Shown: piece after piece, positions 1-41,169 of the stretch
Numbering within the stretch: the first letter of the stretch is position 1
Layout: each line of letters begins with the position of its first letter
Notes under the pieces: model-generated
Told to the model about the DNA's origin: nothing
The model's database searches: none
What the model saw: only the letters and a program-made list of their open reading frames with translations
Made by a program: the position numbers and the translations under genes
DNA from: Vulcanimicrobiota bacterium
GTDB lineage: Bacteria; Vulcanimicrobiota; Vulcanimicrobiia; Vulcanimicrobiales; Vulcanimicrobiaceae
Direction of reading: 5' to 3'
NCBI GenBank assembly: GCA_003164495.1
Contig: PLTN01000032.1
Location: forward strand, 20,038-61,206
DNA length: 41,169 nt

Positions 1-2451
1 CGGAGCGAGCCGAGCGTATAACTCCAGTTCGCGTTCCGAGAATTGGCGCGAGAATAGGGCGAGAATCTCGCTCGCGCCGGCCGCGACCGCACCGACGATC
101 TCCTCGGCGAACGGAAAGCCGGAGTCGAACGGTGGCGCGTGCACCAGGACCAGTTCGCGCGGCAGATCCCACGGCGTCTCGACCAGCAGCGGCGTGCGCA
201 GCGCCGCCTCGGCCATCTCGGCGGCCGGAATCTCGTCCCACGCGGCATCGTCGGACAACGTGTATATTCTTGGTACGATACCGTACCGAATATGGACCGG
301 AAAGCGGAGCTCGATGCCGGAGCCCTCGTCGGGCAACACGCGCGCGCCGGCGATCGCGTTGATCAAGCTCGACTTGCCGCGCTTGAACGCGCCGATGACG
401 GCAACGCGCCAGCGTTCCGGCCGCAGCCCATGCTCGTAAGTATGCGGGTCGAAGCGCACGCCGGACGGCTCGACGCGCTCGCGCCCCGCGTCGGCGTCGA
501 GCGGGATGGCGGCGTCCGCGTGCTCGTGCCGCTCGACGCGGCTCTCGCGCGCAAAGTGCTCGCTCTGCGTTTCGATGCGGGTTGCGAGGCTCGCGACCGC
601 TTCCGCCGACGCGGTGAAATTCTTCGCGATCGCGCTCGAGTCGTTGCCGCTGCGCCGAGCGGCAAGTGCGCGATCGATGGCGCCCAGTGCTTCGTCGCGC
701 ACGCGCCCCGCTATCGCCGCGGCGCGTTCGGCCAAGCCGCCGGCGACGCGTTCGACGCGCGCCCCCACGTCGTCGACGAAATGGGCCACCTCATCATCGA
801 ACGCGGCGTAGAGTCCGCTGTTGAGGTCGGCGATCAGTTCGCGCTTCATGTACCGGCCGCCGGGTGAAGCGGCGAAGCGCGCCCCGATCGTGGTGACGAG
901 CGAGACCGACGGCCCACCGAGCGCGCCGAGCACGATCGTGCCGCGCAAGCCGGTCTCGAGATCGACGCTCCACGCGCCGCTCGAAGAGTCGGCGTCGAAG
1001 GCGCGCGCAGCGTCGGCGGTAACGGGAAGACGTTCGGCCGCCACCGCCGCGAGAATCGGCGCCAACCGTGTTTCGGCTGCAGCGCCGGCCACGATCGGTG
1101 CGACCGCGTCGCGTGAAGCCGCGCGCAGACGTTTCGCGCTGAGATCGGCGACGTCACCGGCAAAACGGCCCATGACGCTGGCCAGCGTTTCATCGACCAC
1201 GATGTGCAGCTTCGCGCGGTCGCGCAAGCGTGCGATGTCGGTCGTGTCGAACGCGCGCGAGAGCATGCGGTGAAGGGCGTCACGCATCGCCGAACCGGCG
1301 CTCGTGATCTCGGCGTGAAGTTGCGCGCCGGTTGCCGCGAGTGCGTTCCGTCCCGCCTCCGCGGCGGCGTCGACGGCGGCGAGCAGCGGTTCCAGCGCGG
1401 CGCGTTCGGTCGTCAGCGTAGCGGAATCGGTGGCGAGCGCCGCGACGTCGAGCGCCAGCGCGTCGGCGGCTCGCGTGGCAATGCGCCGCGCCTCGGCCGC
1501 CGCGCGGCGCAAGCGCGAGCGTCCGGTCGTGGCGACGAGCGAGGCATCGAGGGCGGCGAAGAATTCGGCGAACCGGCTCTGCGACATCAGCTCCGCGTTG
1601 CCGGTCAGCAGCCCTTCGGCGTATTCGCGGGCCGAGAGCGGGAAGACCGGGGTGTCGGGTGCGTGCACGGCGGCCTGCGCGACGATGCGCGCGGCGGCGG
1701 CTTGCCAGGCTTCACGGCCGCCGGCGGGATCGGTCATGCGCCACAGATCGATCTTCGTCTGCACGATGAACATGCTCTCGATGTAACGGCGGATGATCCC
1801 GAGAAACGAAGCGTCGCCGTCGGTGAACGGCTGTTGCGTGTCGATCAGGTAGAGAACGGCATCGGCGCCGGGCAAGTACGAGAGCGTCGCTCGCCGGTGC
1901 GCGGGATTGATCGAAGCGAGGCCCGGCGTGTCGGCAACGACGAACCCGTTGGCCAGGAACGGCGACGCGACGCCGATGCGGACGAGCGAGGGTGCGTCGC
2001 TTTCATCGCCGGTCGCGTCGTGCAACTTGCCTTCGCCGCCGACCGCAACGAAGCGCGCGAGACCGGCCATGGGGATCCGTTCGGTGCGCCCGCTCGGATA
2101 GTAGGCCGTGGCGGATTCTTCCTCGGCGTAGGACAGTTCGGTGATCGTCGCGGTCGACGGGTTGATGTCGGTCGCGAGCAGGCCCGTGATGCGCGTCGAG
2201 CCCGAACGTTCTTCGAGCGCGATCTTGCCCAGCAATGCGTTGAGCAAGAACGACTTGCCGCTCGAGAATTCGCCGACGACCGCTAAGACGAAACGGCCGG
2301 TGCGCAGCCGTTCGGCGTAGCGGCGCAGCTCGCGCAGATCGTCTCCGGCACCGTGCCAATGCGCGGCCGGTTCGAGCGTCGCCGACAATTCCTCGAGCAG
2401 CGCGGCGACGTCGTCGCGTGCCGACGCGTAGCGGGCGAGGCTGTCGGCCAC
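1..2451 (-). CDS. Two-headed bacterial dynamin-like GTPase (partial, 3' end outside window)
   Basis: Reading the minus strand from GTG 2451 gives an uninterrupted frame of 817 codons to the window edge, so the C-terminus is missing. Domain 1 has a complete GTPase set: G1 GEFSSGKS (residues 60-67), G3 DTPG (174-177), G4 TKID (232-235) and a G5-like SAR near residue 275. A long, Ala-rich helical region follows, with a hydrophobic stretch around 500-525 that could be a membrane paddle. A second G1, GAFKRGKS, lies at 687-694. This tandem layout is that of fused bacterial dynamins such as Bacillus DynA, which bind and remodel membranes. The second G3 region reads HAPP instead of DxxG, so the second head may be catalytically weak. 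The start directly follows the TAA of the upstream phosphomannomutase gene, implying co-transcription. The two-headed dynamin call is firm; the cellular role is unknown. Confidence 0.85.
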   Translation of the reverse strand, partial: MADSLARYASARDDVAALLEELSATLEPAAHWHGAGDDLRELRRYAERLRTGRFVLAVVGEFSSGKSFLLNALLGKIALEERSGSTRITGLLATDINPSTATITELSYAEEESATAYYPSGRTERIPMAGLARFVAVGGEGKLHDATGDESDAPSLVRIGVASPFLANGFVVADTPGLASINPAHRRATLSYLPGADAVLYLIDTQQPFTDGDASFLGIIRRYIESMFIVQTKIDLWRMTDPAGGREAWQAAAARIVAQAAVHAPDTPVFPLSAREYAEGLLTGNAELMSQSRFAEFFAALDASLVATTGRSRLRRAAAEARRIATRAADALALDVAALATDSATLTTERAALEPLLAAVDAAAEAGRNALAATGAQLHAEITSAGSAMRDALHRMLSRAFDTTDIARLRDRAKLHIVVDETLASVMGRFAGDVADLSAKRLRAASRDAVAPIVAGAAAETRLAPILAAVAAERLPVTADAARAFDADSSSGAWSVDLETGLRGTIVLGALGGPSVSLVTTIGARFAASPGGRYMKRELIADLNSGLYAAFDDEVAHFVDDVGARVERVAGGLAERAAAIAGRVRDEALGAIDRALAARRSGNDSSAIAKNFTASAEAVASLATRIETQSEHFARESRVERHEHADAAIPLDADAGRERVEPSGVRFDPHTYEHGLRPERWRVAVIGAFKRGKSSLINAIAGARVLPDEGSGIELRFPVHIRYGIVPRIYTLSDDAAWDEIPAAEMAEAALRTPLLVETPWDLPRELVLVHAPPFDSGFPFAEEIVGAVAAGASEILALFSRQFSERELELYARLAP

Positions 2452-3804
2452 TTACCCTCGGATGATGGCGAGCGCCTCGTCCCGGTGGCGCTCCATCAGG
2501 TCCTTGCTGTCGCCCTCGACGTTGAGGCGCAGTAGCGGTTCGGTATTCGATGGACGTACGTTCATCCACCAGTCGTCGTATTGGATTGTGACGCCGTCGA
2601 GGAAATCGATCTTCGCATCCTTGAAGCGATCTTGCAGCTTTTGCAATGTCTGCGGGATGTCTTTGACTTCCGAGTTGACTTCGCCCGACCGCGCGCGTTT
2701 GTCGATCGGTGCGATGACGCTCGAAACCTTGCCGGGCGCGCGGCTGAAGACGTTGAGGCACTGCATGAGCGCGATCATTCCGGAGTCGGCGAACCAGTTG
2801 CGCTTGAAGTAGAAATGCCCGGAATGTTCGCCGCCGAACGGGATGTCTTCGTCGCGCATCGTCTTCTTGATGAACGAGTGGCCGACTTTCGAACGCACCG
2901 GTATCCCGCCGGCTTTCTCGATCGCTTCGGGGACGCTGCGGCTGCAGATCAGGTTGTAGAGAATCTTTGCGCCGGGATTGAGACGGATCGTGTCGATGCC
3001 CACGAGCGCGGTGACGATGTCGCCGCCGATCAGCTGCGCCTTCTCGTCGACCAGGAACATCCGATCGGCATCGCCGTCGAACGCGACGCCGAAATCGCAG
3101 CCGTGCTCGGTGACGGCTTTCTGCAAGTCGACCATGTTCTCGGGTTCGATCGGGCTGGCCGGATGATTCGGAAAGGTACCGTCGAGATCGAAGTACATCG
3201 GGATGACCTTGCACGGCAAGCGCCCGAACACGCGCGGTACCGTTTCGCCGGCCATGCCGTTGCCGGCATCGATCGCGATCGTGAACGGTTTGATCGCGCT
3301 GATGTCGTCGATGAAGGAGAGGCAATGATCGGCAAAGCCTTCGAGGATCTCTTGCTGCTTGATCGTGCCCTTGCGCGCCGCGGCCGGTTTGAAATCACCG
3401 GCGATCGCCTTGTCGCGGATCTCGGCTAAGCCCGTCTCGATCGAGATTGCGATCGCCTCTTCGCGGCAGAACTTGAAGCCGTTGTACTGCGCCGGGTTAT
3501 GTGAAGCCGTGATCATGATCCCGCCGTCGAAACCGTAATGGCCGACGGCGAAGTAGATGGCATCGGTGGAGATGAGGCCGACCTGCGTGACGTCGGCGCC
3601 GGCGTCGGTCGCTCCCCGCGAGAGCGCGGCCATGAACGCCTCGCCCGAGGGGCGCATGTCGCGGCCGATACAGATGTTTTTGCGGTCGAGTACTTCGACG
3701 AACGCGCGGCCGATCGCGTAGGCGATATCGTCGTTGAGTTGCGCCGGAACGATGCCGCGGATGTCGTAACTCTTGAAAATCGACGTATCGATGTCGGTGC
3801 GCAT
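2452..3804 (-). CDS. manB: Phosphomannomutase/phosphoglucomutase (alpha-D-phosphohexomutase)
   Basis: 450 residues, full length for the bacterial PMM/PGM family, which interconverts hexose 6-phosphates and hexose 1-phosphates for sugar nucleotide, exopolysaccharide and LPS synthesis in the cytoplasm. All four signature loops are visible: the phosphoserine loop TASHNP with Ser101, the Mg-binding loop DGDADR (243-248), the sugar-binding loop GGEHSG (324-329) and the phosphate-binding loop RPSNTE (417-422). Mannose versus glucose preference cannot be told from sequence alone, so the symbol is approximate. The gene is upstream of, and abuts, the dynamin gene. It is divergent from the dehydrogenase at 3831 with only 26 bp between start codons. 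No good Shine-Dalgarno sequence is visible before ATG 3804. Confidence 0.93.
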   Translation of the reverse strand: MRTDIDTSIFKSYDIRGIVPAQLNDDIAYAIGRAFVEVLDRKNICIGRDMRPSGEAFMAALSRGATDAGADVTQVGLISTDAIYFAVGHYGFDGGIMITASHNPAQYNGFKFCREEAIAISIETGLAEIRDKAIAGDFKPAAARKGTIKQQEILEGFADHCLSFIDDISAIKPFTIAIDAGNGMAGETVPRVFGRLPCKVIPMYFDLDGTFPNHPASPIEPENMVDLQKAVTEHGCDFGVAFDGDADRMFLVDEKAQLIGGDIVTALVGIDTIRLNPGAKILYNLICSRSVPEAIEKAGGIPVRSKVGHSFIKKTMRDEDIPFGGEHSGHFYFKRNWFADSGMIALMQCLNVFSRAPGKVSSVIAPIDKRARSGEVNSEVKDIPQTLQKLQDRFKDAKIDFLDGVTIQYDDWWMNVRPSNTEPLLRLNVEGDSKDLMERHRDEALAIIRG

Positions 3805-3830
3805 GTGATTCCACGCTTTCGGAGGGTGAA

Positions 3831-4802
3831 ATGGCGAAACCTATGGTCGTGGTCACGCGAGCCGTCCCGCGCGAGGCGCTCGAACTGCTCGCTGCCCACG
3901 CGACCGTGGACGCCAATGGTGCCGACGTGGGTTATACCCCGGAAGAACTGGTTTCGCACGCGCGCGACGCCGACGCGATGGTGTCGTTGCTCACCGACCG
4001 CATCGACGATTCCGTCATTTCCCAATGTCCCAAGCTCAAGGTGGTCGCCAACGTTGCGGTCGGTTACGACAACATCGACGTCGCGGCCGCGGCCCGGCGC
4101 GGCGTGGCGGTCACCAACACCCCGGGCGTGCTCACCGATGCGACGGCGGATTTCGCTTGGGCGCTGCTGCTCGCCGTTGCGAGAAATGTCGTTCCGGCCG
4201 ACCGGTACGTGCGCGACAGGCGTTTTCGCGAGTGGATGATGATGGAGTTCCACGGTGCGGAGCTGGCCGGGCGGACGCTGGGCATCGCGGGCTTCGGACG
4301 CATCGGCGCCGCCGTAGCGCGCCGCGGCCGCGGTTTCGGCATGCACGTGATCTACGCCAACTCGCGCCGCGTCGCACAAGCGCTCGAAGAAGAGACCGGC
4401 GCCCACTTCGTCGATAAAGAGACGCTGCTTGCATCGAGCGACGTGCTCTCGCTGCACGTCCCGCTGACGGCGGCCACGCGACACTATCTGAGCGACGCGG
4501 AGTTCGCGTTGATGAAGGCGTCGGCATTTGTGATCAACACCGCGCGCGGCCCGGTGATCGACGAAGCGGCACTCGCGCGTGCCCTCACGTCGGGCGCGAT
4601 TCGCGGCGCCGGCATCGACGTGTTCGAACGCGAACCCGCCGTCGACCCGGCGCTGCTCGCTGCGCCCAACACCGTCCTCGCGCCGCACATCGGATCCGCC
4701 ACGACCGAAACCCGCACCAAAATGGCCCTGATGGCCGCCGAAAACGTCATCGCCGTCCTCGCCGGCAGAACCCCGGTAAACCCCGTCACGCTCAAGGAAT
4801 GA
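3831..4802 (+). CDS. D-isomer-specific 2-hydroxyacid dehydrogenase (glyoxylate/hydroxypyruvate reductase type)
   Basis: 323 residues, typical for GyaR-like enzymes that reduce glyoxylate or hydroxypyruvate (or oxidise D-glycerate) with NAD(P)H. The Rossmann motif GFGRIG is at 154-159. The catalytic triad of the family is present: Arg239 in TARG, Glu268 in FEREP and His286 in PHIG. The N-terminal substrate-domain block VAVGYDNID is at 75-83. There is no C-terminal ACT domain, which argues against a full-length SerA (3-phosphoglycerate dehydrogenase). A strong GGAGGG ribosome site sits about 5-10 nt before ATG 3831. The exact substrate is inferred from length and motif style only. Confidence 0.9.
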   Translation: MAKPMVVVTRAVPREALELLAAHATVDANGADVGYTPEELVSHARDADAMVSLLTDRIDDSVISQCPKLKVVANVAVGYDNIDVAAAARRGVAVTNTPGVLTDATADFAWALLLAVARNVVPADRYVRDRRFREWMMMEFHGAELAGRTLGIAGFGRIGAAVARRGRGFGMHVIYANSRRVAQALEEETGAHFVDKETLLASSDVLSLHVPLTAATRHYLSDAEFALMKASAFVINTARGPVIDEAALARALTSGAIRGAGIDVFEREPAVDPALLAAPNTVLAPHIGSATTETRTKMALMAAENVIAVLAGRTPVNPVTLKE

Positions 4803-4832
4803 ACGCGGGCTCCTTGCGGCACTAAGCCGCGT

Positions 4833-6053
4833 ATGCGGCGGCGAGGTGAGGCGGGGTTTACGCTGATCGAGATGGTCGTCGTGACGGCGATCGTCGTGAT
4901 CGTCGCCGGAACGATCGGCACGCTTTTTCTCGCCGGCGCATCACCGGCGGTCGCTTCCGCGGGCCGCGATGTCGGCGCGGCATTCGACGAAGCTCGCCGC
5001 ACGGCGATCGCGTTCGACGCGGCGACCGTCGTGTTCGCACCGGCGCAAAGCGGCAGCGGCTACCGCGCGCGGATCTACGCGCGCATGCCCGGTGATCCCG
5101 CGTTCGCGGAGCGCAACGGGCCGGCGTACGACAGCACGGTCGCGATCACCGAAACGGCGTCGCCGCTCGGCGCACCGGGCTTCGCGTTCGGCATCGACAG
5201 CCGCGGCACGGTCACCGGTTTCGCCGATTTCGTCGCGGGACAGACGAACGGGACGAGTCACCGGTGCCCGGCTAGCGGCGCATTTGTCTTACGTCTGGCG
5301 TATGCGGCCGACGTGCGGACGGTGACGATTCCGTGTCAGCTTCCGGTCAGCAGCAGCACCCCGGTCGCATTTGAGACACCACCGGAAACCCCGTCCGCGG
5401 CGCCGCTTTCAGGCGCGACGTGTCCCGGCACCGAAACCTGCACGCTCGCGCTCATCACGCCGCCGGCTGCGTCATGCCCGCCGGGGTACACCGTCGATGC
5501 AACGACGCCGGGCGTCTGCGATGCCGCCGCTGCACCAACGCCGAGCGCAGCAAGTACGTGTCCGCCGGGCTACGCGGGCCAGCCGCCGGATTGCACGCTC
5601 GCCGCCATCCCGACGCCCACGCCGATCGCGCCGCCGGGCTGCTCTCCCGGTACTCCTGATCCGCTCGGATTTTCGAGTTGCCTCGAGTCCGATCCGATCC
5701 ACATCACGGGGAACGCGATCACCCGCCAGGGCTGCGGAACGCACACGCCGATTGCCGATCCGGGCGCGAGCTTCTCGATCATCGTTGATATTTGGCAAGA
5801 CGGTGCGCCGTGGGGTTCCTACATCATCGACGTCTCCGAACTCAAGACAAAATGGATGGATGTCGCGTTTATGCCGCCGCAGCAAGTCTGCGGATTAGCG
5901 TATAGCCTTGGGTTTCACATCGACGCAGCCGCCCCGGAGTCCGGAAACGCGGTATCGACGCCGTTGCAAGACACCGGCGACCCGGCATTCGCCAACGACG
6001 GCATCGACTCGATACTCGTACCGCCCGCCGGAAGCTGGGGCAGCAACGCGTAA
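4833..6053 (+). CDS. FimT/GspH-like minor pilin with long Cys-rich C-terminal extension
   Basis: 406 residues. The N-terminus carries a type III (prepilin) signal: a short basic leader, Gly8 cleavage, then FTLIE with Glu13 as the mature Glu5, followed by a hydrophobic helix (about 14-36). Residues 1-170 match the size of a FimT/GspH pseudopilin. From about 180 to 290 the chain becomes Pro/Thr-rich with many Cys and two CPPGY motifs (215-219 and 243-247). A further roughly 115-residue domain (about 290-406) is unrecognised. This is about twice the normal length for FimT. A 5-bp hairpin (4816-4830) lies just before ATG 4833 and no Shine-Dalgarno is evident. It is likely part of the minor pilin set continuing at 7415. 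The pilin call is firm; the specific role is inferred. Confidence 0.82.
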   Translation: MRRRGEAGFTLIEMVVVTAIVVIVAGTIGTLFLAGASPAVASAGRDVGAAFDEARRTAIAFDAATVVFAPAQSGSGYRARIYARMPGDPAFAERNGPAYDSTVAITETASPLGAPGFAFGIDSRGTVTGFADFVAGQTNGTSHRCPASGAFVLRLAYAADVRTVTIPCQLPVSSSTPVAFETPPETPSAAPLSGATCPGTETCTLALITPPAASCPPGYTVDATTPGVCDAAAAPTPSAASTCPPGYAGQPPDCTLAAIPTPTPIAPPGCSPGTPDPLGFSSCLESDPIHITGNAITRQGCGTHTPIADPGASFSIIVDIWQDGAPWGSYIIDVSELKTKWMDVAFMPPQQVCGLAYSLGFHIDAAAPESGNAVSTPLQDTGDPAFANDGIDSILVPPAGSWGSNA

Positions 6054-6064
6054 TCGCTTCCGCT

Positions 6065-6252
6065 TGTCATCCCGAGCGGAGCACCGTAGGGTGCGTAGTC
6101 GAGGGACCAGCCGTAGCCGCGGTGGTCAGCAGGGCAACTCCACTCAGCGTTGGTGTTAGACTACTCGTCCGCCCTGCGGCGTCCGAGCTCGGCGACGACG
6201 ATCGTGGCGCGTTCCTCGACGACGCGCCTTCGGCGCTTTGCTCGGAATGACA
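6065..6252. repeat. 188-bp inverted-repeat (REPIN/MITE-like) element
   Basis: Two arms of about 43 bp face each other. The left arm (6065-6108) begins TGTCATCCCGAGC, and the right arm (6210-6252), read on the minus strand, begins TGTCATTCCGAGC. They match at about 80% with one gap. Each arm holds its own 5-bp hairpin, GCACC/GGTGC on the left and GCGCC/GGCGC on the right, so the one A-T pair is replaced by G-C (a compensatory change). An inner pair AGGGC/GCCCT (near 6131 and 6171) adds further fold-back. The element fills the gap between a plus-strand pilin gene and a convergent minus-strand lipoprotein gene, where REP-type elements commonly sit. No ORF is seen inside. Confidence 0.75.
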
Positions 6253-6277
6253 CAGAAACGAAGACGGTACTCTGAAT

Positions 6278-7336
6278 CTACGAGTTGTTCACGACGGTGC
6301 CGGCGGGGCACGGCGTCGATACGGGATAGCCGTATGCGCCGACCACGGTATCGGCGGCGTTCGGGGTGACGAGTTCGTAGTCGACGTTTGCAAATGCGGG
6401 GGCGCTCGCGTCGACGACGGCTGCGAGGCCGGCCCAAAGGTGCGCGCCGTCCACGAGGTTGAGATAATGACCGCCGGGCGGATTCGAAGTCTTCTCGGCC
6501 AGAAACGCCGCCTCGGCGTACCCGAAAGCGACGGCGCCGGTTCCCGAAACGAGCGCGAGGTTTTCACCGGTGAGGCCGATCGCGCCGATCGCAACGTAAC
6601 GCGACGACGGCCCCACGTTCTTCGTGTCGTAGTGACAGAAGTAATTTGCCGACGATTCATCGCTCGCGTGGAGACGCGCGGCTTCCTCGGCGGATTCATC
6701 GAAAATCAGCGGCCCGGCGCCGTTTGCGGCCCGGTCGGCGTTCACCGCGGCCAGTGCGCCGGCTTCGGCGGCAGACGCGCTCGAAATGCGCAGCACCAAC
6801 CCCGTCGATGCGGCGAGAAACCGATGCATGGGGAGCGGAGCACCCGCGCTCGTTCCGTCCGTTCCCGCGCCGAAAACTTCGACATAGTAGCCGGTTGCCG
6901 GCGGCACGAAGCCGCTGAGATTATCCGGCGGAACGACAAACGGTTCGGCGCTCGACGCCGCTGCCGGTGCGATCGCCGGGGTCAGCGCGAACGCGCCGCC
7001 GGCATTTGTCGTGACCGCCGCGTCACCGGCCGGCAATTGCGCCGGCGGTGTGCCGCCCACGATCGGAACCGGCCCCACGATCACCGTCGCATGCGCGAGC
7101 GGAACGGTTTGCGATGCATCCGCGGACGCGTACGTCACGCCGGCGATTGCCGCCGGTCCGTACGCATCGGCCGCCAGCGCAACGACGCTGCCGGCTACCG
7201 TGACCCCGGGCGGAGTTGTGGGACTCGCACTCGGGATCCCGATCGCGGATGTGCCGCCCGCGTTCGCTGTGCCGCCGGGTCCTCCGCCGCACGCGGCGAG
7301 CGCGAGGACCATGGGCGCGACGAACGCGTGCTTCAC
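6278..7336 (-). CDS. CAP/SCP-domain lipoprotein
   Basis: GTG 7336 gives 352 residues with a lipoprotein signal peptide ending at lipobox LAAC (Cys16). The frame is open much further upstream, but that part is antisense to the pilin genes. The next internal ATG (7312) would leave too short a signal. The middle (about 45-185) is a low-complexity, Ala/Pro-rich region with beta-rich, carboxypeptidase-regulatory-like character. Residues about 195-330 form a CAP (SCP/Tpx-1/Ag5/PR-1) domain: His223, the GENLA motif with Glu258, and GHYLNL with His290 correspond to the family's cavity residues. Bacterial CAP proteins are extracytoplasmic and mostly of unknown activity. It lies on the opposite strand between two blocks of pilin genes, 78 bp divergent from the next pilin. 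Confidence 0.83.
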   Translation of the reverse strand: MKHAFVAPMVLALAACGGGPGGTANAGGTSAIGIPSASPTTPPGVTVAGSVVALAADAYGPAAIAGVTYASADASQTVPLAHATVIVGPVPIVGGTPPAQLPAGDAAVTTNAGGAFALTPAIAPAAASSAEPFVVPPDNLSGFVPPATGYYVEVFGAGTDGTSAGAPLPMHRFLAASTGLVLRISSASAAEAGALAAVNADRAANGAGPLIFDESAEEAARLHASDESSANYFCHYDTKNVGPSSRYVAIGAIGLTGENLALVSGTGAVAFGYAEAAFLAEKTSNPPGGHYLNLVDGAHLWAGLAAVVDASAPAFANVDYELVTPNAADTVVGAYGYPVSTPCPAGTVVNNS

Positions 7337-7414
7337 CGCAACGCTAGTGCCCGAGTGCCCCGGTTTTATGCGCGCCGCGACTAGCGGCGCTCCGATGCGG
7401 GCACTGCTGAGCGC

Positions 7415-8506
7415 ATGCACGCGAACCGAACGTCGCGCGAAGCCGGCTTCACGCTGATCGAAGTTCTGGTAGCGACGGCCCTGTTCGTGTTCGTTGCGCT
7501 GGCCGGCTTCGAAGCCGTGCGCCAGATCGGCTGGAACGTCGATCTGCTCGCGCAGCGCGCCGATGCGGCGGCGCAGCTCGACGTCGCGGCGGCCATGCTG
7601 CGTTCGGATGCGCTCTCGGCCGTCGCGGTTTGGAAACCGGCATCGACCTGCGGCGACGCGGTCGAATTCATGCAGCGCAATGCCGGTGGCACGTCGTTCT
7701 TGCTCTACGTCGCGCAGCCGCCGGCACTCGTGCGCGCGGCTGCGGCCGGTCCCATGAATCCGTGCGATCCCGCGCTGCAAACGCAAGTCGCGGTCTCGCC
7801 GATCGCAAGCCTGACCGTCACGGCGATCCCCGCGGCGGCGCTGCCGGCACACACCGATCCGGTTTCGGGCAACGGCGACGGCGCGCTTTTCAACGCGGCC
7901 GGCATCACGGCGGTCGCAGCCGATTCGCACGCGCTGGACGTCGATGGGTCGCACATCATGACCGGTAACGGCGTCATCGAGGTGAGCATCGATGCAGATC
8001 CGGTGCAGACGACCATCGACCTCGTCGCGGGGAACCGTCCCTCGGCGTACACCCAAGTCCTGGCGTACACGTGCAACGGCCGCTGCGAAGCGAATGCCGC
8101 CTTTCCGGAGATTCGCAACGCCGCGTTCACCGATTGCGCGCCCGGCTACGACTTCCAGAACGCGCCCGCGTACTACGTTCCCGCGGCGTATGGCTATGCC
8201 GGGTTGGGCAACGGCAATCAGCGCATCGTCGTCACGGCCTATAGCGTCACGGGCGGGTATACGTTTGCGTTCGCGGGCGCCGTGCCGGGCACGGCCGAGC
8301 GGACGTGGCCCGTGGCACTCTGGCCGCCGGCGGGTTCCCCACTGGCCGGCACCATCGCCGATCCGTATCCGGTCAACTATGCGAGCAACGCCGTGCAGGC
8401 GCGCGGCGCGGCGCAAATTGCGAGCGACCTCGGCGAGCCGGCGGCGTTCTCCGCCGAGCTCTCCGCCTGCGCGGACATGCACGCGGACCCGACGTTCGAT
8501 GACTGA
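7415..8506 (+). CDS. PilW/GspJ-like prepilin-type protein
   Basis: 363 residues beginning with a prepilin peptidase site, EAG|FTLIE (cleavage after Gly11, mature Glu5 = Glu16), and a hydrophobic helix of about 20 residues, the N-terminal assembly helix of type IV pilins and pseudopilins. The remainder is Ala-rich with scattered Cys and no other recognised domain. Length fits PilW/GspJ-type minor pilins better than GspH/I. It overlaps the next gene by 8 nt, so the two are almost certainly translated together. Minor pilins prime pilus assembly and tune adhesion or DNA uptake; which of these applies here cannot be read from the sequence. Confidence 0.82.
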   Translation: MHANRTSREAGFTLIEVLVATALFVFVALAGFEAVRQIGWNVDLLAQRADAAAQLDVAAAMLRSDALSAVAVWKPASTCGDAVEFMQRNAGGTSFLLYVAQPPALVRAAAAGPMNPCDPALQTQVAVSPIASLTVTAIPAAALPAHTDPVSGNGDGALFNAAGITAVAADSHALDVDGSHIMTGNGVIEVSIDADPVQTTIDLVAGNRPSAYTQVLAYTCNGRCEANAAFPEIRNAAFTDCAPGYDFQNAPAYYVPAAYGYAGLGNGNQRIVVTAYSVTGGYTFAFAGAVPGTAERTWPVALWPPAGSPLAGTIADPYPVNYASNAVQARGAAQIASDLGEPAAFSAELSACADMHADPTFDD

Positions 8507-9029
8507 GCGCCGGAGCGAAGCCGGTTTCAGCTTGCTCGAAGTCGTGGTGTGCGTCGCGCTGCTCGTGATGGGCAGCGTGCTCGCCCTCGCTCTCTTGCCG
8601 GCACTCGCGCGCGCTTCGCAAGCGCAGCTGCTGCGCAGCGCCGCAACGGAGATCGCGCGCAACGCGATCGAACGCGCTCGCGCTGCCGCCGCGTACTATC
8701 CCGCCGCGGCCGTCGCCGATCCGGCGCTGCGCGCCACGGCGACGGCCGATCATGCCTGGGTGTTCGCGCCGGCCGCAAACTACGTTGCGGCGGTGCGCGT
8801 GCATCGGGCGTACTGCGGTTCGTCCGCGGCCACGAGCATCGTGTCGATGAACGTCGGCCTCACCTACGATGCGCCGAGCGACACGCTGACGGTCGCGGTC
8901 GCGTATCCGCCCAATCCGTGCGATGTCGCGGTGCAGGCGACGGTCTCGCTCGCAGCCCAGCTCGCGCCGGCGAGCTACGCGCCGCAAACCCAACTGCCCG
9001 CGGCGATCGCCGATCCGGCGCTGCAGTAG
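8499..9029 (+). CDS. PilV/GspI-like prepilin-type protein
   Basis: ATG 8499 lies inside the end of the preceding pilin gene (8-nt overlap) and gives 176 residues. The N-terminus has the prepilin motif EAG|FSLLE (cleavage after Gly9, Glu14 as mature Glu5) followed by a hydrophobic helix. The size and SLLE variant resemble PilV/GspI minor pilins. The frame is open upstream, but that section is antisense noise over the preceding pilin. The stop codon at 9027-9029 is immediately followed by the next gene's ATG, so the three genes form one translational unit. Confidence 0.8.
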   Translation: MTERRSEAGFSLLEVVVCVALLVMGSVLALALLPALARASQAQLLRSAATEIARNAIERARAAAAYYPAAAVADPALRATATADHAWVFAPAANYVAAVRVHRAYCGSSAATSIVSMNVGLTYDAPSDTLTVAVAYPPNPCDVAVQATVSLAAQLAPASYAPQTQLPAAIADPALQ

Positions 9030-9794
9030 ATGCTGGCGCAAACGCTGGTCCTCATTGCGATGCTGGCGATTTTTGCCGCGTCGGCGGTGGCCGGCGTCGC
9101 GGGCACGGCGCGCGCGCAGAGCGTTGCCGCAGCGAAGGCGCTGATCGTACCGGGCGTGGAAACGGCGCTCGGACGCTATCAGCGTTACGTCGCGGCCGTC
9201 ATCGGCGCGCAGATCGCGGCGGCGCCGGAAGCGCTCACGGCCGAACCCGCGGCGATCCCGGCGCTCGAAGCAGTATCCGTTTGGAATGCCCAGCACTATC
9301 TGGAGGCTCCGGCAGCATCGTCGTCGCCGTTGCGCGTCGCGGTCGGCGTCGTGCCGAACGCGCAAAGCGTGCCGTTATGCGGCGGCAACGACGGCGGTCC
9401 GGATGCGGCGGTTCAACTGCAGTGCTCGCCGTTCGTGCAAGAATCGCGGCTTTCACTCGCCATTACGAGCGATGCCGGGCCGGCCGATGCGAACGGCGCG
9501 GTCAGCCCGCTCGCACACGGCCGGTATATCGTCACGCTGCGGCTCTTCGCGCAACCCCCGTACGCGATCGTCAGCGGTGTCACGGACGCGGCGGATCCGG
9601 CCGGCTATCATGAGGGTGACGACGCCGGCTGGGCCGGCGCGTTACCGGCCTTTGCTTCGCCCGCTCCCGACGACACGACGATCCACGTGGTCTACTCGTG
9701 CGTTGCCGGAACCGGTTCGTGCGCGGTGAGCAACCCCGCGCCGCAAGATGCGCCGACGACGTTACCGTGGACCAACGGCAACGGCGCTCCCTAG
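9030..9794 (+). CDS. PilX-like membrane-anchored protein of the minor pilin operon
   Basis: 254 residues starting directly after the previous stop codon. An N-terminal hydrophobic segment (about 5-25) would anchor the protein in the inner membrane. Unlike its neighbours it lacks a G|FxxxE prepilin cleavage site, so it may be a PilX-like or accessory assembly protein rather than a pilin. The rest is Ala/Pro-rich and ends with two Cys near the C-terminus. No family is recognised with confidence. Its TAG stop is the first triplet of a 53-bp palindromic repeat. The role is assigned purely from operon position and topology. Confidence 0.65.
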   Translation: MLAQTLVLIAMLAIFAASAVAGVAGTARAQSVAAAKALIVPGVETALGRYQRYVAAVIGAQIAAAPEALTAEPAAIPALEAVSVWNAQHYLEAPAASSSPLRVAVGVVPNAQSVPLCGGNDGGPDAAVQLQCSPFVQESRLSLAITSDAGPADANGAVSPLAHGRYIVTLRLFAQPPYAIVSGVTDAADPAGYHEGDDAGWAGALPAFASPAPDDTTIHVVYSCVAGTGSCAVSNPAPQDAPTTLPWTNGNGAP

Positions 9795-9844
9795 TGGATT
9801 CACGTTCCGTGAATCCGTCGCGTTTGGGCTACGCCCAAGCCGCC
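9792..9844. repeat. 53-bp double-hairpin repeat, copy A
   Basis: Contains two palindromes: an 8-bp stem GGATTCAC/GTGAATCC with a 5-nt loop, then a 6-bp stem TTGGGC/GCCCAA with a 3-nt loop. A second copy of identical length lies at 39152-39204 with 48 of 53 bases the same. Of the five differences, three are in loops and two form one compensatory base-pair swap. It sits between convergent genes. The stop codon of the plus-strand gene is its first triplet, and it encodes the last residues (Ala-Trp-Ala, stop) of the minus-strand hydrolase. No T-tract follows, so it is not a classical intrinsic terminator, though it could protect 3' ends on both strands. Confidence 0.85.
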
Positions 9845-10842
9845 GAGAACGCTTCGATGGCCGCGCACATCGCTTCGGGTTCTTCTTCGTGCGGCAGCAG
9901 CCCCGAGTTCGCAAACGTTACGAGCTTCGCGTTCTGCGCCAGCTTGAGAAATTCGCCCGCGTTGGCGAGCGGCGAGAACGACGACGCGTGTTCGCCCCAG
10001 GCGACCAGAATCGGCGCGTCGACGAACGGCAAGTCCTGTGCGATGTTGCAGTTGAGCAGCCCGCCGACGAAGTGCGCGGGAACGTAGCGCGCGCCGGGCT
10101 GGTGCGCCACGGCGTAGTAGTGATCGATGATTTCCGGTGTCGCGCTGGCGTAGTCGGCGTAGGTGGCACGGCCCAAGAAATAGCGGATCGACGGTCGCGA
10201 AGCGAGGCCGTTGAAGAGCGCTTCGCCGAGCAGCGGCGTGCGCACGGTGCCCGTGAGCGCGAGTTGCGCGCCGTTCGGCGAACGGTCGAGCACGCCGCCG
10301 AGCCCCGTCGGACAGATCGCGACGACGCCCGCAATACGTTGTTTCGATCGCGCTGCAGCGCGAATCGCAAAGGCCGCGCCGAGCGACGATCCGACGACGG
10401 TAACCGGCTCCGCCGGGCCCGCATCGGCTAACGCGTCGATGACGAGTTCGGTGAAGAGATCGGCGGAATAGCCGAGGTTCGGGCGATCGGAGAGCCCGCA
10501 GCCGAGCAGATCGAACGCCACCACGCGATGGTTCGCGGCGAGCAGCGGAAAGAGTTTGCGATACTCGTATGACGACGCGCCCGCGTAGATGCCGTGGACG
10601 AGCACGATGAGCGGGCCGCTGCCGGCTTCGGTCGAGAAGATGCCGTGCCCGCGCCAATTCCAGCGCCGCACGGTACCGCCGAGCGCGTTCGTGGGTACGG
10701 GTCCATTGCTCACGCTGCGGTTGAACACGGCGAGCGCGCCCGTCACCCCAGCACCCGCTGCGAGCGGGCGAACGAATTTTTTCACTACTTGCTTGTTCCC
10801 TGAATGCGCGAGCATTACCCGGCTAAGCGAACGCGATGCCAC
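9829..10842 (-). CDS. Alpha/beta-hydrolase fold protein
   Basis: 337 residues. The canonical hydrolase pattern is visible: oxyanion-hole HG at 83-84 (LVHGIYAG), nucleophile elbow GSSLG with Ser153, an acid-region strand around 276-284 (APILVAWGE), and candidate catalytic His318 near the C-terminus (LLPHEEEPE). An N-terminal hydrophobic stretch (about 25-42) may anchor it or be part of a leader. Substrate is unknown; esterases, lipases and C-C hydrolases share this fold. The start is uncertain: GTG 10842 or ATG 10815. It lies 34 bp downstream of the EAL-domain gene on the same strand and may be co-transcribed with it. The last codons fall inside palindromic repeat copy A. Confidence 0.8.
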   Translation of the reverse strand: MASRSLSRVMLAHSGNKQVVKKFVRPLAAGAGVTGALAVFNRSVSNGPVPTNALGGTVRRWNWRGHGIFSTEAGSGPLIVLVHGIYAGASSYEYRKLFPLLAANHRVVAFDLLGCGLSDRPNLGYSADLFTELVIDALADAGPAEPVTVVGSSLGAAFAIRAAARSKQRIAGVVAICPTGLGGVLDRSPNGAQLALTGTVRTPLLGEALFNGLASRPSIRYFLGRATYADYASATPEIIDHYYAVAHQPGARYVPAHFVGGLLNCNIAQDLPFVDAPILVAWGEHASSFSPLANAGEFLKLAQNAKLVTFANSGLLPHEEEPEAMCAAIEAFSAAWA

Positions 10843-10876
10843 GGCCGAAGTGCCTGCCTACTCGCGCCCAACGCCC

Positions 10877-13800
10877 CTACTTCCCGCCGCCCGAAGGGTG
10901 CGGGTGCTCCGAAAGCCATGTCTTGAAAGCCTCGAACGGCAACGGGCGGCAGATGGCAAAGCCCTGCATGTAGCGGCATCCGCGCTTCCGCAGCCATTCC
11001 ACCTCATCGGCATGTTCCACGCCCTCTGCTAATGAGTCAAGGCCGAAGTGTTTGGTGATCGAAATGATCGTCTCCGCGATCGTCTCGTCGTGGCGGTCTT
11101 TCAGGACACCGGAAATGAAGCTCTGATCGATCTTCACGATGTCGATCGGCAGGCGCTTGAGGGAGGACAACGACGAATAGCCGGTGCCGAAATCATCGAT
11201 GGCGATCCGGATGTTCAGCCGGCGCAGTGCGCGGCAGACGCGCCGGGTCGCTTCGACGTCGCGCATCGCGTCGGATTCCGTGATTTCCACGCCGACGTTA
11301 CTCAGCCGTACGCCGTCGCGGGCGGCCATCGTGAACGCTCGAATCACGCTCGAATCGCCTGCCTGGCGTCCCGAGAGGTTAAAGTACACCCGAAAATCCG
11401 GTCGCAATGCGGCGAGTTCGTTCGCGGCGGCGAGCGCCTTCTGCATCACCCAGGTGTCGATGCTGGTAATGATCCCGCTCTCCTCGGCAAACGGAATGAA
11501 GTCACCGGGGAGCAGGAAGCCGCGCACGGGATGTTTCCAACGGATCAACGCTTCGCACCCGGCGACGTTGCCCGTGGCAATTTCGATATGCGGCTGGAAA
11601 TACAGGATGAACTGATCCTCCGCAAGCGCTTCCTTCAACTCGTTCAGGAGCGTGGCGCGGCGTAGCGCGTCGCCTTCCATCCCGGCTTCGTAACAAACGA
11701 TCGTCCCATGTCCGTGCGCCTTGGCATTGAGCAAAGCGGCGCCGGCATGGGACAGGACGGCATCGATGGCCGTTCCGTCGCCGGGAGCGACCGCGAGGCC
11801 GATGGTTCCCGTGCGGGCAATGAAATTGAGACCGTCGCGGTCGCCGGTTGCGAATGGGCTCGCGAAGACCTCGGAAAACGCGACAGCCCGGCTGTGAGCG
11901 AAGTCCCGCGAAATCGGATCGGGTACGAAGATGCCGAAGACGTCGCCCTCGATGCGCCCGACAATCTCATCAACTGCGGCTAGTTTCTTGAGGGCATTGC
12001 CGACCTCGACGAGTACGGCGTCACCGATCATGTGACCGCGCGTTTCGTTGATTTCGCGAAAGTCGTCTATGTTCACGAGAATGATCGCGCAGCCAACGTT
12101 TTGGCCGGCCGCGGCGCGCGCGCGCGAGCGAAAGTGCGAACGGCTGAGCAGACCAGTGAGCACGTCGTGAGACTGTTGATATTGGATGCGCTCGAACTGC
12201 CAGCGTTGTTGGATGGAGTTTGCGAAAAACGTCGCAAGAACTTCGAGATAGACGTTATCTTGTGGCCCCAGCGCCTCGTGCGTTGTCTCGCCGGAGGCGA
12301 AGGTCAAGCCCCAACTCTTCGCCCCCGCATGAAAGGTCGTGACGATAAGCGAATGCGTGCGTCGCATCCACGTTAGCCGCGTCTGCTCGGGGCTCGTCGA
12401 GAAGTTGTCCCACGAACGCGTTCCGCCCCCGTTCGCCATGACGATCCCGCAGATCGTTTGTTCGAGCGGTATCGACGATCCGACCGCGGGAAAGTCCTTT
12501 GGAAAAGGCTGGTTCGATGCCGTGGCCTTCGCCGTAAGCGACGCCCCGTCGCTGACCCACAAGATGCCGCGGTAGTTTTGGTCCGGCCGAATCGAAGCAG
12601 CGCCAAGCGCTAACATTGCCTGCAGTTGGTCGTCACCGTGAAGGCTCGGATCGTTGACGAGACTCCGTAGCGCGTCGAGCCGCTCGGCATGATGTCGTGC
12701 GCGCTCCTCTTCGTCGTGTAACGAACCTTCGAGTTGGCTGACTTGCAATTGGTTGCCGAACGAGGACGAAAGCACGTCGAGATATGCGAAGTCGCCGGCG
12801 TCGAACGCAGCCGCCGTCGGCTCGAGCGAGCCGAACGTGAGCGAGTACCACGAACCGCCGGCTTCGAATTGCGTTGAAATTGCCGCCCGCCAGCCAAGCA
12901 AGAGTAGCGATTTCGGCGCCCCTTCCGCCGTCGCTAGATCGTCCCAAGAGCGTGTACGGTTGATGCTCGCTATCGGCGTTTTCTCGAGCGGCGTGCGGCT
13001 CCCGATATCAAGATTCGGGCGGTACCGGCCGTGGTCGCCCGGAGCGATTCCTACCCCGATGAGCGTGACATAGTTGTCTTCGATGCGGCCGAGCAGCCCG
13101 CAAAAGCGTTGGTTCGCTCGCAATGCCACTGCGGCTTGCCGAAGCATCGCCAGCAACCGTTCATGACGGTTGAGATGACGGTCGTTGGCGATCTGCCACA
13201 GCGCTTCGAGCCGCTCGGCGTGATGGCGTGAGCGCGCTTCGGCATTGCGGAGCGAGGATTCCAACTGGTCGACTTGCATGTGGTCGGCGAACGACGATGC
13301 CAGGAGTTCGATGTAGATGAAGTCTTCCGAATCGAAGGGCAGCGACGTTGGTTCGACGGATCCGAACGCGAGCCAATACTTCCGATCGCCGGAGACGAAT
13401 TGGGTGGAGATCGCCGACCGCCATCCGAGGAACGCCAAGTCGGCGCGTCCGGTTTTGACGTCCGCAAGATCGTCCCAGCCTTGCGTGCGAGACAAGCTGG
13501 GAACGACCGTTTGAGCGAGGAGCGTGCGACGGCCGATTTCGACGCGTGAAATCGCGTCGTTGGTGCCGGGTTCCGCACCAACGCCGATCACTACGACCTC
13601 GTCACCATCGATGCGACCGAGCAAGCCGTGAAACTGCTGGTGCGGACGAATTGCCGCCGCCGCTTGCCGGAGCATCGAGAGTATGAGATCGTGTCCGCGC
13701 AATCGTGGGTTGTTGGCGACGCGCCACAGCGTTGCGAGACGCTCGGCGTGACGGCGCGTGCGAACTTCGGCAGCGCGGAGCGCGCCTTGAGCTCGCTCCG

Positions 13801-15169
13801 CTTCGAGGTGGCGCGAAAAAAATGAACCGAGCACCTCGACGTATTCGTAGTCTTCGGGGCTAAACGAAATTCCGTCAGGGATTTCGAGCGATGCAAGCAT
13901 TAAAATGTAGACGACGTCGTTGGCGATGAATTGCGTGGTGATTTGGCTGCGCACACCGGTCTTGCGAGCGGGCGCCGGGAGGTCGGCGACGGTTTGGCAG
14001 TCTTCCCACGATTGGGTTCTGCCCGCAGCGAGGTCGCGCGCGAGGAGGGTCTCGTTCAGGGGAAGCCGTTTCCCGACATGTAGCATCCGCGCGATCTTCG
14101 CGTTGCCGCCGACGCCGCTGACGGCCGCCGAATCGACAACGTATTCCGCGTCTTCGATATGACCGAGCGTCCCGGTGTAGGATTGCCCCGGGCGGATCGC
14201 TGCTGCCGCGTCGCCCAACATGGCCAGCACCAGGTCGTCGCCGCTCAAGCGCGGCGTATTGACGATATGCCACAATGATTCTAAACGGGTGGCCTGGCGG
14301 CGGACGCGTTCTTCCGAACCCGCCAGCGATGTCTCTACCCCCCGCTTTTCGACGGTGAGTGCTTCGATCTCGACCGCGTGCGACGCATTGGTGCGGCGCA
14401 TCTCCTCGGCGTGCTTGCGCTCGGAAATATCGATGATCGATGCGAGGACGAAATCTCCGCGCGAGGTGGTCAGCGGGCTGAAGTCGATTTCGATCGGGAT
14501 CTCGCGACCGTCTTTGTGCAGTCCCCAATGCTCGCTTTTGATCTTGTCTTCAGCCGGCTGTGTGGCCCCGCCGTCTTTACGGAGCTGCAAGTATCCCGCG
14601 CGCAGCCGTTCTGGAACCAGCATGTCGACGGCGCTGTTCAGCAGTTCTTGCCGCATGTAGCCGAAGATGCGCTCCACCTCGCTGTTGACGAGCGTGATCC
14701 GCCCTTTCCGGTCGGTCACGATCATCGCCTGAGCTGCGCCGTCGATGACCAGACGCATCTGTTCCGCGATGTGGAAGCGCTCTTCCGCCTCCAGCCGGCT
14801 GCTGATGTCCGTGATGGCTGCAAGAATCAGCAGCTCGCCCCGCACCCGAACGGGGTTCAGGCCAACTTCTAACGGGATCTCCGTCCCGTCCTTGCGCAGC
14901 CCGCGAAGTCGCTTGCCGGCGGCCATCGGCCGGCTTGTCGGCGCAAGGAGATAATCACTGCGCAGCATTTGGTAGGCCGCGCGCAGACGTTCCGGTGTCA
15001 GCAGCTCGGTATTTTGACCCGCTAACTCCCGCGGACCGTAGCCGAACAGCAGTTGGGCCTCACCATTCGACAGGACGATGATACCGCGCCGATCCACGAC
15101 GATGATCGCAGTCGGAGCCGCTTCGACGAGGAGATGTAATTGTGGGTGATCGCCATGCTCGTCACGCAT
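10877..15169 (-). CDS. PAS-PAS-(GAF-like)x4-GGDEF(degenerate)-EAL c-di-GMP phosphodiesterase
   Basis: 1430 residues, no membrane segments. Order: PAS 1 (about 8-122), PAS 2 (about 132-250), a coiled linker, then four tandem GAF-like units (about 292-460, 473-640, 649-815 and 826-985). Each unit is preceded by a helix of the type RHHAERLEALW, and the repeat period is 176-182 residues. The GGDEF domain (about 995-1160) has EGDVF at 1074-1078, so it is probably not a cyclase and may only bind GTP. The EAL domain (about 1170-1420) keeps EAL at 1206-1208, ITES near 1296-1299, DDFGTGYSS at 1325-1333 and the AEGVE loop at 1381-1385, so c-di-GMP hydrolysis is expected. The multiple sensory modules suggest regulation by several ligands or one cooperative one. 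The start ATG 15169 is the first in frame. Family call firm; signals unknown. Confidence 0.93.
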   Translation of the reverse strand: MRDEHGDHPQLHLLVEAAPTAIIVVDRRGIIVLSNGEAQLLFGYGPRELAGQNTELLTPERLRAAYQMLRSDYLLAPTSRPMAAGKRLRGLRKDGTEIPLEVGLNPVRVRGELLILAAITDISSRLEAEERFHIAEQMRLVIDGAAQAMIVTDRKGRITLVNSEVERIFGYMRQELLNSAVDMLVPERLRAGYLQLRKDGGATQPAEDKIKSEHWGLHKDGREIPIEIDFSPLTTSRGDFVLASIIDISERKHAEEMRRTNASHAVEIEALTVEKRGVETSLAGSEERVRRQATRLESLWHIVNTPRLSGDDLVLAMLGDAAAAIRPGQSYTGTLGHIEDAEYVVDSAAVSGVGGNAKIARMLHVGKRLPLNETLLARDLAAGRTQSWEDCQTVADLPAPARKTGVRSQITTQFIANDVVYILMLASLEIPDGISFSPEDYEYVEVLGSFFSRHLEAERAQGALRAAEVRTRRHAERLATLWRVANNPRLRGHDLILSMLRQAAAAIRPHQQFHGLLGRIDGDEVVVIGVGAEPGTNDAISRVEIGRRTLLAQTVVPSLSRTQGWDDLADVKTGRADLAFLGWRSAISTQFVSGDRKYWLAFGSVEPTSLPFDSEDFIYIELLASSFADHMQVDQLESSLRNAEARSRHHAERLEALWQIANDRHLNRHERLLAMLRQAAVALRANQRFCGLLGRIEDNYVTLIGVGIAPGDHGRYRPNLDIGSRTPLEKTPIASINRTRSWDDLATAEGAPKSLLLLGWRAAISTQFEAGGSWYSLTFGSLEPTAAAFDAGDFAYLDVLSSSFGNQLQVSQLEGSLHDEEERARHHAERLDALRSLVNDPSLHGDDQLQAMLALGAASIRPDQNYRGILWVSDGASLTAKATASNQPFPKDFPAVGSSIPLEQTICGIVMANGGGTRSWDNFSTSPEQTRLTWMRRTHSLIVTTFHAGAKSWGLTFASGETTHEALGPQDNVYLEVLATFFANSIQQRWQFERIQYQQSHDVLTGLLSRSHFRSRARAAAGQNVGCAIILVNIDDFREINETRGHMIGDAVLVEVGNALKKLAAVDEIVGRIEGDVFGIFVPDPISRDFAHSRAVAFSEVFASPFATGDRDGLNFIARTGTIGLAVAPGDGTAIDAVLSHAGAALLNAKAHGHGTIVCYEAGMEGDALRRATLLNELKEALAEDQFILYFQPHIEIATGNVAGCEALIRWKHPVRGFLLPGDFIPFAEESGIITSIDTWVMQKALAAANELAALRPDFRVYFNLSGRQAGDSSVIRAFTMAARDGVRLSNVGVEITESDAMRDVEATRRVCRALRRLNIRIAIDDFGTGYSSLSSLKRLPIDIVKIDQSFISGVLKDRHDETIAETIISITKHFGLDSLAEGVEHADEVEWLRKRGCRYMQGFAICRPLPFEAFKTWLSEHPHPSGGGK

Positions 15170-15494
15170 CGATCATCACTGCGCGCTCCGCCGGCACGTC
15201 GGGTTTTCGCGCCAAGACCAACAAACACACGCGCGTCTGCTGCAACGTGCGACTCTCTTACTTCGTCTCGCCCAAGACAATACACACACACCCATGAGCA
15301 AGCGACCCAGCGTTACGGAGTCGCCGCCACCTTTTTCTGTACCCTCGGACCATTCGATCGAAACGCGGGTACGTTGCCGGGATGCAGCGCTGCGTCCGAA
15401 GGTCACCGTGGCGCTTGCCCGCTACCGCACAACGAAGCAAGTAAAGCGAGGCCGCGCGCCAGGACCGGGGGCGACCTCCGGTGCAGAGGGCGGC
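15170..15494. other. Intergenic region between divergent genes, no gene assigned
   Basis: 325 bp between the start of the EAL protein (minus strand) and the secreted protein (plus strand). An in-frame extension of the plus-strand gene from 15294 is possible, but it encodes a low-complexity basic stretch with no domain, so it was not accepted as coding. Promoters for both genes are expected here; no convincing -35/-10 pair could be picked by eye. A short CCGG/CCGG fold-back lies near 15466-15482, just before the likely start of the downstream gene. Confidence 0.5.
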
Positions 15495-15899
15495 GTGGTA
15501 CGTTCGGTCGTCGCCGCACTGCTGGCGGCGGTATGCGTTTCGGCGTCACCGGTTGACGCGAGTTCGTGCGCGTTGTCGACGGGTGCCGCGGTCGTTCTGC
15601 GCTCGAGCGATTTCGATCCCGACGTGCTGGTGTGGGATTCGCGCCAGCGCGAGATCGACTACGTGAGCGGGAACATCAAGAATACGGCCGAGGTCCTCAC
15701 GCACACGGTGCTCTCAAAATCGGGCACGCATGCGATCGTCGTGGGGTGCGATCCGTCGAGTTCCAAGCCGCGCTATTCGTCGGCGGTCCAGGATACGGTC
15801 GGGATCAAGCTCACGTCGGGACCCAACCGGGGCCGCTACGGCTGGGTCTCATCCGGCGACGCGCACAGCGCCGTCACGGCGCAGTCGCCCATACAATAG
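15495..15899 (+). CDS. Small secreted protein of unknown function
   Basis: GTG 15495 is preceded by AGAGGG at a suitable distance and gives 134 residues beginning with a basic, then hydrophobic, signal peptide that ends near the ASP-VDA-SS region. The mature protein of about 105 residues has two Cys, is rich in Ser/Val and looks beta-rich; no known domain is recognised. A longer reading from 15294 would bury the signal peptide behind about 65 low-complexity residues and is less likely. The next gene, a porin, has its own promoter, so this may be a single-gene unit. No function is proposed. Confidence 0.6.
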   Translation: MVRSVVAALLAAVCVSASPVDASSCALSTGAAVVLRSSDFDPDVLVWDSRQREIDYVSGNIKNTAEVLTHTVLSKSGTHAIVVGCDPSSSKPRYSSAVQDTVGIKLTSGPNRGRYGWVSSGDAHSAVTAQSPIQ

Positions 15900-15977
15900 T
15901 CGCAGCTGATCGGGGCCGCTTGCTTGCCGACTCTCCATTTGCATAGCGAAAAAGGCGGCTGGTCCTACCAATAGTGG

Positions 15978-16006
15978 TTGCCGCTGGTCGGATCGTGGGC
16001 TAAGAT
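15978..16006 (+). promoter_or_regulatory. Sigma70-type promoter for the porin-like gene
   Basis: TTGCCG (15978-15983) and TAAGAT (16001-16006) are separated by exactly 17 bp, each matching 4 of 6 consensus bases. Transcription would begin near 16013, leaving a leader of about 120 nt before the TTG start at 16133. A palindrome (GCGGC/GCCGC with inner ACCA/TGGT, 15955-15984) overlaps the -35 and could be an operator. Confidence 0.5.
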
Positions 16007-16012
16007 TAACAG

Positions 16013-16132
16013 GAGGTCAGTCCTCGCGCGCACCTGCGCGGGGGAGCCTGTCTCCGTTCGACCGTTTCCCCGGGGCCGCGTGCCTGCGGGGTCCTTGTGC
16101 GGTCGGATGCTCTTTATGAGAAAAGGAAACAC
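16013..16132 (+). promoter_or_regulatory. Structured 5' leader of the porin-like gene
   Basis: The predicted untranslated leader contains two GC-rich hairpins. The first is an 8-bp stem (16022-16029 with 16036-16043, one G-U pair) closing loop GCACCT. The second is CCGC/GCGG (16076-16079 with 16086-16089) closing the similar loop GTGCCT. They are separated by about 30 nt, and an AAAAGGAAA ribosome site follows just before the TTG start. No known riboswitch class is recognised. It may be a regulatory or mRNA-stabilising leader, as is common for abundant outer membrane proteins. Confidence 0.45.
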
Positions 16133-17446
16133 TTGAAACTACGACTAGCATCTCTCGCCGCAATCGTTGGGGCGATTGCGATGTGGAATGCATCACCTGC
16201 GGGCGCAGACCAAGTAGTGGCGCAAGCCGCCTCGCCTGCTCCGTCACCGTCCCCCACGGCTTCACCGCCGCCACATTTGCTCCAGGTTAGCGGATATGCT
16301 GACGCGGGCTACACCTCGGCCTCAATTGCGAGCGCGGTGGGATCCCCCGGCGGCTCGTTCATCACCGGGCGCGTGTTCGACGATCTGAACCAGCAGATCC
16401 AATTCCACAACTTCAACCTCCAAGTCGCGTACAACGGTCCCATCGGCGGTAAGGTCGAAGCGATCTTCGGTGACGACGCCAACGTCACGAACTCGTGGCC
16501 GAAGAGTCAGCTCGACGGCGCCCCGAGCCTCAACGGCACGGGTACCCCGTTGTCGGGTCCGTCGATCGATCTCACGCAGGCGTATCTGCAGTTGATCAGC
16601 GGCCAGTTCACCGGTATCGTCGGCCGATTCGAAACCCTGGCCGGCGCCGAAGTCATCGAGAGCCCGAGCGATCTCAACTTCTCGCGCTCGATTCTCTTCG
16701 GTTACGCGGTGCCGTTCACGCACACCGGCGGCCGTCTCACCTGGGCGATGAACTCGAACCTCTCGTTCGTGGTCGGCGCCAATAAGGGTTGGGACACCAG
16801 CGGCACGTTGAACGCACCGTCGAACAACTTCCCGCCGCCGTTCAACAACTTCGGCGGGGCCGCCGAACTCAACGACTCCAACGCGATCACCTTCGAAGGC
16901 GGCGCGATCTGGAATCCGAGCAAAGCCATCTCGGCGACCCTCGACGGCTATACCGGTCAAGTCGAAGAAGCCTATGCAATGGCAACCCCGGGTCTCTTCG
17001 TCGTTTCGCCGGCGCGCCCGAACAAGAGCCTCGTCGACCTCGTGGTCTCGTGGCAGGCAACGTCGGCTTTGAAGTTCGTCATCAACGGTGACTCCGGTCA
17101 GCAGACGAACTCGAACATTCTCAACGGTCCCGGCACCGCGATCATCGGTTACGGAACGGGAACGTGGAGTGGTCTGGCGGCTTACGCCAACTACGCGATC
17201 AACAGCCAGTGGAGCGCAACGCTTCGTGGTGAAGGCTTCGGCGATTACGGCGGTCTTCGGACCGGCGAGTCGATGCGTTGGGGTGAGGGCACGGCAACGC
17301 TGCAATATGCTCCGAACAACAACGTCATTCTGCGCGGCGAAATTCGCGGTGACAGAACGAACCAGCCGTTCTTCGTCGGAACCGGCGGGAACAGGTACTA
17401 CTCGAACGGTCAGTTCGGTATCGAAGCCATCGTCAAGTGGCCGTAG
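16133..17446 (+). CDS. Outer membrane beta-barrel (porin-like, BBP2 type) protein
   Basis: TTG 16133, preceded by an AAGGA ribosome site, gives 437 residues beginning with a textbook signal peptide (MKLRLASLAAIVGAIAMW, cleavage after AGA at about residue 25). A longer frame from GTG 16097 would spoil that signal. A Pro/Ser-rich linker (about 31-50) leads into a region of alternating aromatic and hydrophobic residues typical of transmembrane beta strands, ending in IVKWP. The overall pattern resembles putative beta-barrel porin-2 family proteins, which form outer membrane channels. It has its own promoter and intrinsic terminator, so it is monocistronic and likely well expressed. The beta-barrel call is solid; the transported substrate is unknown. 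Confidence 0.8.
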   Translation: MKLRLASLAAIVGAIAMWNASPAGADQVVAQAASPAPSPSPTASPPPHLLQVSGYADAGYTSASIASAVGSPGGSFITGRVFDDLNQQIQFHNFNLQVAYNGPIGGKVEAIFGDDANVTNSWPKSQLDGAPSLNGTGTPLSGPSIDLTQAYLQLISGQFTGIVGRFETLAGAEVIESPSDLNFSRSILFGYAVPFTHTGGRLTWAMNSNLSFVVGANKGWDTSGTLNAPSNNFPPPFNNFGGAAELNDSNAITFEGGAIWNPSKAISATLDGYTGQVEEAYAMATPGLFVVSPARPNKSLVDLVVSWQATSALKFVINGDSGQQTNSNILNGPGTAIIGYGTGTWSGLAAYANYAINSQWSATLRGEGFGDYGGLRTGESMRWGEGTATLQYAPNNNVILRGEIRGDRTNQPFFVGTGGNRYYSNGQFGIEAIVKWP

Positions 17447-17473
17447 ACCCGGACTGACGTAAAAGTCGTCATG

Positions 17474-17511
17474 CGCGCCTCGCAGATTCGTCTGCGGGGC
17501 GCGTTTGTTTT
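17474..17511 (+). terminator. Rho-independent terminator of the porin-like gene
   Basis: A 13-bp stem (17474-17486 with 17491-17503, one G-U pair) closes a TTCG loop and is followed by TTTGTTTT (17504-17511). It lies 28 bp past the porin stop codon. This is the clearest intrinsic terminator in the window. Confidence 0.93.
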
Positions 17512-17523
17512 GCACGGCGAGGA

Positions 17524-18552
17524 GTGGTGGCGGCATCGCCGAACGGCCGAGCGATGGCTCTGACGCTGCGGCGCAGCATCAGCCTCGCGGCGCTGATCGC
17601 GTTCTTGCTCGTCGCAGTAGCGGCCGGCGTGGCGATCGGTTCGGTGAATCTGCCGCTCTCGAGCGTGATCGGCGCGCTCGCGCACCCGCATGCCGGCGGG
17701 GACGTTGCCGCGATCGTGTGGGCATTGCGCTTGCCGCGGGTCACGATCGCGATGCTCGTCGGCGCGGCGCTCGGCGTGAGCGGAACGCTGCTGCAGAGCA
17801 TGTTGCGCAACGGTTTGGTCGATCCGTATCTCACCGGCGGTAGCGCCGGTGCCGCGTTCACCATCGCGATTGCGATCGCGCTCGGCGTTCCGTCGCCGTT
17901 CTACGCCGGACTTGCGTTTGCGGCGGCGCTCGCGACGACGGTCGGGGTGGCCGCGCTCGCGCGCCGCGGGCGCGGCGTTTCGCCGGAGCGCCTGATTCTG
18001 GCCGGCATCGCGGTGACGTCGCTGTTCGCCGGAATGACGACGCTCGTCATCATGCTCTCGCCGAGCGCGAGCGTGTCGCTCAGCATCTTGTCGTGGCTCG
18101 GCGGCTCGCTCACGGGTCACGGCTGGAACGATCTGGGGTGGGCCGCGGCGTACGCGGCGCTCGGGTTCGCGTTCGCGGCGGCGGTGGTGCCGGCGCTCAA
18201 CGCGATCCGCTTGGGTGACGCACGCGCCGTCGCGTTGGGCGTCGATCTCACGCGCACGCGCTGGCTCGCGCTGATCGCATCGTCGTTGCTCGTTGCCGCC
18301 GCGGTGAGCGTGAGCGGCGTGATCGGCTTCGTCGGGCTGATCGTGCCGCATCTCGCGCGCGCGATCTGCGGATCGGATACGCGCTGGACGGTGCCCGCGA
18401 GTATCCCGGCCGGCGCCGCGATCGTGGTGCTGGCCGACACGCTCGCGCGCTCGGCCGCGCCGCCGATCGAACTACCGATCGGGGTACTGCTGTCGCTGAT
18501 CGGTGTGCCGGTGTTTCTCTTCATCGCGTTTCGCCGCCGGCGCATTGCATGA
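17524..18552 (+). CDS. btuC: Vitamin B12 (or Fe-siderophore family) ABC transporter permease BtuC/FecCD
   Basis: 342 residues of mostly hydrophobic sequence with about nine to ten membrane helices, as in the FecCD/BtuC family. The family block GVSGTLLQ...RN.L.DPYL.G.SAGA is clear near residues 85-120, and the C-terminal GVIGFVGLIVPHLAR block follows near 263-277. The permease forms the channel that works with BtuD and the periplasmic binding protein. The start is uncertain (GTG 17524 or ATG 17554; neither has a well-spaced Shine-Dalgarno). It overlaps btuD by 4 nt (ATGA). Assignment to B12 rather than iron rests on the nearby cobalamin riboswitch and BtuF-like gene. Confidence 0.88.
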   Translation: MVAASPNGRAMALTLRRSISLAALIAFLLVAVAAGVAIGSVNLPLSSVIGALAHPHAGGDVAAIVWALRLPRVTIAMLVGAALGVSGTLLQSMLRNGLVDPYLTGGSAGAAFTIAIAIALGVPSPFYAGLAFAAALATTVGVAALARRGRGVSPERLILAGIAVTSLFAGMTTLVIMLSPSASVSLSILSWLGGSLTGHGWNDLGWAAAYAALGFAFAAAVVPALNAIRLGDARAVALGVDLTRTRWLALIASSLLVAAAVSVSGVIGFVGLIVPHLARAICGSDTRWTVPASIPAGAAIVVLADTLARSAAPPIELPIGVLLSLIGVPVFLFIAFRRRRIA

Positions 18553-19349
18553 TCGACGCGCGCGGGCTGGTGCTCGGATACGAGGGCCGCATCGTGCTGC
18601 GCGATGTCGAGCTGATGCTGCGGCCGCACGAGCTGGTGGCGATCGTCGGGCCCAACGGGTCGGGCAAGTCGACGCTGTTACGCGCCCTAGCCGGATCGCT
18701 CGTGCCGATCGAGGGGCGCGTGACGGTCGACGGTGCGCTCGTGCACGGGCTCTCACCGGCCGAGCGTGCCCGCCGCGTGGCGCTCGTCGCGGCCGAAGAA
18801 TATGCCGACGGCGACGTAACGGTGCGGGATGCGGTAGCCATGGGCCGGCTCTCGCATCGTCCATGGTGGCAATGGAACGGGCCCCCGGAAGACGAGGCGA
18901 TCGTGGAGGCGGCGCTCGAGCGCGTCAACCTCGTGCCCTTTGGTGAACGTCTGCTGGACACGCTTTCGAGCGGCGAGCGACAGCGCGTCTGGATCGCAAC
19001 GGCGCTTGCGCAGCAAACGCCCACGTTGCTCTTCGACGAACCGACGAGCCATTTGGATTTGGGCGGTGCGTACGCCACGCTCGACATCTTGCGCGGCCTC
19101 GTTGCCGAAGGGGCGGCGATCGCGGTCGTGCTGCACGATCTGAATCTCGCGGTTGCCTCCGTCGACCGCATCGTGCTCGTCGGTGACGGCACGGTGCTGG
19201 CCGACGGACCCGTCGAATCGGTGTTTCGCGCCGATTTGCTGACGCGCGCGTACGGTGCGGAGATCGCGGTCGGCCGCACCGATGACGGCACGATGGTGGC
19301 GATGCCGCGCCGGCGCGTGCGCTTAGCGCGTGGCGAGTTCCAGTTGTAG
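18549..19349 (+). CDS. btuD: Vitamin B12 ABC transporter ATP-binding protein BtuD
   Basis: 266 residues, normal for the family. Walker A GPNGSGKST is at 34-42, the ABC signature LSSGE at 139-143, Walker B LLFDEP at 160-165 and the switch histidine His196. The position usually occupied by the Q-loop glutamine (VPQ in relatives) reads VAA (80-82), an unusual substitution followed by Glu83. It drives cobalamin import with BtuC. It starts inside the end of btuC, so the two are translationally coupled. Its 3' end overlaps the convergent TonB-receptor gene by 27 bp. Confidence 0.88.
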   Translation: MIDARGLVLGYEGRIVLRDVELMLRPHELVAIVGPNGSGKSTLLRALAGSLVPIEGRVTVDGALVHGLSPAERARRVALVAAEEYADGDVTVRDAVAMGRLSHRPWWQWNGPPEDEAIVEAALERVNLVPFGERLLDTLSSGERQRVWIATALAQQTPTLLFDEPTSHLDLGGAYATLDILRGLVAEGAAIAVVLHDLNLAVASVDRIVLVGDGTVLADGPVESVFRADLLTRAYGAEIAVGRTDDGTMVAMPRRRVRLARGEFQL

Positions 19350-21257
19350 CGTCCGGCCGGGGGCCGGGTAACCGAAGATCGGCGCGTAGCCTTGGTTGGT
19401 GAGATTCATGATGCGGGCGGAAATGATCGCGGATTTGGCGATGCGGTAGCGGATGAACGCGTCGGCGGTGGTGTAGGCGTCGTACGGATCAGCCAACGAC
19501 GGGCCGCCGCCGAGGTTGGGGACGTCGGGCGATGAGCCGACGATGCGCAGGTGCGCACCGAACGCGAGCGAGCCGGCATCGAACGGGCGCTCGATGCCCA
19601 GCGTCGCGATGATCGGCGGCGTGCTCGGTAGCCGCACGCCGGTCGATGTGTCGATCGCGCGGTAGAGATTCGTCAGGCTCGCCGACAGACGGAGCCCGGC
19701 GAGCGGCGGCGCGGCAACGGTGATCTGCAAGCCGTTCACCGACACGCGCGAGGCGTTGAACGGAAGGAACGTCGCCGGGTCGAGCACGATCAAGTTCGAT
19801 CCGTCGCGGCCGAAGTAGCCGAACGAAACGCCGCCCGCGACGTGCGGGAACGACAGCGTCGTATCGTAGTTGGAGAGTTTCTCCGGCAGTAAGCTTGGAT
19901 TCGAGAAGCCCGGGTAGTAGAGATCGACGAGCGTCGGAACGCGGAACGATTCGCTGACGTTGCCGGTGAGTTGTGCGACGCCCAGCTTCACGCGCGTTCC
20001 GAACGACGGTGCGACCACGCTGCCGGCCGGCGCGTCGTGCTCGCCGCGGACGCCGAAGATGAGCCGCAGGGCGGAACTCACGTTGTAGCCGGCTTGCGCA
20101 TACGCCGCCGCTTGCGATTGCGCCGCGCCGACCGCACCTTGCGGCGGCGTCGACGGCGGGAACGTGAGCAGCGCGCTTTCGCGCGCCAGGTCGACGCCGG
20201 TTACGAGGTCGCTGTTCGCAGCCGACATCGTGTAGCGCAGCGACACCTGCGAGCGTCCGTCGAAGGTGTCTTGTTCGCCGAAACCCGGACCGCCGCCGGT
20301 GAGGTCGGCGAGGGTGTCCGCATATTTTAGCTTTTGTCCGACGCTGGAGAGCGTGAGATCGAGGGTGCCGTTGCCGGCGGTGTGCGAGAGGTCGAGCAGG
20401 CCGTCGGTGCGGTTCGTAGCTTGCTGAGCGTAGGGCGTCAGGAACGACAGTCCGCCCGGGACGCCGACATCGATCGCGTTATCGCCCGCTGCGAGGCGGG
20501 CCGTCCAACCGGCGCCGAGCTGCGCGAGATACGAGATGCGAGCGACGGTTTGCTGCGCGGCATCGTTGACACGCGTTCCCGCCGGCGTCGCGTTTCCGCC
20601 GGTGTAGTTGAATGCCGGATAGTCGAAGATGTTCGTCGCGGTGTGGCGTTCGAACGAAACGGCGAGGCCGCCCACGCCGGCTTGCGCGGCGACGTCTTGG
20701 TTGCCGTAGGTGGCATCGGAATAGCGCAGGTACGGTTGCGCTTTGACCGCGGTGATGATGTTGATCACGCCGCCCGTCGCGCCGCTGCCGTAGAGCGTCG
20801 AGCTGCCGCTTTCCACCACCTCGATCCGCTCCACGCCGATCGTCGAGAGCGAACCGAGATCGACGATACCGTTGGAACCGGTCGCGATCGGCATGCCGTC
20901 CTGCAAGATGAGGGTTTGGGCCGACGTCGTGCCGCGAATGCCGTAATTGTTCTGCCCGCCGAATGGGCCGTATGAAAAGATGTCGACGCCCGGAACGTTG
21001 GCCAGCGCATCGCCGATGGTGAGCGAGCCGAACGCCTCGATCGTGCTGCGATCGACGACGAAGGTGGGATGGGTGGTGTTCGCAATCGGCTCGTTGTGCC
21101 GGTCGCTCGTCGTCACGTTGCCGATCTCGGGCAGCGCCGATGCGGACGGGGCGGGGGCCGGCGCCGTTTGCGCAGCGGCGAGTGACGGCGCGCAGAAAAG
21201 CGCAACGCCGAGGACACACGGCGCCAGAAGCGCACGCGTGCGTTGAAGGGAAACCAT
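19323..21257 (-). CDS. btuB: TonB-dependent outer membrane receptor, cobalamin (BtuB-like)
   Basis: ATG 21257 gives 644 residues (TTG 21269 also in frame). It has a signal peptide (about 1-30), a Pro/Ala-rich spacer, a plug domain (about 60-170) with VPGVDI, IRGTTSAQTLILQDG and VERIEVVESG.STLYGSGA.GGVINI blocks, then a barrel of about 470 residues. This is the TonB-dependent receptor family, which uses proton-motive force via TonB to pull ligands across the outer membrane. The upstream cobalamin riboswitch and adjacent btuCD/btuF genes support B12 as ligand. The C-terminus ends LELATR rather than the usual aromatic residue. A ribosome site AAAAGG lies 12 nt before ATG 21257. Confidence 0.9.
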   Translation of the reverse strand: MVSLQRTRALLAPCVLGVALFCAPSLAAAQTAPAPAPSASALPEIGNVTTSDRHNEPIANTTHPTFVVDRSTIEAFGSLTIGDALANVPGVDIFSYGPFGGQNNYGIRGTTSAQTLILQDGMPIATGSNGIVDLGSLSTIGVERIEVVESGSSTLYGSGATGGVINIITAVKAQPYLRYSDATYGNQDVAAQAGVGGLAVSFERHTATNIFDYPAFNYTGGNATPAGTRVNDAAQQTVARISYLAQLGAGWTARLAAGDNAIDVGVPGGLSFLTPYAQQATNRTDGLLDLSHTAGNGTLDLTLSSVGQKLKYADTLADLTGGGPGFGEQDTFDGRSQVSLRYTMSAANSDLVTGVDLARESALLTFPPSTPPQGAVGAAQSQAAAYAQAGYNVSSALRLIFGVRGEHDAPAGSVVAPSFGTRVKLGVAQLTGNVSESFRVPTLVDLYYPGFSNPSLLPEKLSNYDTTLSFPHVAGGVSFGYFGRDGSNLIVLDPATFLPFNASRVSVNGLQITVAAPPLAGLRLSASLTNLYRAIDTSTGVRLPSTPPIIATLGIERPFDAGSLAFGAHLRIVGSSPDVPNLGGGPSLADPYDAYTTADAFIRYRIAKSAIISARIMNLTNQGYAPIFGYPAPGRTLQLELATR

Positions 21258-21302
21258 GACCGATACCAACCTTTTCGCGAGGCGGAAGTGCAGTTGTTAC
21301 TC

Positions 21303-21480
21303 GCGGGCTCGGTATCCTGACTTGCGGATCGGTGCCCTTTGCCGGTGCCTTCCCCCGACGAATCGGAGTGACGTGCCGGCGGCTCCCCGCATACAGTGGC
21401 GCGACCGTGCCGGATTCGAACCGGCTTCCCGTTCACGCGAGTACGGCCCGAGTTGTGCGGCGCAGGCCCGGCGACCTGCC
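21303..21480 (-). promoter_or_regulatory. Cobalamin (B12) riboswitch
   Basis: On the minus strand, upstream of the TonB receptor, the conserved blocks occur in order: GGGAAGCCGGT, GAATCCGGCACGGTC, the B12 box CGCCACTGT, GGGGAGCC, TCACT, GGGGGAAGGC and finally AAGTCAGGATACC. This is the standard adenosylcobalamin riboswitch layout. Between its 3' end and the start codon, a 6-bp hairpin CGCGAG/CTCGCG precedes the AAAAGG ribosome site, which suggests control at translation initiation. The outer limits are approximate. The 5' end nearly touches the divergent btuF start at 21498. Confidence 0.93.
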
Positions 21481-21497
21481 CGGCGTATCGCCTGCGA

Positions 21498-22334
21498 GTG
21501 TCCTTCGTACGCGCTTTTGTGCTTGCCGCAGCGCTCGCGATCGCCGGTTGCGCATCGTCCGCGCCGCCGCGCGTCGACCTCCCGCGCCGTATCGTTTCGC
21601 TGATGCCGTCGCTGACCGAAGACTTGTTTGCGATCGGTGCCGGTCCGATGGTCGTGGGCGTTTCGCAGTACACCGATTACCCGAAGGCCGCTGCGTCGTT
21701 ACCGGTCGTCGCGAGTTTTGCGTCCGCCGATGTGGAGCGGATCGTGCGCTTGCGACCCGACGTCGTCGTCGGCATCCCGGCGCAATCCGCGCCGGCTGCC
21801 GAGGTCCGCAAGTCCGGCATTCGCACCGTGCTGCTCAACGACGACACGTTCGATGATATCTTCGGCGACATCGAAGCGTTGGGCTTGCTCACCGGACGCG
21901 ACGATGCGGCGCACGAACTCACCGACCGCTTGCGCGGCCGCACGACCGCATTGATGCGGACGGTGCTCAAGCGAGCGGCACCGCTGCGCGCGTTCGTGGT
22001 GTTGGGGACGGCCCCCATCTTCACGGTCGGCAAGGGATCATACGTTGCCAAGCTCGTCGAACTCGCCGGCGGAGTCAACGCGGCGCATCTGCAGGTTGCC
22101 TACGGGGCCTATAGTGCCGAATCGCTGATCGCGATGCAACCCGACGTGCTGATTGCTGATCCGACGGTACAGTTGCAATCCGTGCTCGATCGGCCCCCGT
22201 GGAACGCGCTGCGCGCCGTCCGCGAGCATCGGATCGCCTATCTCCCGGACCCGGCGATCCTCGAGCGACCCGGTCCCCGCTACAACGACGGACTCGCATG
22301 GCTGATCCGGATCTTCAACAGAACCCACGTCTGA
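21498..22334 (+). CDS. btuF: Cobalamin-binding lipoprotein BtuF (periplasmic binding protein)
   Basis: GTG 21498 gives 278 residues with a lipoprotein signal ending IAGC (Cys18). The frame extends upstream to 21396, but that part is the riboswitch read in antisense and was not accepted. The body is a class III periplasmic binding protein: RRIVSLMPSLTEDLFAIGAG near the N-terminus, LRPDVVVG around 90-97, a long connecting helix and a C-terminal lobe with QPDVLIADP. Such proteins deliver B12 or siderophores to BtuCD. No clear Shine-Dalgarno precedes GTG 21498. The 3' end overlaps hflX by 37 nt. Confidence 0.88.
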   Translation: MSFVRAFVLAAALAIAGCASSAPPRVDLPRRIVSLMPSLTEDLFAIGAGPMVVGVSQYTDYPKAAASLPVVASFASADVERIVRLRPDVVVGIPAQSAPAAEVRKSGIRTVLLNDDTFDDIFGDIEALGLLTGRDDAAHELTDRLRGRTTALMRTVLKRAAPLRAFVVLGTAPIFTVGKGSYVAKLVELAGGVNAAHLQVAYGAYSAESLIAMQPDVLIADPTVQLQSVLDRPPWNALRAVREHRIAYLPDPAILERPGPRYNDGLAWLIRIFNRTHV

Positions 22335-23425
22335 ATACGGTCGCGCCGCGCCCGCAGCGGGCGCTCCTCGTCGCTGTCGACCTAAGCGATCGCGCGGCGC
22401 CGCTCGCGCCGGAGTTCGCGGAGTTTGCCGCGCTTGCGCGCGCTACCGGCGTCGTGATCGTGGGCGAGGTGATCCAGAAGTTGCCGCACGTCGATCCGGT
22501 GACACTGGTCGGCAGCGGCAAGGCGCGTGAGATCGCGGAGCGCGCGAAAGAACTCGACGCCGACGTGCTGATGGTGTTCAACGACCTGCGTCCGCGTCAG
22601 CGGATCAACCTCGAAAAGGCCGTGCCGCTGCCGATCGTCGACCGAACGATGCTGATCCTCGACATCTTCGCGCAGCACGCGCGTTCGCGCGAGGGGCAAT
22701 TGCAAGTCGAACTCGCGCAATTGCGCTACCGTCAATCGAACCTGATCGGTTCGGGCATCGCGCTCTCGCGACTCGGCGGCGGCGTCGGCACGCGCGGGCC
22801 GGGTGAAACGAAGCTCGAAGTCGACCGCCGCAAGATCGCCGCGCGCGTCACGTTGCTCGGCCGTCAGCTCGACGAAGTGCGCAAACAGCGCGCGACCCGG
22901 CGCTCCGGCGGCGGCCGCGATCCGTACGTCGCACTGGTCGGGTACACGAACGTCGGCAAATCGTCGCTGCTCAACCGGCTGGCCGGAACCGGCGGTAACG
23001 CGTTCGTCGCCGATCAGCCGTTTGCGACGCTCGATCCGACGTTGCGCCGCGTCTACATCGGCGAGGGCCGGAGCATCCGCCTCGCCGATACCGTGGGGTT
23101 CATCACCGCGTTGCCGAAGGAGCTGATCAACGCGTTCCGCGCAACGCTCGAAGAGCTCGACGTCGCCGACATCTTACTGCACGTCGTCGACGCATCGAAT
23201 CCGGATTGGCCGCGCCAGCGCGCAAGCGTGGAAACGATTCTCGGCGAACTGCACCTCGCGGACAAGACGACGCTGCTCGTGTGCAACAAGATCGACCGCC
23301 TCGATGACGCCGCGCGCGCGGCATTGCCGCCGGACGCGATCCTCGTGAGCGCAACGGCCAACGACGGCATCGATCGCCTGCGGGCGGCGATCGTCGCGCG
23401 TCTGGATACCCTGCGTTCGGCCTGA
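22298..23425 (+). CDS. hflX: Ribosome-associated GTPase HflX
   Basis: ATG 22298 gives 375 residues. The N-terminal HflX domain (about 1-205) includes the signature GGVGTRGPGETKLEVDRR (161-178). The GTPase core follows with G1 GYTNVGKS (215-222), G3 DTVG (264-267), G4 NKID (330-333) and G5 SA (351-352). HflX binds and splits stalled ribosomes, notably during heat stress. The start lies 37 nt inside btuF; no good in-frame start exists downstream before the conserved region, so the overlap is probably real. The gene's end overlaps the protease start by one base (TGATG). Confidence 0.94.
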   Translation: MADPDLQQNPRLNTVAPRPQRALLVAVDLSDRAAPLAPEFAEFAALARATGVVIVGEVIQKLPHVDPVTLVGSGKAREIAERAKELDADVLMVFNDLRPRQRINLEKAVPLPIVDRTMLILDIFAQHARSREGQLQVELAQLRYRQSNLIGSGIALSRLGGGVGTRGPGETKLEVDRRKIAARVTLLGRQLDEVRKQRATRRSGGGRDPYVALVGYTNVGKSSLLNRLAGTGGNAFVADQPFATLDPTLRRVYIGEGRSIRLADTVGFITALPKELINAFRATLEELDVADILLHVVDASNPDWPRQRASVETILGELHLADKTTLLVCNKIDRLDDAARAALPPDAILVSATANDGIDRLRAAIVARLDTLRSA

Positions 23426-24135
23426 TGCTGCTGCTGCGCCGCCTCGCGCTCCTCACGATCGTTGCGCTGACGGCGTGCGCGCACGGCACGCAGTCCGGGG
23501 CCGGCTCACCCGAACCGTACACGCAACTCTACCAGCGGCTGCATCCGTCGGTCGTGCTGATCACGATGCAGATTCCGGCCGACGATCCCAAGCGGAAGGG
23601 CAAGTGGGACGAAGCCTACGGCAGCGGGGCGATCATCGAGAGCGGCGCGTGGGGCTCGCGCATTCTCACCGACGCGCACGTGGTGGCCGATGCGCGCGAC
23701 CTGCGCGCCAGGATGGGTGACACGGGCAAGGCGGTGCCGTTGCGCGTCGTGGCGGTCAGCGACGATGACGACGATCTCGCGTTACTCCAGATCCCGACCC
23801 CCAACCTCAAACCCATCACCTTGGGCGACATGTCGGCGGTGGTCGCCGGTCGCGACGTCGGCGTGCTCGGGTATCCGATTCCCGATGCGTTCGAAGACGA
23901 GCACCTCGACACCGTCGTTTCCTTGTATACCGGCCGCATCGCGAGCGTGCGCAACGGCGCGATCGAGATCGACGTGCCGATCATTCCGGGCGAATCGGGC
24001 GGCCCGGTCTTCGATGCGGCGACCGGCAACGTGATCGGTCTCGCCGAGTCGCGTTTCGACGACGAGCGCGCGATCGGGTTCGCGACGCCGGTCGACGTCA
24101 TCGCGCGCTTCTTGGCAGCGCATCAACGCAAGTAA
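23425..24135 (+). CDS. Trypsin-like (HtrA-type) serine protease lipoprotein without PDZ domain
   Basis: 236 residues. The signal peptide ends in lipobox LTAC (Cys18), indicating a membrane-anchored periplasmic protein. The catalytic triad of the S1C/trypsin-like family is visible: His85 in TDAHVV, Asp117 in DDDLALLQI and Ser191 in PGESGGPVF. The length leaves room only for the protease domain; the PDZ domains of DegP/DegS are absent. It is translationally coupled to hflX, and both could serve protein quality control, though that link is inference. The substrate is unknown. Confidence 0.88.
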   Translation: MLLLRRLALLTIVALTACAHGTQSGAGSPEPYTQLYQRLHPSVVLITMQIPADDPKRKGKWDEAYGSGAIIESGAWGSRILTDAHVVADARDLRARMGDTGKAVPLRVVAVSDDDDDLALLQIPTPNLKPITLGDMSAVVAGRDVGVLGYPIPDAFEDEHLDTVVSLYTGRIASVRNGAIEIDVPIIPGESGGPVFDAATGNVIGLAESRFDDERAIGFATPVDVIARFLAAHQRK

Positions 24136-24139
24136 TCAC

Positions 24140-24159
24140 CTGCTTGTATAGCTAAGCAG
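24140..24159. terminator. Weak hairpin between convergent genes
   Basis: CTGCTT/AAGCAG with an 8-nt loop lies in the 34-bp gap between the protease gene (plus) and the small lipoprotein gene (minus). There is no T-tract, so termination here is only a possibility. Confidence 0.3.
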
Positions 24160-24169
24160 CCCGGCCGAA

Positions 24170-24535
24170 TCAACGGTCGAGCGAGGAGGGCAGTCCAATG
24201 ACGCCCGCGTCGGCCCCGCTATCCTGGAGCACCGTGACCTGGCCCGTATAGCTCTTCCAGCCCACCGCGGAGATCGTGATCGTATGCGCGCCGAGCGGCA
24301 CGTTGCGCAACGCGAACGCGCCTTTGTCGATGGCCGCGGTGACGGCAACAATGTTCCCGATCGTTATCGTCGCACCGGAAATCGGCTGCAAGGACTGGGT
24401 GTCCACGACGCGTCCCGTGACCGTCCCATAGCCGGATGCGCCCATTCCGTTCGGGCCGAGTGTGCACGCCGCGAGCGCGCAGGCGGCGAGTCCGAGGGCG
24501 AAGGCGCTGCGCACCCGTTTCGTGAAGTTTTTCAC
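24170..24535 (-). CDS. Small lipoprotein with carboxypeptidase-regulatory-like (CarboxypepD_reg) domain
   Basis: GTG 24535 gives 121 residues. The signal ends at lipobox LAAC (Cys24). The mature part (about 38-112) has the pattern GTVTGRVVD, PISGATITIG, ..GAFALRNVPLGAHTITISAVGW.SYTG, which is the beta-sandwich of carboxypeptidase regulatory-like domains often found on surface lipoproteins. A structural or binding role is more likely than enzymatic. Its start codon is only 4 nt from the start of nuoA on the other strand, so the nuo promoter probably lies inside this gene and its own promoter inside nuoA. Confidence 0.75.
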   Translation of the reverse strand: MKNFTKRVRSAFALGLAACALAACTLGPNGMGASGYGTVTGRVVDTQSLQPISGATITIGNIVAVTAAIDKGAFALRNVPLGAHTITISAVGWKSYTGQVTVLQDSGADAGVIGLPSSLDR

Positions 24536-24539
24536 ATCT

Positions 24540-24893
24540 ATGACCCCCTATGGTCCCGTTGCACTCTATCTCCTCGTTGCATTCATTGCCGCATTGCTAT
24601 TCTGTACGTTGCCCGGTCAGATGGGGCGCAAGAAGCCGAATCCGGTCAAGAGTGAGGCGTACGAATGCGGCGTCGAACCGACCTCTGAGGTAGCCGGGCG
24701 GTTTCCGGTCCGGTTTTACTTGATCGCGATGCTGTTCGTGATCTTCGATGTTGAGGCCGCGTCATTCTATCCGTGGGCGGTGCAGATGCACCAGCTCCGG
24801 TATTTCGGTCTCGTCGAGATGGTGTCGTTCGTCGTCGTGCTCGCCATCGGATATGCATACGTGTGGCGGCGCGGAGGCTTTCAGTGGCGGTAA
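24540..24893 (+). CDS. nuoA: NADH-quinone oxidoreductase subunit A
   Basis: 117 residues with three membrane helices. Family blocks are clear: the loop [10 protein letters not shown] (about 39-48), [19 protein letters not shown] and YPWA. NuoA lies at the quinone-site end of the membrane arm, where the loop and acidic residues (DVE) help link quinone chemistry to proton movement. ATG 24540 has no obvious Shine-Dalgarno. It is the first gene of a complete nuo operon. A GTGAA/TTCAC palindrome (24522-24535) overlaps the divergent gene's start. Confidence 0.95.
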
Positions 24894-25369
24894 ACGACAT
24901 GCCCGGCCAGTTTTTCCTGGCCAAACTCGACGACGTTGCGCGCTGGGCGCAATCCTCGAGCGTCTGGCCGCTGACGATGGGACTCGCCTGCTGTGCGATC
25001 GAGATGATGACCGCGACGGCTGCCGAGTACGACATCGCGCGCTTCGGGTCCGAAGTGTTCCGCGCGTCGCCGCGGCAGGCGGACTTGATGATCGTTTCCG
25101 GCCGCGTGGCGCAAAAGATGGCGCCGGTCGTGCGGCGCTTGTGGGAGCAAATGGCCGATCCGAAGTGGGTGATCTCGATGGGCGCGTGCGCGTCCTCGGG
25201 CGGGGTGTTCGACAACTACGCCATCGTGCAAGGCGTCGACACGATCGTTCCGGTGGATGTGTACGTACCGGGTTGTCCGCCGACGCCCGACGGTTTGCTC
25301 TACGCCGTCAACCTCATCCAGCAGCAGATACGCCAAGGCGGTCGCGGCGGGATCCTCGCGCGAGCCTAG
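24884..25369 (+). CDS. nuoB: NADH-quinone oxidoreductase subunit B
   Basis: GTG 24884 with GGAGG seven bases upstream gives 161 residues and a 10-nt overlap with nuoA; ATG 24899 is too far from that ribosome site. The ligands of the terminal [4Fe-4S] cluster N2 are present: Cys36-Cys37 (LACCAIE), Cys102 (GACASSGG) and Cys131 (VPGCPP). NuoB passes electrons from N2 to quinone at the interface with NuoD. Confidence 0.95.
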
Positions 25370-25382
25370 AGGCACGACGTAA

Positions 25383-25996
25383 ATGCCGAGTTCACAAACT
25401 CCCCCGGCCGGGGGCACTGCCCTCGACCCAACTGCCGTTCGGGCAGACATCGGCGACGCGCGCGTCATTCGCGTGACGCCGGCCGACGTGCGCGCGACGC
25501 TCGAGCGTTTGCGCGGCGAAGGCTTCACGATGCTGATCGATATCGGCGGCGCCGACTATCCGGGCCGCGAGCCGCGTTTCGACGTGGTCTATCATTTGAT
25601 CAAGCTCGCGAGCACGTCGACCACCCTGGCGCAAATCGGGCAACCCGAACGCGTGCGCGTGCTGTGCGGCGTACCGGAAAACGATCCGGTGGTGCCGACG
25701 ATGAGCGATCTGTGGCCGGCCGCCGATTGGCCGGAGCGCGAAGTCTACGATCTTTTCGGCGTGACGTTCTCGGGACACCCCGACATGCGCCGCATCCAGA
25801 TGCCCGTCGAGTGGGAAGGCTATCCGTTGCGCAAGGATTACCCGCTGCGCGGACCCGGGCGTGAGAAGACGCCGCGCCCGTCGTTTGCGCTCAAGTCCAA
25901 CGTTGCCGCGGGAACGCCCGCCTCGGGCCGCACCGCAGCCGCGCTGCAGCGCCAGATCGCGGCGGCGCGCGGACAAGCCCCGAAAGACGACGCGCA

Positions 25997-26000
<4 letters not shown>
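25383..26000 (+). CDS. nuoC: NADH-quinone oxidoreductase subunit C
   Basis: 205 residues, of the separate (unfused) NuoC type. The signature ADWPEREVYDLFGV...GHPD.RRI.MP..WEGYPLRKDYPL occupies about residues 117-160. NuoC is a peripheral-arm scaffold next to NuoD. An N-terminal Pro-rich tail and a C-terminal Ala/Gln-rich tail flank the domain. It overlaps nuoD by 4 nt (GTGA). Confidence 0.94.
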
Positions 26001-27220
<1,220 letters not shown>

Positions 27221-27283
27221 TGGGTTATGGAGCGAGCCCAGCAGCATCGGGCTTTGGCAAAATGAAACTTGCGAGCTCGGACC

Positions 27284-27336
27284 GGGGGCCCCACGCGCAG
27301 CGCGGGGGGCACGGAGCCTGGGGCGGAGTGCCGTTC
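27284..27336 (+). repeat. GC-rich hairpin repeat in nuoD-nuoE gap (copy 1)
   Basis: Starts GGGGGCCCC and is about 75% identical to a copy at 28218-28271 in the nuoE-nuoF gap. A 9-position stem (27289-27297 with 27301-27309, one A-G mismatch, 3-nt loop) forms its core. The nuoE ribosome site (GGAG) is at its 3' end, 2 nt before the nuoE start. Confidence 0.65.
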
Positions 27337-27338
27337 AA

Positions 27339-28145
27339 ATGAGCACGGCCGAGCACGATACGGATGCCGAACTCGTAGCCGATTGGGACCCCTACGTTAC
27401 GCGTCCCGGGAACTTCTTCGACGAGCTCTTCATCAAACTGAAGCCGGAATGCGAAGAGCTGATCGGGCTCTACGAAGATTCGCGCAGCGCGCTGATTCCG
27501 ATGGCGCACCTGTTCCAAGAACACGAAGGCTACACGTCGCCGAACGCCCTCGCGGCCATCGCGCACTTGCTGGGACAGCCGTTGTCGGTCGTCGAGTCGA
27601 CGATCTCGTTCTACACGCTGTTCTATCGCAAGCCGGTCGGCCGTTACATGCTCCAAGTATGCCGCAACCTCTCGTGCCTGATGAACGGTGCGGAAGAGAT
27701 CATGGCGTATTTCCGCGAGCACCTCGGCATCGGACACCTGGAGACGACCGAAGACGGCTTGTTCTCCTACGAAGAGGTCGAGTGCCTCGCATCGTGCGAC
27801 CGCGCGCCGTGCATGCAAGTGAACCTGCGCTTCAAGTACGATCTCACGCCGAAGATGATCGACGACATGCTGGTCGCGATGCGCGCCGGAACGTACGACG
27901 TCAAACCGCGGCCGCAGACCAAGGCCCCCGGTCGCTACTGGAAGGTCGAAGCCGAGACGGGCCGCAAATCGGCCGGCGGTGTGGGCGTTTCCAACCCGAA
28001 CAACGCCGGCGGTGTCGGCGATCGCAGCGGCGTCATCATGCTCGACCGGATCGTGAGCGATTCGGCTTTTGCCGCACGCTCGAACGAGCGGCTCGCGCAC
28101 GAACCGCAATTGCGGCCCTCGACCGGAGACGGAGGACACCACTAA
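27339..28145 (+). CDS. nuoE: NADH-quinone oxidoreductase subunit E, with C-terminal extension
   Basis: ATG 27339 gives 268 residues; the frame extends upstream into the repeat but has no conserved content there. The thioredoxin-like [2Fe-2S] domain carries Cys108, Cys113, Cys149 and Cys153 (VCRNLSC and ECLASC), the N1a ligands. Typical NuoE proteins are about 160-180 residues; here an extra tail of about 80 residues (about 188-268) is Gly/Asn/Ser-rich with two GGVG motifs and no recognised domain. NuoE works with NuoF in NADH oxidation. Confidence 0.93.
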   Translation: MSTAEHDTDAELVADWDPYVTRPGNFFDELFIKLKPECEELIGLYEDSRSALIPMAHLFQEHEGYTSPNALAAIAHLLGQPLSVVESTISFYTLFYRKPVGRYMLQVCRNLSCLMNGAEEIMAYFREHLGIGHLETTEDGLFSYEEVECLASCDRAPCMQVNLRFKYDLTPKMIDDMLVAMRAGTYDVKPRPQTKAPGRYWKVEAETGRKSAGGVGVSNPNNAGGVGDRSGVIMLDRIVSDSAFAARSNERLAHEPQLRPSTGDGGHH

Positions 28146-28217
28146 ACATGATAGCGTTGTTTAGCGCGCCCTCGGGGTATGTTGCCCCAGCAGTAACGAC
28201 GAGCGCGCGTGCAGCGT

Positions 28218-28271
28218 GGGGGCCCCGCGCCAACGGCGTGGGGGGTGCGAAGCGTGGAGCGTAGCACCGTT
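28218..28271 (+). repeat. GC-rich hairpin repeat in nuoE-nuoF gap (copy 2)
   Basis: Second copy of the element at 27284. A perfect 9-bp stem with one G-U pair (28223-28231 with 28235-28243) closes loop AAC. Compared with copy 1, the loop-closing pair is C-G instead of G-C, a compensatory change. The likely nuoF start codon (GTG 28254) lies inside the repeat. Confidence 0.65.
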
Positions 28272-29531
28272 ATAACCGAGGTGCTCACCAAGGGCATCGG
28301 CGAGCTTAACCTGCGCGACATCGAGGTGTACCGCACCACCGGCGGATACGTGCAGCTCGAACGCGCGGTGAAAGAACTCGGCCAAAAAGCGGTGATGGAT
28401 CTGGCGACGGGCTCGAACCTGCGCGGTCGCGGCGGCGCGGGTTTCCCGACCGGCCGCAAGTGGTCGTTCCTTCCCGACAACGGCCGCCCGCGCTACCTCG
28501 TGTGTAACTGCGACGAGGCCGAACCCGGCACGTTCAAAGATCACATGCTGCTCGAACAGACGCCGCATCAGATCATCGAGGGCATCTTGATCGGCGCCTA
28601 TGCGATCGGCTGTCATCATGCGTTCATCTACATCCGCGGCGAGTTCCAAGACGGCTTCGAAATCATGCGCGACGCGGTGAAGCAAGCGCGCGCGGCGGGC
28701 TACATCGGTAAGGGCATCTGCGGCGGCGACTACGATCTCGAGTTCACGATCCATCGCGGCGCGGGCGCCTATATCTGCGGCGAGGAAACGGGACTGCTCA
28801 ACTCGCTCGAAGGCAAACGCGGCGAACCGCGGCTCAAGCCGCCGTTCCCGGCGATCAAGGGCCTCTACGGCGAACCGACGGTCGTCAATAATGTCGAGAC
28901 GCTCGCGTACCTTCCGTACATTCTGCGCAACGGCGCCGAGTGGTTCGCCAAGGCCGGACCGGAGCGTTCGCCCGGGTTCAAGGTCGTTTCGGTTTCGGGT
29001 CACGTGAAGAAGCCGGGCAACTACGAGGTTCCGCTGGGTACGACGATTCGTCAGCTCATCTACGACTGCGCGGGCGGATTGCGCGACGGCCGCACGCTTG
29101 TGGGCGTGCAGCCCGGCGGCGGTTCGTCGGCGTGCCTGTTCCCCGAGCACCTCGACCTCAGCTACGACTTCGACACGATCTCGAAGGCCGGCTCGATGCT
29201 CGGTTCGGGCGCGATGGTCGTTTTCGACGACACGACCGACTTCGTGAAGGCCTCATATGCGTTGATCCGCTTCTACGCGCATGAATCGTGCGGTCAGTGC
29301 ACGCCGTGCCGCGAGGGCGGCAGCTGGATCCAGAAAACGCTCGAGCGCATCCTCGACGGGCGCGGCCTCGATTCGGACATCGACATCCTCAAGTCGGCGT
29401 GCCATCAGATCACCGGATTGAATCTGTGCGCGCTCGGCGATTCGATCGAACCGTTCTTCGGCTCGGTGCTCAACCGGTTCGAAGATCAGTTCCGCGCCTA
29501 CGTACGCAATTCACAACAGGTGGCTAGCTAA
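28254..29531 (+). CDS. nuoF: NADH-quinone oxidoreductase subunit F (NADH/FMN-binding)
   Basis: GTG 28254, preceded by a GGGGGUG stretch, gives 425 residues, the usual family length; GTG 28281 is an alternative, and the frame from 28209 only adds repeat sequence. The FMN/NADH motif GRGGAGFPTG is at 58-67, GAGAYICGEET at 169-179, and the N3 [4Fe-4S] ligands are Cys346, Cys349, Cys352 (ESCGQCTPC) and Cys392. NuoF is the electron entry point from NADH. The start position is uncertain because it falls in a repeat. Confidence 0.94.
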   Translation: MERSTVITEVLTKGIGELNLRDIEVYRTTGGYVQLERAVKELGQKAVMDLATGSNLRGRGGAGFPTGRKWSFLPDNGRPRYLVCNCDEAEPGTFKDHMLLEQTPHQIIEGILIGAYAIGCHHAFIYIRGEFQDGFEIMRDAVKQARAAGYIGKGICGGDYDLEFTIHRGAGAYICGEETGLLNSLEGKRGEPRLKPPFPAIKGLYGEPTVVNNVETLAYLPYILRNGAEWFAKAGPERSPGFKVVSVSGHVKKPGNYEVPLGTTIRQLIYDCAGGLRDGRTLVGVQPGGGSSACLFPEHLDLSYDFDTISKAGSMLGSGAMVVFDDTTDFVKASYALIRFYAHESCGQCTPCREGGSWIQKTLERILDGRGLDSDIDILKSACHQITGLNLCALGDSIEPFFGSVLNRFEDQFRAYVRNSQQVAS

Positions 29532-29549
29532 TGGGGTCGTTATCATGGT

Positions 29550-29582
29550 GGTGTGGACCGCAGCGTAGGCGAGGACCACACC
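29550..29582 (+). other. Hairpin immediately upstream of nuoG
   Basis: GGTGTGG (29550-29556) pairs perfectly with CCACACC (29576-29582), ending 1 nt before the nuoG ATG. The presumed ribosome site GAGGA lies in the loop next to the right arm. It could modulate nuoG translation or mark a processing site in the long nuo mRNA. Confidence 0.45.
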
Positions 29583-29583
29583 T

Positions 29584-31836
29584 ATGAGTGCCACGTTGCC
29601 CGCGACCGATCAGGTCACGCTGACCATCGACGGCATCGAGATCACCGTGCCCAAGGGCACGCTGGTCGTCGAGGCCGCCAAGCTGATCCAGCGCGACGTG
29701 CCGGTGTACTGCTACCATCCGAAGCTGGGCCCGGCGGGTCTGTGCCGCATTTGTCTCGTCGAGATCGAGGGCACGCCGAAGCTGCAGATCGCGTGCAACA
29801 CGCCGGTCGCGGACAAGATGGTCGTGTACACGCAGAGCAAGATGTCGAACGAAGGCCGTCGCGCGGTCCTCGAACTGCTGCTGATCAATCACCCGCTGGA
29901 TTGCCCGATCTGCGACAAGGGCGGCGAGTGCGATCTGCAAGACTACGCGATGGCGTACGGCCAAGGTGCTTCGCGTCTCGCCGATGCGAAATCATCGAAG
30001 CCCAAGGCCGTCGATCTCGGGCCGACGATCGTGCTCGACGAAGAGCGCTGCGTGCTCTGTCTGCGCTGCGTGCGGTTCGATGAGATCATCACCGGCGAGC
30101 AGTCCTTGCGCACCGACGACCGCGGTGTTCACGCGGTCATCGCGACCGCCACCGGCGAGCCGTATCACTCCGATTTCAGCGGTAACGTCACGGAGCTCTG
30201 CCCGGTCGGCGCGCTCACCTCGAAGACCTATCGTTTCAAGTCGCGCCCCTGGGACAACCACCGCACGACGACGACCTGCATGCAGTGCAGCGTCGGCTGC
30301 CAGATGCACGTCGACTCGCGTGTGTCGATGGTTCAGCGCACGATGAGCGTCGAAGAAGACAACGCGATCTCCGACGGCTGGCTGTGCGATCGCGGCCGCT
30401 ACAACGTCGGCTACATCAAAGACGACCGCCGGCTCACGCAGCCGCTCTACCGCCAGAACGGTGAGTGGGTGCAAATCGGCTGGGACGACGCGATCATGCT
30501 CTGGAAGACCGCGCTGCGCGACGGTATCGCGAAGAGCGGTGCGGGTTCGGTCGGCGCCATCGGCGGCGGCCGCCTCTTGAACGAAGAAGCGTTCTTGCTG
30601 CAGCACATCCATCGCGCGCTCGGCGTCGAGAACCTCGATTGGCGCAGCAGCGGCCAGCATCACGCCTTCCCGGGCGCGGCGGGCGGAACGCACGTCGACC
30701 TCGAGAACGCGGAGTGTATCATCACGTTCGGACGTTCGCCGGCGGAACTCGCGCCGGTGCTCGATCTGCGCATTCGCAAGGCCGTGCGCAGCAAGGGCGC
30801 GACGCTGATCACGGTCGGCGACCACGCGGCGCCGCGCAGCATGCGCGGCGTGCGCGCGGCGACGTTTGCCGATGCGGTGAACGCCGTTCCGAAGAACGCC
30901 AAGCGCATTGCGCTCGTGTGGGACGGCGTGCCCTCGAGCGAAAGCGCCGCGGTGAAGACGTGGTCGGCGGGGCTGCCCGAAGGCACGAAGCTGCACACGT
31001 ACGTGCTCGGCGAACAGCCCAACGCACGCGGTGCGGAAGCGGTCGGGATGTTCCCGCGCGACGGCGCAGCGGGCACGCAAGCGATGCTCGAAGCGGGCCG
31101 TGACGGCAAGCTGTCCGCGCTATCGCTGCTGGGCGTGAACCCGGTGCTGCACTGGCCGGACCGCGAACTCGCGATCGAGGCGCTAAAGAAGACGCCGTTC
31201 GTCGTGGTCAGCGAACTCTTCATGACGGAAACAGCCGAGCTCGCAACGCTGGTGCTGCCCGCGTGCAGCGCGTTCGAGAAGACCGGTACGACGACGAACC
31301 TGGCCGGCGACGTGTTGCCGGTCGTGGCCGGCGTGCCCGCACCCGGCGAAGCGTGGGCCGACGGCGACATGTTCGTCGCGCTTGCCGAAGCGCTCGGCGT
31401 GCAGCTGCCCGCGGCCGATGAGATCGAGCGCCGCATCGGCGTTCTCGTCTCGCAAGCGCCGGCGATTCCTGAAATGCCCGAGCCCGAGAAGATTCCGCCG
31501 CGGGCACTCGTCGAGAGCGAGACGCTGCGCGTGATCGTTGCCGCCAACATCTTCAGCGGCGGCGGCACGATGGCGCACGATACGAGCCTCGGCGGACTGC
31601 GCATCGCCCCGCAAGCATCGATCCATCCGCGAACCGCGGCCGGGATGAAGCTCGGACGCGGCGACGTCATCGACGTTGCGGGACCCGATCGCGGGCGCAT
31701 CGAGGGTCTCGCCGTCGTGCTCGACGAGAACGTGCCCGAGGGCGCGGTGGTGCTGATTGAAGGCGTGCCCAATGCGCCGCTCAACGCGCTGCGCGGCGCG
31801 ATCAACGTCCACGTCGCGGCCAAGGTGCACGCGTGA
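29584..31836 (+). CDS. nuoG: NADH-quinone oxidoreductase subunit G
   Basis: 750 residues. The N-terminus is a ferredoxin-like [2Fe-2S] domain with Cys43, Cys54, Cys57 and Cys71. The His/Cys cluster motif follows (His103, Cys107, Cys110, Cys116), then a [4Fe-4S] set Cys156, Cys159, Cys162 and Cys206. A further CxxCxxxC...C group (Cys232, Cys235, Cys239, Cys268) matches the N7 site retained by many bacteria. The rest is a molybdopterin-oxidoreductase-like fold without evident cofactor ligands. It carries electrons along the peripheral arm. It overlaps nuoH by 4 nt. Confidence 0.95.
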   Translation: MSATLPATDQVTLTIDGIEITVPKGTLVVEAAKLIQRDVPVYCYHPKLGPAGLCRICLVEIEGTPKLQIACNTPVADKMVVYTQSKMSNEGRRAVLELLLINHPLDCPICDKGGECDLQDYAMAYGQGASRLADAKSSKPKAVDLGPTIVLDEERCVLCLRCVRFDEIITGEQSLRTDDRGVHAVIATATGEPYHSDFSGNVTELCPVGALTSKTYRFKSRPWDNHRTTTTCMQCSVGCQMHVDSRVSMVQRTMSVEEDNAISDGWLCDRGRYNVGYIKDDRRLTQPLYRQNGEWVQIGWDDAIMLWKTALRDGIAKSGAGSVGAIGGGRLLNEEAFLLQHIHRALGVENLDWRSSGQHHAFPGAAGGTHVDLENAECIITFGRSPAELAPVLDLRIRKAVRSKGATLITVGDHAAPRSMRGVRAATFADAVNAVPKNAKRIALVWDGVPSSESAAVKTWSAGLPEGTKLHTYVLGEQPNARGAEAVGMFPRDGAAGTQAMLEAGRDGKLSALSLLGVNPVLHWPDRELAIEALKKTPFVVVSELFMTETAELATLVLPACSAFEKTGTTTNLAGDVLPVVAGVPAPGEAWADGDMFVALAEALGVQLPAADEIERRIGVLVSQAPAIPEMPEPEKIPPRALVESETLRVIVAANIFSGGGTMAHDTSLGGLRIAPQASIHPRTAAGMKLGRGDVIDVAGPDRGRIEGLAVVLDENVPEGAVVLIEGVPNAPLNALRGAINVHVAAKVHA

Positions 31837-32837
31837 ACGCGGCGATTGCGGCCGTGCCGCTGTGGGTCATCGTGCTGATCAAGTCGGCGATCTTGCTGCT
31901 GATCGTGGTCACGACGTTCGCCTACTCGATGCTTGCCGAGCGCAAGATCATGGCGTGGATGCAGCTTCGTCCCGGCCCGAATCGCGTCGGTCCGTGGGGC
32001 ATGATGCAGCCCGCCGCCGACGCGCTCAAGATGATGTTCAAGGAAGATCTCACGCCCAACACGGCCGATCCGCTGATCTACAAGTTGGCGCCGTTCATCT
32101 CGCTGATCACCGCGATGGGAACGTACGCGATCATCCCGTTCACCGGTGACTCGGGCGGCGCGTACAGCGTCGGCGACGTCAACGCCGGCATCCTGTTCAT
32201 CTTTTCGCTGACCTCGATCGGCGTCTACGGGATCTCGCTCGCCGGCTGGGCCTCGGGTTCGAAGTTCCCGCTGCTCGGCTCGGTTCGCTCGACCGCGCAG
32301 ATGATCTCCTACGAGCTCTCGATGTCGATGTCGGTCATCGGCGTGCTCATCCTCACCGGTTCGACCTCGCTCGCGGCGATCGTCAACTCGCAGGCGCGCG
32401 TGTGGTTCATCGTGCCGCAGATCGTCGGCTTCCTGATCTATCTCATCACGGCGGTGGCCGAAACCAACCGTGCCCCGTTCGATCTGGTGGAAGCGGAAAC
32501 CGAACTCGTCGGCGGCTTCCACACCGAGTACTCGGGCCTGCGCTTCGGCTTGTTCTTCATTGCCGAGTACTTGAACATGATCACGGTGTCGTGTCTCGCG
32601 ACGCTGCTGTTTCTCGGCGGCTGGAACCCGCTTTTCGGGCCCGCCGGCAATCCGTGGATCGGCCTCGTGTGGTTCCTCATCAAGGCCGGTGCGTTCTTGT
32701 TCTTCTATATCTGGTTGCGCTCGACGTTACCGCGCCTGCGCTACGATCGCCTGATGGACTTCGGGTGGAAGGTGCTCTTACCGGTGGCCACACTGAACCT
32801 GGTCGTTACGGCCGTCATCATCGCGGTGCGCGGATGA
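31833..32837 (+). CDS. nuoH: NADH-quinone oxidoreductase subunit H
   Basis: 334 residues, GTG start overlapping the nuoG stop. Multi-helix membrane protein with the family blocks MQLRPGPNRVGPWG (about 46-59), the quinone-site loop around SYELSMSM and AETNRAPFDLVEAETELVGGFHTEYSG. NuoH joins the membrane arm to the quinone pocket. All the charged residues visible in these blocks are conserved. Confidence 0.96.
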   Translation: MNAAIAAVPLWVIVLIKSAILLLIVVTTFAYSMLAERKIMAWMQLRPGPNRVGPWGMMQPAADALKMMFKEDLTPNTADPLIYKLAPFISLITAMGTYAIIPFTGDSGGAYSVGDVNAGILFIFSLTSIGVYGISLAGWASGSKFPLLGSVRSTAQMISYELSMSMSVIGVLILTGSTSLAAIVNSQARVWFIVPQIVGFLIYLITAVAETNRAPFDLVEAETELVGGFHTEYSGLRFGLFFIAEYLNMITVSCLATLLFLGGWNPLFGPAGNPWIGLVWFLIKAGAFLFFYIWLRSTLPRLRYDRLMDFGWKVLLPVATLNLVVTAVIIAVRG

Positions 32838-33442
32838 GCGTCGACAGGCGGAAGAACCTCTACAACGTCATGGCGCTCGTCCGGGGCTTCATGACCACGT
32901 TCCACTTCATGTTCGTGAAGAAGCCGACGATCCAGTACCCGTCGATCAAGAAGCAGCATGCGCCGCGCTTCCACGGACTGCACGAGTTGCGCCGATACGC
33001 CGACGGCAAAGAACGCTGCATCGGCTGCGAACTGTGCGCGATCTCGTGCCCGGCCAACGCCATCACCGTGATCGGCGCCGAGAACACGCCCGCCGACCGC
33101 TACTCGCCCGGCGAACGCTTCGCCGCGCGCTACGAGATCGACGAACTGCGCTGCATCTTTTGCGGCCTGTGTGAAGAAGCGTGCCCGACCGACGCGATCG
33201 TGCTGACGCCGCGCTTCGAGATGGCGGATTACCGCCGCGGAGCCTTCGTGTACGCGAAAGACCGGCTGCTCGTGCCGCCGGAAGCCGGCGTCGGGTCGGC
33301 GCCCGACGAGCGTCCCAACGGTATCCCCTCCGATCTCGGCTCGGTCAGCCACGTGAAGTCGACGGTCGACATCGCCACCGGCTACGAAGCTACCAATCGC
33401 GGGACGATCCTCAAGGAGCAGCGTCGAGGGCTCGCCGGGTGA
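32834..33442 (+). CDS. nuoI: NADH-quinone oxidoreductase subunit I
   Basis: ATG 32834 overlaps the nuoH stop (ATGA) and gives 202 residues. Two ferredoxin-type [4Fe-4S] motifs are intact: Cys62, Cys65, Cys68, Cys72 and Cys107, Cys110, Cys113, Cys117, the N6a/N6b ligands. The C-terminal third is a variable tail. It carries electrons between NuoG and NuoB. Confidence 0.95.
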   Translation: MSVDRRKNLYNVMALVRGFMTTFHFMFVKKPTIQYPSIKKQHAPRFHGLHELRRYADGKERCIGCELCAISCPANAITVIGAENTPADRYSPGERFAARYEIDELRCIFCGLCEEACPTDAIVLTPRFEMADYRRGAFVYAKDRLLVPPEAGVGSAPDERPNGIPSDLGSVSHVKSTVDIATGYEATNRGTILKEQRRGLAG

Positions 33443-34017
33443 TCGGCTTCGTCATTCTTGCGCTGGTGATGATCGGCAGCGCGCTCTTCACCGTGACCGC
33501 GAAAAAGCCGGTGTACAGTGTCGTCGGCCTACTGCTGAACTTCATTGCGCTGGCGATCACGTACCTCACGCTGCACGCCGAGTTCTTGGCCGTGATGCAG
33601 ATCGTCGTGTACAGCGGCGCGATCCTGATCCTGTTCGTGTTCGTCATCGCGCTACTCTCGAGCGGCACGAAGCCGTTCGAGCCGGGACCCAACCGCATGC
33701 CGCGCGTCCTCGTTCCGGCCGTGATCTTCGGCTTGATCGGCTTCGGCGCGATCGTCGCAGCGGTCGCCGGAACGGTGTTCACGCCGGCCACGATTGCGGG
33801 CGCTACGGGCGAGGCGAACGTCTTCGGCTCGGTGGCCGACTTCGGCACCGCCCTCTTCACGCGCAATCTGCTGCCGTTCGAAGTCACGGCCTTCGTGCTG
33901 ATGGTCGCGATCATCGGTGTCGTGCTGCTGGCCGGTGACGAAACGCCGTCCGCGCGGCGTCCCCCCAAACGTACGCGCGAGCCCATCAGCCCGCCGCGGG
34001 AGCCGATCGCACGATGA
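33439..34017 (+). CDS. nuoJ: NADH-quinone oxidoreductase subunit J
   Basis: GTG 33439 overlaps the nuoI stop by 4 nt and gives 192 residues with about five membrane helices. The NuoJ signature around QIVVYSGAILILFVFVIALL (about 55-74), including its distorted TM3 region, is clear. The C-terminus is a short, charged, Pro/Arg-rich tail. It is a membrane-arm subunit near the quinone site. Confidence 0.93.
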   Translation: MIGFVILALVMIGSALFTVTAKKPVYSVVGLLLNFIALAITYLTLHAEFLAVMQIVVYSGAILILFVFVIALLSSGTKPFEPGPNRMPRVLVPAVIFGLIGFGAIVAAVAGTVFTPATIAGATGEANVFGSVADFGTALFTRNLLPFEVTAFVLMVAIIGVVLLAGDETPSARRPPKRTREPISPPREPIAR

Positions 34018-34319
34018 GCGCGCCGGTAGAAGCCTACATCACCGTCTCGGCGATCCTGTTCTTCATTGGGGTCGTGGGCGTCATCGTGCGCCGCAACCCG
34101 CTCATCCAGCTGATGTCGATCGAGCTGCTGTTCAATTCGGCGAACCTCGCGCTGGTCACGTTCGCGCGCTCGTGGGCGAACAACGACGGGCACATCTTCG
34201 CTTTCCTCGTGATCACCGTCGCCGCTGCGGAGGCCGCCATCGGTCTCGCGATCGTCGTGATCGTCTTCCGCAAGACCACCTTCGTCGACGTCGACGAAGT
34301 TGCGACGCTAAAAGGCTGA
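34014..34319 (+). CDS. nuoK: NADH-quinone oxidoreductase subunit K
   Basis: 101 residues, three helices, 4-nt overlap with nuoJ. Both proton-path glutamates of the family are present: one in QLMSIELLFNSANL and one in VAAAEAAIGLAIVV. NuoK is the MrpC-like antiporter-related subunit. Confidence 0.95.
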   Translation: MSAPVEAYITVSAILFFIGVVGVIVRRNPLIQLMSIELLFNSANLALVTFARSWANNDGHIFAFLVITVAAAEAAIGLAIVVIVFRKTTFVDVDEVATLKG

Positions 34320-34321
34320 CC

Positions 34322-36274
34322 ATGCAAGATTATCCTCTGTTGTTTCTTGTTTGGCTGCTGCCGCTGTTTGGGGCGGTGATACTTTGGGCGTTCGGGCCGC
34401 AGCTCAAGAGCATGGCCGGGCCGATCGGTTCGGCGCTGATCGGCGTCTCGTTCATCGCGGCGCTGGCGTCGTGGAACGACGCGACGGCCGGGGCCGGCGC
34501 ACACCAGTTCCTCTTTTCCTGGTTGCCGCAATTCACGTTCGGCCTGCAGTGGGATCGGATCTCGCTCGTCTGGACGATGATCATCACCGGTGTCGGATTC
34601 CTGATCCACGTCTACTCGATCGGCTACCTCGCCGGCGACAAAGCGTTCGCGCGGTTCTTCGCCTACCTGAATTTCTTCATCTTCGCAATGCTGACGCTGG
34701 TGCTCTCCGACAACTTCGTCGGCTTGCTCGTCGGCTGGGGCCTGGTCGGCCTCGCGTCCTACTTGCTGATCGGCTATTACTCCGAGAAGCCGTCGGCGGT
34801 GGCCGCGGCACGGAAGGCGTTCGTCGTCAACGTCGTCGGCGACATCGGCATCCTGTACGCGGTGTTCGTGATCGTCTCGAAGATTGGTGCGATCGGCTAC
34901 GGCGACGTGTTCTCGCACGTTTCCAAGTTTTCGCCGGGTGAACTCTTCGCGGTCTGCCTCGGGCTGTTCATCGGCTGCGCGGCCAAGTCGGCGCAAGTCC
35001 CGCTGCACACCTGGTTGCCCGACGCCATGGAAGGCCCGACGCCCGTCTCCGCCCTGATCCACGCCGCGACGATGGTCACGGCCGGCGTCTATCTGATCGC
35101 GCGCTGCGCGCCCTTGTGGAACGCCTCGAGCGATGCGCGCGTGCTGGTCGGTTCGATCGGCGCGTTGACCGCGATCACCGGCGCGATCCTCGGTTGCGCG
35201 CAGTGGGACATCAAACGGATCCTGGCCTACTCGACGATGTCGCAGATCGGCTACATGATCATGGGGGTCGGCGTCGGCGCGTACGACGCGGGCATCCTGC
35301 ACTTCCTCACGCACGCGTTTTTCAAGGCCCAGCTCTTCTTGGGCGCCGGCATCGTCATCCACAACCTGGCCAACGAACAGGACGTGCGCTTGATGGGCGG
35401 CTTGCGCAAGCAGATGCCGTTCGCGTTCGCGGCGATGACGCTCGGCGTGCTGTCGATCTGCGGTATTCCCGGCTTCAGCGGGTTCTTCAGTAAGGACGCC
35501 GTGCTGAGCGAAACGCTGGCTCACGGTCATCCGATCATGTGGGCGGTCGGCGTGCTCACGGCCGGCATCACCGCGTACTACATGTTCCGGATGCTCTTCG
35601 TCACGTTCCTCGGCACCTACCGTGGGCACGTCGATCCGAGCGAGCTCGGTCTGCGTCATCCCGAACTCGCCGGCACCACAGCCGCGCACCACGAAGACGA
35701 CGACCACGGGCACGCGCTTCACGCACCGGCGTGGCTCATGAGCGCACCGGTCGCGCTCTTGATGATCCCGACCGTATTGATCGGCTGGCTCGATTTCGGC
35801 GGCGAAAATAGTCCGTGGGGCCAGTTCTTCGCGCCGGTCTTCGGGCATTTCGAAGCCCCCGCCGGCGTTCCGCCCGACGTGCTGACGAGCCTGATCGTTC
35901 TCGTGCTGATCGCGGCCGGCATCACGGTAGCGTACATGCGCTACGGCAATCCGAGTGCGCTACTCGACGCCGTTCCGCGCCTGCGCGCTGAAACCGTGCG
36001 CATGCCGGGCGCGCTGAGCAACGCGTTCTACTTCGACGCCGCGATCGACGCGCTGTTCGTGCGGCCGACGATCGTCCTCGGCAAGTTCTTCTCGAGCGTC
36101 GTCGATCCGCGCGTCATCGATGCCGGCGTGCGCGAGGCGAGCATCTCCGCGTCGTGGCTCGGCCATCTGTGTCGCAGCTTCCAAACCGGCCTCGTCCGCG
36201 CGTACGCGCTGGCGCTGGCGTTCGGCGCGGCATGCTTTGCGATCTACTACGTCGTGATCGGAGCGGGCAAGTGA
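34322..36274 (+). CDS. nuoL: NADH-quinone oxidoreductase subunit L, lacking the conserved TM5 glutamate
   Basis: ATG 34322 gives 650 residues, the distal antiporter-like proton-pumping subunit. Family blocks are intact: NVVGDIG with Asp174, AKSAQVPLHTWLPDAMEGPTPVSALIHAATMVTAG with the TM7 lysine (Lys222), and the long C-terminal lateral-helix region. The TM5 block reads GWGLVGLASYLLIG (138-151), where relatives have GWE; the key glutamate (Glu144 in E. coli NuoL) is Gly140, encoded by GGC at 34739-34741. A His/Asp-rich insert lies around 458-470. The frame upstream of 34322 is antisense-like and was not used. Confidence 0.94.
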   Translation: MQDYPLLFLVWLLPLFGAVILWAFGPQLKSMAGPIGSALIGVSFIAALASWNDATAGAGAHQFLFSWLPQFTFGLQWDRISLVWTMIITGVGFLIHVYSIGYLAGDKAFARFFAYLNFFIFAMLTLVLSDNFVGLLVGWGLVGLASYLLIGYYSEKPSAVAAARKAFVVNVVGDIGILYAVFVIVSKIGAIGYGDVFSHVSKFSPGELFAVCLGLFIGCAAKSAQVPLHTWLPDAMEGPTPVSALIHAATMVTAGVYLIARCAPLWNASSDARVLVGSIGALTAITGAILGCAQWDIKRILAYSTMSQIGYMIMGVGVGAYDAGILHFLTHAFFKAQLFLGAGIVIHNLANEQDVRLMGGLRKQMPFAFAAMTLGVLSICGIPGFSGFFSKDAVLSETLAHGHPIMWAVGVLTAGITAYYMFRMLFVTFLGTYRGHVDPSELGLRHPELAGTTAAHHEDDDHGHALHAPAWLMSAPVALLMIPTVLIGWLDFGGENSPWGQFFAPVFGHFEAPAGVPPDVLTSLIVLVLIAAGITVAYMRYGNPSALLDAVPRLRAETVRMPGALSNAFYFDAAIDALFVRPTIVLGKFFSSVVDPRVIDAGVREASISASWLGHLCRSFQTGLVRAYALALAFGAACFAIYYVVIGAGK

Positions 36275-37737
36275 CCGTCACCGTTTTGGTGCTCGGCCCG
36301 ATCATCATCGGGCTCATCCTCTACGCGTTGCCGAAGGGCGCCGGCGGTTTGGCGCGCGGTATCGGCGTGGCCGTGGCCGCCCTGACGTTTCTGCTGATCG
36401 CCTTCAAACGCGATGCTCCGGACGCATCGCTGCCCTGGCTCTCGCGGCCGTTCACCGCCGCGTTCCACCTCGGCTACGGACCGATCTCGTATTGGGTCGT
36501 GCTGTTGCTGGCGGCCATCACGTTCAGCGGCCTCGTCGCGTTGCGCATTCCGCGCGAGCGCGAGTTCACGGCGCAAATGCTGATCTTGCAAGGATCGATG
36601 ACCGGCGTGTTCTTGGCCAAGGACATGCTGCTGTTCGCGCTCTTCTGGGACCTGATGCTGATCCCGGTGTTCTTGATGATGCTCGGCTGGGGCACGCCGG
36701 CGCGCGGTCCGCGCTCGCACGGCACCGCTGCCTGGCGCTACCTGATCTATAACGTCTGCGGCGGTTTGACGCTGCTGCTGGCGACGGCGGCCTTCGGCAT
36801 CGTTAACGGTTCGACCGACGTCATCGGCGCGCACGCGGCGATCAGCGTCGGATACGTGTGGGGGCCGTGGATCTTTGCCGGTTTCGCGTTCGCCTTCTTG
36901 ATCAAGACGCCGGTGTGGCCGCTGCACACGTGGATGCCCGACACCTATGCCGAGCTGCCGCCGCCGGTGGTCGCTTCGGTCAGCGCGATCCAATCGAAGG
37001 CCGGGTTGTACGGTTTCATCGCCATCGGCTTGCCGTTCTTGAGCGAGCAAATGCATGCAGCGGCACCGCTGATGTTCGCGCTCGGGCTCGTGGGGCTGCT
37101 TTACGGCGCGTTCATCGCGTTCACCGAGGACGATGCCAAGCGCGTGATGGCATACAGCTCGCTCTCGCACTTGGGTCTGATCCTCATCGCGATCTTCAGC
37201 TTCAACCCGATCGCGCTGGCGGGCGCCGCGGTGTATATCATCGCGCACGGCCTCTTCAGTGCGAGCGGTTTCCTCACGCTGGGCTTCGTCGAAGAACGCG
37301 AGGAGACGCGCAGCCTCGCGCACCTCGGCGGCCTCGCTGCCGACAACCCGCGCTTGAGCGGTGCGCTGATGATCAGCGCGCTCGCCGCCCTGGGTTTGCC
37401 GGGTCTGGCGGGTTTCGCCGGCGAGCTGCTGATCCTGACCGGCGTCTACTCGGCCGGCTTCTGGTGGGTCGCGATGATCGCGCTGATCCCGATCGTGATC
37501 GCGGCGGGCTATATGCTGCGGTTGTTCCAAACCATCATGCACGGGCCCAAGCGGGCCGATTTGCCCGAACGCCACGATCTCACGTGGAACGAAGGCTTTG
37601 CGCTGGTTCCGCTCGTGCTGGGACTGCTGTTGCTCGGAATCAATCCGCACGCGGTCGCCGCGTTTGCGAGCGACGCCGGCAACGCGGCCGCCGTTTCGCT
37701 GGAGAATGGAGTGAACGTTGTTGCCCGTAGCCGCTAA
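36271..37737 (+). CDS. nuoM: NADH-quinone oxidoreductase subunit M
   Basis: GTG 36271 overlaps the nuoL stop and gives 488 residues. It is an antiporter-like pump subunit with about 14 helices. The TM7 lysine is present (Lys212 in IKTPVWPLHTWMPD) and a TM8 lysine too (Lys243 in QSKAGLYG). At the TM5 position, relatives usually have Glu before a MLIP block; here it is Asp127 (FWDLMLIP), a conservative change. It overlaps nuoN by 20 nt. Confidence 0.95.
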   Translation: MTVTVLVLGPIIIGLILYALPKGAGGLARGIGVAVAALTFLLIAFKRDAPDASLPWLSRPFTAAFHLGYGPISYWVVLLLAAITFSGLVALRIPREREFTAQMLILQGSMTGVFLAKDMLLFALFWDLMLIPVFLMMLGWGTPARGPRSHGTAAWRYLIYNVCGGLTLLLATAAFGIVNGSTDVIGAHAAISVGYVWGPWIFAGFAFAFLIKTPVWPLHTWMPDTYAELPPPVVASVSAIQSKAGLYGFIAIGLPFLSEQMHAAAPLMFALGLVGLLYGAFIAFTEDDAKRVMAYSSLSHLGLILIAIFSFNPIALAGAAVYIIAHGLFSASGFLTLGFVEEREETRSLAHLGGLAADNPRLSGALMISALAALGLPGLAGFAGELLILTGVYSAGFWWVAMIALIPIVIAAGYMLRLFQTIMHGPKRADLPERHDLTWNEGFALVPLVLGLLLLGINPHAVAAFASDAGNAAAVSLENGVNVVARSR

Positions 37738-39154
37738 TTTCGCGACGGCGGCCGACATCAGCGCGCTGTTGCCGGCGTCGATCGTCGCGCTGACGGCGCT
37801 GGTCGCGCTGTTCTTCGATCTGATCGTCCCGAAGGCAACGCGCCGCCCGCTGGCGATCGCGGTCGCCGCGATCGGTCTGATCGCCGCCGGGATCATCCTG
37901 GCGATGCAGTACCCGACCACCTACTTCGCGTTCGGCGGGGCGTTCTTGCAGGGCGGCTACAGCACGGTGTTCTCGGAGATCATCGTGATCGCGACGCTCG
38001 CCACGCTCACGTTGGGCCTCGGCGTCGGCCGCGACGATCAAGTCGCCGGTTCGACCGCGCTGATTCTGTGGAGTGCCAGCGGCGCGATGCTGATGACCGG
38101 CGCCGGCAACCTGATGACGATCTTTCTGGGGCTCGAGCTGCTCTCGCTCGGACTGTACTGTCTGTGCGCGATCTCGGTGCGCGCGACCGCGCGTGAGTCG
38201 GCGCTTAAGTACCTCATCCTCTCGTCGATGGCGTCGGGCTTCTTGCTCTTCGGGATGGCGCTGCTCTTTGGTGCCAGCGGGTCGGTGGCGCTCTCGGCGC
38301 TGGCGGCAGCGAAGCCCAGCCTGCTGCTGTTCCTCGGTGCGGGCTTGTTTCTGATCGGGATCGCGTTCAAGTTGAGCCTCGTGCCGTTCCACGTGTGGGC
38401 GCCCGACGTCTTCGAAGGCGCACCGCTCTCGGTCAGCGCGTTCATGTCGGTGGTCACCAAGGCCGGCGCGCTCGCCGTGCTGGGACGCTTCGCTTACGCC
38501 GCGATCGGGCCGGAGAGCGCGACCGCGATCCTCATTCCGGTGTGGACCGTCGCGGCGCTCTCGATGCTGGTCGGTAATCTGGCGGCGTTGTCGCAGACCG
38601 ATATGAAGCGGCTCTTGGCGTACAGCGGTATCGCGCAGGTGGCCTACATCGTGGCCGCGTTCGCCGGACAGACCGCGATCGGCGTGCGTTACGCGATCTT
38701 CTATCTCGCCGCGTATACGTTCATGAACCTCGGCGCGTTCGCCGTGGTCGCGTTGATGTCGCGCGACGCCGATGCCGTGGTCGGTGTCGGCCGCTTCGCC
38801 GGCCTCGCCTATCGCCGGCCGTGGCTGGCGGCGCTGATGACGTTCTTCTTGCTCGGTCTCGCAGGTTTGCCGCCGACGGCCGGCTTCACCGGGAAGATCC
38901 TGATCCTCGCGGCGACGATCAGCGGCGGTTACGCGTGGCTCGGCGGCGTGTTGATCCTCGGAACGGCGATCTCGATCTACGTGTACTTCAAGATCGTGCG
39001 CGCGATGTTCACGCGCGTGGACGAAGCGCACGTGCGCGACGAACGTTCGCCGAACGGGCTGCCGTGGATTACGGTCGCCGTGTGCGCTGCCGCGGTGTTC
39101 GTGCTCGGCCTCTATCCGTTCACGCCCTCGAACGTGCTCCCACTAGTCCACTAG
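37718..39154 (+). CDS. nuoN: NADH-quinone oxidoreductase subunit N
   Basis: TTG 37718, with GGAG 6 nt upstream, gives 478 residues. The third antiporter-like subunit keeps its TM5 glutamate (LGLELLSLGLY) and lysines (SALKYLILSS and FKLSLVPFHVWAPD), unlike NuoL. The stop codon TAG is the first triplet of double-hairpin repeat copy B, which probably marks the 3' end of the nuo operon. Confidence 0.95.
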   Translation: MLPVAANFATAADISALLPASIVALTALVALFFDLIVPKATRRPLAIAVAAIGLIAAGIILAMQYPTTYFAFGGAFLQGGYSTVFSEIIVIATLATLTLGLGVGRDDQVAGSTALILWSASGAMLMTGAGNLMTIFLGLELLSLGLYCLCAISVRATARESALKYLILSSMASGFLLFGMALLFGASGSVALSALAAAKPSLLLFLGAGLFLIGIAFKLSLVPFHVWAPDVFEGAPLSVSAFMSVVTKAGALAVLGRFAYAAIGPESATAILIPVWTVAALSMLVGNLAALSQTDMKRLLAYSGIAQVAYIVAAFAGQTAIGVRYAIFYLAAYTFMNLGAFAVVALMSRDADAVVGVGRFAGLAYRRPWLAALMTFFLLGLAGLPPTAGFTGKILILAATISGGYAWLGGVLILGTAISIYVYFKIVRAMFTRVDEAHVRDERSPNGLPWITVAVCAAAVFVLGLYPFTPSNVLPLVH

Positions 39155-39204
39155 TGGATTCGCCTTCAGCGAATCCGTCGCGTTTGGGCTTCGCCCAAGC
39201 CGCC
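39152..39204. repeat. 53-bp double-hairpin repeat, copy B
   Basis: Same length and layout as copy A at 9792. Stem GGATTCGC/GCGAATCC then TTGGGC/GCCCAA. It also lies between convergent genes (nuoN and a diguanylate cyclase) and also begins with the upstream gene's TAG stop codon. Confidence 0.85.
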
Positions 39205-39213
39205 TAGCGGAAT

Positions 39214-40620
39214 TTAGAAGGGGGCATCGTCGTAGGCGCTCCCGATCGGCGCGCTTTCGGGTGAACGCCAGGTCGCCACGCGATTGCGGCCGGCGTTCTT
39301 CGCATCGTAGAGGGCTGCGTCGGCTTGGCGCAGGAGCGCCTCACCCGTGCTGCCCGGCAAGCGGGCGGCGACGCCGACGCTGACGGAGAGCAGGCCGCCG
39401 TTCGGGCTCGGAATACCCGCCTCGAGCACGGCGCTGCGAATGCGCTCGCCGACGCCGGCAGCGCCCGCGAGCGTCGTATCCTCGAGGATCACGACGAACT
39501 CTTCACCGCCGTAGCGCGCGGCGAAATCGCCGCTGCGTTCGACCGATTCCGCGATCGCCTCCGCGATGCGGCGCAACGCGATGTCGCCCGCTTGGTGGCC
39601 GAACGCGTCGTTGTAGTTTTTGAAGTGATCGATGTCGATGATCGCAACGCCGATCGGGCTCGAACGGCGGATTGCCGACCCGAATGCACGGGCGAACTCC
39701 TCATCGAAGCGGCGCCGGTTCGGCAAGCCGGTAAGGGTGTCGGTGTGGGCTTCCCCCTCGAGCACCTCGGCGCGTTCGATCAGGTCGGTGTAGATGTGCG
39801 CCGCCTGAACGAGCAGCACCGCCAATATCGCGCTCGTTGCCAAGAGCGCCACGGCGCGCGAACTATACCAGGCGATCGTGAACGGCGCCCCGCTGATCAA
39901 CGTCAGGTACATCTCGACGATCACACCGAACGCAACGATGCCCATCCACAAGTCCAGGACGCTGGCGCGCTTGCGCGAGCGGAAAGTTTCGATCACCGAG
40001 GCCGCCGCGAGCAGCACCACGATCGGAACCATGAACGAGGCCAGTGCCGGGGCCCAACTGCCGTCGTCGAGCGTGAGCGACGGCGCCGGGAGCCAGATCG
40101 CCAATGGGGTCAGCACGATGTATGAAAGCGTCAGCCCCGCGATCACGAGGCGTCCGCGGACGGCGGCCGTCGGGTCGCTGCGTTCGCCTAAGCGCAGCCA
40201 TTGGTAGGCCAGGAGCCCGATGAGCAATGCGGCGTGCCACAGGAACCAGAGATACCCGTGGGCGCTCGGGCTCGCGTGCAGCGCGTCGGCGAGGCCGGGG
40301 AACATGCCGTGGTAGAGCAAGGCGTACGGCACCATCGTCGCCGCGGCGTAGGCGAAGCCGGCGCCCAGAACCGCCGTCGGCACCGACCTCACCGCGCGGG
40401 CTTGTACGAGCAGCAGCAGCGCCGTGATTGCCGCTGCCATGATGGAGGCGGCGAGGAGCATCGCAAAGAGCGGATAGGATACGCCGAGTGCGATCGTCGC
40501 GACCGGCGTAATGAGCAGCGATACAACGACGAGACTGAGGCCATAGCGCGTGATGCGGCGGAATTCGCCGTTTGCGCTGGTCCGTTCGATTACATCCACT
40601 GTGTCGAGGGATGTCTTCAC
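39214..40620 (-). CDS. Membrane-bound diguanylate cyclase (MASE4-like sensor + GGDEF)
   Basis: 468 residues from GTG 40620, with GAAGG about 8 nt upstream. About seven to eight membrane helices occupy 25-275; the WFLWHA...LLAYQW block is reminiscent of MASE4 integral-membrane sensors. The GGDEF domain (about 290-460) has an intact active site GGEEF (371-375) and an RxxD inhibitory site RSGD (362-365) five residues before it, so product feedback inhibition is expected. It makes c-di-GMP from two GTP. It is convergent with nuoN. Confidence 0.92.
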   Translation of the reverse strand: MKTSLDTVDVIERTSANGEFRRITRYGLSLVVVSLLITPVATIALGVSYPLFAMLLAASIMAAAITALLLLVQARAVRSVPTAVLGAGFAYAAATMVPYALLYHGMFPGLADALHASPSAHGYLWFLWHAALLIGLLAYQWLRLGERSDPTAAVRGRLVIAGLTLSYIVLTPLAIWLPAPSLTLDDGSWAPALASFMVPIVVLLAAASVIETFRSRKRASVLDLWMGIVAFGVIVEMYLTLISGAPFTIAWYSSRAVALLATSAILAVLLVQAAHIYTDLIERAEVLEGEAHTDTLTGLPNRRRFDEEFARAFGSAIRRSSPIGVAIIDIDHFKNYNDAFGHQAGDIALRRIAEAIAESVERSGDFAARYGGEEFVVILEDTTLAGAAGVGERIRSAVLEAGIPSPNGGLLSVSVGVAARLPGSTGEALLRQADAALYDAKNAGRNRVATWRSPESAPIGSAYDDAPF

Positions 40621-40656
40621 ACTCTAGCCTTCGGCAGAAAGCAAGCGCTCACTAGT

Positions 40657-40697
40657 AAAAATGAAAAGAAGTGAGGCAGCCCCCGAGCCACCTCACT
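40657..40697 (-). terminator. Intrinsic terminator of fumC
   Basis: On the minus strand, AGTGAGG (40697-40691) and CCTCACT (40676-40670) form a 7-bp stem with a 14-nt loop, followed by a T-rich run (TTCTTTTCATTTTT). It lies about 55 bp past the fumC stop. The plus-strand reading has only a GCTTTT run, so it is mainly a minus-strand terminator. Confidence 0.8.
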
Positions 40698-40751
40698 GCT
40701 TTTGTATCGTTCCTGTAATGCTCGCGTTACGAATGTGTAACGCCCGGCGGA

Positions 40752-41169
40752 TTACGGATGCGTCATATCCGCCGGGACGACGAACTTGTCGAAGTCATCC
40801 GAGCTGACGTAGCCGAGTTCGAGCGCCGTTTCCTTGAGATTTTTGTTCTCGTGGTTGGCTTTTTTGGCGATTTCCGCGGCCTTGTCGTAGCCGATGTGCG
40901 GCGCGAGTGCCGTCACCAGCATCAGCGACTCTTTGAGATAGCGCGCGATCACGGGCTCGTTCGGGATCAGGTCTTCGACCAAGTGTTCGCGGAACGAACG
41001 GCACGTGTCGCGGATCAGCGTCGTCGACTGCAGAAAGTTGAGGATCATGACCGGGTTGAACACGTTGAGCTCGAAGTTGCCCTGCGAGCCGGCGAACGAG
41101 ATCGCGAGGTCGTTTCCGAATACTTGCACGGCGACCATGGTCATCGCCTCGCACTGCGTGGGGTTGACC
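40752..41169 (-). CDS. fumC: Class II fumarate hydratase, C-terminal part (gene continues beyond window)
   Basis: 139 residues are visible, entering from the window edge. They begin with [13 protein letters not shown], which is diagnostic of FumC (aspartase has VNPVIPE here). [38 protein letters not shown] and the C-terminal [15 protein letters not shown] block follow. The enzyme interconverts fumarate and malate in the TCA cycle and is oxygen-stable, lacking an Fe-S cluster. The catalytic-serine loop lies just outside the window. The stop TAA is at 40752-40754. Confidence 0.95.

Follow-up and report, generated by a model that had tools for sequence, protein, structure and literature searches.

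A REP-like family of double-hairpin repeats adjoining stop codons in Candidatus Eremiobacterota

Described palindromic repeats and the two copies in the window

REPs and BIMEs are the closest kind of described repeat to the element family reported here. In the available portions of the descriptions, GTAG-tagged REPs and BIMEs are multicopy short palindromes of convergent or co-directional gaps near gene 3' ends, whose termini are able to supply ORFs with a TAG, whose stems fall into subfamilies differing by complementary changes, and which form composite arrays (Di Nocera et al. 2013, PMC3733652; Nunvar et al. 2010, PMC2817692), and the present family agrees with these portions in copy number, gene-end position, TAG provision, complementary stem changes and arrays. 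It also has the general character of REPs as high-copy extragenic palindromes of 20-40 bp (its hairpins span 19-21 nt within a unit of ~50 nt) lying near ORF 3' ends with termini able to provide TAG. It differs from GTAG REPs, as the same portions present them, in having (C)TAGT, CTAGG or TAGA in place of a fixed GTAG tag and two different hairpins head-to-tail in place of one hairpin or an inverted dimer, and GTAG REPs have a RAYT, whereas none was found in element-rich genomes. Candidatus Eremiobacterota is not among the host phyla named for GTAG REPs/BIMEs in those portions (PMC3733652, PMC2817692). An unpaired 5' GTAG or GTGG tag is missing, G-T being the conserved part, and a cognate RAYT flanked by inverted REPs was not found in these incomplete MAGs. 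The family works like a REP family but departs from the GTAG/RAYT group in two defining features: the tag is missing and no transposase was found.

CGTC-tagged REPs, in the available portion of their description, apparently have no dedicated transposase, and the question of their mobilizer is left open there (PMC3733652). No dedicated transposase is apparent for our element either, and CGTC can be read between its modules (CCGTCGCG, GCCGCCCGTC), but its linker is NTNGCG, with GTC, TTC, GTT, GTG, ATC and GTA all occurring, its stems differ in length, and the CCA tail given as consensus in that portion is missing. The ends of IS200/IS605 and the substrates of TnpA_REP (PMC6006769) are similar in being small hairpins beside a fixed short sequence, without duplication and with a bulged stem tolerated; they differ in that a Y1 transposase was not found in the element genomes and no guide tetranucleotide is demonstrated. 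Ends shared with a TnpA-encoding insertion sequence, as in an IS200/IS605-derived MITE, were not found, nor was any TnpA. Mitochondrial double-hairpin elements are likewise mobile double-hairpin repeats without coding capacity, but they are organellar and the resemblance is of form only. Our search of the literature on repeats in Eremiobacterota found no description of such an element.

The window (the whole 41,169-nt stretch of DNA analysed) holds two copies, whose parts and neighbouring genes are as follows; G001 is a congener of the source genome (G000).

9792-9844, forward strand: copy 1 of the double-hairpin element, in the bounds of the initial annotation; the element proper most likely starts at G9794, the TA of TAG being the host gene's
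9792-9794, forward strand: TAG stop of the upstream gene 9030-9794, with the same stop position in element-free G001
9796-9816, forward strand: hairpin 1 of copy 1, GGATTCACG-TTC-CGTGAATCC, from fold and covariation
9817-9821, forward strand: linker of copy 1, GTCGC (conserved pattern NTNGC)
9822-9840, forward strand: hairpin 2 of copy 1, GTTTGGGC-TAC-GCCCAAGC, from fold and covariation
9829-9831, reverse strand: TAG stop of the convergent alpha/beta-hydrolase gene (9829-10746), read as CTA in the hairpin-2 loop of copy 1
39152-39204, forward strand: copy 2 of the element, 53 bp
39152-39154, forward strand: TAG stop of the upstream NADH:quinone oxidoreductase / Mrp-antiporter-like gene (37721-39154), the same stop being present in element-free G001
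39156-39176, forward strand: hairpin 1 of copy 2, GGATTCGC-CTTCA-GCGAATCC, from fold
39182-39200, forward strand: hairpin 2 of copy 2, GTTTGGGC-TTC-GCCCAAGC, from fold
39214-40599, reverse strand: GGDEF/MASE4 diguanylate cyclase gene facing copy 2

As the initial annotation reported, both copies are 53 bp long, differ at exactly five positions and begin with the TAG of the gene upstream. Its reading of the differences as three loop changes and one A-T to G-C swap in stem 1 holds for the swap (A->G with T->C) and for the change in loop 2, but the G13->C and C17->A changes concern a G-C pair that closes the TTC loop in copy 1 and is lost in copy 2. Both copies do lie between convergent genes, as it also stated, except that the hydrolase gene ends inside copy 1, which supplies its last codons and stop, and not beyond it. 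Whichever strand is read, each copy folds into two hairpins (-26 to -27 kcal/mol, z -4.3 to -5.8), and in hairpin 2 of copy 1 a bulged C separates the core from outer GCG/CGC pairs. The hairpin-2 core, with 3 mismatches allowed, occurs at these two window sites only and in 0 of 100 shuffles, which, together with the genome-wide counts below, excludes chance. Rfam 15 gave no match above the gathering score at the element or for its long (92-nt) subtype. Elsewhere in the window, at 21310-21431 on the reverse strand, a cobalamin riboswitch scores 71.3 bits, above the Rfam gathering score.

Family size, stem covariation and modular forms

Additional copies, on whose existence the initial annotation had let its reading depend, are plentiful. 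A pattern with allowed mismatches found 38 near-exact copies in the 5.37-Mb source genome and its reversed form found none, and the covariance search that had been proposed, run with a model built from 23 copies, gave 91 matches at E up to 1, about 80 of them with E < 0.01, corresponding to about 75-90 copies in a family of at least 70. In a survey of 60 genomes (the source included; those rich in the element are incomplete MAGs, the source being 84% complete), G001, of the same genus, carries 20 copies, G029, of the same family, 86, and six further members of that family 1 to 10 each, and the element is absent from most family members and from all other families. Believable named matches all come from Candidatus Eremiobacterota MAGs (bog, palsa and other sources) except for one in the unclassified 'bacterium REEB354', and viral contigs gave no match. 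A Nitrospirae match (L231) was discarded as chance, hairpin 2 failing to form there.

Three parts of the element are constant: the hairpin-1 foot GGATTC/GAATCC, whose own variation is pairwise; the linker NTNGC; and, in hairpin 2, the feet GTT and AGC together with a C bulge ahead of CGC. The stem bodies vary freely in sequence, but pairwise. In alignments fitted to the covariance model, 98.9% of cells pair among 75 distinct matches from the source genome, with 105 both-side changes vs 26 when shuffled, and 96.5% pair among 66 distinct matches from relatives (163 both-side changes vs 50), a signal that is abolished when the pairing partners are slid. MAFFT with RNAalifold on 19 long copies recovered the same two helices, with both-side changes in 9 of 24 pairs and stem 1 extended to the T/A pair right after TAG; U.G pairs are retained in stem 2. 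Compensatory changes across the family thus bear out the earlier claim that pairing is maintained, but the two window copies alone are not direct evidence of it at these loci. The 34 most recent copies carry 13 private substitutions, of which 8 fall in stems (34 of 46 sites) and 4 break a pair, so no significant protection of stems is detectable at single loci, a comparison of low power (n = 13). Because the share of private changes that falls in stems is close to expectation, the covariation reflects lineages of a mobile element rather than demonstrated selection at loci, and it is best explained by a requirement during spread.

The family is a mosaic of one- to three-hairpin forms, tandem arrays and a 92-nt subtype. 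The subtype (L100:2001-2092, L093, L096, L097, L099, L101-L104 and others) has about 30 nt inside the hairpin-2 loop, with conserved stretches near CTCACGG and CGGAGT and hairpin 1 fixed, and this insert appears to be a distinct module set into the hairpin. In G029 many units also have a hairpin 3, GTCGGGTAAACCCGAC, which ends in CCTAG; its pattern gave 32 matches vs 1 in the control. Composite palindrome arrays like those of BIMEs occur, with modules head-to-tail and orientation not alternating; in the same genome L226:480-800 holds three hairpin 1-hairpin 2 units followed by hairpin 3, L199:1690-1960 one hairpin 1 followed by five hairpins 2, and L207:1690-1840 two units 89 nt apart. The copy at L117 consists of hairpin 1 only.

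Position at gene ends and empty sites in a congener

The element is a multicopy, hairpin-forming repeat lying directly after stop codons, often at the overlap of convergent genes in a YTAR motif (CTAG, TTAG or CTAA). Gene context was taken from the fetched loci with a simple home-made gene caller. Among 70 copies scored in the source genome, 32 are convergent, 35 co-oriented and 3 divergent, so the convergent setting described for the window is not general; it is nevertheless enriched about 3-fold over the 15% of gene pairs (156 of 1017) that are convergent in G001. Mapping against stop codons, restricted to gaps with 20 or more free bases, placed the left end -1 to 2 nt from the upstream stop for 19 of 22 copies, against an expectation of 1.1 (P 3e-25). 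Among 45 such upstream stops 40 are TAG, vs 326 of 1024 stops (32%) in G001. Most copies have the left flank TAGT, preceded by C more often than by G, and TAAGT is seen where the upstream stop is TAA. Where no upstream stop is present the TA is usually lost and the GT before GGATTC often kept (CTCGT, CCGCGT), which suggests that G is the first base of the element and that the TA comes from the host. Right-end junctions are loose, ranging from -16 to about +20; some upstream genes stop at an element-internal TGA (gap -17), and four convergent genes, that at window copy 1 included, stop at an internal TAG read from the hairpin-2 loop TAC (gap -16). The element often contributes the G that turns a host TA into TAG, or else supplies a TGA or TAG from within, and of the two options offered by the initial annotation, insertion at gene ends and supply of them, both occur, the left stop being mostly pre-existing.

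Many sites occupied in the source genome are without the element in G001, where flank identity is about 75-90%. At L030, G001 reads TCTAG^CTTAAGGG and G000 reads TCTAG-element-TTAAGGG; the empty site is CTTAG^T at L008 and TAA^ATG, with stop touching start, at L091; and AAGTAA^ATGG in G001 is divided by the element in G000. At L090 (CACTA^A) the stop is TAG with the element and TAA without it, and because the stops differ in some filled and empty pairs (TGA or TAA vs TAG) the exact junction is not fixed. At the copy 1 site the G001 genes end in ...NGNGLP* and ...EAFLSPAPLV*, with both TAG stops in one CTAG, and those of the window genome in ...NGNGAP* and ...EAFSAAWA*, the final residues being element-encoded; at the copy 2 site ...LPLVR* and ...AYDEPLID*, whose stops overlap in CTAG, correspond to ...LPLVH* and ...AYDDAPF*. 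The forward gene's stop is kept and the reverse gene acquires a new tail at both sites. Of eight convergent empty sites, five (L006, L008, L010, L090 and copy 2) have a 4-nt YTAR overlap, against a background of 33 of 156 convergent pairs in the sampled contigs of G001 (binomial P about 0.013, worked by hand). A 4-bp CTAG target duplication was considered and dropped as inconsistent, L030 and L008 having no right-hand copy.

Other sites are common to both genomes with stems intact, and L095_50 is occupied by the long subtype in G000 but by the short one in G001, implying repeated insertion at one site or replacement. Presence and absence at orthologous sites of two congeners demonstrate mobility, and the intact reading frames and the overlaps at empty sites point to gain rather than loss, a polarity drawn from the sites themselves and not from an outgroup tree. 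In the sampled contigs of G001 (1.15 Mb) the 33 overlaps among 156 pairs are exactly 4 nt long, at CTAG, TTAG, TTAA or CTAA, and CTAG is under-represented there (610 seen, 981 expected).

Candidate mobilizers, rival explanations and a proposed mechanism

Y1_Tnp (PF01797; RAYT, TnpA) had 0 matches in G000, G001, G029, G035, G018, G007 and G030, control genomes being positive, and the family members with Y1 (G020, G027) are both without the element. RVT_1 gave a single match, in G018, among 12 genomes. TnpB-type proteins occur in G000 (2), G029 (1), G007 (7) and G030 (1), but none was found in G001 despite its 20 copies, so that TnpB does not follow the element. None of these three families fits as mobilizer. 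A Y2 family search gave no fitting candidate, but its control was also silent, and absence of Y2 is not shown by it. Genes between clustered copies encode ordinary enzymes and no transposase, and the incompleteness of the MAGs leaves room for a missed mobilizer gene. The TnpB-like proteins of G000, a genome with no detectable Y1 TnpA, lie at C150:2714-2914 (L237) and C139:3605-3751.

The element might be a MITE-like remnant of IS200/IS605 or of another insertion sequence, its transposase lost or unassembled: its hairpin ends, the lack of a duplicated target and its placement next to a short fixed motif resemble IS200/IS605, and TnpB-type proteins are at hand in four genomes. We consider this origin unlikely, however, since G001 has copies but no TnpB and Y1 TnpA is missing from every element-rich genome searched and present in element-free ones. 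CTAG/YTAR is also the target of IS5-like DDE elements, but terminal inverted repeats and consistent duplication, which such an origin would leave, are absent. Integron attC sites, whose core motif is GTTRRRY, were dismissed on inspection of the sequence, where that core is not present. A cis-acting RNA element, a bidirectional terminator or mRNA 3'-end stabilizer under selection at gene ends, its copies arising by duplication or gene conversion and being retained for function, would account for the constant 3'-end position with so few divergent settings (3/70), for strong hairpins on both strands, for the U.G pairs of stem 2 and for intact stems at shared sites. We regard it as quite improbable: the GC hairpin followed by a T-run of an intrinsic terminator was not found, no T-run following any copy inspected, a terminator scan of window positions 1-20000 does not list copy 1, the 5.4-Mb source genome has only about 70-90 copies, most family members lack the element, and stem protection is not detectable in the recent copies (n = 13). 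The footprint of a terminating ribosome covers the first nucleotides after the stop codon, and the left hairpin, 1-2 nt past the stop, lies within it.

The data are most probably explained by a REP/BIME-like family of mobile palindromic cassettes in Candidatus Eremiobacterota, inserted at stop-codon YTAR sites by a putative enzyme. Strong covariation with free base identity, together with fixed feet and linker, suggests that this trans-acting enzyme would recognize the hairpins, probably in single-stranded DNA. The element would be joined after the TA of the YTAR site without target duplication, its first G would remake the left gene's TAG, and the opposite gene would be closed by stops within the element or just past its right end, so that survivors would be nearly neutral 3'-end inserts. 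At the RNA level one or both of the convergent transcripts would end in a double hairpin, which may secondarily stabilize mRNA ends or limit read-through. As a tentative and rather doubtful extension, transposition might be RAYT-free, the putative enzyme moving single-stranded cassettes into stop-codon YTAR with a preference for overlapping convergent stops; each insertion would then separate overlapping genes by a double hairpin and rewrite one C-terminus.

The cassette family extends REP-like mobile repeats to an uncultured phylum and prompts one to ask which agent mobilizes hairpin repeats in RAYT-free genomes. Empty sites at base resolution resolve the association of repeat and TAG into an insertion site and an element-completed stop, and the window sites illustrate how small repeats can part overlapping convergent genes and alter protein C-termini. 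Upstream of copy 1, prepilin-like N-terminal sequences (EAGFTLIEMVVVTAIVV and EAGFTLIEVLVATALFV) occur in two genes (window 4848-4906 and 7439-7497, repeat D8), and their sequence suggests that genes for a type IV pilus or for type II secretion pseudopilins form a cluster ending at this copy.
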